Source: Salinibacterium sp. SWN248 (GTDB taxonomy: Bacteria > Actinomycetota > Actinomycetes > Actinomycetales > Microbacteriaceae). Taken from it: a stretch of DNA of 64,000 bases. A model generated the notes under the pieces. That model saw only the letters and a list, made by a program, of their open reading frames with translations, did no database searches and was not told where the DNA came from. Each line of letters starts with the position of its first letter. Within the stretch, counting starts at the first letter, position 1. The stretch is from assembly GCF_015864575.1 (NCBI RefSeq), contig NZ_JADYWW010000002.1, forward strand, positions 124,001-188,000, in the 5' to 3' direction. Positions 1-64,000 of this stretch are shown in pieces. A program made the position numbers and the translations under genes.

Positions 1-2087
1 ATGTTGTCGTCACCGGCCACGGCAGTGACGATCACCTCGCTCGTGGCCCGCGACACGGCCTGAGCGAACATCCGCAATTCGTCGTGGAGCACTTCGCGGC
101 GACGGTCGGCGACCGCGAGTTTCTCCCCCGCCAGCACACGCGGCAGATCGTGCGCACCGAGCAGCGACCCACGCACGCGGAGGTTGGGCCACACGTTCTC
201 TTGCATGCCGGCAACCACCACGACATCGAACTCTTGGCCGATGACGGATGCCGGCGTTCCGACCGTGACCGAGTCAACAATCGAGCGCGCGGCGAGGGTG
301 TCTTCCGCGACATCGGCCGAGAGCCATTCGTTGAGAAAAACGTTGGCGGGCGCATCCGGTCGACGTTCCACAAAGCGCTTGGCCGAGGAGAACAGGGCAA
401 CCACGGCATCGAGGTGGCGGTTGGCTTCTTCGGCGACAACGCCCGCGCCCAGTGCTTGCTCGAACCAGCGATCGGCGAGCCCGCTGCGCTGCCATGCGCC
501 CCACAGGAGTTCTTCGATGGTGTCGCCTGCGGCCCCCGCAGCGGCGGTTTCGCGAAGGTTCTTGGCGACCGCTGCAGCCTGCCGGGCGACGCGATTGTCG
601 ATCGTGACGAACCCGGCCGGAGCCGCAAGCGCCTGCGCGATCAACTCGTCGGCCGAGTCGTAAATTTCGGCACCGAGCGCTTCGTGACGCAGCGCAGCCT
701 TGAGGCGCCGCAGCGAGACGGTGTCGAAACCGCCAACGGAACTGCACAGCAGCTCGACGGCTGCTGCGGCATCCAGCGGGCGACGCTCTAATGCCAATTC
801 AAGCAGAACGATTAAGCCGTTGACGCTGAATTCGTCGCGCACGGCACTGCGCGCACTCGACACGCTGGTCACCACTTCGAGGGTGCGCAACTGCCGGGCC
901 AGCGATGGAATCAGCGAACCGGTGCGCACAATGACGGCCATGCGCGACCACGGCACCGACTCGAGCACATGCTTCTCGCGCAGGTGGCGCGCGATGAACG
1001 CAATCTCTTCGGCCGGTGTCGTCAGCTGAAAACTGTGGATGCTCGACGGCGCTGTGGCCACCGCCGGCGATTTGCGCTGCTCGATGAGCCCCGCAACACC
1101 GATGCGTTGAGTGAGGTTGGTGACCGTCTGACGCAACTCAGCACTGTGCCGATGCACCGACGACAAAAACAACGATTCGCAGCTCTCCAAGTGAAGGCGC
1201 GTCGCCCACTGCGACAGCACGGCGGGCTGAGCGCCCCGGAACGACCCTGTGGTGAGGTCAGGATCGCCGAAACCGATGATCGTAATGCCGCGACTGGCGA
1301 GTGCCCGCACGAGAGAAATGGTGGCCTCGGTGAGTTCGTGGGCGTCATCGACCACGACCAACCGCAGCCGATCGATCGCCGCATAGTGGCCGCCCTCAAT
1401 CAGCCCGGCGGCCTCAGCCAGCAGCTCGCTCGCGTCGAAATGCCGATCGCGATAGCTGGCCTTCACCTGGTCGTACACAGAAATGAACGCGGATGCCGCC
1501 ACCCATTCCGGTCGATCGGTGCGTTCGCCGAGCGCTGCCAAGTCAGCGGGAGTAACCCCAAACTCGACACAGCGCATCATGAGATCACGCAACTCGGTGC
1601 GGAACCCCCGCAGGCGGCGAACCTCTGGATCGAGGTGAGCCGGCCACGGCGCTCCCGTGCCGTCGGCGATTTCGCCCGCCAGCAGGTCAGAAATAATTTG
1701 GTCTTGCTCGGCGCCTGTGAGCAGTGTTGGCGGGCCTTCACCGGCAACAGCAGCAGCCTCGCGAATCACTTCGAACGCGAGCGAGTTCGCGGTTCGTGCC
1801 ATTGGCCCCAAGGTAGGCGCATCAATGCGCGCCGCCAAACGATCACGCAGCGCCGTCGCGCTCTGACGGGTGGCCGACAGCACCACTATCTGCTCGGGAG
1901 ACCAGCCGCGGGCGTGCACACGCTGCGCCACCAGCTCAACAAGAGTCTCGGTTTTACCCGTGCCCGGCGCTCCAACAACGATCGCGCTCACACCGTCGGC
2001 GAGGTCGACAACAGCGCACTGAGAATCGTCGAGCGTATGCGGTGCGGTAGCCGCGGCATCCGCACGCTCAGAGGGCAAGGTGACCAT
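1..2087 (-). CDS. UvrD/Rep-type ATP-dependent DNA helicase, AdnA/AdnB-like (3' part cut by window edge)
   Basis: An uninterrupted minus-strand frame runs from ATG at 2087 off the left edge, giving about 695 residues. The N-terminus carries a superfamily-1 Walker A (GAPGTGKT, about residue 42), then a VVVDDAHE Walker B and a GFGDPDL motif III. Near the visible end come VVVVAGMQENVWPN and AVSRATSEVIVTAV, matching UvrD motifs V and VI. A C-terminal PD-(D/E)XK nuclease domain, usual in the actinobacterial AdnAB double-strand-break resection motor, would lie outside the window. A divergent DUF3107 gene matches the Mycobacterium Rv3202c region, so this is probably the first gene of an adnA-adnB-like pair (inference). 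No Shine-Dalgarno is present; TAGCGT lies 6 nt before the ATG, suggesting a leaderless mRNA. Family is certain, exact orthology is not. Confidence 0.85.
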   Translation of the reverse strand, partial: MVTLPSERADAAATAPHTLDDSQCAVVDLADGVSAIVVGAPGTGKTETLVELVAQRVHARGWSPEQIVVLSATRQSATALRDRLAARIDAPTLGPMARTANSLAFEVIREAAAVAGEGPPTLLTGAEQDQIISDLLAGEIADGTGAPWPAHLDPEVRRLRGFRTELRDLMMRCVEFGVTPADLAALGERTDRPEWVAASAFISVYDQVKASYRDRHFDASELLAEAAGLIEGGHYAAIDRLRLVVVDDAHELTEATISLVRALASRGITIIGFGDPDLTTGSFRGAQPAVLSQWATRLHLESCESLFLSSVHRHSAELRQTVTNLTQRIGVAGLIEQRKSPAVATAPSSIHSFQLTTPAEEIAFIARHLREKHVLESVPWSRMAVIVRTGSLIPSLARQLRTLEVVTSVSSARSAVRDEFSVNGLIVLLELALERRPLDAAAAVELLCSSVGGFDTVSLRRLKAALRHEALGAEIYDSADELIAQALAAPAGFVTIDNRVARQAAAVAKNLRETAAAGAAGDTIEELLWGAWQRSGLADRWFEQALGAGVVAEEANRHLDAVVALFSSAKRFVERRPDAPANVFLNEWLSADVAEDTLAARSIVDSVTVGTPASVIGQEFDVVVVAGMQENVWPNLRVRGSLLGAHDLPRVLAGEKLAVADRRREVLHDELRMFAQAVSRATSEVIVTAVAGDDN

Positions 2088-2161
2088 GCGTCAACGCTAT
2101 CGGGATGCGCTGACAGTGAACGTGATATTCATCGCGCCCGGTTGTGTCGTAATCTTGGGTC

Positions 2162-2386
2162 GTGGACATTAGCATCGGTATCAACAACAGCCCCCGTGAG
2201 ATCAACTTTGAGTCGGCACAGTCGTCGAGCGAGGTCGAGACCATCATCGCCGAGGCATTGAACTCGGATGCCAAGTACGTGAGCCTGCGTGACGCCAAGG
2301 GCAAGCTTTACATCGTTCCTACCGCGTCAGTCTCCTACGTCGAACTCGGCGAAGAAGAGTCGCGCCGCATCGGATTCGTGGCCTAA
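2162..2386 (+). CDS. DUF3107 family protein (TB9.4-like)
   Basis: A 74-residue acidic protein with the DUF3107 pattern: an N-terminal beta strand (MDISIGINNSPREI), a helix with TIIAEAL, and a C-terminal strand KLYIVPTASVSYVEL. Length is typical of the family. The M. tuberculosis member is TB9.4 (Rv3208A); its biochemical function is not established. The start is GTG at 2162 with no ribosome binding site, but TAATCT lies exactly 6 nt upstream, the arrangement of a leaderless promoter. It is divergent from the helicase gene and 2 nt from the next small membrane protein gene, so the two are probably co-transcribed. Confidence 0.88.
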   Translation: MDISIGINNSPREINFESAQSSSEVETIIAEALNSDAKYVSLRDAKGKLYIVPTASVSYVELGEEESRRIGFVA

Positions 2387-2388
2387 CA

Positions 2389-2679
2389 GTGGAACTGCTG
2401 TTCGTCACCGTCATCGGAGCGTCGCTCGCGACCATCATTCGCTACCTGCTGCCGTCGCGCGGCATGTATGGTGCGGCGCTGCTGCCCGCTGTCGGTGCTG
2501 CCGTTACCGCAACCGTGTGGGTTGCTCTGGTCTGGGTCGGCCTCACATTTGACGGCACCTGGATCTGGGTTGCGAGCCTGCTCGCCGGCATTGCCGTGGC
2601 TCTGGTCGTCGCCATCCGTCTGCCGCGTCACCGCGAAGCCGCCGATGTGCGTTCCTTCGAAACGCTCTCGCGCAGCTAA
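2389..2679 (+). CDS. Small three-helix membrane protein
   Basis: A 96-residue protein starting at GTG 2389, 2 nt after the DUF3107 stop codon. Hydrophobic segments at about residues 2-20, 27-50 and 56-77 suggest three membrane helices, followed by a short charged tail (RLPRHREAADVRSFETL) that would be cytoplasmic if positive-inside holds. I recognise no catalytic motif or named domain. Tight coupling to DUF3107 suggests shared expression. Codon use matches its neighbours, and the continuous hydrophobic pattern supports a real gene. Confidence 0.72.
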   Translation: MELLFVTVIGASLATIIRYLLPSRGMYGAALLPAVGAAVTATVWVALVWVGLTFDGTWIWVASLLAGIAVALVVAIRLPRHREAADVRSFETLSRS

Positions 2680-2693
2680 CTGAACACAGTTCG

Positions 2694-3410
2694 CTAGGCG
2701 GTCAGGCCGAGCGCATCCATTCGACGGGTGTGCGCTGCGATGAGCTCGGTAAACACCGGCTCAACCTGCGCCTCCGTGGTGCGAGTGTGGTCAGGGAAAA
2801 CGAGCGCTGATCGCGCCAACAGCATCATGTCGCCCATGAGTCGACGGCCCCACATCGCCAGTCGCGAATCAAGGCGGGGATTGGCATCGATCGCTGCCTG
2901 CAGATATTCAGCGAGAACCTTCTCGCCTGACTCTCCGCGGAAAATCTCCACGAGTCGAGTGTGTGATTCCGTGGGAAGCCCGGCAGCAAGTCGCGCGTAA
3001 AAGTCGTCAAAGAATCCGGCGCTCAGGTAGGCCGTGATGAGCGATTCGTACCAGTCAGCGCCACGAGCAATGCGCTCGAAGTTGTCGACGGCTTCAGTAA
3101 ATTGGTCCATCACTTCGGCAGGCGAGCCGCCAGCCTTCGTGATTTCTTCCACCAACCGGCGGTGCTTCGACAGCGACAACTCCGCCGCTTTGCCGATCGA
3201 GGTCTTCGCAGCGGTAGTGGGAGCGTTAGAAATGACGCGCGAGAGGTTCTCAAAGATCTTGAGCTGCACATACGCTGCGCGCCCTAAGAAGGCGAGAATG
3301 TCGGGAGTGAACTCCGCGAGGGCTACTTTTTCGGTCGCTGCAACATCAGATCGTGACCGAAGGCGAGGCACTTCGATGCGACCTGGCTTGCGCGAAAACC
3401 ACTTAACCAC
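2694..3410 (-). CDS. Ferritin-like fold protein (tRNA-(MS2IO6A)-hydroxylase-like, Rv3210c type)
   Basis: A 238-residue mostly helical protein from GTG at 3410. It resembles the actinobacterial ferritin-like proteins annotated as MiaE-like hydroxylases, with long helices such as FENLSRVISNAP, KHRRLVEEITKAG, YESLITAYLSAGFFDDFYARLA and a C-terminal AAHTRRMDALGL. Metal ligands are hard to assign by eye, so hydroxylase activity is not claimed. It lies between DUF3107 and the DEAD-box gene, as its homologue Rv3210c does between Rv3208A and Rv3211. No Shine-Dalgarno; TAAGCT sits 6 nt before the GTG, so the mRNA is probably leaderless. Confidence 0.75.
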   Translation of the reverse strand: MVKWFSRKPGRIEVPRLRSRSDVAATEKVALAEFTPDILAFLGRAAYVQLKIFENLSRVISNAPTTAAKTSIGKAAELSLSKHRRLVEEITKAGGSPAEVMDQFTEAVDNFERIARGADWYESLITAYLSAGFFDDFYARLAAGLPTESHTRLVEIFRGESGEKVLAEYLQAAIDANPRLDSRLAMWGRRLMGDMMLLARSALVFPDHTRTTEAQVEPVFTELIAAHTRRMDALGLTA

Positions 3411-3500
3411 GGAGCCAGCTTAGAGCGTGTGAGAGCCCTGCGCAGTTGCAACAACCCGCCTCGCCGCCTCAATTCACGGCCTCGACCCAGCAGAACCCGC

Positions 3501-3534
3501 TAAACTACGGGCATCCCCCCGACTCAGGAGGGGG
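3501..3534 (+). promoter_or_regulatory. Probable promoter and 5'-leader hairpin of the DEAD-box gene
   Basis: TAAACT at 3501-3506 fits the actinobacterial -10 pattern TANNNT. Transcription would begin near 3513 and give a leader of roughly 70 nt. Immediately downstream, a C-run (3515-3520) can pair with a G-run (3530-3534). Leaders of DEAD-box RNA helicase genes are often cold- or RNA-structure-responsive, so this hairpin could matter, but that is inference. The 162 bp between 3424 and 3585 hold nothing else recognisable. Confidence 0.35.
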
Positions 3535-3585
3535 TCCCGCGCCCCAGGTCAAAAAGGGCGCATCGCACCTAGACGGGCTTCATAC

Positions 3586-5085
3586 GTGACTTTTTCAGAA
3601 CTCAATATCGATCAGGACATGGTCGATGCTCTTGCCACCAAGGGCATCATCGAACCGTTCCCGATCCAAACTCAAACCATTCCTATGGGCCTCGCAGGCC
3701 AGGACATCATCGGTCAGGCCAAGACCGGTACCGGTAAGACACTCGGCTTCGGGCTTCCCGTGCTGCAGTCGCTCGGCATCGATCCTGAGCCCGGAGTAAA
3801 GGCACTCATTGTGGTGCCGACTCGCGAACTCTGTGTTCAGGTAGCTGAAGACCTCGTGCTCGCGGCATCCAACCGTTCGACCAAGGTTGCAGCCATTTAC
3901 GGCGGCAAGGCATACGAAGGTCAGGTCGAACAGATCAAGGCCGGCGCCCAAGTCATCGTCGGCACGCCCGGTCGTTTGCTCGACCTCGCCAGTCAGCGCA
4001 TGCTCTCGCTCAAAGACATCAAGGTCATGGTCTTGGATGAGGCAGACAAGATGCTCGACCTCGGCTTCCTCTCCGACATCGAGAAGCTGTTCGCGCAGAC
4101 GCCTCCTACTCGCCACACCATGCTGTTCTCGGCAACGATGCCCGGCCCGATCGTGGCTCTCGCTCGTCGCTTCATGAACAAGCCCATCCACATCCGCGCC
4201 ACCGACCCCGACGAGGGCCTGACGCAAAAGAACATCAAGCACGTCGTTTACCGTGCGCACAACCTCGACAAAGACGAGGTCATTGCGCGCATCCTGCAGT
4301 CTGAGGGTCGCGGCAAGACGGTTGTCTTCACGCGCACCAAGCGTGCTGCTGCCAAGCTTGTTGAAGAGCTGAACGACCGCGGCTTCAACGCTGCTGCCGT
4401 GCACGGTGACCTCAACCAAGAGCAGCGTGAGCGCGCCATGGCTGCGTTCAAGGCTGGCAAGAAAGACATTCTTATCGCGACGGATGTTGCGGCACGAGGC
4501 ATTGACGTCAATGACGTCACCCACGTGATCAACCACACCATCCCTGACGACCACGACACCTACCTGCACCGTGCTGGCCGTACCGGTCGCGCCGGCAAGA
4601 CCGGTGTTGCTGTCACGTTCGTGGACTGGGCAGACATGCTCAAGTGGACGCACATCAACAAGGCGCTCGAGATGGGCATCCCTGAGCCGACCGAGACCTA
4701 CTCGTCGAGCCCGCACCTTTTCTCCGACCTCGACATTCCTGAGGGAACCAAGGGCCGCCTTCCTGGTTCGCACGCTCCGGCGGTGCGCACCAGTGGTGCT
4801 GCTTCGGGCTCCGGATCAGGGTCAGGCGGTGGCCGCGGATCACAGCGTTCAACCGACTCGTCACGTCCGCCCCGCAACCGCACGCGCTCTGGATCGGGTT
4901 CCGACTCCAATGCGCGTTCACGCTCGAGCGAGGGCGATTCTGTTTCCAGCGCACGCGCGGCTGACGACAACGTCCGCCCCGAAGGCGGCGGCACCCACGA
5001 TGGTGGAGCCCCCGCCCGTCGCAAGCGCACGCGTCGCCGTCGCGGCGGAAACGAAGGCGCACCAACTGCGCCTCCGACCGCGTAG
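3586..5085 (+). CDS. DEAD-box ATP-dependent RNA helicase (RhlE/CsdA class)
   Basis: A 499-residue RNA helicase with all core motifs: Q motif (FPIQTQTIP), motif I AKTGTGKT, Ia PTRELC, GG, Ib TPGR, II DEAD, III SAT, IV VVFTRTK, V ATDVAARGID and VI HRAGRTGRAG. The core spans about residues 1-380. A low-complexity tail follows (about 395-499), rich in Ser, Gly and Arg and ending in RRKRTRRRRGG, typical of an RNA-binding or phase-separating tail. It likely remodels RNA during ribosome assembly or mRNA turnover. Its place next to the ferritin-like gene matches M. tuberculosis rhlE (Rv3211). The start is GTG at 3586 with no clear Shine-Dalgarno. A strong terminator follows at 5111. Confidence 0.95.
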   Translation: MTFSELNIDQDMVDALATKGIIEPFPIQTQTIPMGLAGQDIIGQAKTGTGKTLGFGLPVLQSLGIDPEPGVKALIVVPTRELCVQVAEDLVLAASNRSTKVAAIYGGKAYEGQVEQIKAGAQVIVGTPGRLLDLASQRMLSLKDIKVMVLDEADKMLDLGFLSDIEKLFAQTPPTRHTMLFSATMPGPIVALARRFMNKPIHIRATDPDEGLTQKNIKHVVYRAHNLDKDEVIARILQSEGRGKTVVFTRTKRAAAKLVEELNDRGFNAAAVHGDLNQEQRERAMAAFKAGKKDILIATDVAARGIDVNDVTHVINHTIPDDHDTYLHRAGRTGRAGKTGVAVTFVDWADMLKWTHINKALEMGIPEPTETYSSSPHLFSDLDIPEGTKGRLPGSHAPAVRTSGAASGSGSGSGGGRGSQRSTDSSRPPRNRTRSGSGSDSNARSRSSEGDSVSSARAADDNVRPEGGGTHDGGAPARRKRTRRRRGGNEGAPTAPPTA

Positions 5086-5108
5086 CGCACGCCGCCCGTC
5101 AGATTCAT

Positions 5109-5140
5109 AAGAAAGCCCCACCTCGAGTGGGGCTTTCTTC
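5109..5140 (+). terminator. Rho-independent terminator of the DEAD-box gene
   Basis: A perfect 11-bp stem, GAAAGCCCCAC (5111-5121) with GTGGGGCTTTC (5127-5137), and a 5-nt loop. Flanking A and T residues extend the stem and give a short U tail. It lies 25 bp after the helicase stop codon. Confidence 0.85.
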
Positions 5141-5274
5141 GTGAGGGCACGGCGCACGCTGCAGCGGGCAATAGCTGCTCTCAGCGCGGTTCGCACAAGC
5201 ACTGGTTTTATCGCCAGAACAGGCGCACAATAGAAAAAATGTTCCTCAGCGCACGGTAGCGAAGGAGGAGAACA

Positions 5275-6003
5275 ATGCCGGTGCAACAGAAGAACTCTTC
5301 ACCAGATTTCATGCCCGTTCTCTCTGCCGGGCGCCATCGTACTCCCCGCCGGGGCGGCTGCTTCATGGAGTTCGCCTCCTATCTTGCCGGCGAAAAATGG
5401 AGCGATCATCCTTCGTGCACTCATCCGGCGTTGGCCCTTCTGGCGCGTCTCGTGAATGACTGCACCGCCGACCACGACCGCTCTGAGCTCGTGGAGCTCA
5501 TTCCGTCGGTGATTGGCATCACGAGCGATGATCCACGCCTAGCGCTTCGTATCGCGCTGCGTGCAGCAACGACCGCTCTGCCGATCGCCAGTGAAGGACG
5601 TCAGCGTGCTCTCGCCGTTGGCATCCTCTCGACACAGTCGCAACTGGCTGCATTCGAGCCCCTCCCCCACGACGATCTGAAAGATGCGGTTGCCTTCGCG
5701 TTCGCGCAAGCCCCAGCGGCTGAGTTCTGGGCACGCACGTTCAGTGCGGAGTGCCCCAGCGATCATCGCGCGCGCCATAGTCGTGAGGTGACGCGAATGG
5801 CCCAGGCGATCATCCGCACGTCCGTCATTGGCATCGCCTACGCGTGCTCCCCCAACGCTGACGCGCGGCTCAAAGCGCTGCTTCAGGATGCCATCGATGA
5901 TTGCCGGATGCTCGTCGCCAGCACTGCCGCAGAGGCCACCGCCACTACGGCATCGCCGAAGCCTCGGACACGGTTGCGGGCGAGGTCGCTTCTACGGTCG
6001 TAG
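5275..6003 (+). CDS. Conserved actinobacterial protein of unknown function
   Basis: A 242-residue protein starting at ATG 5275 with a strong Shine-Dalgarno (AAGGAGGAG, 5 nt spacing). The N-terminus has a distinctive RRGGCFMEFASYLAGEKW stretch and a Cys/His cluster (HPSCTHPAL). The rest looks helical and alanine-rich, with AIRTSVIGIAYA-like segments and an Arg-rich end (RTRLRARSLL). The pattern is familiar from uncharacterised Microbacteriaceae proteins, but I know no function. The last 12 nt overlap the convergent lactate dehydrogenase gene. Confidence is high that it is a gene and low on its role. Confidence 0.72.
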   Translation: MPVQQKNSSPDFMPVLSAGRHRTPRRGGCFMEFASYLAGEKWSDHPSCTHPALALLARLVNDCTADHDRSELVELIPSVIGITSDDPRLALRIALRAATTALPIASEGRQRALAVGILSTQSQLAAFEPLPHDDLKDAVAFAFAQAPAAEFWARTFSAECPSDHRARHSREVTRMAQAIIRTSVIGIAYACSPNADARLKALLQDAIDDCRMLVASTAAEATATTASPKPRTRLRARSLLRS

Positions 6004-6945
6004 CGACTCCGCAACGCCACGAAGCGTGTTCGCCGACTCGGTGAGGAGGCGCAGTTCGGTCTCACTAAAGGTGGTTTCTTTGATCGGTGCCGCCCCGGCT
6101 GCGCTCACGATGCAGGGCACTGACAGTGCGACACCGCTGAGTCCATGGAAGTCAGTGAGCACGGGAGCAACCGGCATGACGGAGTGCTTGTCACCAAGGA
6201 TCGCTTCCACGATGTGGGCGGTCGACAACCCGATCGCATAGTTCGTCGCGCCTTTGCCTTCGATGACCTTATAGGCGGCGTTGCGGACGCCGTCGGCGAT
6301 GTCGTCGAGTTCGGCTTCTGTCATGCGGGGGTGGCCATCGCGTTGCCATTCCAGAATCGGCACGCCACCGATGGTGGCGCGTGACCACAGCGGAAACTCT
6401 GAGTCACCGTGTTCGCCAATAATCGACGCGTGAACGCTAGAAGGTGAGACACCAGCGCGCTCGGCAAGCTTCCAGCGCAATCGCGAGGTATCGAGCACAG
6501 TGCCAGACGCAAAAATACGCTCCGGCGGCAGGCCCGACTGCTCTTGCGCGAGCACCGTGAGCACGTCACAGGGGTTGGTCACGATGACATAAATCGCGTC
6601 AGGCGCGACCTCCATCAACTGCGGCATCATCGAACCGATAATGCGCGCGTTGACATCAGCAAGTTCGATGCGGGACTGGCCGGGATTCTGCTTCGCGCCA
6701 GCGGTGATCACCACAACGTGCGAGCCCTTCACGACCGAGATGTCGCTCCCGCCCATGATCTGACTCGACCCCGTGAACTGGGTGCCGTGGGCAAGGTCAA
6801 GCACTTCGGCATCCACCTTTTTAGTGGCAATGTCGTACAGCGCAATCTGTCGGGCAGACCCTCTGATCAGCGCAGCGTAGGCGGCACTAGCCCCCACGCT
6901 TCCGGCTCCAACAATGGTCAGCTTTGAGTTCTCGACAAGGCTCAT
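5992..6945 (-). CDS. ldh: L-lactate dehydrogenase
   Basis: A 317-residue NAD-dependent enzyme interconverting pyruvate and L-lactate. Visible features are the Rossmann GAGSVG loop (about residue 13), the mobile specificity loop GAKQNPGQSR, where Gln marks lactate rather than malate dehydrogenase, TNPCDVLT, the Asp/Arg pair in DTSRLRWKL, and the catalytic His in GEHGDS. Length is normal. The start ATG at 6945 lacks a Shine-Dalgarno; GACACT lies 6 nt upstream, the same hexamer and spacing as the aminopeptidase gene at 12242, so a leaderless mRNA is possible. It is transcribed alone and converges with the unknown gene upstream. It probably serves fermentation or lactate use. Confidence 0.95.
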   Translation of the reverse strand: MSLVENSKLTIVGAGSVGASAAYAALIRGSARQIALYDIATKKVDAEVLDLAHGTQFTGSSQIMGGSDISVVKGSHVVVITAGAKQNPGQSRIELADVNARIIGSMMPQLMEVAPDAIYVIVTNPCDVLTVLAQEQSGLPPERIFASGTVLDTSRLRWKLAERAGVSPSSVHASIIGEHGDSEFPLWSRATIGGVPILEWQRDGHPRMTEAELDDIADGVRNAAYKVIEGKGATNYAIGLSTAHIVEAILGDKHSVMPVAPVLTDFHGLSGVALSVPCIVSAAGAAPIKETTFSETELRLLTESANTLRGVAESLRP

Positions 6946-6974
6946 GCGATTAGTGTCCCACGACTGCCCGCGAC

Positions 6975-7415
6975 CTACGCTCGAAACTCAGAGAGAAAAA
7001 GCACGAGTTGGTAGACAGGAACCAAGCCCGCCGCGAGAGCGCACAAACCAGCCACGATGCGAAGCTGCCGCACGCGTCTTTCCATCTCCTTAGCTGGTTC
7101 ATAGACAGCCTCATCCGTCATCTCCCCAATCTCAGTCCGAGGTTTGTACAGACTGAGATTGCTTGATTCATCAAGCGTTATGGAAGCCGCACGGCGCGAC
7201 AGCACACGAGCGGTCGCGAACGAAAGCACTGCGGCTCCCAAGAGCACTACAGGCCAGTAAGCAGAAAAAAAGACGATAATCAGAGGTCCAGGTGCTTGCA
7301 TGACTAAGAGCGCAATGCCCACCACTTGGTAGACAACAAAAAATACAACGATAAGAACAATCGCGGTAGCGCCAAGGAGAAGATTCCTCGCCGCATGCTT
7401 TAGCGCATTTCCCAT
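6975..7415 (-). CDS. Hypothetical membrane protein
   Basis: A 146-residue protein with two adjacent hydrophobic segments (about residues 13-37 and 43-66), a polar loop rich in Glu/Arg (about 75-115), and a third segment at about 118-141. No recognised domain or catalytic motif. A+T content looks slightly higher than in flanking genes. It lies 29 bp upstream of ldh on the same strand and could be transcribed with it. Function unknown. Confidence 0.6.
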   Translation of the reverse strand: MGNALKHAARNLLLGATAIVLIVVFFVVYQVVGIALLVMQAPGPLIIVFFSAYWPVVLLGAAVLSFATARVLSRRAASITLDESSNLSLYKPRTEIGEMTDEAVYEPAKEMERRVRQLRIVAGLCALAAGLVPVYQLVLFLSEFRA

Positions 7416-7468
7416 TCGCTGATCATGACAAAAAAACAGCCTTTTGTGGCGACTTCTCGGCTACCCGT

Positions 7469-8215
7469 CTAGATAAGGTCTGCACGCGCTGACGAGGCGT
7501 GGACGAGAGCGGACTCGCTGCGGCATCCGACAATCGCTGGCGCTTGCCCGATGAGGGCGTCATTGGCGATTGCCTCCACCATGAAGAGGGCGAAATCGGT
7601 GCGGCGCGTGAGGTTACTCTCCAAGATCGACGAACCGACGGCGGAGCTCCAGACGGGCAGGCCCTCGCTCTCTCCCTCTTCGAGATCGCTCCCGCGCACG
7701 AGCGTCCACTGCGTGTTGCTCGCGAAGATCTGTTCAGCGGCGCGGGTCTGGTCAGCGATGTCGACGGCGCGCACCGCCTTCGCGAGCCAGGATGCGATGG
7801 CCACCGTCGCGAGGAAGCGTCGCGAATAAACGTCGGCTGCACTCGCTCTCACATGCCAGCCGCACGAGAAGATCAGTCGCGCCCCCACCGGAGCGAAATC
7901 CATGACGGCTTGAGCGGTGCGCGACGAATAATCTCGCACGCCCCACGGCGCAAGAACCGTCAATACGGCGGTGCAGCCCACGACCGCTCGCTCAATGACG
8001 CTGCGATCAGAGGTCTCCCCCGGTATTACCGTGATGCGATCGCCGAAGTGTTCAAGCTTCGTCACGCTCTTCGGGCGGCACACTCCCACGACTTCATAAC
8101 CGCGTTCAAGTGCGTGAACTGCTAAATACTGGCCGAGCTTGCCGGAGATGCCAACGATGCACACGCGCTGGCGTGCGGCCGGGGTTGCTGGACGACTGTT
8201 TTCGGAGCTGGTCAT
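7469..8215 (-). CDS. NAD(P)-binding NmrA/SDR-like protein
   Basis: A 248-residue atypical short-chain dehydrogenase. The N-terminal Rossmann motif GISGKLGQYL (about residues 22-31) is followed by an NADP-type loop (VCRPK) and the ITVIPGETSD strand typical of NmrA-like NAD(P)H-binding proteins. The usual Tyr-x-x-x-Lys catalytic pair is not obvious. Translation starts at ATG 8215 with an AGAGGA ribosome binding site. The gene is divergent from a TetR regulator; two identical-type palindromes between them imply TetR represses it, possibly as an electrophile or drug response. Substrate unknown. Confidence 0.78.
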   Translation of the reverse strand: MTSSENSRPATPAARQRVCIVGISGKLGQYLAVHALERGYEVVGVCRPKSVTKLEHFGDRITVIPGETSDRSVIERAVVGCTAVLTVLAPWGVRDYSSRTAQAVMDFAPVGARLIFSCGWHVRASAADVYSRRFLATVAIASWLAKAVRAVDIADQTRAAEQIFASNTQWTLVRGSDLEEGESEGLPVWSSAVGSSILESNLTRRTDFALFMVEAIANDALIGQAPAIVGCRSESALVHASSARADLI

Positions 8216-8234
8216 GGTTTCCTCTCGAATTAAC

Positions 8235-8265
8235 CTTACGCCGTAAGATTACCTTACGAAGTAAG
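8235..8265. promoter_or_regulatory. Twin TetR operators CTTAC-N3-GTAAG
   Basis: Two 13-bp palindromes, CTTACGCCGTAAG (8235-8247) and CTTACGAAGTAAG (8253-8265), share half-sites and are centred 18 bp apart in the 84-bp gap between the divergent NAD(P)-binding gene and tetR. Flanks are also similar (C before, AT after). The layout is typical of TetR autoregulation with two dimers bound. Confidence 0.82.
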
Positions 8266-8299
8266 ATAGTCAATACCTCATACGACAAGGAGCAGCCGA

Positions 8300-9004
8300 G
8301 TGGCAGACAAGAGCCGAACGCGCACCGCCAAGAAGCGCCCACCGATCACGCGCGAAGCCGTGCTCGCCGCCGCCCTCGAGCTTGCCGATGCAGAGGGCTC
8401 CGCTGCTCTCACGATGCGCAAACTCGCCGATCGCATCGGCGTAGAAGCAATGTCGATTTACTACCACGTGCCCAACAAGGATGCGATCCTCACGGGTCTT
8501 GTCGATTTGGTCTTCGGAGAAATCGAACTCCCCGCCACCGAACACGGTTGGCGGCGGGCCATGCACGACCGCGCCGTCTCCACCCGCAACGTGCTCGTGC
8601 GCCACCGCTGGGCTATCGGGCTCATGGATTCACGCCGAGACCCCGGGCTTTCGACACTGCGTCACCACGATGCCGTCATCGGCGCCCTGCGAGCCGGCGG
8701 TTTTTCCATTGCCGGTGCTGCCCATGCCTTTTCCGCGCTCGACAGCTATATCTACGGTTTCGTGCTGCAAGAACTCAGCCTGCCCTTCGAGACGTCTGAG
8801 GAGCTCGCCGAGGTCGCCGACGGAATCGTCACCGAGATGCCGGCAGGCGAGTTTCCGCATCTCACCGAAATGGCCGTTCGCCACGCGATGCTGCCCGGCT
8901 ACAGCTACGCCAACGAATTTGAGATCGGCCTCGACCTCATCCTCGATTCACTCGAACAGCGCCTGCCCCTCCCGGGTTGGGGCGAGGCGGCCGCAAGCGA
9001 CTAG
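8300..9004 (+). CDS. TetR/AcrR family transcriptional regulator
   Basis: A 234-residue repressor. The N-terminal helix-turn-helix (about residues 14-60) contains [35 protein letters not shown] and HVPNKDAIL, the TetR DNA-binding signature. The C-terminal part ([35 protein letters not shown]) matches the TetR_C_1-like ligand-binding domain. The start is GTG at 8300 with AAGGAG 7 nt upstream. It probably binds the twin palindromes at 8235-8265 and controls itself and the NAD(P)-binding gene. The inducer cannot be predicted. Its last 4 bases overlap the convergent aminotransferase gene. Confidence 0.93.
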
Positions 9005-10173
9005 GCCGTCATCGCCGCAGCAAGCTGCGCAATGATGCGTTCCAGAATGGAGCGCGACGTTGCGAGGTTCACCCGAATGTGGCCAGCCCCGACAGCACCG
9101 TAGCCGACACCACCATTGACCCGGATGCCCGCCTTCTCACCCAGCATTTCCGCCAGTTCTGGCTCGTCAGAGTAGGCGCGCAAGTCAAGCCAGGACAGGT
9201 AAGTGCCCTGCATCGGAGCCATGCGTGCCTCGGGCAGCAGTTCTGCGAGCGCCGCCCGCGCATACTCGATATTGCCTTCTATGTACTCGCGCACTTCGCC
9301 GAGCCACGGCTCGCCACCGAGGTACGCGGCGGTGTTGAGGCGCATTCCGGGGGTGCTGGCACCGTGTGACGCCATCCAACCGATGGTCTCCCAGAGGGCA
9401 CGGTCGGCGTCGTTGCTCAGGATAATTTGCGCACACTTGAGCCCGGGCAGATTGAAGGCCTTCGACGTGCTGGTCGCGGTGATCGCAACGCGTGCTCCGG
9501 CATCCGAGACGCTCGCCAACGGCACGTGCTTCGTGCCGAACAGCGTGAGCGGCGAGTGGATCTCGTCGCTGAAGACACGAGCCCCATGAGCATCGGCGAC
9601 ATCGGCGAGCGCCGACAACTCATCAGCCGTGAAAACCTTGCCGGTGGGGTTGCCGGGGTTAGCGAGAACGAAAAGGTTCGCGCCCGCAGCGAAGTGACGA
9701 GCTACGTCGTCGAGGTCAATTGAGAAACTGCCGTCTTCGCCGCGCAGCATGGGCGACTCAATGAGCTCGCGGCCGAACATTTTCGGCAGCATGAGGAATG
9801 GCATGTACGCGGGCGTCGGCACGATCACCGGCGCACCAGGCTTGCTGAACTCAAGGATGGCAAGCTCTAGCCCCTTGATAACGTCAGCGAGCGGGTGAAC
9901 ATCTGCGGCATCCACGTTCCAGCCGTATTGCTCGTGGTGCCATTTCGCGGTTGCCGCGCTCATCTCAAGAGCAACTGACTCATTCGGGTACCCAAACTCA
10001 AGGCGCTCGGCGATCAAGGCCCATTCGTCGAGCACAGCAGGTGCCGTGCCAAAGTCCATCTCGGCAACGCCGGCACACAGCAGTTCGCCTTCGGGTGCAG
10101 TCCATTTGTTGCTGCCGCGGCTGCGGAGCAATTCGGGGGTGAGGGCGTTCCACTGTTCGGCGTTGCTGGTCAT
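9001..10173 (-). CDS. PatB/MalY-type PLP-dependent C-S lyase (cystathionine beta-lyase-like)
   Basis: A 390-residue fold-type I PLP enzyme. Key signs are [13 protein letters not shown] near the start, [20 protein letters not shown] (PLP Asp) and the Schiff-base lysine in [11 protein letters not shown]. This arrangement is typical of the MalY/PatB subgroup, which cleaves cystathionine or other cysteine S-conjugates to a thiol, pyruvate and ammonia. The frame is open further upstream, but ATG 10173 is chosen because AGGAG lies 6 nt before it and homology begins there. It follows the PHP gene on the same strand. Physiological substrate (methionine synthesis or S-conjugate degradation) is uncertain. 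Confidence 0.88.
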
Positions 10174-10231
10174 GCTGTCTCCTACTCGGCGGGGTGATGC
10201 GTGTGCGCTGGCCTGTCCGGCCACGCAGTCG

Positions 10232-11098
10232 TTAGGCAGTGGTGCCCGCGATGAACGGCTTCGAACCGGTCGCACGGGCAATGAGTTTGTCGAGCACTTC
10301 GGGGTCAGTCGTGTTCTCGGCCAGACGGTTGGGTTTGCCTTCGCCGTGATAGTCACTCGACCCGGTGATTTCGAGCCCGAATTTCTTCACGACGGTCAGC
10401 AGCCATTCCTTGCCCTCGTCAGTGTTATCGCGGTGGTACACCTCAAGACCGAAGAGCCCGTTGTCGACGAGTTCGCGAATCACCGCGTCATCCATTGATC
10501 GGTATTTTCCGTGGGCGGCCGGATGCGCGAGCACGGGCACTCCCCCGGCAGCGACGATCATCTTCACGCCCTCGAGCGGACTCGGCGCGTAGTACTTCTC
10601 GTAATATCCGCCCTGCCAGTGCAGGATGCTCTCGAACGCAGCACTGCGGTTGGCAACGTGCCCCTTGCGCACGAGCGCGTCGGCGATGTGCGGACGCCCC
10701 AGCGTTGTGCCATCCGACGACTCGGCGAGCACGTCATCCCACGTCAAGTCGTAGTCGAGAGAGATCTTCTCGACGATGCGCTCGGCACGACGAAGCCGAC
10801 CATCACGAATGCGTGCCGTTTCGGTCACGATGGTGCGATCGAGCGGATTGAACAGGTACGCGAGCACGTGAACGCTTGCTGGCCCAAAGTTGGTGCTCAA
10901 CTCCATGCCCGGAATCACATTGATTCCCGAGACGGATGCCGCAGAAATCGCCTCCTGCCAGCCAGCGGTGGAGTCGTGGTCGGTGAGCGCTACCGTGCCG
11001 AGCCCAGCGCGGGCGGCAGAGCGCACCAGCTGGGTAGGGGTTTCGGTACCGTCGGACACGGCACTGTGAGTGTGCAGGTCGATCGGTGTGTTGAGCAT
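10232..11098 (-). CDS. PHP-domain metal-dependent phosphoesterase (RNase AM/YciV-like)
   Basis: A 288-residue PHP-family hydrolase. Metal-binding motifs are DLHTHSAVSDG (about residue 7), LTDHDS, GMELST, a central HPAAHGK and the C-terminal GSSDYHG. Relatives act on 3',5'-nucleoside bisphosphates or trim RNA 5' ends. The start ATG 11098 has TAGGCT 6 nt upstream and no Shine-Dalgarno, so it is probably leaderless. It is divergent from the EEP-family gene with a 33-bp gap and lies upstream of the PatB-type gene on the same strand. Confidence 0.9.
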   Translation of the reverse strand: MLNTPIDLHTHSAVSDGTETPTQLVRSAARAGLGTVALTDHDSTAGWQEAISAASVSGINVIPGMELSTNFGPASVHVLAYLFNPLDRTIVTETARIRDGRLRRAERIVEKISLDYDLTWDDVLAESSDGTTLGRPHIADALVRKGHVANRSAAFESILHWQGGYYEKYYAPSPLEGVKMIVAAGGVPVLAHPAAHGKYRSMDDAVIRELVDNGLFGLEVYHRDNTDEGKEWLLTVVKKFGLEITGSSDYHGEGKPNRLAENTTDPEVLDKLIARATGSKPFIAGTTA

Positions 11099-11131
11099 TA
11101 TGCAAGCCTATTGCTCTAGGCTCAGGTCGCT

Positions 11132-12145
11132 ATGATTCAACGCTTTCTTGCGGCGATCTTTATACTCGCCACCGCAGCCGCCCTTATTGTCGCGGCCTGG
11201 CCCCAACTGTTCTCTCTTGAGCAGACGGTTGGCATTGCCCAGGTGGTTTCGTTGCGCGGACTCAGCGCTGCCGCGGCCTTCATCGCTGTGCTGGCGTTGA
11301 CGCTCATTGCCCTCTTGTCGGCGCGGATGCACCGCTTCGCGGCATCCCTCGCTGTGGTCACTCTCGCCTTTAGTGCGCTCAGTCTTGTGGTGTTGGCGAC
11401 TCGTGGTTTCGGCAGCCCGGGCTTTGAGACGAAAGCAGAAGGCGACGTGACCGTGTTGTCGTGGAACACTCTCGGCGACGCTCCCGGGGCCGAAGCGATT
11501 GCCGACCTCGCGCTAGAAAATGATGCCGACATCGTGGCGTTGCCCGAAACCACCCGAGAATTGGGCTTTGAGATTGCCCAACTGATGGCAGCAGCCGACC
11601 GACCGATGTGGGTTCACACGGTTGCCTACGACCAAATCTCGAAGTCACGATCAACAACCGTGCTCATCAGCGTTGCTCTGGGCGAATACGACGTAGACCT
11701 GCAGGCGCGCACCACCTCAACGCTGCCGAGTGTCGTCGCGATTCCTCAAGACCCCGCCAATCCCACGATTGTGGCCGTGCACGCCGTCGCCCCCGTACGA
11801 GGCGAGATGACGAACTGGCGCACCGACCTCGACTGGCTGGCCGAACAGTGCCGCGCAACCAATGTCATCCTCGCTGGGGATTTCAATTCGACCCTCGACC
11901 ACTACGCGTCGCTCACTGATGGCGCAGACTTTGCGCTCGGTAGTTGCACGGATGCCGCGTCCACGACCGATAACGCCGCCATCGGCACCTGGCCAACCCA
12001 GTTGCCGTCGCTCCTGGGCGCTCCCATCGATCATGTGATGACCACAAGCGAGTGGACCACGACGGGGATGCGCGTAGTCGAGTCTCATGATGGGTTCGGC
12101 AGTGACCACCGCCCTATTCTCGCGAATCTCTCTCGCACTCAGTAG
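11132..12145 (+). CDS. Membrane-anchored endonuclease/exonuclease/phosphatase family protein
   Basis: A 337-residue protein. Three N-terminal hydrophobic helices (about residues 5-23, 42-65, 71-90) anchor an extracellular EEP domain. Catalytic motifs are SWNTLGD (metal Asn), LPETTRELG (Glu), GDFNSTLDH and the C-terminal SDHRPIL. The likely substrate is a phosphodiester in nucleic acid, lipid or sugar-phosphate outside the membrane, but this cannot be read from sequence. The ATG has no Shine-Dalgarno; TAGGCT ends 9 nt upstream. Confidence 0.87.
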   Translation: MIQRFLAAIFILATAAALIVAAWPQLFSLEQTVGIAQVVSLRGLSAAAAFIAVLALTLIALLSARMHRFAASLAVVTLAFSALSLVVLATRGFGSPGFETKAEGDVTVLSWNTLGDAPGAEAIADLALENDADIVALPETTRELGFEIAQLMAAADRPMWVHTVAYDQISKSRSTTVLISVALGEYDVDLQARTTSTLPSVVAIPQDPANPTIVAVHAVAPVRGEMTNWRTDLDWLAEQCRATNVILAGDFNSTLDHYASLTDGADFALGSCTDAASTTDNAAIGTWPTQLPSLLGAPIDHVMTTSEWTTTGMRVVESHDGFGSDHRPILANLSRTQ

Positions 12146-12241
12146 CCGCCCAGCCTGAGCGCCGACTACCCCGCAATCAGGCGAACACTGAGGGACCCTC
12201 TCGATGGTGCGTTTTACCGTGCAACGAGAGACACTAGAGGT

Positions 12242-13720
12242 ATGGCAGATACTTCGACACCCAGCCCCCGCGCGACCTCCAACCGTTCTACAACTCCGCA
12301 GTCTTCGGGCTTCGCTGAGTACATCTCTTCGGGGTGGGCTGAGCGCGTTGACGCCGAGGTCACTCCCCGCGAGCAGTCTGCTTTTGCTGCTGCCCGCCGC
12401 GAGCGCCTCTCGCAACTTCATGTCGGCCAGCGCCTCATCATTCCGGCAGGTGCCGCCAAGGTGCGTTCCAACGACACCGACTACCCGTTCCGTGCCCACT
12501 CCACCTTTGCGCACGTCACCGGGTGGGGTTCGGATGTTGTTGCCGGCAGTGTTCTCGTGATGGAACCAACCGCTGATGGTCATTCGGCCACCCTGTACTT
12601 CCGTCCGACTGCAGGCCGTGACACGAGTGAGTTCTACGCAAACCCGGATGTCGGAGAGTTCTGGACCGGACCGCGCCCCTCTCTCGACAACGTCGCCACC
12701 GATCTCGGCCTTGCGACTCTCCCGTTGGTGGAGTTTGAGGCAGTGCTCGACAGCGTCGACGCCTCGACTGTGATCGTGCGCGACGCCGACCGCGACGTCA
12801 CCGACCAGGTTGATGGCCGCCGTCTGCTCGCCGCCGATTCTGAAGCTCTCGAGCATGACGGTGACGACGAATTGAGCCGCGACCTGAGCGAGCTACGCCT
12901 CGTCAAGGACTCCTACGAGGTCGCTGAAATGCGCGCCGCCGTTGATGCCACGCAGATGGGCTTCAACGACGTCATCGCTGACTTGTCCAACATTGTGGAG
13001 CACACCCGCGGCGAGCGCCTCGTAGAGGGCACCTTCAACCGTCGCGCCCGCGCCGAGGGCAACACGGTCGGCTACGACACCATTGCCGCTTCTGGCCCGC
13101 ACGCGTGCGTCTTGCACTGGACCCGCAACGATGGTCCGGTCAATGCCGGCGACCTCATCCTGATCGACGCCGGTATTGAGCTCGACAGCTACTACACGGC
13201 CGACATCACGCGCACCCTGCCCATCAGCGGCACCTTCACCGAGGTGCAGCGTCGCGTATACAACGCGGTGTTGGAAGCGGCAGATGCGGCGTTCGCTATC
13301 GTGCGCCCCGGAATCAAGTTCCGCGACATCCACGCCGAAGCAATGCGGGTCATCGCTGAGAAGACCGCCGAGTGGGGCTTCCTGCCTGTCTCCGCCGAAG
13401 AGTCGCTGCAGGCTGACAAGCAGTTCCACCGCCGCTACATGGTGCACGGCACAAGTCACCACCTCGGCATTGACGTGCACGACTGCGCTGCAGCCCGTCG
13501 CGACATGTACCTTGATGGCGTGCTGGAGCCCGGCATGGTCTTCACGATCGAGCCCGGCCTCTACTTCCAGCCCGACGATCTCACCGTTCCCGAGGAATAC
13601 CGCGGCATCGGCGTGCGCATCGAAGACGACATCGTCGTTACCGAAGACGGTGCCGAGAACCTGTCGGTGAACATCCCACGAACAGCGGATGCCGTAGAAG
13701 CGTGGATCGCCCGCTCCTAG
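12242..13720 (+). CDS. pepP: Xaa-Pro aminopeptidase (aminopeptidase P family)
   Basis: A 492-residue dimetal peptidase of family M24. The N-terminal AMP_N domain (about residues 25-200) includes RQRLIIPAG-like and FRAHSTFAHVTGW segments. The C-terminal pita-bread domain has the five metal ligands: Asp in DAGIEL, Asp in TADITRTLP, His in HGTSHHLGIDVHD, Glu in TIEPGLY and Glu in RIEDDIVV. It removes N-terminal residues before proline and works in peptide recycling. The ATG has no ribosome binding site; GACACT lies 6 nt upstream, suggesting a leaderless transcript. Confidence 0.93.
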   Translation: MADTSTPSPRATSNRSTTPQSSGFAEYISSGWAERVDAEVTPREQSAFAAARRERLSQLHVGQRLIIPAGAAKVRSNDTDYPFRAHSTFAHVTGWGSDVVAGSVLVMEPTADGHSATLYFRPTAGRDTSEFYANPDVGEFWTGPRPSLDNVATDLGLATLPLVEFEAVLDSVDASTVIVRDADRDVTDQVDGRRLLAADSEALEHDGDDELSRDLSELRLVKDSYEVAEMRAAVDATQMGFNDVIADLSNIVEHTRGERLVEGTFNRRARAEGNTVGYDTIAASGPHACVLHWTRNDGPVNAGDLILIDAGIELDSYYTADITRTLPISGTFTEVQRRVYNAVLEAADAAFAIVRPGIKFRDIHAEAMRVIAEKTAEWGFLPVSAEESLQADKQFHRRYMVHGTSHHLGIDVHDCAAARRDMYLDGVLEPGMVFTIEPGLYFQPDDLTVPEEYRGIGVRIEDDIVVTEDGAENLSVNIPRTADAVEAWIARS

Positions 13721-13727
13721 TTGTGTA

Positions 13728-13757
13728 GGCGCGCGTCAGCCAATCGAGGCGCGCGCC
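13728..13757. terminator. Hairpin between convergent genes
   Basis: GGCGCGCG (13728-13735) pairs with CGCGCGCC (13750-13757) across a 14-nt loop, between the convergent aminopeptidase and YflT-domain genes. There is no U tract, so its role as a bidirectional terminator is only plausible. Confidence 0.4.
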
Positions 13758-13790
13758 ACCGCAGCACTGCGAGTAAGCGGCGCCTGCCCG

Positions 13791-14405
13791 CTATTTGGCG
13801 GCGTTGTCTGAGCGTTCGGTATCGGAGCCTTCGGCATCCGACTCAGTGCTCTCGCTGCTCTCGACCGTTCCTGAGGGAGTCGGCACGTGCGGTGCTGCGT
13901 GTACGCCATGCGCGCTGGCAGCCGTGCCCAGAATTGTGTGAGCCTTGGCGGTGAGGCCGGGAGCGATGATGATGTCGTAGTGCTCGGCAAGCAGTTGGGA
14001 GCTCGCCGCGTAGTCGCGACGCTTGCGCATGATCGAGTAGTTGACGACACCGAAGATCATGCCGATTCCAGCACCGGCCACGATAGCGGCAAAGAAGATG
14101 CCGATCTGCTGCGTGCTGAAGGGCGAAATGATCGTGGAGATCAGTCCGAAGAAGAGTCCGAGCCAGGCACCGCTCGTAGCACCGGAGAGTGCGGCACGAC
14201 CATAACTGAGGCGGGCAGTGACCACTTCGACGGTCGTGAGCTCGCGACCGACGATCGCGACGCCTTTGATATCGAACTCTGCTTTGGCTAGTTGGTTGAT
14301 TACGGCTTGGGCGTCGGTGTAGCTGGCATACCGGCCAAGTACGTCTCCGCGGGGCACGCTCGTCTGAAGAGGTGCGCGGCGGGAAAATCCACTGAAGTTA
14401 CTCAT
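13791..14405 (-). CDS. General stress protein 17M (YflT)-domain membrane protein
   Basis: A 204-residue protein. The N-terminal domain (about residues 20-65; VLGRYASYTDAQAVINQLAK, VAIVGREL) matches the YflT/GSP17M fold. Two hydrophobic glycine-rich helices follow at about 72-90 and 98-120 (SGATSGAWLGLFFG, AGIGMIFGVVNY). The tail is acidic and Ser/Glu-rich (ESSESTESDAEGSD). The role is unknown; relatives are linked to stress or magnesium homeostasis by context, and an MgtE-N/CBS protein is divergent here. The start ATG 14405 is preceded by a loosely spaced GGGAG. Confidence 0.75.
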   Translation of the reverse strand: MSNFSGFSRRAPLQTSVPRGDVLGRYASYTDAQAVINQLAKAEFDIKGVAIVGRELTTVEVVTARLSYGRAALSGATSGAWLGLFFGLISTIISPFSTQQIGIFFAAIVAGAGIGMIFGVVNYSIMRKRRDYAASSQLLAEHYDIIIAPGLTAKAHTILGTAASAHGVHAAPHVPTPSGTVESSESTESDAEGSDTERSDNAAK

Positions 14406-14441
14406 CGGTTCATTCTCCCATGCAGGGGTAGGGTTTTACTT

Positions 14442-15773
14442 GTGAGCACCTCAAGAGTATTCGTCGCCCGATTGGTGGGCTGCTCAATTTTCGACCCCAA
14501 TGGCGACCGCGTGGGCAAGGTCCGCGACGTGCTGGTCGTTGAGCGCGGCGATGCGAGCCCTCGCGTGGTCGGAATGATCGCTGAAGTTCCCGGTAAACGC
14601 CATGTTTTCTTGTCGATTGGTCGCGTCACGAGCATTGGCTCCGGCCAGATCATCACCACGGGTCTTCTGAACTTGCGCCGCTTCGAGCAGCGCGGTGGCG
14701 AAATCCGTGTCATGGCTGAGCTATTGGGCCGGCGCGTGTCGATGCGCGATGGCTCTGGCGAAGCTCAAATCGAAGACGTGTCGATCGAAGAGGTCGACAT
14801 TGGCGAGTGGGAAATCAGCCAGCTGTTCTTGCGTCGCCCCAAGGCCAGCGGTTCACCGCTCTTCGCGAAGGGCCCCACCGATTTCGCGGCCTGGGATGAG
14901 CTGAAGCACAACACGCACGAGGGCGAAGCACAGTCGGCCACTCAACTGGTTGCGAGCTTCTCTGACCTGCTGCCTGCCGACCTCGCGAATGCCATGCTCG
15001 AACTTCCCATGCAGCGCATGATGGAAGTGGCTGAAGAACTTTCTGACGATCGCCTCGCTGACGTGCTCGAAGAGATGCCCGAGAACGAGCAGGTTGCTCT
15101 ACTCAATAAGCTCGACGACGATCGTGCGGCTGATGTGCTCGACGAGATGCAGCCGGATGACGCGGCCGACCTCATCGCTCATCTCAGCGATGAGCGCGGC
15201 GAGACACTCCTCGATCTCATGGAGCCCGAAGAAGCCGAAGATGTGCGCTTCTTGCTCAGCTACGCCCCCGATACGGCAGGTGGACTCATGACCACCGAGC
15301 CCATCATTGTTTCTGCTGACGCCACTGTTGCTGAGGGCCTCGCCCTCATCCGCCGTCACGACCTTGCCCCGGCGCTCGGTGCCGCCATTTGTGTCACGCT
15401 GCCGCCCTATGAGCCGCCGACAGGTCGCCTGCTCGGCATGGTGCACTTTCAGCGGATGCTGCGCTACCCACCCAATGAACGCTTGGGTGCCCTGATCGAC
15501 CAATCGCTTGAACCGGTACGCTCGTCCACGACTGCCGCAGAAGTGTCGCGCATTCTCGCGAGTTATGACCTCGTGTCAGTGCCCGTGGTCGATGACAACC
15601 ATCGCTTGCTCGGGGTGGTGACCATTGACGACGTGCTTGACCATCTGCTTCCCGATGACTGGCGAAGTACCACCGACGAGTCGGCGAGCTTCGACGACAC
15701 CTCTACGAGACCTCTAACCATCGTTCAGCAGAAAGAAATTCGCGCAGGGAGGGCACCCCGTGGCACTAGCTAA
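14442..15773 (+). CDS. MgtE N-domain and CBS-domain protein without a transport channel
   Basis: A 443-residue cytosolic protein. The first 165 residues look like two PRC-barrel-like units (VFVARLVGCSIFDPNGD; RVSMRDGSGEAQIEDVSIEE). Then comes an MgtE N superhelical domain with repeated LADVLEEMPE, AADVLDEMQPDDAADL and LLDLMEPEEAEDVR, followed by a CBS pair (MTTEPIIVSADATVAEG; SVPVVDDNHRLLGVVTIDDVL). The membrane half of MgtE magnesium channels is absent. The next gene is a DUF1003 membrane protein overlapping by 14 nt, as in Rv1232c-Rv1231c. The start is GTG 14442, with TAGGGT 7 nt upstream and no Shine-Dalgarno; the frame is open further upstream but homology is not. Confidence 0.85.
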   Translation: MSTSRVFVARLVGCSIFDPNGDRVGKVRDVLVVERGDASPRVVGMIAEVPGKRHVFLSIGRVTSIGSGQIITTGLLNLRRFEQRGGEIRVMAELLGRRVSMRDGSGEAQIEDVSIEEVDIGEWEISQLFLRRPKASGSPLFAKGPTDFAAWDELKHNTHEGEAQSATQLVASFSDLLPADLANAMLELPMQRMMEVAEELSDDRLADVLEEMPENEQVALLNKLDDDRAADVLDEMQPDDAADLIAHLSDERGETLLDLMEPEEAEDVRFLLSYAPDTAGGLMTTEPIIVSADATVAEGLALIRRHDLAPALGAAICVTLPPYEPPTGRLLGMVHFQRMLRYPPNERLGALIDQSLEPVRSSTTAAEVSRILASYDLVSVPVVDDNHRLLGVVTIDDVLDHLLPDDWRSTTDESASFDDTSTRPLTIVQQKEIRAGRAPRGTS

Positions 15774-16299
15774 GCGGTCATCTCGATCACAGCGCAATGA
15801 ACAGCGCCTCGATACCCCTAAGGGTTTGCGCAGCGGTTTTGGCATGTTCCAGAGCCGCGACCGCATGGGCCGCTACTCCGAAGCTTTTGCTCGCGGCATG
15901 GGCACCCCCTGGTTCCTGGTGGGGCTCTCCGCTTTCGTAGGCGTTTGGTTGATTTACAACACAAGCGCGCCTCTGGATGCGCAGTTTGACCCGCGCTCCA
16001 CCAACTTCACCCTGCTCACGCTCATCCTGTCGCTGCAGGCCTCCTACGCTGCGCCCATGATTCTGCTCGCCCAGAACCGTCAAGATGACCGCGACCGCGT
16101 GCAGATTGAACAAGACCGTCAGCGTGCAGAACGCAACCTCAACGACACCGAATACTTGGCACGCGAAGTTGTTGCGCTGCGCCTGGCCATGACTGACCTC
16201 GCCAGCAAGGACTTCATTCGCGCTGAACTTCGTGGTCTGCTCGAAGAACTCGAGAAAGACGACGACGCCGACGCCGACACGGAGAACCGTGAACGCTGA
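15760..16299 (+). CDS. DUF1003 membrane protein
   Basis: A 179-residue protein starting at GTG 15760 with GGGAGGG just upstream, inside the 3' end of the preceding gene. It has the DUF1003 pattern: two hydrophobic helices (about residues 48-66 with GTPWFLVGLSAFVGVWLIYN and 78-100 with LTLILSLQASYAAPMILLAQ) followed by NRQDDRDRVQIEQDRQRAE, a charged coiled coil. Translational coupling to the MgtE-N/CBS protein suggests that the two work as one membrane complex, perhaps for divalent metals (inference). Confidence 0.88.
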   Translation: MALAKRSSRSQRNEQRLDTPKGLRSGFGMFQSRDRMGRYSEAFARGMGTPWFLVGLSAFVGVWLIYNTSAPLDAQFDPRSTNFTLLTLILSLQASYAAPMILLAQNRQDDRDRVQIEQDRQRAERNLNDTEYLAREVVALRLAMTDLASKDFIRAELRGLLEELEKDDDADADTENRER

Positions 16300-17410
16300 G
16301 CTCGAAGCCGCGGTACTTACCTCCCTCGCCTCGGTGATCGACCCCGAGATTCGGCGACCCGTGACAGAGCTCGACATGATCTCTGGGGTTTCTGTCGACG
16401 ACGCTGGTGCGGCATCCGTGGGTCTGACGTTGACGATTGTCGGATGCCCGGCCGCGACCTCCATCGAACGTGACGTGCGGGAGGCTACCGAGCGTGTGCC
16501 CGGCATCACGGCGGTGACCGTTGACGTGTCGATCATGTCGCCGGCGCAGCGCACTGCTCTCACCGAGAAGCTGCGCAAGGGCAAGCCCAAGACGATGCAG
16601 TTCGGGCCAGATTCGCTCACCCAGATTGTGGCTGTGACAAGTGGCAAGGGTGGCGTCGGCAAGTCGACGCTCACCGCGAACCTTGCGGTCTCGATGGCCC
16701 AGAGCGGCCTGCGCGTCGGAGTGATCGACGCCGATGTGTTCGGCTTCTCGATCCCGGGACTCCTGGGTCTGCACGGCGCCAAGCCCACTCAGGTGGGCGA
16801 GATGATTTTGCCGCCTGTCGCCTATGACGTGAAGGTCATCTCGATCGGCATGTTCGTCGAAGAGAACACGGCAGTTTCGTGGCGTGGGCCCATGTTGCAC
16901 CGCACGATTCAGCAATTCTTGACCGATGTGTTCTTCGGCGATCTCGATGTGTTGCTGCTCGATCTGCCTCCCGGCACCGGCGATGTCGCTATCTCGCTCG
17001 GGCAATTGCTGCCGCACTCCGATGTGGTTGTCGTGACGACTCCGCAATCGGCCGCCGCCGATGTTGCTGAACGCAGCGGCCTCGTTGCGCGCCAAACCGG
17101 TCAGCGCGTGATCGGTGTCATCGAAAACATGGCAGGTCTCCCCCAGCCCGACGGCAGCGTGCTCGAACTCTTCGGCTCTGGTGGTGGGGCGGATGCCGCA
17201 GCCAAGCTCTCCACGCCAGACGAGCCGGTCTCGGTGCTGGCCTCGATCCCTCTCAGCATCGCCCTGCGCGAAGGTGGCGATTCCGGGGTGCCCGTAGTGA
17301 TCGCGGCTCCCGAGGATCCGGCGGCTCAGGCCATCACGGCTCTTGCCACGACTCTCCGTTCGCTCAAGCGCAGCGTTGCCGGCCGCAAGTTGGGGCTCAG
17401 CCCCCGCTAA
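16289..17410 (+). CDS. mrp: Mrp/NBP35-type iron-sulfur cluster carrier ATPase
   Basis: A 373-residue P-loop ATPase with an N-terminal MIP18/DUF59 domain (about residues 1-90; SVIDPEIRRPVTELDM). The deviant Walker A GKGGVGKST (about 120) is followed by DADVFGFSIPGLLG, the switch LLLDLPPGTGDVAIS, and PQSAAADVAERS. Such proteins carry Fe-S clusters to apo-targets. Many homologues have a CxxC near the C-terminus; none is seen here. The chosen start, GTG 16289, overlaps the DUF1003 gene by 11 nt. The operon order (MgtE-N/CBS, DUF1003, Mrp) matches mycobacteria. A hairpin follows at 17454. Confidence 0.92.
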   Translation: MNAELEAAVLTSLASVIDPEIRRPVTELDMISGVSVDDAGAASVGLTLTIVGCPAATSIERDVREATERVPGITAVTVDVSIMSPAQRTALTEKLRKGKPKTMQFGPDSLTQIVAVTSGKGGVGKSTLTANLAVSMAQSGLRVGVIDADVFGFSIPGLLGLHGAKPTQVGEMILPPVAYDVKVISIGMFVEENTAVSWRGPMLHRTIQQFLTDVFFGDLDVLLLDLPPGTGDVAISLGQLLPHSDVVVVTTPQSAAADVAERSGLVARQTGQRVIGVIENMAGLPQPDGSVLELFGSGGGADAAAKLSTPDEPVSVLASIPLSIALREGGDSGVPVVIAAPEDPAAQAITALATTLRSLKRSVAGRKLGLSPR

Positions 17411-17453
17411 CGCTGCGCCCCGATTGCGCGCTAATTCGCCCCGTTAACGCAAA

Positions 17454-17482
17454 AACACCACAGCAGTAATTGCTGTGGTGTT
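17454..17482. terminator. Hairpin terminator after mrp
   Basis: A perfect 12-bp stem, AACACCACAGCA (17454-17465) with TGCTGTGGTGTT (17471-17482), and a 5-nt loop. A-rich and T-rich flanks could let it stop transcription from both mrp and the convergent 40-residue gene. The U tract is short. Confidence 0.75.
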
Positions 17483-17504
17483 GCGTAAACCGGCTGGCGG
17501 TTGG

Positions 17505-17627
17505 CTACGGCATGGTGTTGTAGCGACGGGTGGGCACGCGACGGTATCCGTCGGTTGCAACGGCACGCAGGGTTGCGGCGATACCGGTTGCAGCTAGTGC
17601 CGCGATGATGATGATTTCGAAGTTCAT
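17505..17627 (-). CDS. Small membrane protein of 40 residues
   Basis: ATG at 17627 opens a 40-codon frame ending in TAG at 17505. The N-terminus is hydrophobic (MNFEIIIIAALAATGIAATL, one membrane helix), followed by a basic tail DGYRRVPTRR and a short end YNTMP. It is divergent from the LysR regulator with 72 bp between and ends just before a hairpin, so it is placed like an independent gene. The hydrophobic-then-basic pattern is unlikely to arise by chance. Function unknown. CAGACT lies 6 nt before the ATG, a weak leaderless-type -10. Confidence 0.6.
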   Translation of the reverse strand: MNFEIIIIAALAATGIAATLRAVATDGYRRVPTRRYNTMP

Positions 17628-17687
17628 GTCTATAGTCTGGCCGTGACCAACCTTTTAGAACAAGATGATCTTCCTTATCTAACCTTG

Positions 17688-17693
17688 TAGAGT
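17688..17693 (+). promoter_or_regulatory. Leaderless-type -10 of the LysR gene
   Basis: TAGAGT ends exactly 6 nt before ATG 17700, with no Shine-Dalgarno. The divergent region 17628-17699 also holds AAGATGATCTT, an 11-bp palindrome at about 17662-17672 that could be a LysR binding half. Confidence 0.6.
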
Positions 17694-17699
17694 AACTAC

Positions 17700-18614
17700 A
17701 TGGATATTCGGCGCTTGGAGTTGCTTCGCGAGCTGGCCGACCGTGGCAGTATTACCGCGGTCGCCAAGGCGACGATGCGCACGCCATCCGCGGTGTCTCA
17801 GCAGCTCAAAATTCTGGAACGCGAGGCCGGAATCCCTCTTACCGAGCGCGTAGGTCGCGGCATCGTGTTGACGTCGGCCGGCCGAGCGCTCGCCCACACC
17901 GCGGCCGATGTGGCTACCGCGATCGAGAAAGCCGAAGCGCTGTGGAACGACTTTCGAGAGTCCCCACGCGGCGACGTCACCATGACCATCTTCCCTACCG
18001 GCGGCGAGATGCTGCTGCCGGGGCTGTTTCACGCCGTGAATCGGCAGCCGGGGCTCACCCTGAGCTGCCACGACCAAGACTCTGTGCTCGAAGATGTCGC
18101 CAACCTCACCGCCGACTACGACGTTGTCGTCTCCGACTCGCCTCACGTACTCCCCGCCTGGACCGAGCGGGGGCTCGCTGTGGTTCCTCTCATGCGTGAG
18201 TCTCTGGATGTCGCTCTGCCCGAAGATCATCCGCTCGGCCGCAAGACGGCGCTCACCCCCGCCGACCTTCTCGACGAAACGTGGATTGGTGTGCCATCCG
18301 GCCTGCCATTCGACCGCATCCTCCGACGAATCGAAGCGGCAAACGGCGCCCCCGCGAAGGTTGCCCAGCGCCTGACGGACAACAGCATTGTTGAAGCTGT
18401 CGTGGCTGCGGGGCACGGCATCGCCATCCTGCCGCGCTTCACGACCCGAGACCGCGAAAACGGTCTCATCACCCGCCCCCTCAAAGGTGTTCCCTCGTCG
18501 CGCCTCATCTCGGCGCTGCTGCGCCCCGACCGCGCCGAACGTCCCTCCGTGCGTGCGATCGTCAAGGCCCTCGTCGATGAGGCGACGCGCTTCGAACGTG
18601 AGCACACGGTCTAG
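17700..18614 (+). CDS. LysR family transcriptional regulator
   Basis: A 304-residue LTTR. The N-terminal winged helix-turn-helix spans about residues 1-60 (LELLRELADRGSITAVAKA, TPSAVSQQLKILEREAGIPL), followed by a linker helix and a PBP-like effector domain (about 90-290; VTMTIFPTGGEMLLPGL, VVVSDSP, AVVPLMRESLDVALP). Actinobacterial LysR proteins of this type often control a neighbouring amino-acid or aromatic efflux or catabolic gene. Here the divergent partner is only the 40-residue protein, so the target is unclear. The start is ATG 17700 behind a leaderless -10. Confidence 0.93.
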   Translation: MDIRRLELLRELADRGSITAVAKATMRTPSAVSQQLKILEREAGIPLTERVGRGIVLTSAGRALAHTAADVATAIEKAEALWNDFRESPRGDVTMTIFPTGGEMLLPGLFHAVNRQPGLTLSCHDQDSVLEDVANLTADYDVVVSDSPHVLPAWTERGLAVVPLMRESLDVALPEDHPLGRKTALTPADLLDETWIGVPSGLPFDRILRRIEAANGAPAKVAQRLTDNSIVEAVVAAGHGIAILPRFTTRDRENGLITRPLKGVPSSRLISALLRPDRAERPSVRAIVKALVDEATRFEREHTV

Positions 18615-18648
18615 CGCCGCCGCGCATCCGCCCGCTTAGAATCACGGA

Positions 18649-19086
18649 GTGGAATACTCGCTACGCCCCAGCACCGCGCACGATCTCGACTGGTTGCTTG
18701 ACCTTCGCACAGTCGAGCTTCGGGCCGACCTCGAACGCCACGGCATCTTCGACCCCGTGCGGGTGCGCACCTGGATGAGCGATGCCTTCGCACCGGAGAA
18801 CACCCAGATCATTCGGGTCGCTGGCAACGATGTCGGCTCGATTAGCGTGCGCCACGAACCGGATGCCCGCTGGATCGAACACTTCTATCTGCCCTCGCGC
18901 CTGCAGGGGCACGGCATCGGCAGCCAGGTTCTCGCCGAAGTGCTCGCCCGGCCAGACCACCGCCCCTTTCGCCTCATGGTGCTTCAGGGCAGCGCCGCGC
19001 TGCGGCTCTACGCACGACATGGCTTCACGCCCTACGACGAAGACGATCACGACGTGTGGCTGACGCGACCCGCCTCCGTCTCGTAA
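18649..19086 (+). CDS. GNAT family N-acetyltransferase
   Basis: A 145-residue acetyltransferase. Features include LRPSTAHDLDWLLDLR at the start, a core beta strand with VGSISVRHEPD, the acetyl-CoA-binding loop around LPSRLQGHGIGSQVL (Q/R-x-x-G-x-G/A pattern) and the C-terminal LYARHGFTPYDEDDHD. The acceptor is unknown. The start GTG 18649 has TAGAAT 6 nt upstream and no Shine-Dalgarno, so it is probably leaderless and separate from lysR. Confidence 0.88.
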   Translation: MEYSLRPSTAHDLDWLLDLRTVELRADLERHGIFDPVRVRTWMSDAFAPENTQIIRVAGNDVGSISVRHEPDARWIEHFYLPSRLQGHGIGSQVLAEVLARPDHRPFRLMVLQGSAALRLYARHGFTPYDEDDHDVWLTRPASVS

Positions 19087-19105
19087 CGCTCGAAGCGACG
19101 GCGCC

Positions 19106-20596
19106 CTACTCGGTCGGCTCGATCAGTCGCGCGAGCAACTCGACAAGCAGGCGTTCGGTGAGCGGTGCCGGCATCGCGGCGATGAGAGCCAGCAGCGGCG
19201 CCATCCGGTCGGGAAGTCCCTGGTCGCCAGCACCGATGCCCAACGCGCCGAGGAGGCCCGCTGCGGTCACCGAATCGAGGGGTGCGGCATCCGCATCACC
19301 CAACGCTGCGAGCGCCTCAGCGGGCAACGTGGCCAGCACAGCTTCGGCAGAGACCGCAGGCACGCCGCGCACTTCGTCTGCCGCCGCCCGCAGCGCCGCG
19401 CTCAAGTCGTCGAGCACGTTAGCGGTCACGGGAGTCACCGTGAGGTGGGTCGTGGCGGGCAGCATCGTCCCATCACCCTGCACGAGTGAGGGCTGCAGTT
19501 GCAGCAAGAAGCCGTGCTCGCGCGTCTGGTCGGCCCAGTGGTGCGGGTCAACGCGACGATCAGCAGCAACGGAATCATCGGATGCGATAGCCAACAGCGG
19601 TCCGACCGGGTTGCCCACAACGCGGAGGCCTTCAATCTCGCCAATCACGTCGCGCAGGGCCTGAGTGGACCGCGCACACGACTCGGAGAGCTCGGCGAGC
19701 CCACTCGTGCCGAGTGCCTGAATAATCGCCCACGCAGCCGCGAGCGGCCCCGCCGACTTCGAGCCCAAGATGGTGGGGTTGACGATCGGGTAACCCGGCC
19801 ACTGCGTTGTCGCAAAGTATTGCGTGCGTTGGCGGTCACGACCGCGCTGCAAGATCACCGAGGCGCCCTTGGGCGAGTAGCCAAACTTGTGCAGGTCGGC
19901 GCTGATGCTCGTGACGCCCGGTACTTCGAAGTTCCAGGGCGCGACGCCCTCCCAGAACGGCAGAACCCAGCCGCCGATGCAGGCATCAACATGACAGGCG
20001 ATTCCGCGCTCGGATGCCGCAGCAGCGACCTCAACGACAGGGTCCATCGCGGCGTGCGCATAGCTCGGAGCTGAGACCACTACGAGCGCAACATCGTCGC
20101 CCATGCGTGCAATGAGATCGTCCGCGGCAACGTCGCCGCCCGGCCCGACCGGCACGAGGTCGAGTTCTAGGCCAAAGTAGTGTGCTGCTTTCTGGAACGC
20201 CGCATGCACCGTCACAGGAGCCAACAACCGGGGCATTCCCGTCCGCGCCGAAGCGCCCGTTCCCCGCCACACGTCGCGCGCCGTCTTGACGGCCAGCAGG
20301 CAACTTTCGGTGCCGCCCGTAGTGACGGTGCCGACGACATCCTCATCGCCACCAAGCAGGTCGCGAGCAAAGCCGAGCACTTCGCGTTCCATGACGGCAA
20401 CCGAGGTGAAGGTCGTCGGGTCGAGGCCGTTGACGGGCTGCACGGCACGAATGGCGTGCGCCGCAAGTTCGTCGAGCTCCGCGAGGCCGGAGTCGTAGAC
20501 ATACGACAGCACATGCCCGCCATGGGTGGGAGCATCCGCTTCGCGTAGCGCGTTAAGGCGCTCAAGAATATCGGCGGGCTGGTGGTCGAACTTCAT
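19106..20596 (-). CDS. PLP-dependent decarboxylase/lyase resembling sphingosine-1-phosphate lyase
   Basis: A 496-residue group II PLP decarboxylase-fold enzyme. Motifs are TTGGTESCLLAVKTARD, VTVHAAFQKAAHYFG, VDACIGGWVLPF and the PLP lysine in TSISADLHKFGYSPKGAS. The wording of these motifs and the FATTQWPGYPIVNPTILGSK stretch are closer to S1P lyases than to glutamate or aromatic decarboxylases. A C-terminal extension (about residues 410-496) is alanine-rich. S1P lyases cleave phosphorylated long-chain bases to a fatty aldehyde and phosphoethanolamine; whether that is the substrate here is not known. Its ATG overlaps the upstream transporter stop (ATGA), so they form an operon. Confidence 0.8.
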   Translation of the reverse strand: MKFDHQPADILERLNALREADAPTHGGHVLSYVYDSGLAELDELAAHAIRAVQPVNGLDPTTFTSVAVMEREVLGFARDLLGGDEDVVGTVTTGGTESCLLAVKTARDVWRGTGASARTGMPRLLAPVTVHAAFQKAAHYFGLELDLVPVGPGGDVAADDLIARMGDDVALVVVSAPSYAHAAMDPVVEVAAAASERGIACHVDACIGGWVLPFWEGVAPWNFEVPGVTSISADLHKFGYSPKGASVILQRGRDRQRTQYFATTQWPGYPIVNPTILGSKSAGPLAAAWAIIQALGTSGLAELSESCARSTQALRDVIGEIEGLRVVGNPVGPLLAIASDDSVAADRRVDPHHWADQTREHGFLLQLQPSLVQGDGTMLPATTHLTVTPVTANVLDDLSAALRAAADEVRGVPAVSAEAVLATLPAEALAALGDADAAPLDSVTAAGLLGALGIGAGDQGLPDRMAPLLALIAAMPAPLTERLLVELLARLIEPTE

Positions 20597-21990
20597 CGGG
20601 TCTCCTGATCGTTCGAAGTGGTGGTTGGGCCACTTGTGGGGTGTGGTTCGGCATCGGCATGGTCAATGTCGCTGCGGCGCAACGGGTAGCGCCTAAAGGT
20701 CAGCAGCGAGAGGCCGATGATCACGGCGGGCACGATGCTGAAGCTGATGATGATTCCGGCGATGGCCGAATCGGGCTGGGCGACCGTCTGATTGGCGACG
20801 GATTCGAGGTAGCCGGATGCCGCGAGCACGGTCGTGAGCACGGTGGCACCGAGTGCCATGCCGGTGGTTTCGCCCGCAGTCCACACGCCGCCAAAGGTGC
20901 CGGCCGAGGCGAGCTTGTGGCGACGGGAGTCGTGGGAAATCACGTCGGGCAGCATCGACATCGGCAGTGCTTGCATTCCCGCGTAGCCTGCTCCGGCGAG
21001 CGCGACGGGGGCGTAAATCCACGCACCGGGCGCCCACAGCTGCGGCACGATCAGCAGGGCGCCGAGACCATAGCAGGCGGAGGCCCACACGAAGGCGCGC
21101 TCTTTGCCGATGCGGCGGGAGATGGCAGCCCAGACCGGAGCGAAGAGCAGCGCTGGCCCGATGAGCGAGACAAAGAGGATCGCAACACCGGTGCCGAGCA
21201 CCCAGGTGGCGACGTATTGGGCACCGGCCAGCATGACTCCGGTCGCGAGCCCCTGCAGTAGAAACGTCAGCAGCAGGGCGCGGAACGGTTGGCTGCGTTT
21301 GAGCGCGGCAACTCCGGCGCGATACGTCTCCACGATCGATACGGTCGGCGTCACCGACATCGTGCCGGTGGGCGCCGAGAACGAGGAGATGACGAGCGAG
21401 ACGCCCATCAGGGCGGCCGCAGAAAGTGCCATAACGAGATAGCCGAGCCGTTCATCCGCAAAGGCATCACGAATCTCGGGCGCCCCCGCACCGAACAGCA
21501 AGATCGCCACCGTGAGCACGACGACGCGCACCGCGAGCAACCGCGTGCGTTCGTCATAGCTGCGGGTGAGTTCGGCGGGCAGGGCGATATACGGCACCTG
21601 AAACAGACTGAAAGCCGTTGCCGTAGCGACAAAGGCAATGAACACCCAGATGCCCGACGCAAGCGGGCCAATACCGGCGGGCACCGCAAACGTGACAACA
21701 AACAGAATCGGCAAGAGGATGGCGCCCACGAGCATGGCCGGTCGCCGAGTGCCGCGGTGAGCCAGACTGCGGTCGCTGCGGGCACCGATCACGGGATCGA
21801 TGATCACGTCCCACACTTTGGCTGCGGTGACGAGGATGCCGGCGGCGAGCGCGGCGATCCCCAGAGTGTCGGTCAGGTAGTACACGAGCACAAGCCCGGG
21901 CAAGGCACCAAAACCCCCGGTGCCGAGCGAACCAATGGCATAAGTGGCGATGGAGCTTCGGGTAAGAGCTCGCGGCGCTGCGGTCGTCAT
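20593..21990 (-). CDS. MFS transporter of the sugar-cation symporter (GPH/MelB-like) family
   Basis: A 465-residue transporter with about 12 hydrophobic segments. ITDPVIG-type features of the GPH family are seen as KVWDVIIDPVIGARSDRS after helix 2, with TRRPAMLVGAILLPILF following and VPYIALPAELTRSYDERTRL in the centre. The frame is open beyond 21990, but homology begins at MTTAAPRALTRSS. No Shine-Dalgarno; TAGGCT lies 7 nt upstream, pointing to a leaderless mRNA. It precedes the S1P-lyase-like gene with a 4-nt overlap. The substrate could be a sugar, a drug or a precursor for the lyase. Confidence 0.85.
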   Translation of the reverse strand: MTTAAPRALTRSSIATYAIGSLGTGGFGALPGLVLVYYLTDTLGIAALAAGILVTAAKVWDVIIDPVIGARSDRSLAHRGTRRPAMLVGAILLPILFVVTFAVPAGIGPLASGIWVFIAFVATATAFSLFQVPYIALPAELTRSYDERTRLLAVRVVVLTVAILLFGAGAPEIRDAFADERLGYLVMALSAAALMGVSLVISSFSAPTGTMSVTPTVSIVETYRAGVAALKRSQPFRALLLTFLLQGLATGVMLAGAQYVATWVLGTGVAILFVSLIGPALLFAPVWAAISRRIGKERAFVWASACYGLGALLIVPQLWAPGAWIYAPVALAGAGYAGMQALPMSMLPDVISHDSRRHKLASAGTFGGVWTAGETTGMALGATVLTTVLAASGYLESVANQTVAQPDSAIAGIIISFSIVPAVIIGLSLLTFRRYPLRRSDIDHADAEPHPTSGPTTTSNDQETR

Positions 21991-22050
21991 CTTCGTGAGC
22001 CTAGCGCTTTGCTCAGCCGAAATTGTGGCGCGCGGTCGTAGTGTTGAGTT

Positions 22051-23613
22051 ATGTCGCCACACACAGTCACTTCGCTCATCGGGTCTCGTCGCCGCGACAC
22101 TCTCGTCGCCCAGCTGCGGTGCACCACTTCCGACACGGCCACCGTGATTGTCCCCTTCACGGGCAAGGCCCTGCATGAGCTGCCGCAGAGTTCGACCCGC
22201 GATGTTCGGGATGCCGCGACATCCGCCCGCCGAGCGCAGCGCGCCTGGCAGTCCGCCGGCTTTGCCTACCGTCGCCGCGTGCTGCTGCGCGCCCACGATC
22301 TGCTGCTGGAGCGCAAGGATGAGCTTCTCGACCTACTGCAAACCGAGTCGGGCAAGACGCGTGGTCAAGCGTTCGAAGAGATCTTTCAGGCCGCTACAAT
22401 CACGCGCTACTACGCCGTTTCTGCCGAGCGGGTGTTGGCCACGAAGCGTCGCCGAGCGGGTATTCCGCTGCTGATGTCGACGCGCGTCAGCTACTCCCCC
22501 AAGCAACTCATCGGTGTCGTCACGCCGTGGAACTACCCGATCGCACTCGGGGCAATGGATATCGTTCCGGCCCTCGCTGCCGGCAGTGCCGTCATTCAAA
22601 AGATCGACAATCAGGGTGCGCTCTCGATGCTCGCAACCCGCGAGGCCTACATTGACGCGGGCGTCCCCGCCGCCGTCTGGCCGATTGTGGCGGGCCCCGG
22701 CGATCAGGTCGGCAACGCTGTCGTCGATAACAGCGACTACATCTGCTTCACGGGCTCAACGCCCACCGGCACCAAGGTCGGTAAGCGCGCCGCCGGGCGT
22801 CTCATCGGCGCCTCCCTTGAGTTGGGTGGCAAGAACCCGTTGCTCGTGCTCGGTGACGCCGACCCGGTGCAGGCCGCTGAGGATGCCGTCTACGCCTGCT
22901 TCGCCTCCATGGGCCAGCTGTGCGTCTCCATCGAACGCATCTACGTGCACAAGTCGATCGCAGCGGAGTTCAGTCGCGAGTTCGCCACGCGTGTGAAGGC
23001 GCTCACTCAAACCTCTGCTCTCGACTATTCGGGAGACGTGGGCTCACTCACGTCGCAGGCTCAGCTCGAGCGCGTCCAGGCGCACGTGGAGGATGCCGTC
23101 ACAAAGGGCGCCACCGTGCTCGCTGGTGGTGTTCCCCGCCCCGATCTCGGCCCCTACTTCTACGCTCCGACCGTGCTGACGGATGTCACCGCCGAGATGG
23201 AGTGCTTTGCGAACGAAACTTTCGGCCCGGTCGTTGCTATCACGGCTGTCGAGAGCGATACCGAAGCAATTGACCGCGCCAACGACACTGAGTTCGGGCT
23301 CAACGCCTCGATCTTCAGTGGCTCCATCGCCCATGCGCGCCGCCTTGCCGATCGCTTGGATGCGGGCAGCGTCAACATCAACGAGGGCTACCGCGGTAGC
23401 TTCTCGAGCGTCGATGCGCCGATGGGTGGCATGAAGCACTCCGGGCTAGGACGCCGCAATGGGCCCGAGGGCATCCTGCGTTTCGTGCAATCGCGCACGG
23501 TCTCGCAGTCGAACGGCATTCTGCAGTTGCCTCGCTCGGGCGCCGAATTCGCGGCAATGGCTGGCCTCATGGTGACGCTGTTGGGCGTGCTGAAGTTGCT
23601 GCGCCGCCGCTAA
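22051..23613 (+). CDS. Aldehyde dehydrogenase (succinic-semialdehyde dehydrogenase-like)
   Basis: A 520-residue NAD(P)-dependent aldehyde dehydrogenase. Motifs are TPWNYP, the FTGSTPTG cofactor loop, LELGGKNP (general-base Glu) and the catalytic Cys in SMGQLCVSIERIYV; NETFGPVV follows. By overall similarity it resembles actinobacterial SSADH (GabD2 type). The C-terminus adds a hydrophobic stretch MAGLMVTLLGVLKLLRRR, a possible membrane association as in fatty-aldehyde dehydrogenases. It is divergent (60 bp) from the transporter/S1P-lyase-like operon, so it may oxidise the aldehyde made there. ATG 22051 has TAGTGT 6 nt upstream and no Shine-Dalgarno. Confidence 0.9.
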   Translation: MSPHTVTSLIGSRRRDTLVAQLRCTTSDTATVIVPFTGKALHELPQSSTRDVRDAATSARRAQRAWQSAGFAYRRRVLLRAHDLLLERKDELLDLLQTESGKTRGQAFEEIFQAATITRYYAVSAERVLATKRRRAGIPLLMSTRVSYSPKQLIGVVTPWNYPIALGAMDIVPALAAGSAVIQKIDNQGALSMLATREAYIDAGVPAAVWPIVAGPGDQVGNAVVDNSDYICFTGSTPTGTKVGKRAAGRLIGASLELGGKNPLLVLGDADPVQAAEDAVYACFASMGQLCVSIERIYVHKSIAAEFSREFATRVKALTQTSALDYSGDVGSLTSQAQLERVQAHVEDAVTKGATVLAGGVPRPDLGPYFYAPTVLTDVTAEMECFANETFGPVVAITAVESDTEAIDRANDTEFGLNASIFSGSIAHARRLADRLDAGSVNINEGYRGSFSSVDAPMGGMKHSGLGRRNGPEGILRFVQSRTVSQSNGILQLPRSGAEFAAMAGLMVTLLGVLKLLRRR

Positions 23614-23642
23614 CCGCGGCTGGTCGTGAGGGAGATGGGGAG

Positions 23643-24038
23643 CTAAGTAGCTTCGTTATCGAAGGGCGCGACTTCGCCGGCCTTCAGTTCAGCTTTGAGT
23701 TGCGATTGGCGTTCAGCGAGCGCTGCTTGCCGTTCGGCATAGGCGGCTGAGCGCGGGGGCCGCACTTTAACGGGCGGCGTCTCATCTTCAAGCAGGGCAT
23801 CGCGGATGATGCGACGCGGGTCGTACTGGCGCGGGTCAAGCTGCTTCCAGTCGATGTCGTCGAAGTCGGGGCCCATCTCTTCACGCATGCGATCTTTAGC
23901 GCCATTGGCCATGTCACGCAGCGAGCGGACGAGGCGTGCGAGTTGCGACGCGTAGTAGGGCAAACGGTCGGGGCCAAGCAAAAAGACAGCGATGATCCCA
24001 ATGATCAGCAGTTTGTCGAATGTGAGACCGAAGGACAC
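23643..24038 (-). CDS. tatB: Twin-arginine translocase subunit TatB
   Basis: A 131-residue protein with one N-terminal membrane helix (LTFDKLLIIGIIAVFLLGP, about residues 5-23), then the TatA/B hinge GPDRLP and an amphipathic helix YYASQLARLVRSLRDM. The long charged tail (about 50-131) ends in a Glu/Lys/Ala-rich coiled coil, typical of TatB rather than TatA. TatB acts with TatC as receptor for folded Tat substrates; EfeB at 37389 is a likely client. The start GTG 24038 has TAAGCT 6 nt upstream, so it is probably leaderless. Confidence 0.88.
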   Translation of the reverse strand: MSFGLTFDKLLIIGIIAVFLLGPDRLPYYASQLARLVRSLRDMANGAKDRMREEMGPDFDDIDWKQLDPRQYDPRRIIRDALLEDETPPVKVRPPRSAAYAERQAALAERQSQLKAELKAGEVAPFDNEAT

Positions 24039-24100
24039 CCGTTTAGCTTACCGGTGCCTTCGCTCGCTGCGTCTACAGTTGACACAGCGATAGGAGCAAT

Positions 24101-24733
24101 GTGTCAGACAAGCAGTTGAGTTGGAAGTACGCCGAGGAGTTCGTCGTCGAACCCCCAGAGATCGCTGCGGCGCGCGTGCATTCCAGTGAGCTGGGAATCG
24201 AAGCGGTGAGCCCCGCCGTCGGCGCCCAGTTGGCGTTGCTTGCTGCCGCTACCGGCGCCAAGAGCATCATCGAAGTGGGCACCGGTGTCGGCATTAGTGG
24301 ACTCTGGATGCTCGCCGGCAGCCCTGGCGCACTGCTCACCACTATCGACTCCGAGATCGACCACCAGCAGGTTGCTCGCTCAGTCTTTGCTGAGGCAGGC
24401 ATTCAGGCGAACCGAGTGCGCCAAATCGGCGGCAGGGCATCCGAGGTTCTTCCTCGCATGAACGAGTCAAGCTACGACCTCGTGTTTATCGATGCCGACC
24501 CACAGTCAGTGATCGAGTATGTCGAGCACGGCCTGCGCTTGGTGCGCCCCGGTGGCGTTGTGGCTGTCGCGCATGCCCTCTGGCGCGATCGTGTTCCGGA
24601 TCCCGCGCAGCGCGATGCCACGGTTTCGAACTTCCGTTCGCTGCTCAAAGAGATTTCTCAGTCGACCGCCGTGATCAGTTCGTTGATCCCCGTCGGCGAC
24701 GGGCTTTTGCAGCTCACCAAGCTCAGCGACTAA
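24101..24733 (+). CDS. Class I SAM-dependent O-methyltransferase
   Basis: A 210-residue methyltransferase of the O-methyltransferase family 3 (CCoAOMT-like). The SAM motif EVGTGVGISGLWML (about residue 58) is followed by TIDSEIDHQQVARSVFAEAGI and YDLVFIDADPQSVIEYVE, whose Asp is a likely metal/catalytic residue. It corresponds in position to Rv1220c, divergent from tatB. The substrate is unknown. The start is GTG 24101, with AGGAG 4 nt upstream. Confidence 0.88.
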   Translation: MSDKQLSWKYAEEFVVEPPEIAAARVHSSELGIEAVSPAVGAQLALLAAATGAKSIIEVGTGVGISGLWMLAGSPGALLTTIDSEIDHQQVARSVFAEAGIQANRVRQIGGRASEVLPRMNESSYDLVFIDADPQSVIEYVEHGLRLVRPGGVVAVAHALWRDRVPDPAQRDATVSNFRSLLKEISQSTAVISSLIPVGDGLLQLTKLSD

Positions 24734-24871
24734 CGCGCTCAGCGAACGCTCACTCGGCGTTCAGCATTGTGTCCGTACTGTGGATGAACAATCGCCACCC
24801 TGTACGTACACGACAGAGCGCGCGCTGCCGAGGAACTTGGGGTCTCCGCACGCCGTGAGAACGGAGCATCC

Positions 24872-27340
24872 ATGAACAGCAATGATCGTGACGGCTGGGT
24901 TCGCGTTCGAGGGGCCCGCGAAAACAACCTCGCCAACATCGACCTCGATGTGCCCCGGGATTGCATGGTCGCCTTTACCGGCATCTCCGGCTCGGGAAAG
25001 TCCTCCCTTGCGTTCGGAACGCTCTACGCCGAGGCTCAGCGCCGCTACTTCGAGTCGGTCGCGCCGTATGCACGCCGACTACTCAATCAGGTCGGCGCTC
25101 CGGACGTCACCGACATCACTGGTTTGCCCCCGGCGGTTGCGCTTCAACAGCGCCGCGGAGCGCCCAGCTCGCGCTCGAGCGTCGGCACAATCACCACACT
25201 CTCCAACCTGTTGCGCATGTTGTATTCCCGCGCCGGCACGTATCCCGCTGGTGTCTCGCACTTGTCTGCCGAAGCGTTCTCGCCCAACACGGTAGCCGGC
25301 GCCTGCCCGCGCTGTCACGGTCTTGGCGTGGTGCATGACGTCACTGAGGACCTCCTCGTTCCCGATGACTCTCTCTCGATTCGCGACGGTGCAATCGCTG
25401 CCTGGCCCGGCGCCTGGCAGGGCGCGAACCTCAAGAGCATCGTCAACGGCCTCGGCATCGATACCCGCGCGCCGTGGAACTCGCTCAGCCGCAAGGATCG
25501 CGACTGGCTGCTGTACACCGAAGAACAGCCCTCCATCTTTATCCAGCGCGAAGAGGGTCGCATCGATCACGGTTACAACGGCAAGTTCTGGAGCGCCCGC
25601 AAGCACATCATGAACGTGCTCTCGCAGTCCCAGAGCGAGCGGATGCGCGAGCGCGCGCTTCGCTTCGTGCAGAGCATGACGTGCCCCGAGTGTGGCGGCA
25701 GCGGTCTGCAGGCGAACGCCCTCTCCGTTACCTTCGCGGGGCTCAGCATCGCCGAACTGAACCAGGTGCCGCTCACCGCTCTCGCGGACCGATTGCGAGA
25801 AGGCATGGGTCGGGCTGATTCCGAAAGCGAATCGTCCGAAGGCAACGAGGTTGCACATCGCATCGGCGATGACGTGATCGCCCGCGTGGATGTTCTTCTC
25901 GACCTTGGCTTGGGGTACCTCAGTCTGGGTCGCAACTCCACGACCCTCTCCCCCGGCGAAGCCCAGCGCCTGCGCATCGCTACTCAACTGCGCTCCGGCC
26001 TCTTCGGGGTTGTCTATGTGCTCGACGAGCCCTCAGCGGGACTGCACCCGGCGGATGCCGCACCGCTATTGAAAGTGCTCGACCGTTTGACGGAATCCGG
26101 CAACTCTCTCTTCGTCGTGGAGCACGACCTTGACGTCATTCGGCGTGCCGACTGGATCGTCGACATCGGTCCCGGTGCTGGTGAAGGCGGCGGGCAGCTC
26201 GTGTACTCCGGCCCCGTTGACGGCCTCAAGGATGTGCCCGAATCGGTCACCGGCCGCTATCTCTTTCCGCAGCAAGCGCAGCCGCTGCGCGAGGTGCGCA
26301 CCCCGGAGTCCTGGGTGCGCCTCGACAAGGCGTCGCTGCACAACATCCGCGATCTCACCGTCGACTTTCCGCTTGGCGTGATGACCGCCGTGACAGGCGT
26401 GTCAGGGTCGGGCAAGTCAACGCTCGTGACCCAGGTACTCGCGCAGGCAGTGCGCTCTCATCTCGGTGCGGCTCCGGATGACGCCACCGAAGCGGATGAC
26501 CAGCCGCACGACCTGACGCTCGAAGACACCACCGGGCTCGACTCTTTCGATCGTCTCGTGCTCGTCGACCAGCGCCCCATCGGACGCACCCCGCGCTCGA
26601 ACCTCGCGACCTACACCGGAATGTTCGATGTTGTTCGCAAGCTCTTCGCGGCAACCGACGAAGCTCAGAAGCGCGGGTATACCGCGAGCCGGTTCTCCTT
26701 CAACGTGGCCGGCGGACGCTGCGAGACCTGCCAGGGCGAGGGCTTTGTCTCGGTCGAACTGCTGTTCCTGCCCGGAACATACGCTCCCTGCCACACCTGC
26801 CACGGGGCGCGCTACAACGACGAAACGCTCGAAGTCACCTACCTTGGCAAGAACATCGCCGAAGTACTGGGCATGACCGTCAACACCGCCGCAGACTTCT
26901 TTGCCGGATCCACCTCGGCGCTGCGCAGCCTCGACACCCTGCGCGATGTTGGCCTCGGCTACTTGCGTCTCGGCCAGCCAGCCACAGAACTCAGCGGTGG
27001 AGAAGCGCAGCGCATCAAGCTCGCGACCGAGCTGCAGCGCGCCCGTCGCGGCCACGCGCTCTACCTACTCGACGAACCGACGTCGGGGCTGCATCCTTCC
27101 GACACCGAGCTTTTGCTCGCCCAGCTTCAACAACTCGTGGATGCCGGCAACACTGTCGTGCTTGTCGAGCACGACCTCGCTACCATTGCTGCCAGCGACT
27201 GGGTAATCGACTTGGGGCCGAGCGGCGGAGACAAGGGCGGCACGATCGTCGCCACAGGAACCCCCCGCGAGGTTGCCGCGGGCGACGGCGCGACAGCGAA
27301 GTACCTCAGCGAGTGGATCGGTACCCGAGCAGCGGGCTGA
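24872..27340 (+). CDS. UvrA-like ABC ATPase (class II UvrA / drug-resistance type)
   Basis: An 822-residue double ABC ATPase of the UvrA family. Each half has a Walker A (GISGSGKSSLAF, about residue 42; GVSGSGKSTLV, about 513), signatures LSPGEAQRLRIA and LSGGEAQRIKLA, and Walker B with DEPS/DEPT. Zinc-binding cysteines appear in CPRCHGLG, CPECGGSG and CETCQGEG plus CHTCHGAR. It is about 130 residues shorter than housekeeping UvrA, mainly in the damage-binding insert, so it fits the UvrA2/DrrC-like class that has been linked to antibiotic self-protection. The start ATG 24872 has GGAG 6 nt upstream. It is probably transcribed alone. Confidence 0.9.
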   Translation: MNSNDRDGWVRVRGARENNLANIDLDVPRDCMVAFTGISGSGKSSLAFGTLYAEAQRRYFESVAPYARRLLNQVGAPDVTDITGLPPAVALQQRRGAPSSRSSVGTITTLSNLLRMLYSRAGTYPAGVSHLSAEAFSPNTVAGACPRCHGLGVVHDVTEDLLVPDDSLSIRDGAIAAWPGAWQGANLKSIVNGLGIDTRAPWNSLSRKDRDWLLYTEEQPSIFIQREEGRIDHGYNGKFWSARKHIMNVLSQSQSERMRERALRFVQSMTCPECGGSGLQANALSVTFAGLSIAELNQVPLTALADRLREGMGRADSESESSEGNEVAHRIGDDVIARVDVLLDLGLGYLSLGRNSTTLSPGEAQRLRIATQLRSGLFGVVYVLDEPSAGLHPADAAPLLKVLDRLTESGNSLFVVEHDLDVIRRADWIVDIGPGAGEGGGQLVYSGPVDGLKDVPESVTGRYLFPQQAQPLREVRTPESWVRLDKASLHNIRDLTVDFPLGVMTAVTGVSGSGKSTLVTQVLAQAVRSHLGAAPDDATEADDQPHDLTLEDTTGLDSFDRLVLVDQRPIGRTPRSNLATYTGMFDVVRKLFAATDEAQKRGYTASRFSFNVAGGRCETCQGEGFVSVELLFLPGTYAPCHTCHGARYNDETLEVTYLGKNIAEVLGMTVNTAADFFAGSTSALRSLDTLRDVGLGYLRLGQPATELSGGEAQRIKLATELQRARRGHALYLLDEPTSGLHPSDTELLLAQLQQLVDAGNTVVLVEHDLATIAASDWVIDLGPSGGDKGGTIVATGTPREVAAGDGATAKYLSEWIGTRAAG

Positions 27341-27390
27341 CCACAACCAGCGCGGGCTAACCACAACCATTGCGCGTTAACCACAAAACA
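27327..27390. repeat. Short tandem repeat of about 20 bp after the UvrA-like gene
   Basis: Two adjacent 20-bp units, 27341-27360 and 27361-27380, begin with CCACAACCA and end with a GCG-rich stretch plus TAA; a third partial unit starts at 27381 (CCACAAAA). The end of the coding sequence (AGCGGGCTGA, to 27340) resembles the unit end. This looks like local duplication of the gene's 3' end. Confidence 0.6.
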
Positions 27391-27417
27391 CCGAACACGA
27401 AGTGATCGCGTTCGGTG
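27389..27417 (+). terminator. Putative terminator of the UvrA-like gene
   Basis: CACCGAAC (27389-27396) pairs with GTTCGGTG (27410-27417), and inner bases can add two more pairs across a mismatch. The U tract is weak. It may act in both directions between the convergent UvrA-like and DUF3117 genes. Confidence 0.5.
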
Positions 27418-27478
27418 CTGTGTGTCGACTAGCTTCACGCTGTGAGCGTGGGCCGCCGATTAAGGCTGAGAAGGAAAG

Positions 27479-27652
27479 CTAGGCGGGAGTAACAACACCC
27501 GCGAGTGCGTCGTGCAATTCTTTTGCTTCATCGTCGTTTACAGAAACAACGAGACGACCGCCGCCTTCGAGAGGTACACGCACGACAATAAGTCGGCCCT
27601 CTTTGACAGCCTCCATCGGCCCGTCACCGGTCCTCGGCTTCATGGCTGCCAT
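27479..27652 (-). CDS. DUF3117 domain protein
   Basis: A 57-residue protein that begins MAAMKPRTGDGP and contains MEAVKEGRLIVVRVPL and RLVVSVNDDEAKELHDAL, the complete DUF3117 signature. The open frame extends 25 codons further, but the start at 27652 is supported by GGGGA 7 nt upstream and by family length. Rv1211 is the M. tuberculosis member; function unproven. The gene is small, highly conserved in actinobacteria and single here. Confidence 0.92.
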   Translation of the reverse strand: MAAMKPRTGDGPMEAVKEGRLIVVRVPLEGGGRLVVSVNDDEAKELHDALAGVVTPA

Positions 27653-27744
27653 AGATAGTCCCCTTTCATCGGTACTACGTTCTATTATCCAGCAAAGACC
27701 GCCGATACTGAAACTCTGTCGAGTCATTAACCCCAGGGGTACCC

Positions 27745-28992
27745 CTAGGGCGGGGTCCAGTCATAGCCATCCACCCACCACGCGAGGTGGATCCAGGCCC
27801 ACTGTCCTGCAATGCACGCCGCGAGGAGCAGTCCGCGATACACCCGCGACTGCGGCAACGCGAGAGCGCCCGCCAGCGGGAACATGGGCATCAGGAGACG
27901 GAATGTGCTCGATTGCGGAAAGAATACGGCCAACAAATACAGCGCATAACTGGCAACCCACAAGCGCAGATCTACCCCGAGGCGTCGCGCAGGATTCGTG
28001 AAAAGAAAAACGAAGAAAGCGAGAACACCGGCGACGAGCATCACGAGTAATAGCCACTGCGGCATCCACCACCACTGAGCCCAAAATTCGGCCCCTTGGA
28101 TCCAGGCCGCGAACGGTACCAACTCGCCGTACCCGACGTAGGGCGCCCGCCACGCGAGCTCGGTGTCGGTGTACGCCGTCAGCGACCCCGTGGTCACCGC
28201 TGCGATGAGCAGCCAGGCAAAGCCCATCACGAGGCTGAAGGCAGTTGCCGAGAGTGCAGCAATGCGCTCGCGCAGCGAAAAGTCTTCACTGCGGCGAACC
28301 CACCAGCGATAAACCACGTGTAGTCCGAGCGCGAGCGCAAAGGCCAAGCCGCTTGGGCGGGTGAGGGACATGACCGCGATCACCGGCAACAGCATCCAGT
28401 ATTGGCGCTTCATCAGCCAGTAGAGCGCCAAGGTGAGCAAGAAGAGATGCATCGACTCGGCGTAGGAGACCTGCAGGATGGCCGAGAGTGGCGCGAAGCA
28501 GAAGATGGCGACCGCGAACAGGGCGGTGCCAGCGGGTAACACAAGGTGCATCACGCGGTAGAACAGCAGTGCGGCCCCCAGCGAGAACGCGACGGAGACG
28601 ATGACGCCCGCCACGGCGAAGTCGAGCGTTGTCAGCGTCATGACGAACCGCACAACGGCGGGATAACCGGGCATGAAAGCCCACGCATTCTCGGCGACGT
28701 GACCGGCGTCGGTCAGCGGCAACTCCGAGGGATACCCGGTCAGCGCAATGATGTAATACCAGTGGCCGTCCCAGATTCTCGCGAACGAGAAATAGTCGGG
28801 GGCAGGGCCCGTCCACGGGTTTTGCCCTTGGATGGATGCGAACCACAGCAGCAGCGAAGTCGTCACGACCCGCGAGGCAGCAAAGATCGCGATAACGGCG
28901 ATCCACCAGCGCTCGGGAGCAAGTATCGCGGTTGTTGCGCGGCGCACCGTCGAGGCGAGCGAGCTGGTGGAGGCTAGCGAGCCGTCAGCCAC
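27745..28992 (-). CDS. Polytopic mannosyltransferase-like protein (PIG-V / GT-C family)
   Basis: A 415-residue membrane protein with around ten hydrophobic segments. An early RIWDGHWYYIIALTGYP stretch, between helices 1 and 2, has the Asp expected in the first loop of GT-C glycosyltransferases, and YAESMHLFLLTLALYWL and SLTRPSGLAFALALGL match PIG-V-like families. It probably moves mannose from a polyprenyl phosphate to a lipid or protein outside the membrane. GTG 28992 is preferred because AGGGA lies 8 nt upstream; GTG 29013 is an in-frame alternative. It overlaps the dapE 3' end by 19 nt and so is coupled to it. Confidence 0.78.
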   Translation of the reverse strand: MADGSLASTSSLASTVRRATTAILAPERWWIAVIAIFAASRVVTTSLLLWFASIQGQNPWTGPAPDYFSFARIWDGHWYYIIALTGYPSELPLTDAGHVAENAWAFMPGYPAVVRFVMTLTTLDFAVAGVIVSVAFSLGAALLFYRVMHLVLPAGTALFAVAIFCFAPLSAILQVSYAESMHLFLLTLALYWLMKRQYWMLLPVIAVMSLTRPSGLAFALALGLHVVYRWWVRRSEDFSLRERIAALSATAFSLVMGFAWLLIAAVTTGSLTAYTDTELAWRAPYVGYGELVPFAAWIQGAEFWAQWWWMPQWLLLVMLVAGVLAFFVFLFTNPARRLGVDLRLWVASYALYLLAVFFPQSSTFRLLMPMFPLAGALALPQSRVYRGLLLAACIAGQWAWIHLAWWVDGYDWTPP

Positions 28993-30071
28993 GCCCGCAG
29001 TCCCTGCTCGCACGCCACGATCTCACTGGTGGCGACGCGCTCGTCGTCGGCGTGGGCGCGCAACGGGTTACCGGGGCCGTAGTTCACGGCGGGAACGCCG
29101 AGTTCAGCGAAGCGTGCCACATCGGTCCAGCCATACTTCGGGGCTGCTGTGCCACCGACCGCGGCGAGGAAGTCACGGGCGAGCGGAGCATCCAGTCCGG
29201 GGCGTGCGCCGCCAGCAAGGTCGGTGACTTCGAACTCGAAGCCGGCAAAGACCTCACGCAAGTGCTGGATCGCTTGCTCGGTACTGCGGTCGGGGGCGAA
29301 CCGAAAGTTCACGGTCACCGTCGCAGCATCCGGAATCACATTGCCCGCAACACCACCGGTGATGCCGACGGCGTTGAGGCCCTCGCGATAGACGAGGCCA
29401 TCAACCTCGTGCTGCTCGGGCTCATAGGCGGCCAGAATGGCGAGCACGGGCGCTGCCGCGTGGATGGCGTTCTCGCCCATCCAGGCACGCGCAGAGTGTG
29501 CGCGCAGCCCCGTGAGCGAAATGTCGATGCGAGCGGTGCCGTTGCAACCGCCCTCCACTGTCGCGTTCGAGGGTTCACCGATAATCGCGAAGTCACCCGC
29601 CATCAGGTCGGGGCGGTTGCGCGCAATGCGGCCGAGGCCGTTGAGGTCGGCGGCGACCTCTTCGTGATCGTAAAAAATCCAGGTCACATCGACGGCGGGG
29701 TCGGTGAGTTCTGCCGCCAGTTTGAGAGCAATCGCAACGCCGCCCTTCATATCAACGGTGCCGCGGCCAACGAGGTGTTCCTCACCGTCGATCATCTCGA
29801 GGGTCGTTGGCAGGTTCTCGTTCACGGGAACCGTATCGAGGTGCCCGGCGATCACAACGCGCTGCGCCTTGCCGCCGTTCGTGCGGGCAACGACAGCATC
29901 CGCATCCCGAATCACTTCAAGGTGGCTGAACGCCTTGAGGGCCGTCTCTACGGCATCCGCGATGCGCTGTTCGTTGCCAGAAACCGACTCGATATCGCAG
30001 ATCTGGCGGGTAAGGTCGGGGCTTGACGCACCCAAATCGAGCACGGGAACGGTGAGATCGGTCGCAGGCAT
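28974..30071 (-). CDS. dapE: Succinyl-diaminopimelate desuccinylase
   Basis: A 365-residue M20 metallohydrolase releasing succinate from N-succinyl-LL-diaminopimelate in lysine and peptidoglycan synthesis. Metal and catalytic residues lie in GHLDTVPV (His), GRGTVDMKGG (bridging Asp), FYDHEEVAA (catalytic Glu pair), IIGEPSN (Glu) and NPLRAHADDE (C-terminal His). The frame is open to 30314, but homology starts at ATG 30071. TACACT sits exactly 6 nt before this ATG with no Shine-Dalgarno. It is divergent from dapD with only 26 bp between, the same pairing as Rv1202/Rv1201c. Confidence 0.93.
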   Translation of the reverse strand: MPATDLTVPVLDLGASSPDLTRQICDIESVSGNEQRIADAVETALKAFSHLEVIRDADAVVARTNGGKAQRVVIAGHLDTVPVNENLPTTLEMIDGEEHLVGRGTVDMKGGVAIALKLAAELTDPAVDVTWIFYDHEEVAADLNGLGRIARNRPDLMAGDFAIIGEPSNATVEGGCNGTARIDISLTGLRAHSARAWMGENAIHAAAPVLAILAAYEPEQHEVDGLVYREGLNAVGITGGVAGNVIPDAATVTVNFRFAPDRSTEQAIQHLREVFAGFEFEVTDLAGGARPGLDAPLARDFLAAVGGTAAPKYGWTDVARFAELGVPAVNYGPGNPLRAHADDERVATSEIVACEQGLRAWLTAR

Positions 30072-30097
30072 GCACCCAGTGTAAGTAACCTTGATGC
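30072..30097. promoter_or_regulatory. Overlapping divergent leaderless promoters of dapE and dapD
   Basis: In 26 bp, dapE (minus) has -10 TACACT at 30078-30083 with a 6-nt spacer to its ATG. dapD (plus) has -10 TAACCT at 30086-30091 with a 6-nt spacer to its ATG. The two hexamers are 2 bp apart, so both -35 regions must lie inside the opposite coding sequence and both mRNAs would start at the start codon. Confidence 0.7.
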
Positions 30098-31039
30098 ATG
30101 ACTTCGCGCACAGCATGGGGATACGGACTCGCAACAATCGCCAGCGACGGAACAACACTTGACGTGTGGTTCCCCGCTCCGCACCTGGGATCCATCCCTG
30201 AGGGCACTGACCCGCACTACACGCCCGCCGATCTTGAAGAGCACTTGGGGGCCGATGAGCGCCGCCGCGTGCGCACCGAATTCGTGACCGTTGAGATCGA
30301 TTTAGATGCCGCACCGCAGAACGTTGCCGACGCCTACCTGCGTCTGCACCTGCTCAGCCACCTGCTCGTGCAGCCCAACAGCATCAACCTCGACGGTCTC
30401 TTCGGCGCCCTGCCGATCGTCGTCTGGACCAACGCCGGCGCAGTGCACCCCGACGACTTCCGCGAACTGCGCGTCTCGCTCAAGCGCCACGGCATCGTCG
30501 TGACCGGCATCGACAAGTTCCCACGGATGCTCGACTACGTCCTGCCCGAGCGCGTGCGCATCGCTGATGCCTCGCGCGTGCGCCTCGGCGCCTACCTCTC
30601 CCCCGGCACCACCGTCATGCACGAGGGCTTCGTCAACTTCAACGCCGGCACGCTCGGCAGTTCGATGGTCGAGGGCCGCATCTCTCAGGGTGTTGTTGTG
30701 GGTGACGGTGCCGACATCGGTGGCGGAGCATCCATCATGGGAACCCTCAGTGGTGGCGGAACCGAACGTGTCTCGATCGGTGAGCGCGCGCTCTTGGGCG
30801 CCAACTCGGGAATCGGAATCGCGATCGGTGACGACACCGTCGTCGAGGCTGGGCTCTACGTCACGGCCGGCACCAAGGTCACCATCATTGATGGTTCGGC
30901 AACGCCGCGCCGCGTCAAAGCTGTCGAACTGAGCGGCGTCAACGGGCTGCTGTTCCGCCGCAACTCCGTCACGGGTGCCGTCGAGGTGCTGCCTCGCAGC
31001 GGCAGCGGTGTCGAGCTGAACACCGCACTGCACGCCTAA
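30098..31039 (+). CDS. dapD: 2,3,4,5-tetrahydropyridine-2,6-dicarboxylate N-succinyltransferase
   Basis: A 313-residue actinobacterial-type DapD. It succinylates tetrahydrodipicolinate in the diaminopimelate pathway. The N-terminal domain (about residues 1-150) is followed by a left-handed beta-helix with hexapeptide repeats ([71 protein letters not shown]). The Glu in MVEG is a likely active-site residue of the family. It works as a trimer with succinyl-CoA. ATG 30098 is probably leaderless. A strong terminator is shared with gltA downstream. Confidence 0.95.
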
Positions 31040-31086
31040 CGATCCGCGCTGTGTGGTCCGCTCATCCGAACCGCACGCCCCCAAAC

Positions 31087-31124
31087 ACGAACGGCCGGTT
31101 CCCCGAGGGGAACCGGCCGTTCGT
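31087..31124. terminator. Bidirectional terminator between dapD and gltA
   Basis: A near-perfect palindrome: the arm 31087-31104 (ACGAACGGCCGGTTCCCC) pairs with 31107-31124 around a CGAG turn. It lies between convergent dapD and gltA and could stop both. Confidence 0.85.
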
Positions 31125-31142
31125 CGTTAAGCTGCTGGTGCG

Positions 31143-32438
31143 CTAGCGCTGCGGCCAGTCGCGGGCTGCAGGGCCCGTGTAGAGCTGCTGCGGGCGACCA
31201 ATCTTGGTCTTGGGGTCCTGGTTCATCTCGCGCCAGTTGGCAATCCAGCCCGGCAGACGACCGATGGCAAAGAGCACCGTGAACATGCGCGGCGGGAAAC
31301 CCATTGCCTTGTAGATAACACCGGTGTAGAAGTCGACGTTGGGGTACAGCTTGCGCTCGATGAAGTAATCATCGGCCAAAGCGACCTCTTCGAGTTCACG
31401 AGCAATATCGAGCAGCGGATCGCTGACGCCCAAATTGGCGAGCACCTCATCCGCACTCTCTTTGACGAGACGTGCACGCGGGTCGAAGCTCTTGTAGACG
31501 CGGTGACCGAAGCCCATCAGGCGCACGCCATCTTCTTTGCGCTTCACACGATCAACAAACTTCTGAACGCCTTCGCCCGACTCCTGAATCTCGCCAAGCA
31601 TCTTCAGAACGGCCTCGTTGGCGCCACCGTGAAGCGGACCGTAGAGAGCATTGATACCGGCGGAGATCGAAGCGAAAATGTTGGCTTCGGTCGAGCCGAC
31701 CAGGCGCACCGTGGAGGTGGACGCGTTCTGCTCGTGGTCTTCGTGCAAAATCAGCAGGCGATCGAGCGCCTTGCTCAGCACGGGGTTGACCTCGTACTCC
31801 TCGGCCATGTTGCCGAAGTTGAGCTTCAAGAAGTTGTCGACAAAACTCATCGAATTGTCGGGATACAGCAGTGCCTGACCGAGCGACTTCTTGTGAGCAT
31901 AGGCGGCAATGACGGGCAACTTTGCCAGCAAACGGATGGTCGAGATCTCGACCTGCTCGGGGTCACGCACGTCGTGCGAGTCTTCGTAATACGTCGACAG
32001 AGCCGACACCGCACTGGAGAGCACCGACATGGGGTGTGCGCTCGGCGGAAGGGCGTCGAAGAAGCGACGGAGGTCTTCGTGCAGCAGCGTGTGCCGACGG
32101 ATCTTCTCATCGAACTCTTCGAGCTGCGACTTCGACGGCAGTTCACCGTAAATCAGCAGCCACGCTACTTCGAGATAGGTGGAGTTGGCCGCGACATCTT
32201 CGATCGCATACCCGCGGTAGCGCAGGATTCCACGGTCGCCATCGATGTACGTGATCTCACTGCGGGTTGACGCGGTGTTCACGAAACCTTGATCAAGCGC
32301 CGTGTATCCGGTCTGCTTCATGAAGGTGGAGATATCGATGCTGTTGTGACCATCGACCCCACGGATAATGGGAAATTCTGCAGCACCGCCCGGAAAGTGG
32401 AGGGTGGCCTTCTCTGGGTCTTGAGGGGCTTCATTCAC
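31143..32438 (-). CDS. gltA: Citrate synthase (type II)
   Basis: A 431-residue enzyme condensing acetyl-CoA and oxaloacetate. Active-site motifs are GPLHGGANEAVLKML (His), GFGHRVYKSFDPRA (His and CoA contacts) and YPNVDFYTGVIYKAMGFP (catalytic Asp). The N-terminal YTALDQGFVNTASTRSEITY and GILRYRGY are typical of NADH-regulated, Gram-negative-type hexamers also found in actinobacteria. GTG 32438 has TAGGCT 6 nt upstream and no Shine-Dalgarno, so it is probably leaderless. It sits between dapD and the dapC-like gene. Confidence 0.95.
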   Translation of the reverse strand: MNEAPQDPEKATLHFPGGAAEFPIIRGVDGHNSIDISTFMKQTGYTALDQGFVNTASTRSEITYIDGDRGILRYRGYAIEDVAANSTYLEVAWLLIYGELPSKSQLEEFDEKIRRHTLLHEDLRRFFDALPPSAHPMSVLSSAVSALSTYYEDSHDVRDPEQVEISTIRLLAKLPVIAAYAHKKSLGQALLYPDNSMSFVDNFLKLNFGNMAEEYEVNPVLSKALDRLLILHEDHEQNASTSTVRLVGSTEANIFASISAGINALYGPLHGGANEAVLKMLGEIQESGEGVQKFVDRVKRKEDGVRLMGFGHRVYKSFDPRARLVKESADEVLANLGVSDPLLDIARELEEVALADDYFIERKLYPNVDFYTGVIYKAMGFPPRMFTVLFAIGRLPGWIANWREMNQDPKTKIGRPQQLYTGPAARDWPQR

Positions 32439-32537
32439 CGCTACAGCCTACAAGGGTTGAATGGCCACTGTCACACCAACCAACCAAACCAGACCGGTTT
32501 TAGAGGTCAACGACAAGGCCTTCGCCGGTTAGTGCAC

Positions 32538-33644
32538 TTAAGCGAGCAAATCGAGGCGAGCGACCGCGTCAGCAATGGTGTCGTCACTCGCGGTGAGCGC
32601 GATTCGCACGTGTCGCGCAGGGCTCTCGCCGTAGAACGAACCCGGGACCACGAGGATGCCGGACTGCGCCAAATCTCCGACCGTCTGCCACGAGTCTTCG
32701 TACTTTGTTGCCCACAGGTAGAGACCAGCAACGCTATCGTCCACGAAGAATCCCGCCCGTTTCAAAGCGGGCAGCAGCTTGGCACGACGTGCACGATAGA
32801 GCTCCCGTTGGGCGGCAACGTGGGCGTCATCCTGAAGTGCGGTGACCATCGCGGCTTGCACGGGGCCGGGCACGAGGAGTCCGACGTGTTTGCGCACGGC
32901 GAGTAGCTCTGAGATGAGCCCCGAGCATCCGGCCACAAAAGCGGCACGGTAGCCGGCCAAATTCGACTGCTTACTGAGCGAATACACCGCAAGCACTGAC
33001 GACCGATCGCTGCCAATAACCTCGGGATCAAGAATGGATGGCGTGGGGTCGGGGCCATTCCAGTTGAGTTCGGCGTAGCACTCGTCTGAGGCGATCACCG
33101 CACCCAATTCGCGAGCGCGGGCAACAGCAGCGCGCAGCTGTTCAACGTCAGCCACACGGCCATCAGGGTTGCCTGGGCTGTTCAGCCAGACGAGAGCAGT
33201 GTTCTCGGGCCACGATGCCGGGTCGTCGGATGCCACAGCAGTAGCGCCAACCATGGCCGCCCCAATGGCATACGTCGGGTACGCAACCGAAGGATGCACG
33301 ACGACGTCGTCTTTGCCGAGCCCCAGCAGCAGCGGCAGCAGTGCCACCAACTCTTTGGAACCGACGGTCGGCAGAACATTGTTGACGGTGAGCCCTGGCA
33401 CACCACGGCGGCGCTCGAACCACTCCACGATGGCCTCGCGCAGCTGAACTGTGCCCATAGCGGTGGGGTAGGCGTGAGCATCCGTGGCCGTCGCCAAACT
33501 TTCGCGGATAACCGTGGGGGTGGGGTCTACCGGTGAACCGACAGACAGATCAACGAAGCCATCGGGGTGAGTGCGCGCAATCGTGCCGTACGGCACAAGC
33601 GAATCCCACGGAAAATCGGGGAGAGCCAATGGCGTGCGCGCCAT
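32538..33644 (-). CDS. dapC: Succinyldiaminopimelate aminotransferase (DapC-type)
   Basis: A 368-residue class I/II aminotransferase. PLP motifs are LNSPGNPDGR, SDECYAELNW (Asp/Tyr) and the Schiff-base lysine in YSLSKQSNLAGYRAAF, followed by the carboxylate-binding Arg near the end (PARHVRIALT). The neighbouring ferredoxin gene and the order match Rv1178 (DapC) and Rv1177. The role is to transaminate N-succinyl-2-amino-6-ketopimelate, the step between DapD and DapE. Its ATG overlaps the ferredoxin stop (TAATG), so translation is coupled. Confidence 0.88.
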   Translation of the reverse strand: MARTPLALPDFPWDSLVPYGTIARTHPDGFVDLSVGSPVDPTPTVIRESLATATDAHAYPTAMGTVQLREAIVEWFERRRGVPGLTVNNVLPTVGSKELVALLPLLLGLGKDDVVVHPSVAYPTYAIGAAMVGATAVASDDPASWPENTALVWLNSPGNPDGRVADVEQLRAAVARARELGAVIASDECYAELNWNGPDPTPSILDPEVIGSDRSSVLAVYSLSKQSNLAGYRAAFVAGCSGLISELLAVRKHVGLLVPGPVQAAMVTALQDDAHVAAQRELYRARRAKLLPALKRAGFFVDDSVAGLYLWATKYEDSWQTVGDLAQSGILVVPGSFYGESPARHVRIALTASDDTIADAVARLDLLA

Positions 33645-33979
33645 TAGTCTGAGGACCCGCCACCCTCAGGCAGGGCCGCAATGAGGGCATGATCCTTGGG
33701 GATGACACCGACCTTTGCTGCGCCGCCGGGTGAGCTCACCTCGAGGAGATCAAAGAACTCAACGTTGGCCTTGTAGTAGTCGGCCCACTTATCGGGCAGG
33801 TCATCTTCGTAATAGATGGCCTCAACCGGACACACCGGCTCGCACGCACCACAGTCAACACACTCATCCGGGTGGATGTAGAGCATGCGGTCGCCTTCAT
33901 AAATACAGTCGACTGGGCATTCATCTACACACGCGCGATCCTTAAGATCGACACAGGGCTGAGCGATGACGTAGGTCAA
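33644..33979 (-). CDS. fdxA: 7Fe ferredoxin (FdxA/FdxC type)
   Basis: A 111-residue ferredoxin. An N-terminal 3Fe-4S/4Fe-4S pair is ligated by CVDLKDRACVDECPVDC and CVDCGACEPVCPVEA. The C-terminal half (PDKWADYYKANVEFFD) matches actinobacterial 7Fe ferredoxins. It is likely an electron carrier for cytochromes P450 or Fe-S enzymes. The start codon is TTG at 33979; no ATG or GTG in frame gives the expected MTYVIAQPC start. It overlaps the PIG-L-like gene by 4 nt and the aminotransferase by 1 nt, so a three-gene operon is likely. Confidence 0.93.
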   Translation of the reverse strand: MTYVIAQPCVDLKDRACVDECPVDCIYEGDRMLYIHPDECVDCGACEPVCPVEAIYYEDDLPDKWADYYKANVEFFDLLEVSSPGGAAKVGVIPKDHALIAALPEGGGSSD

Positions 33980-35172
33980 GAGATATCCGCACCTTTCACA
34001 GGAGAGTTCAACTCAATGTTAGCGCGGCTCGCCGACGAAACCTGACGGTTCACCCGAGGCCACCCCACCACAATGAGCACCACAAGCACCGGTGCAAAGG
34101 TCCACACGTAGCCCGCAACATTTGCCGGGATCAAAATTGTTCCGCCTGGCATTGCCGCAGCCAAGATTGCCGACATCACCAGAACACCGAGCGAAGCAAA
34201 ACCTGCCGCGACTCGGGTGTCATAGATCAAGCGCAGGCCCAGAATGAGCGCCGTCACGAGCGTGACAGACACCACAATTCCCCACGGCACACGAACATTG
34301 CCGATCGTGAACGCCGACTGATGCACCGCGGTCAAGACGAGACCGACCAATGCGCCCAAGGCGAGCGACACCAGCGCCAAGATGACGCGCTCCACACGAC
34401 TGCGTTCGCCAATCACCAATTCGCGGCGACGCAAGCGGCGCAGATATTCCGGAGGCGTCGAGATGCTCTCCCCCACCGGCACCTCATTGCGATAAATCTC
34501 GGTGGCCCGGCGCTTGAACGCGAGCGCCGTTGCCGACGACACCGCCACGCCACGATCAACAGGAACAGCGGATGCCGTATAGAAAGGCACCCCCGCAAGC
34601 TCTGTCGCCAACACCGTGGCCTCGTGCACGAGCAGTGCCTCAGCGCCGCGCGCCGTACCGCTGGACTCCTTGGCGTAGCTGACGACGACATCCGGCTTCA
34701 ACGAGGTGATCGCTGCAGCGAGGTCAGACGCGAGAGCGCGAGCGTCGAGCTTGCTAAACTGGCGACCGTTGTCTTCGCGCAAGATGTGGTGAGAGGTAAT
34801 GCCAAGAATTTCGCGGACAACCTCATCGACGGACACCGCCGTGCGTTCCCCGGTGTCGGTGTCGGCATCGGCATCGGTGTCGGCATCCGCATCAGTAGCG
34901 GAGTCAGCATCTGCGGTGTTCGCTTCAGCGCTGCTGCCCGTCGCGGCGCTTAAGGCCACAGAACCAGGCACTGCGGCGCCGTGCGAGACCGTCTCTGGCA
35001 CGCTTCCGGTCGAGGGCGATGCCTCAATAGCGGCGGTCGCGTTGTTGCTGCAGCTGAGCACAATGAGTTCAGTGCCACGCTGAACAAGCGTTGCAATGGT
35101 GGCGCCGAAAACGTACGCCTCATCTTCTGGGCGTGCGGCAACAACCAATACCCGTTGTGCGCGATCTTTCAC
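33976..35172 (-). CDS. Degenerate PIG-L (MshB-like) domain fused to a membrane domain
   Basis: A 398-residue protein. The N-terminal part (about residues 1-240) has the PIG-L/LmbE fold of MshB deacetylases (RVLVVAARPEDEAYVFG, GTELIVLSCSNN), but the zinc motif AHPDDE reads ARPEDE and the distal GHPDH motif is missing. An Asp/Ala repeat (DADTDADADTD) is inserted at about 95-125. Four hydrophobic helices follow (about 275-385), resembling the small membrane protein that neighbours mshB in other actinobacteria. Deacetylase activity is therefore doubtful. The start chosen is GTG 35172 with GGAGG 7 nt upstream; ATG two codons earlier is possible. It leads an operon with fdxA and dapC. Confidence 0.75.
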   Translation of the reverse strand: MKDRAQRVLVVAARPEDEAYVFGATIATLVQRGTELIVLSCSNNATAAIEASPSTGSVPETVSHGAAVPGSVALSAATGSSAEANTADADSATDADADTDADADTDTGERTAVSVDEVVREILGITSHHILREDNGRQFSKLDARALASDLAAAITSLKPDVVVSYAKESSGTARGAEALLVHEATVLATELAGVPFYTASAVPVDRGVAVSSATALAFKRRATEIYRNEVPVGESISTPPEYLRRLRRRELVIGERSRVERVILALVSLALGALVGLVLTAVHQSAFTIGNVRVPWGIVVSVTLVTALILGLRLIYDTRVAAGFASLGVLVMSAILAAAMPGGTILIPANVAGYVWTFAPVLVVLIVVGWPRVNRQVSSASRANIELNSPVKGADIS

Positions 35173-35237
35173 GGCCATTCCTCCACCATTTATTCTGCAG
35201 TAGACAGAATAAGCACAGGTAGCCGAATTAGGGTTGC

Positions 35238-35256
35238 TTAGGTTAGGCTTACCAAC
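35238..35256 (+). promoter_or_regulatory. DtxR/IdeR iron box upstream of efeU
   Basis: TTAGGTTAGGCTTACCAAC (35238-35256) matches the DtxR/IdeR consensus TTAGGTTAGSCTAACCTAA at 16 of 19 positions. It lies 32 bp before the efeU start, where a bound Fe(II)-regulator would block transcription in iron-replete cells. Confidence 0.88.
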
Positions 35257-35287
35257 CTGTCCAGAACTCAATCGACAAGAGAGTCTC

Positions 35288-36145
35288 GTGCTCGCAAACT
35301 TCCTGATCGGCCTACGAGAAGGCCTTGAAGCCGCGCTTGTGGTTGGCATTCTCATCGCCTACGTTCGCAAGATCGATCGCACCGATGTACTCCCCCGCAT
35401 CTGGCTCGGAGTGGCTATTGCCGTCGTGTTGTCCCTCGGCCTCGGTGCGAGTCTCACATTTGGCGCCTATGGCTTGTCATTCCAGGCTCAAGAGCTCATC
35501 GGCGGCATCCTCTCTATCGTTGCGACCGCCTTTGTCACGTGGATGATCTTCTGGATGCTGCGCGCCGCACGCGGCCTCGGTCGCGAACTGCGCAGCGAGG
35601 TTGATTCTCATCTCACGGGCGCGGGCTGGGGCCTCGTTCTCGTCGCGTTCCTCGCGGTCGGTCGCGAAGGTATCGAAACCGCCCTCTTCATTTGGGCAGC
35701 AGTGCAGGCGAGCGGCTCGACCGCACTCCCCCTCACTGGCGCAGCACTCGGCATCGCTGCCGCAATCGTGCTCGGCTACCTCATCTACCGCGGCGTCGTC
35801 AGCATCAACCTCACTCGCTTCTTCACCTGGACAGGCGCGATCCTCATCATCGTCGCCGCCGGCGTGCTCTCTTACGGTGTGCATGATCTGCAGGAGGCTG
35901 GCGTGCTGCCGGGGCTCCACGCGCTCGCCTTCGACGTCAGCGCGGCTATCCCGCCCGACAGCTGGTACGGCACCTTGCTTAAGGGCACGCTCAACTTCTC
36001 CCCCGCAACCACGTGGCTCGAAGCCGGTGTGTGGCTCGCCTATGTCGGGGCTGTCATGACGATTTTCATCCGCACTGTTCGCGGCAACAAGCGTGCTGAC
36101 AAGCCGCTGCTGCCCGAAGCACACCTCAGCACTCAAGGAGCCTGA
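35288..36145 (+). CDS. efeU: Iron permease EfeU (FTR1-type)
   Basis: A 285-residue inner-membrane permease with seven hydrophobic segments. The iron-binding motif REGLEA (about residue 9) in helix 1 and its repeat REGIETA (about 135) in helix 4 are the REXXE signatures of the Ftr1/EfeU family. It imports ferric iron delivered by EfeO/EfeB. The frame opens further upstream, but GTG 35288, with a GAGAG-type site, gives the family start. It is the first gene of efeUOB, behind a DtxR/IdeR box; its stop overlaps the efeO ATG. Confidence 0.92.
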
Positions 36146-37317
36146 TGACCACCCGCCCCACCCGCTACGGATTCGCCGCGGCGGCAACTGTCGCCGCGCT
36201 CGCTCTCACCGGCTGCGTTGCTAACAGCACCGAAGCCACCGCCGACAACACAATCACTGTCGACAGCAGTGCCACAGACTGCGCCGTGAGCGCCAGCGAA
36301 GCGCCAAGCGGCACCCTTGTCTTCTCCGTCACGAACTCCGGTGACCAGGTCACCGAGTTCTACCTGCTGGCGGATGACGGGCTGCGCATCGTCGGCGAGG
36401 TCGAGAACATCGGCCCCGGCATCAGTCGCGATCTCGTCGTACTGGCTCAACCGGGTGACTACTTCACGGTCTGCAAGCCAGGCATGATCGGCGAGGGAGT
36501 TGGCACGGCCGCGTTTACGGTCACCGATTCGGGCACCGATTTGTCGTTCAGCGGTGACACTGCCGAGCAAATCGCCGCGGCTAACGCCAATTACAAGAGC
36601 TACGTCAAGGATCAGATTGAGAATCTCGTCGTAGGCACAGAAGACTTTGCTGCCGCGTACATCGCTGGCGACGATGACGCTGCTCGCGCTCTCTACGCCC
36701 CGACGCGCGTGTTCTGGGAGCGTGTCGAAACAGTCGCTGAGTCGTTCGGTGACCTCGACCCCCGCATGGATCTGCGCGAAGCCGATCTCGAAGACGGTCA
36801 AGAGTGGACCGGCTGGCACGCCATGGAGAAAGACCTCTGGCCGGCGGATGCCGAAGCCGGCTTCGAACCCTACGACCAGTCGAAGCGTGAAGCGCTTGCG
36901 TCGCAACTCGTCGAAGACACCAACACGCTGTACAACAACGTGCAAGATCTTGAGTTCACACTCGACCAGCAGACCAACGGCGCCATCGGCCTCCTCGACG
37001 AGGTGGCCAGTGGCAAGGTGACCGGAGAAGAAGAGTTCTGGTCGCACACCGACCTCTGGGATTTCCAAGCCAATATTGATGGCGCTCGCGTGCTCTACGA
37101 CGGTGTTCGCGACATCCTCGTCGCCAAGGATGCCGATCTTGCGGCCACCCTCGACGCGGAGTTCGACGAGCTGCAGGTGTTGCTCGATGCCCAGCGGGAG
37201 GGCGATGGCTTCCGTCTCTACACTGAGCTGTCCACGAGCGAAATTCGCGCGTTCTCCGATCAGGTGAACGCACTCGCCGAGCCCCTGTCCCGTCTCACCG
37301 CGGTGCTGGTGCTCTAG
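36145..37317 (+). CDS. efeO: EfeO iron-binding lipoprotein (cupredoxin + M75/imelysin domain)
   Basis: A 390-residue lipoprotein. The signal peptide ends with lipobox LTGC at about residue 24. An N-terminal cupredoxin-like domain (about 35-130; FYLLADDGLRIVGEVENIGPG, YFTVCKPGM) is followed by a helical M75/imelysin domain carrying the HxxE metal motif in GWHAMEKDLW (about 230). It binds periplasmic-side ferric/ferrous iron and passes it to EfeU. ATG 36145 overlaps the efeU stop by 1 nt. Its expression follows the DtxR/IdeR box. Confidence 0.92.
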   Translation: MTTRPTRYGFAAAATVAALALTGCVANSTEATADNTITVDSSATDCAVSASEAPSGTLVFSVTNSGDQVTEFYLLADDGLRIVGEVENIGPGISRDLVVLAQPGDYFTVCKPGMIGEGVGTAAFTVTDSGTDLSFSGDTAEQIAAANANYKSYVKDQIENLVVGTEDFAAAYIAGDDDAARALYAPTRVFWERVETVAESFGDLDPRMDLREADLEDGQEWTGWHAMEKDLWPADAEAGFEPYDQSKREALASQLVEDTNTLYNNVQDLEFTLDQQTNGAIGLLDEVASGKVTGEEEFWSHTDLWDFQANIDGARVLYDGVRDILVAKDADLAATLDAEFDELQVLLDAQREGDGFRLYTELSTSEIRAFSDQVNALAEPLSRLTAVLVL

Positions 37318-37388
37318 CTCCACTCCGCCCATCCCTGGCCGCTGCAGACAGCAAGCGCCGCCAACCACCCCACACCGAAAGAACTGCA

Positions 37389-38660
37389 ATGCCGACAGAT
37401 GACACCAAGGGTCTCTCCCGCCGCGGCCTCCTCGGGCTCGCCGGGGCTGGTGTCGTGGGTGCCGGACTTGGCGTTGGTGGGGCTTTCGCCTTCGGCGGCG
37501 GTGACGGCTCGTCGACGACGGGCAACGATGTCGCCGCGACCTACCCGTTCTTCGGCGATCACCAATCGGGCATCATTACGCCGGCGCAAGATCGACTGCA
37601 CTTCGCCGCCTTTGACGTCAATGACATCTCTCGCGACGAACTCATCGAATTGCTCCAGGACTGGAGCTACGCCGCCGCGCGCATGACCACCGGCGAAGCC
37701 GCAGGCGACTACGGCCCCGCGAGTGGACCCTACGATGCGCCACCGGATGACACGGGCGAAGCCCTCGACCTGCCACCGGGTGGTCTCACGATCACTTTCG
37801 GGTTCGGCCCCGCCCTGTTCGATGACCGCTTCGGGCTCGCCGGCAAACGACCAGCAGCCCTCATTGACCTCCCCAAGTTCCCCAGTGACGCCCTGCTGCC
37901 CGAACTCGTCGGTGGTGACCTCTGCATCCAAGCGTGCAGCGACGACCCGCAGGTCGCCGTTCACGCGATCCGCAACCTCTCGCGCATCGCCTTTGGCCGC
38001 GCCACATTGCGCTGGTCTCAGCTCGGCTTCGGCCGCACGTCGTCAACAACGCAAGCGCAAAAGACGCCCCGCAACCTGTTCGGCTTCAAAGACGGCACTG
38101 CAAACCTCCGCGCCGAAGACACCGACGGCGTGAATGAACATGTGTGGGCGGCATCCAACGATGGAACCTCGTGGATGACCGGCGGCTCCTATCTCGTCAG
38201 CCGCAAGATTCGCATGACCATCGAAACGTGGGACCGCACCTCGCTCCGTGAACAAGAGACGATCTTCGGGCGCACCAAGGGTGAAGGCGCACCGCTCAGC
38301 GGCGGCTCCGAGTTCACCGACCCCGACTTCGAACAGGCTGGTCGCGATGATGCGCCACTGATTGACGAGAATTCACACATGAAGCTCGCCCACCCTGACA
38401 CTCACGGCGGCGCACAAATTCTGCGACGCGGCTACAACTTCGTCGATGGCAACGATGAGCTCGGGCGCCTCAACGCTGGCCTGTTCTTCATCAGCTTCCA
38501 GCGCGATCCTGAAACCCAGTTCGTGCCGATTCAGCTTGCGCTCTCCCGCAACGACCTCATGAACGAATACGTGCGTTACGTCGGATCAGCGATCTTCGCC
38601 GTGCCGCCAGGGGCGCACTCGGGCAGTTTCATCGGCGCTGGGATGTTCGACCTCGCTTAA
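37389..38660 (+). CDS. efeB: EfeB, Tat-exported DyP-type heme peroxidase
   Basis: A 423-residue DyP peroxidase. The N-terminus has a twin-arginine signal (SRRGLLGLAGAG, about residues 9-20) for export folded through Tat. The peroxidase signature GFKDGTANL (GxxDG) gives the distal Asp, and HPDTHGGAQILRRGYNF lies around the proximal His and distal Arg. It oxidises Fe(II) or helps extract iron from heme, completing the EfeUOB system. It follows efeO by 71 bp. Its peroxidase domains are of normal length. Confidence 0.93.
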   Translation: MPTDDTKGLSRRGLLGLAGAGVVGAGLGVGGAFAFGGGDGSSTTGNDVAATYPFFGDHQSGIITPAQDRLHFAAFDVNDISRDELIELLQDWSYAAARMTTGEAAGDYGPASGPYDAPPDDTGEALDLPPGGLTITFGFGPALFDDRFGLAGKRPAALIDLPKFPSDALLPELVGGDLCIQACSDDPQVAVHAIRNLSRIAFGRATLRWSQLGFGRTSSTTQAQKTPRNLFGFKDGTANLRAEDTDGVNEHVWAASNDGTSWMTGGSYLVSRKIRMTIETWDRTSLREQETIFGRTKGEGAPLSGGSEFTDPDFEQAGRDDAPLIDENSHMKLAHPDTHGGAQILRRGYNFVDGNDELGRLNAGLFFISFQRDPETQFVPIQLALSRNDLMNEYVRYVGSAIFAVPPGAHSGSFIGAGMFDLA

Positions 38661-38748
38661 CGCGGTCGACCCCGGCCGCTAGGCAGCCAGCCGTCGGGCT
38701 TGCTCGCCCTTCCGACCACTGAGCTTCCGAACTCTGTGCCGAGGTAGC

Positions 38749-39210
38749 CTATTCGCCCATCGAAGCGGGCGCGACGGTGTAGTTCGCGGTGTAGCCATCA
38801 TCGGTCTGTGCGACGAGTACGACGACATTCCACGAATCGTTTGAGAAGAGAACCGAACCGGCACCATCAGCACCGCTGGCTTGCACTTGTGACTCGTAAC
38901 CGGCATCCGCAAATTGCGTTTCGATGGCATCGAGGGGCGATTCAGTGCCCGTCAAGATGGTGATGTTGTAGCCGCGGTTATCTCCGTCGCCGGCAGCGAT
39001 GCCAAACTGCACTTCGCCGGCGGCCAGTGGCACCGCGCTGGGGAAGCCCTCGGGAACCTCATCGCCGCCGAGGCTCACTTTGCCGCCCGTAGCCTGTTCC
39101 ACGATTCCACCGATGGGGTTATCGCCGAAACAGCCCGACAGCGCTGGCGTAATGGCCAAGGCCAGAACGAGGGCGACGGATGCGCTAACACTGCGGCGGG
39201 CGCTCAACAT
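38749..39210 (-). CDS. Hypothetical lipoprotein
   Basis: A 153-residue protein. A signal peptide (RRSVSASVALVLALAITPAL) ends in lipobox LSGC at about residue 26. The rest (about 30-153) contains VPEGFPSAVPLAAGEVQFG, a hallmark of a class of actinobacterial secreted proteins with two repeats of a small beta-rich fold, then WNVVVLVAQTDDGY. No enzymatic motif. The frame is open to 39273, but the start ATG 39210 has GGAG upstream and gives a proper signal peptide. It is convergent with efeB and lies downstream of typA on the same strand. Confidence 0.78.
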   Translation of the reverse strand: MLSARRSVSASVALVLALAITPALSGCFGDNPIGGIVEQATGGKVSLGGDEVPEGFPSAVPLAAGEVQFGIAAGDGDNRGYNITILTGTESPLDAIETQFADAGYESQVQASGADGAGSVLFSNDSWNVVVLVAQTDDGYTANYTVAPASMGE

Positions 39211-39347
39211 GACTAACTCCAGAAGTGACGCGATGGTGCGGCTGAGTGCGCCGTTAACCAGCGATGCAGCCACGATCAGGATGACCGTAGCTGCATCGTA
39301 CTCCGCGCAGATTGCTGACTCATGTGAGCCTGCTGCGAGAAGAAAGG

Positions 39348-41255
39348 TTAGGCGTTTTGCTTCTTCATACGCGACGTGCTGCGTGCGCGAGCGTTGGCAT
39401 CGAGCTCGACCTTACGGATTCGCACGAACTCCGGAGTTACCTCTACGCACTCGTCTTCGCGAGCGAATTCGAGGCACTCTTCCAACGTGAGCTTGCGCGA
39501 CGGTGTCATACGCTCGAACGAGTCCGAGGTCGACTGGCGCATGTTGGTGAGCTGCTTTTCCTTAGTGATGTTGACGTCCATGTCATCGGCGCGTGAGTTC
39601 TCGCCAACAACCATGCCTTCGTAGACCTCCTGCGTGGGCTCAACGAAGAACGACATGCGCTCCTGCAAAGCAACCATCGCGAACGGAGTAGCCGCACCGG
39701 CACGGTCAGCGACGATTGAGCCGTTGACACGGGTAAGGATTTCGCCGGCCCACTGGTCATAGCCGTGCGAGACCGCGTTGGCGATACCAGCACCGCGGGT
39801 GATGGTCATGAACTCGGTGCGGAATCCAATGAGACCACGCGAAGGAACAACGAACTCCATGCGAACCCAGCCGGTGCCGTGGTTGCTCATGCCGTCCATG
39901 CGGCCCTTGCGGGCGGCGAGAAGCTGAGTGATTGCACCCAAGTACTCTTCTGGAGCGTCGATCGTAAGGTGCTCGAACGGCTCGTGAAGCTTGCCGTCGA
40001 CCCGCTTGGTAACTACCTGAGGCTTACCGACGGTGAGCTCGAAGCCTTCGCGACGCATCTGCTCAACGAGGATGGCGAGAGCAAGCTCTCCACGACCCTG
40101 AACTTCCCAGGCATCCGGACGACCGATGTCGACGAGCTTGAGCGAGACGTTACCGACGAGTTCGCGGTCGAGACGGTCCTTGACCATGCGAGCGGTGAGC
40201 TTGTGGCCCTTGACCTTGCCGATGACCGGCGAGGTGTTGGTTCCGATGGTCATCGAGATTGCGGGGTCGTCGACCGTGATGGTCGGCAACGGGCGAACAT
40301 CGTTGGGGTCACAGAGAGTTTCACCAATGAAGATGTCCTCGAAGCCTGCAACAGCGACGATGTCGCCGGGGCCGGCGCTTTCGGCCGGGTAACGGTCGAG
40401 AGCCTTCGTGATCATGAGCTCGGTGACGCGCACGTTAGCGACGCTTCCATCGTGCTTGACCCAGGCAACAGTCTGGCCCTTCTTGATGGTGCCGTTGAAG
40501 ACACGCAGAAGAGCAAGACGGCCGAGGAACGGCGAGGAGTCAAGGTTGGTAACCCAGGCCTGCAGGGGGTGCTCGTCGTCGTATGACGGTGCGGGAACGT
40601 GCTTGAGGATGGCGTCGAACAAAGGCTCGAGGTCATCGTTGTCAGGCAAGGTGCCGTTCTCGGGCTTGTTCCAGCTTGCAGCACCGGCACGGCCGGAAGC
40701 GTAAACGATCGGGACATCAAGAATGGCGTCCAAGTCGAGGTCGGGAACGTCGTCTGCCATGTCGCTCGCGAGGCCGAGGAGCAGGTCCTGGCTTTCGGCA
40801 ACAACTTCGTCAATGCGCGCATCCGGACGGTCAGTCTTGTTGACCAACAGGATCACGGGAAGCTTGGCTTCAAGAGCCTTACGAAGAACGAAGCGAGTCT
40901 GCGGAAGCGGGCCCTCACTGGCGTCAACGAGCAGAACAACACCGTCAACCATGCTGAGTCCACGCTCAACCTCGCCACCGAAGTCGGCGTGGCCGGGGGT
41001 GTCGATGACGTTGATCGTGATGGGACCATCGGTGGCGTACTTGCCGTTGTACGAAATCGCGGTGTTCTTCGCGAGAATCGTGATGCCCTTTTCGCGCTCG
41101 AGCTCGTTCGAGTCCATTGCGCGCTCTTCGAGGTGCGCGTGCGCTTCGAACGAGTTCGTCTGGCGAAGCATCGCGTCAACGAGAGTTGTCTTTCCGTGGT
41201 CAACGTGGGCAACGATTGCTACGTTGCGCAAATCGCTGCGAGTGGCCATAGCCAT
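39348..41255 (-). CDS. typA: Translational GTPase TypA/BipA
   Basis: A 635-residue GTPase acting on the ribosome, important for ribosome assembly and stress or cold growth. G motifs are HVDHGKTTLVD, DTPGHADFGGEV and NKTDRPDAR. An EF-G-like domain II, domains III/V and the C-terminal BipA domain (GLIGFRTEFMT, SRADDMDVNITKEKQLTNMR) are complete. The start is ATG 41255, with AAGGA 8 nt upstream; a second ATG two codons later is also possible. It is transcribed alone, with 200 bp to the binding-protein gene upstream that holds no recognisable gene. Confidence 0.96.
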   Translation of the reverse strand: MAMATRSDLRNVAIVAHVDHGKTTLVDAMLRQTNSFEAHAHLEERAMDSNELEREKGITILAKNTAISYNGKYATDGPITINVIDTPGHADFGGEVERGLSMVDGVVLLVDASEGPLPQTRFVLRKALEAKLPVILLVNKTDRPDARIDEVVAESQDLLLGLASDMADDVPDLDLDAILDVPIVYASGRAGAASWNKPENGTLPDNDDLEPLFDAILKHVPAPSYDDEHPLQAWVTNLDSSPFLGRLALLRVFNGTIKKGQTVAWVKHDGSVANVRVTELMITKALDRYPAESAGPGDIVAVAGFEDIFIGETLCDPNDVRPLPTITVDDPAISMTIGTNTSPVIGKVKGHKLTARMVKDRLDRELVGNVSLKLVDIGRPDAWEVQGRGELALAILVEQMRREGFELTVGKPQVVTKRVDGKLHEPFEHLTIDAPEEYLGAITQLLAARKGRMDGMSNHGTGWVRMEFVVPSRGLIGFRTEFMTITRGAGIANAVSHGYDQWAGEILTRVNGSIVADRAGAATPFAMVALQERMSFFVEPTQEVYEGMVVGENSRADDMDVNITKEKQLTNMRQSTSDSFERMTPSRKLTLEECLEFAREDECVEVTPEFVRIRKVELDANARARSTSRMKKQNA

Positions 41256-41458
41256 AGCAATATTCCTTAATTCATTGGAGGCTGTGCGGTCTTTCACCGC
41301 AGACGCTGCGCAGAAATTCTCGGCAGCAGATCGGCGGCCTGATGCCACCGGGTAAAGATCTTGGGAGGGCGCAGAAGATCATTCAGAGTATCCTGCTCCA
41401 CCAGTTTACCCTGTTTGACAAGATTTATCGCAGCCGCCCCATCAGGGAGTCGAAAATG

Positions 41459-43261
41459 CTAAGGCTTCCACTCCCACACGTTCCACCATACGCCTGGATT
41501 CAGCGACGATAGCGAGACGTTAGCAACCCGGTCTTGGTCGAACGCGATTGTGGTGGGGTATTGAAATAACGGCATTCCATAGGATGCACTCCACAGCGCA
41601 GCATCCGCCGTCTTCAGGGCGTTCGATCGCCCCTCGTCATCGAGGGCGGGGTCAGTCGCATCGGCGATCAGCGAATCGACCGTTGGATCCGAGAAGTAAT
41701 TGAGGTTGGCATAGCCATCGGTGCTGTAGATAGCCGCCGAAAGACCTACGCCGGGGCGAGGATTCTGCCAGCTGAACAGCGCAGCGTCGTACGCACCGGG
41801 GGTGCCGAGTTGGTCACGCCAGTCATCACTCGAACAATCACTCACCACGAAACCCGCCGCCTCGGCCGACTCGGCAATGAACGCGTACTCGGCGGCACGC
41901 ATGTCGTCGGCGGCGTCATAGAGGATGCATACGGCAGGCTTAGAGACGCCCGCTTCGGCAAGGAGTTCTTTGGCGCCGGCAATGTCTGGCTCGACGAAGT
42001 CGGCGGAACCGTTAGCGGCACGCGCGCTGCGATAGTCCTCATCGCCGGGAGCGAAGAGGAATGAGTCACGCGGCGTTGCTCGGGGATACAACTCCCCCAG
42101 CGCAGTCTGAACAACTGCGGCGCGCGGCACCGTTGCGAGGAAGGCTTGACGCACGAGCGGATCGTCGAAGGCGCCACTCTTTGATTCCGCGAATTGCAGG
42201 TCAAGGTGTTCAAAGCTATCGGTGGTGCCGTCGATGACGGTGGCGTTCATCGTCGCGAGAGCATTGCGCACGTCCTGATTCATCGTCGGCACTGCCACTT
42301 GCACAGCACCGACGAGCAACGCCTGTGCCTGCGCGAGCGGATCGCTCATGAACCGAACGCGAATCTCCTGAAAGGTCGGCTCGCGCATGCCGCTGTAGTT
42401 TTCATTGGCACGGAGCGTCACGTATTGATTCGCCACAAAATCTGAAACTACGTACGGCCCGTTCGAGACAACAAGGCTTTTGTTCGCGGGCATGCCTTCG
42501 AAATTGAAGACCGTATTCCAGGTGCGAGCAATCGCGGCAAGATCATTCTCATTGCCCTCACTAATGGCCGAGAAAACGCGCTCTTTCGCCGCAATCGAGT
42601 CGTCACTGGCAAACGCCATCATGCCAACAACATGAGCGGGTTTGGCGGCAGACTCCGCACCAAAGAAGGCAGATTGCCAGTTGGCTGTCGGTTCATCAAA
42701 CACGAGGGTGAGCGACATCCGGTCATCGCTCATCTGCGGCATTTCAGTGACGAGAGCGATTCCGGTATCTCCCGTAGCGCTCGCGTCGAACAGCACGCGG
42801 TCATCCGAACGATCTATTGGCGCCCCGGTTTCGGGATCCACCGTGCTTGCGGCATCCGCATCAGGGGCATTAAGCGCACCGGATGTCGCAGCCCACTCGA
42901 GGAGCAGATCAACGGCGTCCACGGCGGAACCGTCTGACCAGCGCACGCCGTCAGACACCGTGTAGGTCACAGCGAGGGGGTCATCGGAGACCTTCTCGAA
43001 GTGGCCAAAAGACTCATCGCGCACAAGCGCTGACGTGTCATCAAAATAGGTGAAGCCTGAGCCTGTGGCATAGGCGATCGTCGCATTGGTGTCACTTGCG
43101 CCAAAGGACGTTGACGGGTTTCCCGACGTATAGGGGTGGGTGACCGCGACGGTGAGCTCAGAGCCTTCGATGGTGGGCGATTGCTGGGGAACACAGCCCG
43201 CCAACACCAAGACTGCGGCGGCGGCAACAGCAAGGCTCGCCGTAATTCTTGTGGCGCTCAC
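41459..43261 (-). CDS. Solute-binding lipoprotein of a peptide ABC transporter (family 5), second copy
   Basis: A 600-residue extracellular binding protein. The signal peptide ends in lipobox LAGC (about residue 23). The fold is SBP_bac_5 (VTYTVSDGVRWSDGSAVDAV, YVVSDFVANQYVTLRANENY, VPTMNQDVRNA), found in oligopeptide and nickel systems. It is preceded by a terminator at 43322 that separates it from the permease/ATPase operon, so it likely has its own promoter or low read-through. GTG 43261 has AGGAGG 6 nt upstream and is preferred to GTG 43285. It probably uses the same permeases as the gene at 47134. Confidence 0.85.
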   Translation of the reverse strand: MSATRITASLAVAAAAVLVLAGCVPQQSPTIEGSELTVAVTHPYTSGNPSTSFGASDTNATIAYATGSGFTYFDDTSALVRDESFGHFEKVSDDPLAVTYTVSDGVRWSDGSAVDAVDLLLEWAATSGALNAPDADAASTVDPETGAPIDRSDDRVLFDASATGDTGIALVTEMPQMSDDRMSLTLVFDEPTANWQSAFFGAESAAKPAHVVGMMAFASDDSIAAKERVFSAISEGNENDLAAIARTWNTVFNFEGMPANKSLVVSNGPYVVSDFVANQYVTLRANENYSGMREPTFQEIRVRFMSDPLAQAQALLVGAVQVAVPTMNQDVRNALATMNATVIDGTTDSFEHLDLQFAESKSGAFDDPLVRQAFLATVPRAAVVQTALGELYPRATPRDSFLFAPGDEDYRSARAANGSADFVEPDIAGAKELLAEAGVSKPAVCILYDAADDMRAAEYAFIAESAEAAGFVVSDCSSDDWRDQLGTPGAYDAALFSWQNPRPGVGLSAAIYSTDGYANLNYFSDPTVDSLIADATDPALDDEGRSNALKTADAALWSASYGMPLFQYPTTIAFDQDRVANVSLSSLNPGVWWNVWEWKP

Positions 43262-43321
43262 GAAACCCCTCCTGCACACGGACACACAGCGCGCGGTGGC
43301 ACGCTAGAAACGAGTCTAAGT

Positions 43322-43359
43322 CAGAAGGGCCGCTCCCCGAGTGGGGAACGGCCCTTCTG
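43322..43359 (-). terminator. Terminator after the peptide ABC operon
   Basis: Arms 43322-43338 and 43343-43359 (CAGAAGGGCCG... with ...CGGCCCTTCTG) pair almost perfectly around GAGT, directly after the ATPase stop codon. The second binding-protein gene lies beyond it. Confidence 0.8.
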
Positions 43360-43369
43360 CACCGAGAAA

Positions 43370-45121
43370 CTAGGCGCCGAGTGTGATGTTGGCGCCGGGG
43401 ATCGCTTCGAGCAATTCCTGTGTGTAGGGATTGCTGGAGTTCTCAAAGACCTCGTCTGTTGATGCGGCTTCTACGATGCGGCCACCCTGCATGACGCAGA
43501 CGTTATCCGCGACCAACCGCACGACAGCAAGGTCGTGGGTGATGAACAGGTAGGTCAAATCGAGCTCAGTCTGCAGTTCGGTGAGCAAGTTGAGAACTTG
43601 CCCCTGAACCAGCACATCGAGCGCCGACACTGCTTCGTCAAGCACCAGAACTTCTGGCTTGAGCGCCAACGCCCGAGCGATAGCCACCCGCTGACGCTGA
43701 CCACCGGAGAGTTCGCCGGGGTAACGATGACGTGCGGCCTGCGGAAGCGAGACCTGATCAAGCAATTCGCTCACGCGCTTGAAACGCTCTTTCGCTGTGC
43801 CCAGCTTATGAGCCAGCAGGGGCTCAGCGATCGTGTTGCCTACGCTGTATTGCGGATCGAGCGAACCGTAGGGATCTTGGAACACGGGCTGTACACGGCG
43901 ACGGAACTCGAGGAGCTCCTGTCCCTTGATTCCGGCAAGGTCTTTGCCATCGAACTCGATGGTTCCGCTCGTGAGGGACTCAAGTTGCAGAATCAGCTTG
44001 GCCACCGTGGACTTGCCAGAACCAGACTCTCCAACCAGGGCGGTCGTCGTGCCTTTCTTGACGCCGAACGAGATGTCGTTGACTGCGAGGAGCTTGTCCT
44101 TGCGGAACCCCTGCTTGCGAATCTCGTAGACCTTGGTGATGTTGCTTACCTTGATCAGGTCTTGATCTGCCGCCGCTTCTCGAGTCGCAGCTCGAGCAAT
44201 GAGGGCCTCATCGAGCGATCCTTCCCCGAAAATCTTCGGGGCTTCGCCGTCGGGGCTCGACGTCTTGATCGATTGAATACGACGCGATGCCAAGCTCGGC
44301 GCCGCAGAAACAAGACGCTGAGTGTAAGGATGCTGCGGGTTCTCAAGAATCTCCCGCGACGGGCCTGACTCAACAACCTTGCCCTTGTACATCACCACGA
44401 GCTGTTCTGCGCGCTCCGCGGCAAGGCCGAGGTCGTGCGTGATGAACAACACTGACGTGCCGTAGTCTCGCGTGAGCGTTTGCAGGTGATCGAGGATCTG
44501 ACGTTGCACCGTGACGTCGAGTGCTGAGGTCGGCTCGTCGGCGATCAGGAGCTTCGGGCGGGCGGAGAGCCCGATACCGATGAGTACGCGCTGGCGCATT
44601 CCTCCCGAGAACTGATGGGGGTACTGTTTCAGGCGCTCGCTCGCGTCGCTCAGACCAGCTTCCTGCAGCACTTCGATAGTGCGCTCTCTCGCTTGTTTGC
44701 CTTGAGCAAGCCCGTTGGCCCTGATCGCCTCTTCGACTTGAAAGCCGATGCTCCAGACGGGGTTCAGGTTCGACATGGGGTCTTGGGGAACGTAACCGAT
44801 CTGGCTACCGCGCACTTCAGCGAACTGAGCGTCAGTGAAGGTAGAAAGATCGTTTCCCTCGAACTCAATCGAACCGCCGACGACCTTTCCGGCGCCGGGA
44901 AGAAGCCCGATGACAGCTTGGGCCGTCGTGGACTTGCCCGATCCGGATTCGCCAACGATCGCCAACGACTGCCCTTGGTAGAGCGTGAGGTCGACACCAC
45001 GCACGGCGGAAACTATTCCGCGCTGCGTTTCGAAGCCCACTTCGAGCCCGCGGATTTTCAGCAGCGGGGTTTCTTCGGTAGAAGCGTCAGGAGTCACTGG
45101 AACTGTTTCTGGATTGGTCAT
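43370..45121 (-). CDS. Double ABC ATPase of an oligopeptide importer (DppD-DppF fusion)
   Basis: A 583-residue fusion of two ABC ATPases. Domain 1 has GESGSGKSTTAQAV, signature FSGGMRQR and LLIADEPTSALD; domain 2 has GESGSGKSTVAKLIL, LSGGQRQRVAIA and LVLDEAVSALD. Each ends with an oligopeptide-type extension (NPQHPYTQRL, NPYTQELLEAIPG). In other bacteria these are two proteins; here one polypeptide supplies both sites. ATG overlaps the permease stop (ATGA). Note that the second Walker B Asp-Glu is followed by Ala rather than Pro. Confidence 0.94.
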   Translation of the reverse strand: MTNPETVPVTPDASTEETPLLKIRGLEVGFETQRGIVSAVRGVDLTLYQGQSLAIVGESGSGKSTTAQAVIGLLPGAGKVVGGSIEFEGNDLSTFTDAQFAEVRGSQIGYVPQDPMSNLNPVWSIGFQVEEAIRANGLAQGKQARERTIEVLQEAGLSDASERLKQYPHQFSGGMRQRVLIGIGLSARPKLLIADEPTSALDVTVQRQILDHLQTLTRDYGTSVLFITHDLGLAAERAEQLVVMYKGKVVESGPSREILENPQHPYTQRLVSAAPSLASRRIQSIKTSSPDGEAPKIFGEGSLDEALIARAATREAAADQDLIKVSNITKVYEIRKQGFRKDKLLAVNDISFGVKKGTTTALVGESGSGKSTVAKLILQLESLTSGTIEFDGKDLAGIKGQELLEFRRRVQPVFQDPYGSLDPQYSVGNTIAEPLLAHKLGTAKERFKRVSELLDQVSLPQAARHRYPGELSGGQRQRVAIARALALKPEVLVLDEAVSALDVLVQGQVLNLLTELQTELDLTYLFITHDLAVVRLVADNVCVMQGGRIVEAASTDEVFENSSNPYTQELLEAIPGANITLGA

Positions 45122-46077
45122 CGGCGTGCTCTCGCTTCCGGGTCAAGGGCATCGCGAACTACGTCGCCGAACATGAGGAAGGCGAGAACGGTGATCGACA
45201 GCGCAGCCGAGGGCAGCAACAGGGTCTGCGGATGCGTGCGAACCGTTACTTGCGCCTGGTTGATCTCGTTTCCCCACGACATCACGGTCGGGGGCAGGCC
45301 GATTCCGAGGAACCCCAGCGTCGCTTCAGCAACGATGAAGATACCCAGCGACACGGTCGCTACGACGATTACCGGCGCGATTGCGTTGGGCACGACGTGG
45401 CGCACGAGTGTCTTGAATCGCGAGACACCGAGTGCTGCTGACGCAGTGACGTAGTCAGAGTTGCGTGCCGAGAGAACTGCACCACGCATGATTCGAGCGA
45501 TCTGTGGCCACGCAAAGAGCGACAGCACGAGCGAGACCGTCAGAGCATCGCGAACCGAGATAACCGAGAACAGAACGATTGCTCCGAGAACGGTGGGGAC
45601 AGCGAAGAAGACGTCACCAAGACGCGAGACGATCGAATCGAGGAGCCCGCCATAGAAGCCAGCAAGAGCTCCGATGACGCCGCCGAAGAGCGTGACGATC
45701 ACGGTGGTTAGCAGACCGATCGTTACCGAAGCCTGCGTTCCGAAGATGATTCGCGAGTAGACGTCGCAGCCTTGACGGTTGAACCCGAGCGGATGACCGG
45801 CCTGCGGATCGCCATTGCTGAACTTCAGGTAGCACTCGCGTGGATCGACGCTCGCAAACAATCCAGGGAACAGGGCGACGATGAGGATCACGAAGATGAG
45901 ACTGGAGGAAATCCAGAACATAGGACGACGACGCATGGCCTCCCACGCATCGGTCCATGTGCTGCGAGCCTTGCCGGTTTCGTCAACCTGATCGACCTCG
46001 GCTACCGGGGTTTCCGCCAGCGAGGCGATGAAGTGTTCTTGACCGGGCCGCTGGCGGCCAGTGTTGTTACTTTGCAT
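45118..46077 (-). CDS. Oligopeptide ABC permease (DppC/OppC type)
   Basis: A 319-residue permease. A first membrane helix (MFWISSSLIFVILIVALFPG) is followed by the DppC loop DPRECYLKFSNGDPQAGHPLG and by five helices. The cytoplasmic EAA motif appears as ALGVSRFKTLVRHVVPNAIAPVIV. It overlaps the DppB-type gene by 11 nt upstream and the ATPase by 4 nt downstream. Confidence 0.94.
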   Translation of the reverse strand: MQSNNTGRQRPGQEHFIASLAETPVAEVDQVDETGKARSTWTDAWEAMRRRPMFWISSSLIFVILIVALFPGLFASVDPRECYLKFSNGDPQAGHPLGFNRQGCDVYSRIIFGTQASVTIGLLTTVIVTLFGGVIGALAGFYGGLLDSIVSRLGDVFFAVPTVLGAIVLFSVISVRDALTVSLVLSLFAWPQIARIMRGAVLSARNSDYVTASAALGVSRFKTLVRHVVPNAIAPVIVVATVSLGIFIVAEATLGFLGIGLPPTVMSWGNEINQAQVTVRTHPQTLLLPSAALSITVLAFLMFGDVVRDALDPEARARR

Positions 46078-46996
46078 AACGAATCCTTGGGTCGAGCGCG
46101 GCGTAGAGCAAGTCGACGAGCAAGTTGGCGAGCACGAAGATGATGACCATCACTGCAACGAACGAGACGACTGTGGGGCCTTCTCCCAACGTGATTGCTC
46201 GGTAGACGGTTCCACCGACACCGTTAATGTTGAAGATTCCTTCAGTTACGATCGCGCCGACCATGAGCGAACCGATGTCGACACCCAGGTAGGTGACGAC
46301 GGGAACGAGCGAGTTCCGCAGAACGTGCACGGTAACAACACGACGTCGAGAAAGTCCCTTCGCCGTGGCGGTGCGCACAAAGTCAGCGTTGAGGTTGTCT
46401 GCGACGCTCGCACGAGTAAGCCGCACGATGTAGGCAAACGACACCGAGGCCAGCACGATCGCGGGCAAGATCAACTCGCCCCAGGGGGCCGAGCCGCTCA
46501 CCGTTGTTCTCGCCCAGCCAAGCTGGATACCGAAGACGAATTGCAGCACGAATCCAACCACGAAGGTGGGGACCGAAATGAGCAGAAGGCTGATGACAAG
46601 AGCGGAAGCGTCGAAGAGCTTTCCCTTGCGAAGACCAGCAACGAGACCAACGATGATTCCGAAGAAGGCTTCGATCGCGAGCGCAAGAATGGCGAGGCGG
46701 GCAGTGATCGGGAAGGCCTGAGCCATGACATCAACCACGGGGCGACCCGAGAAGGTGGTTCCGAGATCACCCTGGAACAGTCCGCCAATGTAGAGCAGGT
46801 ACTGAACGAGGAACGGCTTGTCGAGGTTGTACTCGGCCCGAATAGCTTCGATCACTCCCGGAGCTGGCGGGTGGTCGCCGTACAGAGCGGCGATGGGATC
46901 GCCAGGAACGGCGAAAACCATGAAGTAGATCAGAAAGGTCGCGCCGAAAAATACGGGGATCATCTGAAGGAAACGCTTGCCGGCGTACCACAGCAT
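46067..46996 (-). CDS. Oligopeptide ABC permease (DppB/OppB type)
   Basis: A 309-residue permease of the DppB family, with the N-terminal helix MLWYAGKRFLQMIPVFFGATFLIYFMVF-like pattern (first helix residues 8-29), a periplasmic loop with YNLDKPFLVQYLLY and DLGTTFSGRPV, five more helices and the EAA loop KGLSRRRVVTVHVLRNSLVPVV. It forms the pore together with the next gene. ATG 46996 has GAGGA upstream. A 137-bp gap with two hairpins separates it from the binding-protein gene. Confidence 0.94.
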   Translation of the reverse strand: MLWYAGKRFLQMIPVFFGATFLIYFMVFAVPGDPIAALYGDHPPAPGVIEAIRAEYNLDKPFLVQYLLYIGGLFQGDLGTTFSGRPVVDVMAQAFPITARLAILALAIEAFFGIIVGLVAGLRKGKLFDASALVISLLLISVPTFVVGFVLQFVFGIQLGWARTTVSGSAPWGELILPAIVLASVSFAYIVRLTRASVADNLNADFVRTATAKGLSRRRVVTVHVLRNSLVPVVTYLGVDIGSLMVGAIVTEGIFNINGVGGTVYRAITLGEGPTVVSFVAVMVIIFVLANLLVDLLYAALDPRIRYAK

Positions 46997-47040
46997 TAGA
47001 TGGTTTCCTCGGAGGAACGGATAAGCATAAGAGTCACAAT

Positions 47041-47093
47041 CACTGAATGAGGGTACTCAGTGTAATGCCCGGGGCCAAAGCAGCCCCGGGCAT
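47041..47093 (-). promoter_or_regulatory. Intra-operon hairpins between binding protein and permease genes
   Basis: An 11-bp perfect stem, ATGCCCGGGGC (47065-47075) with GCCCCGGGCAT (47083-47093), and an adjacent CACTGA/TCAGTG stem (47041-47046, 47057-47062). Such hairpins commonly reduce read-through and stabilise the upstream mRNA, so the binding protein exceeds the permeases. Confidence 0.65.
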
Positions 47094-47133
47094 CACACGT
47101 TGAGAGTGGAAACTGGGTAAACCGATGAACTAC

Positions 47134-48744
47134 TTAGTTCTTGGTTACCTCGTTGTACAGCGGGACAGAGTCCCAACCGAATACAACGTTGTCAACGCTG
47201 TCAGAGTAGACACCGGTGACGTTGGAGTACCACAGCGGGATCGAAGGAAGGTCGACCAAGAGAACTTCTTGAGCTTCCTGGTACTTCGCTGTTGCCTCTT
47301 CTACCGAAGTTGCACTAGCACCCTCAGCAAGGATGGCTTCGAACTCGGGGCTCGAGTAGCCTTCCTTGTTCGAGCCAGCGCCATCAACGTAGAGCGGGCC
47401 GAGGAAGTTGTACAGCGACGGGTAGTCAGCTTGCCATCCAGCACGAGTTCCACCGGTGAGTGCGTTAGCGTCACGGTCGTTGAGTGCGTCAGCGAACGTG
47501 GGGTATGCCTTGCCCTGAGCTTCGATTCCGAGCGAGTTGCTGATGCTGTTAGCAACAGCGTCAACCCATGCCTGGTGTCCGCCATCAGCGTTGTATGCGA
47601 GGTCGAAGACAGTGTCTCCGTACGGCGCAATTGCATCAGCTTCTGCCCACAGCTTCTTGGCCTCATCCGGGTTGAAGTCAAGAACTTCAGCACCAGCAAG
47701 GTTGTCGGAGTGACCAGCGATTACCGGCGAAGTGAAGTCGGTAGCGGGGGTACGGGTGCCCTGGAAGATGACATCCGTGATCTCAGCGCGGTCGATCGAC
47801 ATCGAGATCGCTGCACGACGCAGCTCTCCCTCTTCGCCCGACCAGTGCTCGAGGTAGTACGGCAGGTTGAACGCCTGGAAGATTGCTGCAGGCTGGTTCA
47901 CCGAACGACCCGGGAAGTCTGAATCGTAGGTAGCAAATGCCGAGTCGGGGACAGCATCGAGGATATCGAGGTTGCCACCGAGAGCGTCAGCGTATGCCGC
48001 GTCCTGGCTGGTGTAGAAGATGATCGAAACGCCACCGTTGGCGGGCGTACGAACACCGTCGTAGTCAGGGTTCGTGACGAGGTCGATCTGTACGTCGTGC
48101 TGCCAAGCGCCTTCTTCGGCGAGCATGTACGGACCGTTACCGATGGGGTTCTCGCCGAAAACGTCGAGGTCTTCCCATGCAGCCTCAGGCAGCGGCATGA
48201 ATGCCGAGTAGCCGAGACGCAGCGGGAAGTCTGCTTCAGGGTTGATGAGAGCAACGGTGAACTCAGTGTCGCTTACAGCGTCAAGACCGGTAAGTTCTGA
48301 CTCTTCGTCGTAGCTGAAGCCTTCGATGTTGTCGAAGAAGTACGAGGAGCTCTGTGCGTTGCTGAGGAGCGCGCCGTACTGCCAGGCCTTAATGAAGGAG
48401 TCCGATGTGACGGGCTCACCGTTAGTGAAGGTCCAGCCCTCGTTGAGCGTGACGGTCCAGTTTTGGCCATCCTCAGACTCGATCGACTGAGCAACTTCGT
48501 TTTCTACATCGCCATCGGCGGTGTACGAAACCAGACCAGCGAAGATCGAGGTAACAATCTTTCCACCGCCAGTTTCAGTGGTGTTCGTCGGAATGAGCGA
48601 CTGCTGCGGCTCGCTTCCGTTTGTGGTGATGATCGCGGCGCTGTCACCTTCGGCAGGCGCCTCGCTCGCCGAGCAGCCCGCAAGAGCGAGCGCTGAGGCT
48701 GACAGCAGTGCGACTGCACTGATGCCTATGCGTGATCTCTTCAA
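47134..48744 (-). CDS. Solute-binding lipoprotein of a peptide ABC transporter (family 5)
   Basis: A 536-residue family-5 binding protein. The signal ends with lipobox LAGC (about residue 23), then the lobe I signature VEDEVAQSIESEDGQNWTVTL, the YMLAEEGAWQHD motif and VSIIFYTSQD. It is the first gene of the dpp-like operon: binding protein, DppB, DppC, double ATPase. The start is TTG 48744 with AGGAGG 5 nt upstream, which decides the start despite the rare codon. The binding pocket cannot be assigned to a ligand. Confidence 0.92.
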   Translation of the reverse strand: MKRSRIGISAVALLSASALALAGCSASEAPAEGDSAAIITTNGSEPQQSLIPTNTTETGGGKIVTSIFAGLVSYTADGDVENEVAQSIESEDGQNWTVTLNEGWTFTNGEPVTSDSFIKAWQYGALLSNAQSSSYFFDNIEGFSYDEESELTGLDAVSDTEFTVALINPEADFPLRLGYSAFMPLPEAAWEDLDVFGENPIGNGPYMLAEEGAWQHDVQIDLVTNPDYDGVRTPANGGVSIIFYTSQDAAYADALGGNLDILDAVPDSAFATYDSDFPGRSVNQPAAIFQAFNLPYYLEHWSGEEGELRRAAISMSIDRAEITDVIFQGTRTPATDFTSPVIAGHSDNLAGAEVLDFNPDEAKKLWAEADAIAPYGDTVFDLAYNADGGHQAWVDAVANSISNSLGIEAQGKAYPTFADALNDRDANALTGGTRAGWQADYPSLYNFLGPLYVDGAGSNKEGYSSPEFEAILAEGASATSVEEATAKYQEAQEVLLVDLPSIPLWYSNVTGVYSDSVDNVVFGWDSVPLYNEVTKN

Positions 48745-48993
48745 TGTTTCCTCCTGTGCAGAATTGTGCTAACGGCACGGAATTTTTGACGCCGCACCGC
48801 GCTTGATAGTTCACACCCTAAAACGGGGGGATGCCCCAAGCAAAACTGTAAAGCCAAACGTTACACAGCAGTAACGCTCGTGAAGATTATGTGCATACTT
48901 TGCAGAATTCCCGCGCACTAACGCTGTCATTCACTACAAATCTGCGCAATCGCCTCCGGAGCAGCGCCCAGCAACGTGAGTTAACATCTTTCC

Positions 48994-49395
48994 ATGTCGC
49001 AACCGAGCCCGGCTTCCCGCACGCCCCAGTCCATACTGATCTTTGACGGTGACTGCGCATTTTGCACTCTCTGGGTCAATCGTTTGCAGGCCATTCTTCC
49101 GGTGTTTCCCGAAAGCACTCCTTGGCAATGGACCGATCTCGATGACTACGCGCTGACTCAGGACGACGTCGAAAAAGCAGCCTGGTTCGTGACTCCTACT
49201 CGACAGTTCGCTGGACACATGGCTTTCTCCGCCCTCCTCCGAATTCAGCCACAGATCGGATGGCGCTTCCTCGGCCACCTCATTGCCACTGAGCCATTCA
49301 GCACCATCGCCTCTCTCGGCTACCGCTTCGTCGCGCGCTACCGCCACCGTCTGCCCGGCGGAACGCCAGCCTGCGCCGTGCGCCCCTCCGCGTGA
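48994..49395 (+). CDS. DCC family thiol-disulfide oxidoreductase-like protein (DUF393)
   Basis: A 133-residue protein with the DCC motif DGDCAFCTLWVNRL (about residue 19; Asp-x-x-Cys-x-x-Cys). The C-terminal ASLGYRFVARYRHRLPGG is also typical of DUF393. Function is not fixed; redox activity is inferred from the cysteine pair. Its stop overlaps the CPBP protease start by 4 nt, coupling the two. ATG 48994 has TAACAT 6 nt upstream and no Shine-Dalgarno, consistent with leaderless initiation. Confidence 0.88.
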   Translation: MSQPSPASRTPQSILIFDGDCAFCTLWVNRLQAILPVFPESTPWQWTDLDDYALTQDDVEKAAWFVTPTRQFAGHMAFSALLRIQPQIGWRFLGHLIATEPFSTIASLGYRFVARYRHRLPGGTPACAVRPSA

Positions 49396-50174
49396 TTTCA
49401 ACACCAGCGCTTCCCCAATCGCGCGGGCGACTGTGGTCAGAAATATCGATCGTTCTTGCACTCTCGCTTGGAGCATCCGCGATCTATTCGATCGTCTCGA
49501 TCACGAACAGGCTGACCCGCACCGAATCGCTGTCGCAGCAAACCGCAACGCTGAACTCGTCACTCAGCACACGGCCAACTTTCGACCTGATCTACCAGTT
49601 GCTGGGAATCACCTTTGATCTCGCGCCCATCGCGCTCGTAGCGTTTCTCTTGTGGAACACCACAAAGCCTCGACTGTCGCGACTCGGAATCGACTTCACA
49701 CGACCGGTTCGCGATGGCCTGACCGGCGTCGCACTGGCACTAGCGATTGGAATCCCCGGAATTGCCGTGTACCTCGGCGGGCGTGCTCTCGGCGTCACCG
49801 TGAACGTGGTTCCGGCCGCACTCGACCAGTACTGGTGGACCGTGCCCGTGCTGCTGCTCTCGGCTCTGCGTGCCGGCATCACCGAAGAAGTCATCGTGAT
49901 CGGCTACCTGTACGCCCGACTCGGCGACCTTGGCTGGGGCCGGTGGCAGATCATTATCTCTACTGCAATACTGCGCGGCACGTACCACCTCTATCAGGGC
50001 ATCGGCGCGTTTATTGGCAATGTCGCCATGGGGTTGCTCTTTGGCTGGCTCTACACGCGCTATCGCCGCGTGTTGCCTCTCGTGATCGCCCACACGCTCA
50101 TCGACGCCGCGATCTTTGTCGGCTACGGCTGGGCTCTCGGCGCCTTCCCCGCGCTCTTCGGCACCACCGAATAA
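49392..50174 (+). CDS. CPBP family intramembrane glutamic endopeptidase
   Basis: A 260-residue membrane protease of the CPBP/CAAX (Abi) family with about seven helices. Signature residues: the Glu pair in AGITEEVIVIGYLYARLG (motif 1), RGTYHLYQGIGAFIGNVAMG (motif 2, Arg/His) and IAHTLIDA (motif 4, His). Such proteins act in prenyl-protein processing, bacteriocin immunity or signalling; the target is unknown here. GTG 49392 overlaps the DCC gene stop. Confidence 0.88.
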   Translation: MISTPALPQSRGRLWSEISIVLALSLGASAIYSIVSITNRLTRTESLSQQTATLNSSLSTRPTFDLIYQLLGITFDLAPIALVAFLLWNTTKPRLSRLGIDFTRPVRDGLTGVALALAIGIPGIAVYLGGRALGVTVNVVPAALDQYWWTVPVLLLSALRAGITEEVIVIGYLYARLGDLGWGRWQIIISTAILRGTYHLYQGIGAFIGNVAMGLLFGWLYTRYRRVLPLVIAHTLIDAAIFVGYGWALGAFPALFGTTE

Positions 50175-50225
50175 GTTCTCCACAACCGGTACCGCTCGCC
50201 AGATGCGAGGCGTAGAGTGTGGCGC

Positions 50226-50702
50226 ATGTCGCCGGAAATCACTATTGAAACAGTGCCAAGCCATATCGTTGCCGGCATCGAGTTCTCGACAACGATGGAG
50301 ACTCTGCCTGCCGACATGAGCAGCGTTATCGATACCCTGCTCGCCGAAACCGCCGACTCTGCCATCACCGTCCTCGGGCCAGTGATGGCTGTGTACACCG
50401 ACGAGATGCGCGCTAATGGGCCGTGGAACTGCGAGGTCTGCGTTCCGGTCGCGAACGGTCTCATCGATCACCCGGTTCTCACGACACATGAACTCGCCGG
50501 TGGCCGTGTCGCCACCGTCACGCACACGGGCCCGTACGACGGCCTGAAGACGACCTATAACGTCATCTTTGGATGGTTCACCGAACACGGTCACACTTAC
50601 GCCGGAGCGCCGCGCGAGATCTATCTCAACGCCCCTGGCGAGGTCGATGAAGCGGAACTCCTGACCCGCATCGAGTTTCCCGTGGTTCCCGCCGCGGGAT
50701 AG
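50226..50702 (+). CDS. GyrI-like / SOUL-type small-molecule-binding protein
   Basis: A 158-residue protein with the GyrI-like (AraC effector-binding) fold: VPSHIVAGIEFSTTMETLP, LGPVMAVYTDEM, the central CEVCVPVANG and VATVTHTGPYDGLKTTYNVIFGW, ending with a beta strand IEFPVVPA. No DNA-binding domain, so it may sequester or modify a ligand. ATG 50226 is chosen because TAGAGT lies 7 nt upstream; an in-frame GTG at 50217 is less likely. Confidence 0.82.
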   Translation: MSPEITIETVPSHIVAGIEFSTTMETLPADMSSVIDTLLAETADSAITVLGPVMAVYTDEMRANGPWNCEVCVPVANGLIDHPVLTTHELAGGRVATVTHTGPYDGLKTTYNVIFGWFTEHGHTYAGAPREIYLNAPGEVDEAELLTRIEFPVVPAAG

Positions 50703-50721
50703 CCCCAGAGAGGAAACGCCG

Positions 50722-51144
50722 ATGAAAACGAACCCTTACCTGAGCTTCAGAGACAAAGCTCGCGAAGCCCTCACCTATTACCAGTCCGTCTTCGGCGGCA
50801 CCACGGAAATTCACACCTTTGCCGATTTCAATGCTAGTGAAGATCCTGATGAACAAGAGTGGGTCATGCACGGACAGCTGGAGTCCCCGGCCGGAATCAC
50901 TCTCATGATGGCCGACACCCCGAAAACACAGGAATACGCACCCGGTGGACCGATGTCGATCTCAATTGCGGGATTCCTCAGCGAAAAAGCCGCCATCGAG
51001 AACTACTGGGACAAGCTGTGCGACGGTGGACGAATCGACATGCCGCTCGAACGCGCCGAATGGGGCGGGATCTTCGGAATGGTGCTCGATCGCTACTCCG
51101 TGAACTGGATCGTCAGCATCAGCGACGACAACGAGACTCGTTAG
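50722..51144 (+). CDS. VOC family protein (PhnB/glyoxalase-like)
   Basis: A 140-residue vicinal-oxygen-chelate fold protein of the PhnB/3-demethylubiquinone type: PYLSFRDKAREALTYYQSVF, the WVMHGQLESPAGITLMMAD strand and the end YSVNWIVSI. The chemistry cannot be inferred. ATG 50722 has AGAGAGGAA upstream; it follows the GyrI-like gene by 19 nt and is probably co-transcribed. Confidence 0.85.
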   Translation: MKTNPYLSFRDKAREALTYYQSVFGGTTEIHTFADFNASEDPDEQEWVMHGQLESPAGITLMMADTPKTQEYAPGGPMSISIAGFLSEKAAIENYWDKLCDGGRIDMPLERAEWGGIFGMVLDRYSVNWIVSISDDNETR

Positions 51145-51176
51145 CTCTCGGCCAGTTCAGCCGGCCGCCCCGGCTG

Positions 51177-52934
51177 CTACGTGCAGTTCGGGCGACACGA
51201 CCGTTGACTCAGGGCATCCACGAGCACCTTGCCGAGGTCCTCGGGCACAGCAGCGGAATACGCTGCACCACCCGTCGACTGGGCAATCTCTGTCATTGAC
51301 TTGAGGTCAGTGTCGGGACCGAATCCGATCAAGATCACCGGAACGGGCTCATTCGGGTCGTCAATCGCCTTCAGGTTTTTCAGAAGCGCCGACAGGCTGA
51401 TGCCGTTGTCATCTTCGTTGTAGCCATCAGTAATGAGCAGAACCGAGTTGATCTTCGACGGGTCGTAATCTTCCTTGACCTCCTTGACCGCAGCCAAGAT
51501 GGTGTCATAGAGCCCCGTGTAACCGTAAATGCGATCCGGCAACGATGCGACGACGCCGTTGATCTGCGACACGTGAGCGGGATCAGACAGCGGCGCAATC
51601 GGCGACAGCGGTTCCCAGTCTTGGGTGCCGATACGGTTTTGCGAGAAGGCCCACACCCCCAGCTCGGCTTCACCCGAGAACTTTGACAGCGCCTCGCTTG
51701 CCGCAAGCTGGAACACGTCGATGCGGCGCAGGCCGTTACTCGCCGGGTCGAGCATGGAACCTGAAGTGTCAATGACAACGAGAAGTCGCGAACGAAGCGT
51801 CAGAACACTCCACGAGCGAAGAATCTCGATCTGGACGGCAGCATCCGCCGTCGGCTTCGCTTCGGTCGCTGTCTCGGGGACTCCTGTCACCCTCAAGTCA
51901 CCGCCGCCGTCAGCATCGCGGAACCCCTGCTTGGCCAAGACTTCAGCGGACAAGCGCGTCGCCGCAGCCAGTGCCGTCAAAAGCCGTTGGGGAGAGTCGG
52001 CCGCACTTATCTCGCTCGCCACTGCAGCAGAAGCCGTAGTAGACGTCGACGTGGCAGAAGCGGAAGTCTCCGCTGTCTCATCCCCGCTGATGACCTCAAC
52101 GAAGGGGTAGGTCAATTCGACCGTGCCGTCCGTCGGATACAGCGCAATCATGGGCGAGGACTCTGACGCACTGTTGTAGGTGGCAACTTCTCGTTCCGTT
52201 GTCACGACAACGGTGGGCAGCGTTGCATCAGTCGCCAGCCCGAAGGCCTCTTCGGACGTCTGGGGAATTGTCTTTCCCATGGCGATCATGGCGCCGGCGA
52301 ACTGGCGCGGATCTTCAGCAGACGAGACCGACTGGAGCTGCGCAAGCCCGGCAAGACTCGCGGTATTCGCCTCGGGATCGGGCACAAGGGTCGTTACGGT
52401 TCCGGTGAGCAGTGATTCCCACGACAGCGGGGTGTCTCCGAGTTTGGCTACTTGGGACGCCGATGTGGCCAGCACGACGGGGGTACTCGCGACGTAGTCG
52501 GTGATCTCGAGCTCGGGAGCAGTGCGCCCGAGCGAATCAGCCATCGACGTAACGCGATCAAGCCAGGCCGCCGAATCGGGAACCCACGCATCAAGATCGC
52601 CCGCAACACCCGAAGCGAACAGCGCAGCAGTGTCTGCGGAGACGAGTGAACGCACTTCGGTCTCGGTGCAGTTGCCGTCAGCCTCATCGAACTCCGCCGC
52701 GACAATGGTCAGCGCGGGAGCAATCGACGGGTCAGCCGCAATCACCACAGGGCGAGTCTCAGTGCAGCCGCCAGCGAGAGGCGCAACAGCGTTGGAAATC
52801 CACCCAATTGCACCCAATTGGATGCCAGCGAGCGAGAGCGCAGCAATAGCAACCAGCGCAATAGGCGCCAGCCACCAGCGTTTCTTCCACCGCTGCCAAA
52901 AGGTCTTACGGTGTCGATGCCGTCGGGTGGTCAC
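51177..52934 (-). CDS. Membrane-anchored solute-binding-like and von Willebrand A domain protein, paralogue 1
   Basis: A 585-residue protein. A basic N-terminus and one membrane helix (about residues 22-44) expose a solute-binding-protein-like domain (about 55-310; VVIAADPSIAPALTIVAA, PDSAAWLDRV, ELTYPFVEV). A VWA domain (about 390-575) has a full MIDAS: DTSGSM, the Thr in GYTGLYDT and Asp in LITDGYNEDDNG. It ends with LSQRSCRPNCT, two cysteines. A paralogue with the same plan lies at 60742. Function is not known; external metal-dependent protein binding is likely. GTG 52934 has GGAG 7 nt upstream. Confidence 0.85.
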   Translation of the reverse strand: MTTRRHRHRKTFWQRWKKRWWLAPIALVAIAALSLAGIQLGAIGWISNAVAPLAGGCTETRPVVIAADPSIAPALTIVAAEFDEADGNCTETEVRSLVSADTAALFASGVAGDLDAWVPDSAAWLDRVTSMADSLGRTAPELEITDYVASTPVVLATSASQVAKLGDTPLSWESLLTGTVTTLVPDPEANTASLAGLAQLQSVSSAEDPRQFAGAMIAMGKTIPQTSEEAFGLATDATLPTVVVTTEREVATYNSASESSPMIALYPTDGTVELTYPFVEVISGDETAETSASATSTSTTASAAVASEISAADSPQRLLTALAAATRLSAEVLAKQGFRDADGGGDLRVTGVPETATEAKPTADAAVQIEILRSWSVLTLRSRLLVVIDTSGSMLDPASNGLRRIDVFQLAASEALSKFSGEAELGVWAFSQNRIGTQDWEPLSPIAPLSDPAHVSQINGVVASLPDRIYGYTGLYDTILAAVKEVKEDYDPSKINSVLLITDGYNEDDNGISLSALLKNLKAIDDPNEPVPVILIGFGPDTDLKSMTEIAQSTGGAAYSAAVPEDLGKVLVDALSQRSCRPNCT

Positions 52935-53086
52935 GAACGTCTCCAGTCGGTGAAACAGCGATTTGGGGTTGTCGGGTCAACCACTCGCCGTACACCAGAC
53001 GCACATTACAACATCCGGAGAGGGAAAATCCAGCCAAAGTGAAGAATTTTCTCCACAGGAGAGGCCGATGCCAGATGAATACTGGT

Positions 53087-53104
53087 GTCCCACTTTCGGG
53101 GGAC
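53087..53104 (-). repeat. 18-nt inverted repeat upstream of VWA paralogue 1
   Basis: On the minus strand: GTCCCCCGAAAGTGGGAC, a 7-position stem with one mismatch and GAAA loop. The same 18-nt plan occurs upstream of VWA paralogue 2 at 62540, with the second pair changed from T-A to A-T. It lies next to A/T-rich bases that could be a -10, so it may be an operator or leader hairpin. Confidence 0.5.
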
Positions 53105-53110
53105 AAAGTT

Positions 53111-53154
53111 ATGGCGCGTGCAGAACCGAACTGGATCGGTTCTGCACGCGCCAT
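53111..53154 (-). terminator. Terminator of the gcvTHP operon
   Basis: A perfect 19-bp stem (53111-53129 with 53136-53154) and 6-nt loop, 38 bp after the gcvP stop. A smaller 8-bp stem (53155-53162 with 53171-53178) lies just before it. The U tract is short, but stem strength is high. Confidence 0.85.
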
Positions 53155-53191
53155 TTTCCGTCTCAGAAGCGACGGAAACTAGCGCGATTTG

Positions 53192-56115
<2,924 letters not shown>

Positions 56116-56116
<1 letters not shown>

Positions 56117-56487
56117 TATTCGCCTGTCAGTGCGGTGTATTCGTCGAGGCTGAGCATCGACGGGAGTTCGGAGAATTCGATCTTCACGAGCCAGCCTTCA
56201 CCGAAGGGGTCGCTGTTAACGAGCTCGGGGCTATCGGCCACAGCGTCGTTGGACTCGACGACGGTTCCCGCAACGGGAGCGAAGAGTTCGCCCACCGACT
56301 TGGTCGACTCGATCTCGCCGACGATCTTGCCCTCGGCGACAGTGGCGCCGACCTTGGGGAGATCAACGAAGACGATGTCGCCGAGCTTTCCCGCGGCAAA
56401 GTCGGTGATTCCGACGGTTGCGACGTTTCCGTCAACCAGCACCCACTCGTGCTCGGCGGTGTACTTCAATTCGCTCTTCTCAGCCAT
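56116..56487 (-). CDS. gcvH: Glycine cleavage system H protein
   Basis: A 123-residue lipoyl carrier. The modified lysine lies in [18 protein letters not shown] (about residue 63), and [19 protein letters not shown] starts the hybrid-barrel fold. It shuttles the aminomethyl group between P, T and L proteins. Between gcvT and gcvP with a 2-nt gap and a 1-nt overlap. Confidence 0.95.
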
Positions 56488-56489
56488 GA

Positions 56490-57647
56490 TCAGGCCTCTC
56501 TCTTGTAGAAGGGTAGGGAAACAACGGATGCAGCAATGCGACTGCCCCGCACATCAATGTGAAGCTCGGTGCCGACCTCACTCACGTCGGAGTCGACGTA
56601 AGCCATAGCGATCGGGTGCCCCAGCGTTGGCGACAGCGCGCCGGAGGTGATGACTCCGACCTCGGTGTCACCGTGAAAAAGAAGGTAATCGGCGCGACCG
56701 GCGCGACGCCCCTCGGCAGCGAGACCGACGAGAACGCGAGCACCGGCATCCGGGCCCGCTTCGATCGCGCTGCGACCGACGAAGTCACCTTCCTTGCTGA
56801 GCGCGACGACGCGGCCAAGACCGGCTTGCACGGGGAAGGTGCCGAGGTTGAGTTCGTGTCCATACAGCGGCATGCCCGCTTCAAGGCGGAGAGTGTCTCG
56901 GCACGCGAGACCGGCGGGCACGAGACCGAGCGGTTCGCCGGCGACCGTGAGCGCTGCCCACAGGGCGGCTGCGGCATCCACGTGAATGTATAGCTCGAAG
57001 CCGTCTTCGCCCGTGTAGCCAGTGCGACCGATGAGGAGGTCGGTGCCGTTGAAGGTGGCCGCGGTTTCGCGGTAGTACTTGAGTTCGTCGAGCGGTGTCG
57101 CAAAGTCAGTGAGCCCCGCGGTCGCCTCGAGGATGGCACGCGAGACCGGCCCCTGAACGGCGATCAGCGCATAGTCGTCGCTCTCATCGGTGACCGCGAC
57201 CTCAAAGCCGACGGCCCGTTCAGTGAGCGCTGTTGCTGCGGCAAAGCGGTTTCCGGCATTGGCGACAACCAAGAAGTGGTCATCGGCGAGGCGATAGGTG
57301 ACGAGGTCATCGATGATGCCACCCGCCTCATTGAGCAACAGGCTGTACTTAGCCTGCGCAAGAGCGATGCTTGAGAGCTTTCCGGCAAGCGCGTAGTCGA
57401 GGTACGCGCCAGCGTCAGCGCCGCGCACGTGAATCTCGGCCATGTGCGAGATGTCGAAAATACCGGCAGCGGTGCGCACGGCATGGTGCTCGGCGAGGTC
57501 GGAGCTATACCGCACCGGCATCATCCAGCCAGCGAAATCGGTGAACGCAGCACCGAGTTGCTCATGGATGCTGTGCAGCGGTGAGTACCTCACCGCGGTG
57601 GGCGAAGATTCAGCAGATGAAGCTTCAGAACTTGATACATCGGTCAC
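56490..57647 (-). CDS. gcvT: Aminomethyltransferase (T protein)
   Basis: A 385-residue tetrahydrofolate-dependent enzyme. Visible are [15 protein letters not shown]-like N-terminal residues, [20 protein letters not shown], the catalytic Asp region with [18 protein letters not shown], and [14 protein letters not shown]. The start GTG 57647 has AGGAG 6 nt upstream; ATG 57665 is in frame but has no site. The leader contains a tandem glycine riboswitch, and its 3' end can pair with the sequence just before this start. Confidence 0.95.
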
Positions 57648-57683
57648 GGAGTTCTCCTGGCGCATGGGCTAGTGAATAGAACT

Positions 57684-57905
57684 CCCCCTCTGTGATGAGC
57701 CTGAGAGCTTCACACGCTAAACGCTAGCGAGCTTTCACCGTCGGCGGAACCTCAGGGTGATGCGAGGTTCTCTTTCCAGAGTGGCCAAGTGCGATGCGGT
57801 ACATGAACCTGAGAGATTGGCGGGGAGGCTTGCTCCTTCGGTGCCGGCCTAGCGCCTGCCAATTTCTGTTGACTAGCGCTGGGTGCCCGGCTCTCCCGCA
57901 TCGTG
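57684..57905 (-). ncRNA. Tandem glycine riboswitch controlling gcvT
   Basis: On the minus strand, two aptamers precede gcvT. Aptamer 1 (about 57905-57793) has GGGAGAGCC, the core CACCGAAGGAGCAAG and CTCTCAGGTTCATG. Aptamer 2 (about 57790-57684) has CCGACGGTGAAAGC and GCTCTCAGGCTCATCACAGA. These are the conserved glycine-riboswitch elements in tandem with a short linker. Glycine binding should raise glycine-cleavage expression. The remaining leader up to the start is short, so the switch probably works on translation. Confidence 0.93.
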
Positions 57906-58057
57906 TTGCGGCCCGATGTTCAGTTGTGAGTTCAGCATAGCAATGCGGGGCGGATGCTCGCGCCGATGAGCACGCCAAGAGCGAGCAATTCGTGCCTTTG
58001 GCCGACTGGTGCTCGGGTGGTCTACAGCGGCGGCCCGGATCGGCATCGGCGGTCGGG

Positions 58058-58489
58058 CTAGAGAAGTGCTGAGCTGAGCAACAAACTGGTCTCGCTGTTC
58101 ACGACGCCCTCCACATTGCGCATGCGGGCCAAGACACGGTCAAAGTTGCTCAGGCTGTCGGTGCGGATGTCGGCGACCAGATCCCACGCGCCATTGGTGG
58201 TGTGGAGTTCATGGATCTCGGGCAGGCCGCGCAGCTGGCTGATCACGGAATCCGTCGATCGCCCTTCTACCTCAACGAAGGCAATCGCCCGGATGAAAGA
58301 AGGGTCGCGGTCCTCTCTAATGCGGATCGAGAACCCGAGAACGGTGCCGTTGCTCACGAGGCGATCGATACGGCTTGTGACGGTCGCTCGCGTGACGTTA
58401 AGTCGACGCGAGAGGCTCGCCACTGACTCGCGCGCATCAGCTCGAAGGGCGGCTAAGAGGCGGCGATCAAGGTCATCTAAGTCAGACAT
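58058..58489 (-). CDS. Lrp/AsnC family transcriptional regulator
   Basis: A 143-residue regulator. The N-terminal helix-turn-helix (about residues 1-50) has DLDDLDRRLLAALRADAR and LSRRLNVTRATVTSRIDRLVSNG; the RAM ligand-binding domain (about 65-140) has AIAFVEVEGRSTDSVI and HTTNGAWDLVADIRTD. It is divergent from ocd-ctlX, so it likely senses an amino acid such as arginine or ornithine. ATG 58489 is preferred to an upstream TTG because TACAAT lies 6 nt before it, a consensus -10 in leaderless position. That -10 is inside a palindrome, suggesting autoregulation. Confidence 0.92.
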   Translation of the reverse strand: MSDLDDLDRRLLAALRADARESVASLSRRLNVTRATVTSRIDRLVSNGTVLGFSIRIREDRDPSFIRAIAFVEVEGRSTDSVISQLRGLPEIHELHTTNGAWDLVADIRTDSLSNFDRVLARMRNVEGVVNSETSLLLSSALL

Positions 58490-58620
58490 GAACAAATTGT
58501 ACAATTCTGCCTCCCATTATGCATAGTTATTGGCCGGAAATAGGGTTGACTGGGAGTTGTAGATACATAGTGCATATTCGTAACGTAGGAAGCTCTAATA
58601 CCGCAACGAAAGGAGTGACC
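58490..58620. promoter_or_regulatory. Lrp-ocd divergent control region with palindromes
   Basis: ATTGTACAAT (58496-58505) is a perfect palindrome over the Lrp -10. TATGCATA (58518-58525) is a second palindrome, and TGCATA recurs at 58571-58576 near TTGACT (58546-58551), a possible ocd -35. The repeated A/T-rich dyads fit Lrp binding sites for both promoters. Confidence 0.65.
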
Positions 58621-59652
58621 ATGGTTCACTACGTAGACGTCAACAACATGCGCCGCTGGATTGCCGACACCGGCATCGAGCCGATCATTATGGGCATCGT
58701 GGGTTACCTCGAACAGGATTATGCCAAGTGGCCCCAGTTCGACAAGTCACCTCGCGTTGCCGCTCACTCCCCTGAAGGCGTCATCGAATTGATGCCGACA
58801 AGTGATGGCGAAACGTATGGCTTCAAGTACGTCAACGGCCACCCTTCCAACCCTGCACTGGGCTTCCAGACCGTCACCGCGCTCGGCATGCTTGCTCGCG
58901 TCGACAACGGCTACCCCACCTTCTTCTCGGAGATGACTCTGCTCACGGCGCTGCGCACCTCTGCGACATCCGTCATGGCGGCGCGCGCTCTCGCCCGCCC
59001 CGACTCGAGCGTTCTCGCCCTCATCGGCACCGGCACTCAGTCTGAGTTCCAGGCACTCGGCTTCCGCGCTGGCCTCGGCATCACGAGCCTGCGCGTCTGG
59101 GACACCGACCCTGCTGCGATGGACAAATTCATTCGTAATGTGGAGCCGCTCGGTTTCGAGATCGTACGCGCAACCTCAGCAGCAGATGCTGTTGCGGGCG
59201 CCGACATCGTCACGACCTGCACCGCAGACAAGAAGAACGCGACGATCCTCACGGCCGACATGATCGAACCAGGAATGCACCTCAACGCCATTGGCGGAGA
59301 CTGCCCGGGCAAGACAGAACTCGAAGAGGCCATCGTGCGCAGCTCGACCGTGTTTGTCGAGTTCCCCGAGCAGACCCGCATCGAGGGAGAAATTCAGCAG
59401 GTCGAAGCTGACTCCCCCATCACCGAGCTGTGGGAAGTTCTCGCCGGAACGGCTGCCGGCCGCACGTCTGCCGAAGAAGTAACCCTCTTCGACTCCGTTG
59501 GCTTCGCGATTGAAGACTTCTCGGCGCTGCGCTATGTCTTCGATGCCGTTCGCGACACCGACTACGCCACCGACCTTGACCTGATTGCCGACCCGGCTGA
59601 TCCCAAGGACCTGTTCTCGCTCGTATCGCGCGTTCCTGCGCTGACCGCATAA
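58621..59652 (+). CDS. ocd: Ornithine cyclodeaminase family protein
   Basis: A 343-residue enzyme of the ornithine cyclodeaminase/mu-crystallin family. The NAD-binding motif is ALIGTGTQSEFQALGF (about residue 130), followed by RVWDTDPAAMDKF; the C-terminus carries MHLNAIGGDCPGKTEL, with the family's catalytic Asp. It converts ornithine to proline and ammonia. The frame is open from 58519, but ATG 58621 with AAAGGAG 5 nt upstream is the start. Next to CtlX and a divergent Lrp it completes a route from arginine or citrulline to proline. Confidence 0.92.
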   Translation: MVHYVDVNNMRRWIADTGIEPIIMGIVGYLEQDYAKWPQFDKSPRVAAHSPEGVIELMPTSDGETYGFKYVNGHPSNPALGFQTVTALGMLARVDNGYPTFFSEMTLLTALRTSATSVMAARALARPDSSVLALIGTGTQSEFQALGFRAGLGITSLRVWDTDPAAMDKFIRNVEPLGFEIVRATSAADAVAGADIVTTCTADKKNATILTADMIEPGMHLNAIGGDCPGKTELEEAIVRSSTVFVEFPEQTRIEGEIQQVEADSPITELWEVLAGTAAGRTSAEEVTLFDSVGFAIEDFSALRYVFDAVRDTDYATDLDLIADPADPKDLFSLVSRVPALTA

Positions 59653-59659
59653 ACCACCG

Positions 59660-60652
59660 GTGAGCGTTCAAGCCCCAACGGCCGCTGTTCTCATCCGCCC
59701 GCACCGATTCACACCGAATAGCCAAACTGCGGGCGACAACGCCTTCCAGTCGACAGATCCCAGCCGAACCCCGGATGAGATCGCTCGCGCCGCGTACGAC
59801 GAATCCACCCAGGTGGCCGAGACGTTGCGTGACGCGGGCGTGAACATCCACGTGTTCGAGGATGAGGAGAGCACGCGCCCCGACAGTGTGTTCCCGAACA
59901 ACTGGTTCTCGACACACAGTGGTGGCCGCGTTGCCGTGTACCCGATGTATGCGCCGAACCGCCGCACGGAACGACGTACCGATGTCATCGAGATGTTGAA
60001 GCACGACTTTCGGGTGCAGGATGTTGTCGATTATTCCGGCCTGGAACACGACGGCATCTACCTCGAGGGCACCGGCGCGATGGTCATCGACCACACCAAC
60101 CGGGTGGCGTATGCGGCTGAGTCGCACCGCGCCAACCCGCTCGCATTAGAGCGGTTCTGCGCTTCGTTTGGCTACGAGCCGATGATGTTTGAGGCCCGCG
60201 ATAGCCATGGTGTGCCGATTTATCACACCAACGTCATGATGTGCATCGCGACCGATTTCGCCATGATCGGTCTCGACCTGATCGCCTCGGGAGACCGCCG
60301 TATGGAGATGGCTGAACGCTTGACCGCTCCGGGCCGCACTCTGATCGACCTCACCGCTGATCAGATTGCGAACTTCGCGGGCAATGCTCTCGAGCTGAAG
60401 ACTCCGAACGGCCGCATCTTGGCACTCTCTACCCGCGCGCTCGCGAGCCTCACTCGCGCTCAGCGCTCGGTGATCGAAGCGAGTTGCGAGATCGTGCCGC
60501 TGGATATTCCGACGATTGAGTTGGCTGGCGGATCTGTGCGCTGCATGGTGGCCGGCATCCATTTGGATCGCCGTTCACGCATGGCGGCCGATGTTGCCGC
60601 CGGCGTTCCTGCTGCCGGCGCTGCCGAAACAGCCCCGACAGCAGGCGCCTAG
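59660..60652 (+). CDS. ctlX: CtlX-type amidinotransferase-fold hydrolase (arginine/citrulline dihydrolase-like)
   Basis: A 330-residue member of the guanidine-modifying (GME) superfamily. Landmarks: VFPNNWFSTH (substrate loop), the EGTGAMVIDH region with the catalytic acid, YHTNVMMCIATDF (catalytic His) and the nucleophile Cys in GGSVRCMVAGIH near the end. It resembles CtlX, reported to release ornithine from citrulline or arginine. It follows ocd by 7 nt. The GTG start at 59660 lacks a clear ribosome binding site, so it may depend on coupling. Confidence 0.88.
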   Translation: MSVQAPTAAVLIRPHRFTPNSQTAGDNAFQSTDPSRTPDEIARAAYDESTQVAETLRDAGVNIHVFEDEESTRPDSVFPNNWFSTHSGGRVAVYPMYAPNRRTERRTDVIEMLKHDFRVQDVVDYSGLEHDGIYLEGTGAMVIDHTNRVAYAAESHRANPLALERFCASFGYEPMMFEARDSHGVPIYHTNVMMCIATDFAMIGLDLIASGDRRMEMAERLTAPGRTLIDLTADQIANFAGNALELKTPNGRILALSTRALASLTRAQRSVIEASCEIVPLDIPTIELAGGSVRCMVAGIHLDRRSRMAADVAAGVPAAGAAETAPTAGA

Positions 60653-60657
60653 CCAAT

Positions 60658-60693
60658 CTGTGGCGGAAGCGGGTCCCTCCGCTTTCGCCACAG
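60658..60693. terminator. Bidirectional terminator between ctlX and VWA paralogue 2
   Basis: CTGTGGCGGAAGCGG (60658-60672) pairs with CCGCTTTCGCCACAG (60679-60693), with one G-T wobble and a 6-nt loop, between convergent genes. Confidence 0.8.
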
Positions 60694-60741
60694 ACCGCAG
60701 CAACCTGCGACACCGGTGGTGCCGCAGGTGCTGGGCGTTCG

Positions 60742-62517
60742 CTAACTGCAGTTCGGGCGGCAGTCGCGCTGTGACAACGCCTCGAGCATCACATTGCTGA
60801 GCTCGGTGGGGTTGTTTGCTTGGTAGGCCGTTCCACCGGTGACCTGGGCGATCTTTCGCATCGCCTCGACGTCGGTGTCTGGCCCAATTCCGACGAGCAC
60901 CACGGGAACGGGCTCGTCGGTGTTCTTGTCGATCATCGCGTTCAGTTCGTCGACCAGTTTCTCCAAGGAGATGCCGTTGTCGTCTTCGTTGCGACCGTCG
61001 GTGATGAGGATCACCGAGTTGACTTTGTCGGGGTTGAAGTCTTCACGCACGTGGGTGACCGCAGCCAGAACGGTGTCGTTGAGTCCGGTGTAGCCGTTGA
61101 TACGCGACGGCAGTGTGTCGATGATCGCCTGAAGGCTCTCGACATGCTCGGGGTCATTCATCGAGCGGATGCCCGCGACATCTTCCCAGTCTTCAGTGCC
61201 GACTCGCTCCTTGGAGAAGAGCCACATGCCCAGCTCGTCATCCTCCGAGAGAGTGCTGAAGGCATCCTCCGCGGAGTTTTGGAACATCTCAATGCGGCGC
61301 TGACCATCCCAGGCCCGCTCAAGCATGGAACCAGAGACGTCAACGACGGTGAGGATGCGCGAGCGAAGGTTGAGGGCGTTCCAGTTGCGCAGGATGCTAA
61401 CGAGTTCGTCGGTGTCTCCGACGGTCTTGGTGGCCACCGGGGCTGCGATGACACCGGACGCGAGGATCTCCCCCTCACCGGCGTTGTCGCGGAAGCCTTC
61501 GGCGTTCAAAACCTGAGATGAGCCTCGGACGAGGTCAGCAAATTCCTCGAGGAGTTTCGTGCGGGAGGTCTCAAGCTCGGCGAGTTCTGTGCGCTCTTCT
61601 TCCGTCATCCGCGATGCTTCGAGCTCGGTGACTCCCGAGCTATCTACGACCACAAAGGGGTAGGTGAGGGCAACGGTGCCTTCGGACGGGTACAGCGCCA
61701 CCAGGGGCTCATCAGGGCTCGACGCGTTGTGTTCCACAATCTCGCGCTCGGTCGCGAGAGCAACCATGCGGGAATCGGAGATCTGAAGCTCGGTGAACGC
61801 TGCCTTAGTGGAATCAGGAATCGAGCGCCCCAGATTCATCAGCACTCGATCGAAGTCAGCAGGGTCAGTGTCGGCGGCAAGATCATTGAGCGTAGCCAGC
61901 GCGATCATGCTCGCTGATGACGACTCGGGATCGGGCAGCAACGTGCGGTAGCGGCCGTCGAGGATTGCACCCCAGCCCACCTCAGACGCTTCGAACTCCG
62001 CGACCTTCACGGCCGGGGTTGCCAGCACGAGCGGGCTTGAGGCGATCGAATCCCACTCTTGAATTTTGGGGATTTCGCGGCCGAGAGCAGTCGCTGTGCT
62101 CTCCACTCGGTTGAGCCAGATCGGCGAATCAGGGATCCAGGCGTCGGCACCAGTGGAGGTGCCGGATGCCAGCAACGCGGCAGTATCCGCGGAGCGCTGC
62201 GTCACGATCTTGACGGAGAGGCACTGGCCAACGTGCTCAGCGTTGAAAGCATTCGCAACCGTTTGGACGGTCGACGAGATGGTGGGATCGGTGACGACGA
62301 CGAGTTCGGTTGCGTTCGGGCATCCGAAAGTCTGGGCCACAAAATCGTCGAGCTTGTTCTGGGCGGCCAGCGCTACGAGAGCGCCACCACCGGCGAGGGA
62401 CAAAGTGAGCAGGGTTGCGAGGGCGGGTGTACTAGCGCGGAGGAACCAGGATTTAATTGTTCTGGAACGGTGGCGAGGTCGGGACACAGGGGGACTCCAT
62501 CGATCACGGGTGCTCAT
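60742..62517 (-). CDS. Membrane-anchored solute-binding-like and von Willebrand A domain protein, paralogue 2
   Basis: A 591-residue protein with the same plan as the gene at 51177. One membrane helix (about residues 30-52) is followed by a solute-binding-like domain (about 65-320; VVVTDPTISSTVQTVANAFN, PDSPIWLNRVES, TYPFVVVDSSG). The VWA domain (about 395-580) has VVDVSGSM, GYTGLNDT and LITDGRNEDDNG, a complete MIDAS. It ends with LSQRDCRPNCS. The conserved cysteines (two in the binding domain, two at the end) may form disulfides. The start is ATG 62517, with no strong ribosome site. Function unknown. Confidence 0.85.
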   Translation of the reverse strand: MSTRDRWSPPVSRPRHRSRTIKSWFLRASTPALATLLTLSLAGGGALVALAAQNKLDDFVAQTFGCPNATELVVVTDPTISSTVQTVANAFNAEHVGQCLSVKIVTQRSADTAALLASGTSTGADAWIPDSPIWLNRVESTATALGREIPKIQEWDSIASSPLVLATPAVKVAEFEASEVGWGAILDGRYRTLLPDPESSSASMIALATLNDLAADTDPADFDRVLMNLGRSIPDSTKAAFTELQISDSRMVALATEREIVEHNASSPDEPLVALYPSEGTVALTYPFVVVDSSGVTELEASRMTEEERTELAELETSRTKLLEEFADLVRGSSQVLNAEGFRDNAGEGEILASGVIAAPVATKTVGDTDELVSILRNWNALNLRSRILTVVDVSGSMLERAWDGQRRIEMFQNSAEDAFSTLSEDDELGMWLFSKERVGTEDWEDVAGIRSMNDPEHVESLQAIIDTLPSRINGYTGLNDTVLAAVTHVREDFNPDKVNSVILITDGRNEDDNGISLEKLVDELNAMIDKNTDEPVPVVLVGIGPDTDVEAMRKIAQVTGGTAYQANNPTELSNVMLEALSQRDCRPNCS

Positions 62518-62539
62518 GGTTTCGGGGGAACCACAAGTT

Positions 62540-62557
62540 GACCCCCTTTCGGGGGTC
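62540..62557 (-). repeat. 18-nt inverted repeat in the VWA paralogue 2 leader
   Basis: On the minus strand: GACCCCCGAAAGGGGGTC, a perfect 7-bp stem with GAAA loop. TATTGT (62561-62566) just upstream could be a -10, so the hairpin would form at the RNA 5' end or act as operator. It matches the element at 53087. Confidence 0.55.
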
Positions 62558-62607
62558 TACACAATAGTGACACAATTTCGCGTCAGTGAAACGGTTACCC
62601 ACAGGCT

Positions 62608-62809
62608 TTTCTCACTTATGCGATCGAAAACTGCCGATGTCACCACAAAGGCGCACACAATCGAGTCCCTGCGCAACAATGCGTCGTCGCTCAATCAGAG
62701 CGATGGCAGCTGCATCGCGCACCACAACAACCTCACTCCCGCCACGACAAATGCGCACCTAGCCAGCTTTCGTGACTTCGTAGTCAAAAGGATCGGATTC
62801 GAGACTCAT
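62608..62809 (-). pseudogene. Decayed small actinobacterial gene
   Basis: A minus-strand frame from ATG 62809 reads MSLESDPFDYEVTKAG, then TAG (62759-62761), then VRICRGGSEVVVVRDAAAIALIER in two blocks. A nearby frame continues SDDALLRR and VTSAVFDRISEK. Together these resemble a conserved actinobacterial protein of about 60 residues (pattern FxYxVTKDG, GGREVVVV, ATGNFxRGNE) broken by a stop and a frameshift. I recall the family only loosely, so this is a suggestion. It is the only coding trace in the 339 bp between 62517 and 62857. Confidence 0.45.
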
Positions 62810-62856
62810 CGAGTCGTCTACGGATGCCGCCAGCGGAGTGCGCGTCGCCGCAGGCT

Positions 62857-63246
62857 CTAGAGCCGAATCTCGAGCGCCACAGACTGCCCCGCAGTGCCAC
62901 GGACCTTTTGCGCGAGGCGAATCGCGGTGTACTTGGCACCGTATTTTTTCTTCAAGGCCGCATCCATTACATCCAACGTCGCTGTGTCGTTGCGCACGGC
63001 TGCCGTTGCCGGCACCGCAACGGCTCCTTCGACAATGTTGCCGCGCATATCGCAGGGCGTGACCTCAACCCGAGGGGTGTGCCGCACCCGCTTCACCTTG
63101 CCCGAGGAGGGCGCCGTCGTGACGAACAATCGGTCCCGGTCGGCGACCACCCACACCGGTGTCGACACCGGCTCCCCTGACTTGCGGAAGGTAGTGACGG
63201 AGACATAGGTCTCGGTGGCGAGTGTGGAAAAGTCAGCGGCAGTCAT
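62857..63246 (-). CDS. PPOX class F420-dependent oxidoreductase-like protein
   Basis: A 129-residue split-barrel flavin/F420-binding protein: TYVSVTTFRKSGEPVSTPVWVV at the start, RLFVTTAPSSGKVKRVRHTPRVEV (cofactor-contacting strand and loop), then ALKKKYGAKYTAIRL. The length and pattern fit the short PPOX class F420 family in actinobacteria. Substrate unknown. ATG 63246 has GATAAT 6 nt upstream and no Shine-Dalgarno. Confidence 0.85.
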   Translation of the reverse strand: MTAADFSTLATETYVSVTTFRKSGEPVSTPVWVVADRDRLFVTTAPSSGKVKRVRHTPRVEVTPCDMRGNIVEGAVAVPATAAVRNDTATLDVMDAALKKKYGAKYTAIRLAQKVRGTAGQSVALEIRL

Positions 63247-63267
63247 GCGCCCATTATCCCCGTGGCA

Positions 63268-63474
63268 CTACGCCTTGAAGTTGATCAGCTTGTGAGTGCC
63301 GTCACAAAACGGCTTTATCGCCGAGACCCCACACCGACAAAGAGCAACCGTTGTGCGTGTCTGCTCAATAGCTTCACCGTCGGAGGAGCGCAGGTCAATC
63401 TCGCCGCGGACGAGCAGTGGCCCGTTGGTGCAGGCCACTATCTCAACGTCATCTTTACTCTCTGACGAACTCAT
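63268..63474 (-). CDS. CDGSH iron-sulfur domain protein
   Basis: A 68-residue protein whose C-terminal half carries CRCGVSAIKPFCDGTH, the full CDGSH 2Fe-2S ligand set (three Cys, one His). The N-terminal half is a short beta-rich region (VEIVACTNGPLLVRGEIDL). It overlaps the upstream redox gene by 4 nt (ATGA), so they are expressed together. Confidence 0.92.
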   Translation of the reverse strand: MSSSESKDDVEIVACTNGPLLVRGEIDLRSSDGEAIEQTRTTVALCRCGVSAIKPFCDGTHKLINFKA

Positions 63475-64000
63475 CGGGCCGCTCCCGCGCTCGTGATCGA
63501 CGCGGAGGACGCGGGATCGTCGCCCCTACCGGTGAGCACTGCGTCGAAGGGGAAAGGCTTACGCAGCGACGACTCTCCGGCCATCCACGACTCGAGGATG
63601 TGCTCGCCTACCCAGTCGTCGATCAGCAGGCATGCACGGGCACCGAAGAAGATCTCGCTGAGCAAGGCCGGCTCGCTCTCGGCAAGCCCGCCGGCGAGGT
63701 CGCGGGCGGCAATTTGCTCGTGAACGGCATCCGCTTCAACGTGTTCGTCGAAGTACTCGGTGACGTTCTTGCCGAAACCTAATCGACGAAAACCGCGGGC
63801 GTAGAGCCCGTTGGGAATCGACGATGTCATTTCGAATGCCGCCAGATGCCCTGCGATCGCGCCCCGGAGACGGCGATTCATGCCGAACAGGGAAATCATG
63901 TTGAACGAGGCGAGCGTGATGGCCGGGGCGAAATTAACATAGGTGCCGTAGCGAGAGTCGAGCCCAATGCCCCGCATCGATCGCGCGAACAACTCCGAGT
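63471..64000 (-). CDS. Iron-containing redox enzyme family protein (C-terminal part; gene continues past window)
   Basis: The frame is open to the right edge, giving 175 residues of a heme-oxygenase-like, iron-containing redox family protein. Motifs include SMRGIGLDSRYGTYV, SLFGMNRRLRGAIAGHLAAFEMTSS, and the metal-ligand-rich EYFDEHVEADAVHEQIAARDLAGG. The family is usually about 330-350 residues, so the N-terminal half is missing here. It is translationally coupled to the CDGSH protein. Confidence 0.88.
   Translation of the reverse strand, partial: SELFARSMRGIGLDSRYGTYVNFAPAITLASFNMISLFGMNRRLRGAIAGHLAAFEMTSSIPNGLYARGFRRLGFGKNVTEYFDEHVEADAVHEQIAARDLAGGLAESEPALLSEIFFGARACLLIDDWVGEHILESWMAGESSLRKPFPFDAVLTGRGDDPASSASITSAGAAR

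What the first reader, a model, noticed from the sequence alone, without database searches (positions are those of the whole stretch)
51177..62517. Two paralogous proteins fusing a solute-binding-like domain to a VWA/MIDAS domain
Genes at 51177-52934 and 60742-62517 share the plan: basic N-terminus, one membrane helix, binding-protein-like domain, VWA domain with complete MIDAS, and the end LSQR(S/D)CRPNC(S/T). Both flank the gcv and Lrp-ocd-ctlX loci. No permease, MoxR ATPase or secretion partner adjoins either. A surface receptor that senses a ligand and presents a metal-dependent adhesion site is a reasonable idea, but no function is known to me.
Basis: partly seen in the sequence, partly recalled or inferred. 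Interest (0 to 1): 0.75.

Follow-up and report, generated by a model that had tools for sequence, protein, structure and literature searches.

The report
Twin membrane proteins of cell-envelope family
Two sister membrane proteins in this actinobacterium join a molybdate-binder-like domain to a metal-site (VWA) domain; they belong to a widespread, unexplained actinobacterial family whose gene neighbours and mycobacterial relative hint at upkeep of the cell envelope.

Summary
Both genes are on the minus strand (51177-52934, 60742-62517), 43% identical, and the only two copies found in the genome. Each has a basic N-terminus, one membrane helix, a ModA-like binding domain, a VWA domain with complete MIDAS, and a CRPNC tail.

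They are not orphans. The family was found in 127 of 296 sampled genomes of the class; one Streptomyces relative is already annotated 'substrate-binding and VWA domain-containing protein'. By gene order the mycobacterial member sits where I recall Rv1836c, a gene that published screens tie to the FhaA interactome, a cell-division gene and multi-drug hypersensitivity.

Copy A lies beside gcvP, as relatives do in three lineages (20 of 80 chosen genomes). In the other main clade the gene lies on the same strand within 3.4 kb of PspA in 16 of 73 chosen genomes (9 families), 15 of them with a coiled-coil membrane protein and at least three with MurJ. The main text of the 2024 PSP survey does not mention VWA.

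Best reading: a membrane-anchored, extracytoplasmic part of envelope maintenance.

The parts
51177..52934 (-). copy A, 585 aa, GTG start; SBP-VWA protein
52806..52862 (-). membrane helix of A (residues 25-43)
   Evidence: hydropathy peak 2.27
51888..52772 (-). ModA-like solute-binding domain of A
   Evidence: limits from alignment A3; ModA profile match of the family; no Pfam SBP hit for A alone
51192..51794 (-). VWA domain of A with DxSxS...T...D MIDAS
51180..51197 (-). C-terminal CRPNCT of A
   Evidence: C-x-P-x-C tail in 25 of 99 family rows
60742..62517 (-). copy B, 591 aa from ATG; start uncertain, GTG at 62487 possible
62368..62424 (-). membrane helix of B (residues 32-50)
   Evidence: hydropathy peak 1.92
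61459..62328 (-). ModA-like solute-binding domain of B, with C66 and C99 (C in 95 and 97 of 99 rows)
   Evidence: Pfam SBP_bac_11 E 8e-12
60757..61365 (-). VWA domain of B with complete MIDAS
   Evidence: Pfam VWA E 7e-13
60745..60762 (-). C-terminal CRPNCS of B
53192..56116 (-). gcvP, recurrent neighbour in three lineages (context)
49392..50174 (+). CPBP/Rce1-like membrane protease, recurrent neighbour (context)
   Evidence: Pfam PF02517 E 3e-18
53111..53154 (-). 19-bp perfect hairpin between gcvP and copy A, possible end of the gcv transcript
   Evidence: -44.2 kcal/mol for the 71-nt fold, z -8.9; arms exact; the pattern scan reported no terminator there

Best explanation
Copies A and B are lineage-specific duplicates of an actinobacterial family of membrane-anchored extracytoplasmic proteins that help keep the cell envelope sound. 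Shown by sequence: one membrane anchor, a ModA-type binding domain with a conserved cysteine pair, and a VWA domain with an intact metal site. Inferred: the domains face outward; the binding domain takes up a small envelope-derived or medium solute; this changes how the VWA domain, through its bound metal, holds an acidic residue of a partner protein; and the complex acts with the cell-wall growth and membrane-repair machinery (PspA, MurJ/FhaA-type partners).
For: PspA (PF04012) lies within 3.4 kb of the family gene in 16 of 73 chosen genomes, from 9 families (recounted in 96); the 16 fetched loci all show the same strand. About 0.3 genomes would be expected by chance (my estimate, not corrected for relatedness). 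15 of the 16 loci carry a related membrane protein with an N-terminal hydrophobic stretch of two-helix length. MurJ was confirmed in 3 of 3 candidates tested (L147, L177, L179) and AAA plus AAA_lid_6 in 5 of 5 tested, nearest SpoVK, EccA and CbbX but under those cut-offs. By gene order (GuaB1, CNNM, malate synthase G, this gene, haloalkane dehalogenase, gcvP, OdhI/GarA, gcvH) the Mycobacterium-like member is the one I recall as Rv1836c. Passages: Rv1836c/MSMEG_3641 in the FhaA interactome, whose list also holds the flippase MviN (PMC11898655); insertions depleted without rv0954 (PMC8093794); mutants hypersusceptible to all four drugs in M. avium (PMC8557931); hypomorph sensitive to five of six drugs (PMC8486102); rifampin tolerance (PMC10534295).
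Against: The window copies are in the other main clade from the PspA-linked ones, and this genome's own PspA is on another contig. In 57 of the 73 genomes no PspA lies close (five have none; contig ends may hide some). The Mycobacterium-like members have a broken MIDAS (L128-L130) and two related f22 rows have lost its Thr (L133, L134); Pfam VWA scores are weak in the two tested, so their data may not carry over. Multi-drug hypersensitivity can be indirect. In the window's genus only 7 of 24 other genomes carry the family. No structure, ligand, topology or partner was tested.
Confidence: 0.5

Rival explanations
1. Surface receptor or adhesin: the binding domain senses a ligand and the VWA domain binds an external surface.
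For: Intact MIDAS in 87 of 99 rows; one N-terminal membrane anchor.
Against: The nine window neighbours scanned with Pfam include no pilus or sortase family; anchoring motifs were not searched for. MIDAS lost in Mycobacterium-like members and in one of two tandem copies in four loci (L025, L027, L152, L153).
Confidence: 0.12
2. Sensor tied to glycine/one-carbon metabolism: the binding domain reads an amino acid and the gene travels with gcvP.
For: Family gene within 26 kb of gcvP in 20 of 80 chosen genomes: 6 of 7 in f1, 8 of 8 in f21, 6 of 8 in f22 (with places; recounted for 23 genomes); about 1 expected by chance (my estimate). A glycine riboswitch lies before gcvT.
Against: 60 of 80 show no such linkage. 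A 19-bp hairpin separates gcvP from A. Intervening genes and orientation differ between lineages. The binding domain matches ModA, not an amino-acid binder.
Confidence: 0.12
3. Binding protein of an ABC importer that has become tethered and gained a VWA domain.
For: ModA-like fold; an oligopeptide-type importer lies 2.4 kb from A; one Microbacteriaceae copy follows an ABC ATPase and two permeases (L080); Geodermatophilaceae copies lie near what looks, by eye, like a branched-chain amino-acid importer.
Against: The importer near A has its own SBP_bac_5 proteins; the transporter types differ between lineages; no transporter gene is directly beside A or B.
Confidence: 0.08
4. VWA arm of an AAA+/VWA remodelling pair, like MoxR-VWA systems.
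For: AAA+ related to SpoVK, EccA and CbbX near the PspA-linked genes, 5 of 5 tested.
Against: The AAA+ protein would be cytoplasmic while the VWA domain is inferred to be outside; no such gene is beside the window copies.
Confidence: 0.08

Closest known systems
'Substrate-binding and VWA domain-containing protein', Streptomyces sp. NBC_00564 plasmid NZ_CP107787.1
   Same: Same two domains by name; tblastn match to residues 264-582 of B, 28.5% identity over 54%.
   Different: No function given. It is one of four plasmid records matched; two others are named 'VWA domain-containing protein' and one has no annotation there.
Rv1836c / MSMEG_3641 (mycobacteria; identified by gene order and recall)
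   Same: SBP_bac_11 domain plus VWA-like domain, gcvP neighbourhood, same side of the main split of the tree.
   Different: Long acidic N-terminal region in L128 and L129; MIDAS residues lost; Pfam VWA under cut-off.
E. coli ModA (1amf, 3axf)
   Same: Profile match over the whole binding domain.
   Different: The family has a conserved Glu (E257, 95 of 99 rows) about where I recall ModA's Tyr170; no transporter partner directly beside either gene.
MoxR-VWA / Bat proteins
   Same: VWA domain with MIDAS, membrane anchor; weak NCBIfam matches of B to BatA and PRK13685.
   Different: 10.8 and 16.3 bits against cut-offs of 380 and 432; no MoxR nearby.
Actinobacterial PSP systems (PspA-PspM; Ravi et al. 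2024, PMC11237479, passages read)
   Same: In one clade the gene sits with PspA and a small coiled-coil-like membrane protein.
   Different: VWA and Willebrand do not occur in that paper's main text (supplements not read). The membrane protein is not shown to be PspM (hhalign probability 49).

Membership tests
Actinobacterial SBP-VWA family | N-terminal anchor, SBP_bac_11/ModA-like domain, C-terminal VWA in one chain | tested here: met
Actinobacterial SBP-VWA family | conserved Cys pair in the binding domain (C66, C99 of B) | tested here: met
   C in 95 and 97 of 99 rows; pairing itself not tested
ABC-transporter substrate-binding protein | permease and ATPase encoded directly with it | tested here: not met
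   a peptide-type importer with its own binding proteins lies 2.4 kb from A
ModA molybdate-binding protein | same fold | tested here: met
   by sequence profile only
ModA molybdate-binding protein | molybdate-contact residues (recalled set) | tested here: inconclusive
   read by eye; Ser12 and Ser39 positions are Ser/Thr in the window copies, Tyr170 position is Glu
VWA domain with complete MIDAS | DxSxS, T, D | tested here: met
   both copies; 87 of 99 rows; metal binding not tested
MoxR-associated VWA proteins | MoxR AAA+ gene adjacent | tested here: not met
PSP envelope-stress system | encoded with PspA | tested here: not met
   not in this genome; met in 16 of 73 chosen genomes, all in the other clade
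Orthologue of Rv1836c | shared genomic position near gcvP and same side of the tree | tested here: inconclusive
   position shared; branches around the f22 rows have 88-90 support; H37Rv itself was not searched
Adhesin | binds a surface or matrix | not testable with these tools
   -

The most novel reading that the evidence does not exclude
The family is the missing outside arm of an actinobacterial PspA/MurJ envelope-repair system: the ModA-like domain binds a cell-wall precursor or breakdown product, the VWA domain docks on a partner through its metal, and the signal passes through a small coiled-coil membrane protein to PspA. The free-standing copies in Salinibacterium, Streptomyces and mycobacteria would be dispersed parts of the same system.
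Probability: 0.15. Interest if true: 0.8.

Novelty: new variant of a known kind. Interest (0 to 1): 0.5.

Why it matters
The family was found in 127 of 296 sampled genomes of the class, own genome included, yet I found no paper on its function (searches of an open-access library only). Placing the window pair, the Streptomyces protein and the Rv1836c-type protein in one family gives a testable frame for a gene that recurs in drug-susceptibility screens. The PspA/MurJ/AAA+ neighbourhood, with PspA linkage seen across nine families, is a concrete lead that the main text of the 2024 PSP survey does not mention.

Tried and rejected
Fold and cysteine pairing are therefore unproven; I used profile search against PDB sequences instead; single-sequence searches found no SBP hit.

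gcvP as functional partner: proximity recurs, but order, orientation and intervening genes differ, and a hairpin separates gcvP from A. Kept as a positional marker and a weak rival.

CPBP protease as partner: within 0.5 kb of the family gene in 10 of 80 chosen genomes (8 in f21, G058, G104) and 1.0 kb away in the window, but in five f1 genomes it sits beside gcvP instead, so it may track that region.

PspM identity of the small membrane protein: hhalign probability 49, E 1.7e-4 over 70 columns. Not accepted.

A first gene caller chose wrong frames in GC-rich loci; gene orders used for GC-rich loci come from the corrected version.

Literature: searches listed nothing; two listed eleven papers each, none of which I opened. 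Of nine papers holding Rv1836c I read passages of six; three were not opened. Of five holding MSMEG_3641 only PMC11898655 was opened.

Counting notes: searches (69 of 297; 96 of 396) use E 1e-3 and include VWA-only matches, so I rely (E 1e-20). For some searches I chose 80 genomes for strong, placed matches: 7 of 8 positives in f1, 8 of 13 in f21, 8 of 14 in f22; for I chose 73 from the class and phylum positives. Neither choice was random. Taxon names for G handles are my inference; f1/g1 is tied to Salinibacterium by equal contig lengths. For the tree I dropped the rows of 10 loci, mostly near-identical, keeping 99 of 109; its 18 'PspA-linked' rows include L168, whose contig ends before any PspA, and a second copy in L141. 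Alignment A3 left out 6 of the 30 loci (L021, L023, L036, L040, L044, L048). A6 was not used further.
Full report
1. The observation. The two genes lie on the minus strand at the given coordinates and both are chosen by a codon-usage gene call, which starts B later, at 62403. The proteins are 43% identical, E 2e-160, and no third copy was found in the 3.05 Mb genome. Pfam gives VWA in both and SBP_bac_11 in B only. The start of B is uncertain because two close relatives have no start codon before its codon 11. No permease, MoxR or secretion gene is directly beside either copy; an oligopeptide-type ABC importer at 41459-48744 lies 2.4 kb from A, beyond four called genes.

2. The domains. A profile of 26 rows matches E. 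coli ModA to the end of its binding domain, E 3e-7 to 6e-7, and several VWA proteins over the C-terminal half. The binding-protein fold is supported by sequence, although no model could be built. The MIDAS residues are invariant in those 26 rows and complete in 87 of 99 rows of a broader set. The cysteines C66 and C99 of B are present in 95 and 97 of 99 rows, so a disulfide in the binding domain is likely. The tail C-x-P-x-C occurs in 25 of 99 rows: f1 and Humibacter rows, the f107 rows, and one copy of the tandem pairs in L025, L027, L152 and L153. It marks part of the family, not this pair alone.

3. Spread. Hits at E 1e-20 occur in 127 of 296 sampled genomes of the class, own genome included. 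Named contigs include Salinibacterium, Humibacter, Geodermatophilus, Modestobacter, Nocardiopsis, Streptomonospora and Flexivirga (its one cyanobacterial hit is VWA only). A Streptomyces plasmid relative is annotated 'substrate-binding and VWA domain-containing protein'. In the window's own genus 7 of 24 other genomes have it, four with two copies and three with one. Seven of the eight genomes with the most similar gcvP (91-99%) are the carriers; the fifteen at 76-80% lack it.

4. Family tree. In a quick maximum-likelihood tree of 99 rows, A and the B-type rows are sisters within the f1 group (SH-aLRT 96). One branch (97) separates a set of 30 rows that holds every row labelled PspA-linked from a set of 69 that holds every row labelled gcvP-linked, among them the window pair, the f21 (Streptomyces-like) and f22 (Mycobacterium-like) rows. 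Deep branches within the second set have 88-90 support. Some rows have long branches, and the tree is midpoint-rooted for drawing only.

5. Neighbourhoods. gcvP lies within 26 kb of the family gene in 20 of 80 chosen genomes: 6 of 7 in f1 (own genome included), 8 of 8 in f21, 6 of 8 in f22 (with places; recounted in 96). My chance estimate is about one genome. The 80 were picked for strong placed matches, so the rate is not an estimate for the family. In f22 the gene order (GuaB1, CNNM proteins, malate synthase G, this gene, haloalkane dehalogenase, gcvP, OdhI/GarA, gcvH, names tested on L128) is the one I recall for Rv1836c. The CPBP protease, which has two genes between it and A, is directly beside the family gene in the 8 f21 genomes and in G058 and G104. 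Between gcvP and A lies a 19-bp perfect hairpin, so A is probably not read from the gcv transcript that starts at the glycine riboswitch; the pattern scan did not flag it as a terminator.

6. The envelope lead. PspA lies within 3.4 kb of the family gene in 16 of 73 chosen genomes, from nine families (f36, f47, f55, f60, f63, f75, f86, f90, f99, recounted in 96), on the same strand in all 16 fetched loci. In 15 of the 16 a related small membrane protein lies between them (L183 has a protein there that the profile did not match); all 16 members of alignment A4, which adds L168, have an N-terminal hydrophobic stretch of two-helix length. Pfam finds MurJ in 3 of 3 candidates tested and AAA plus AAA_lid_6 in 5 of 5 tested; these AAA+ proteins score best with SpoVK, EccA and CbbX models but under their cut-offs. 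A second, VWA-less SBP-like protein precedes the gene in several loci, with weak support (Pfam E 0.003 in L177; 25-30 bits against the family profile in three loci). The PSP survey PMC11237479 has no 'vwa' or 'willebrand' in its main text and limits PspM to mycobacteria and corynebacteria (passages; supplements not read).

7. Mycobacterial data (passages only). MSMEG_3641/Rv1836c is in Table 1 of the FhaA interactome, and the flippase MviN is in the same list (PMC11898655). rv1836c insertions are depleted in a strain without rv0954 (PMC8093794). Mutants in the M. avium gene that those authors call its homologue are hypersusceptible to all four drugs tested (PMC8557931). The hypomorph appears for five of six drugs (PMC8486102), the gene in rifampin tolerance (PMC10534295), and it is listed as 'IS' in an isoniazid study (PMC8613195). 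These fit a weakened envelope but do not prove it. The equation of those genes with L128-L130 rests on gene order and my recall of locus numbers.

8. Against my reading. L128-L130 have lost the MIDAS and L133 and L134 its Thr; the two Mycobacterium-like proteins scanned score under the Pfam VWA cut-offs. The window pair is not in the PspA-linked set, its PspA gene is on another contig, and 57 of the 73 genomes show no close PspA. So the function proposed for A and B is an inference from relatives. What they bind, and whether the VWA domain adheres to anything, is unknown.

9. Verdict. What is new here, as far as my searches go, is the family-level link to PspA, MurJ and AAA+ genes and to the gcvP region.

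Noticed in passing
window 57787-57908 (-): Glycine riboswitch aptamer (RF00504, 60.7 bits) upstream of gcvT.
   Followed up: no
window 53111-53154 (-): 19-bp perfect inverted repeat just after gcvP; the 71-nt fold has z -8.9.
   Followed up: partly
window 41459-48744 (-): Oligopeptide-type ABC importer with two SBP_bac_5 proteins, two permeases and a double ABC ATPase, 2.4 kb from copy A.
   Followed up: no
L025, L027, L152, L153: Tandem SBP-VWA pairs in which one copy has lost the MIDAS and the other keeps it.
   Followed up: partly
L128-L130: Mycobacterium-like members with a degenerate MIDAS and, in L128 and L129, a long acidic N-terminal region.
   Followed up: partly
L143, L147, L174, L176-L182: AAA+ (Pfam-tested in five: L143, L174, L177, L180, L182) and an SBP-like protein without VWA near the SBP-VWA gene and PspA; the SBP-like protein is an unnamed family.
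   Followed up: partly
L147 4677-6263, L177 9054-10685, L179 8531-10363: Lipid II flippase MurJ between the small membrane protein and PspA.
   Followed up: partly
window 49392-50174 (+): CPBP/Rce1-like protease whose relatives sit beside gcvP or beside SBP-VWA genes.
   Followed up: partly
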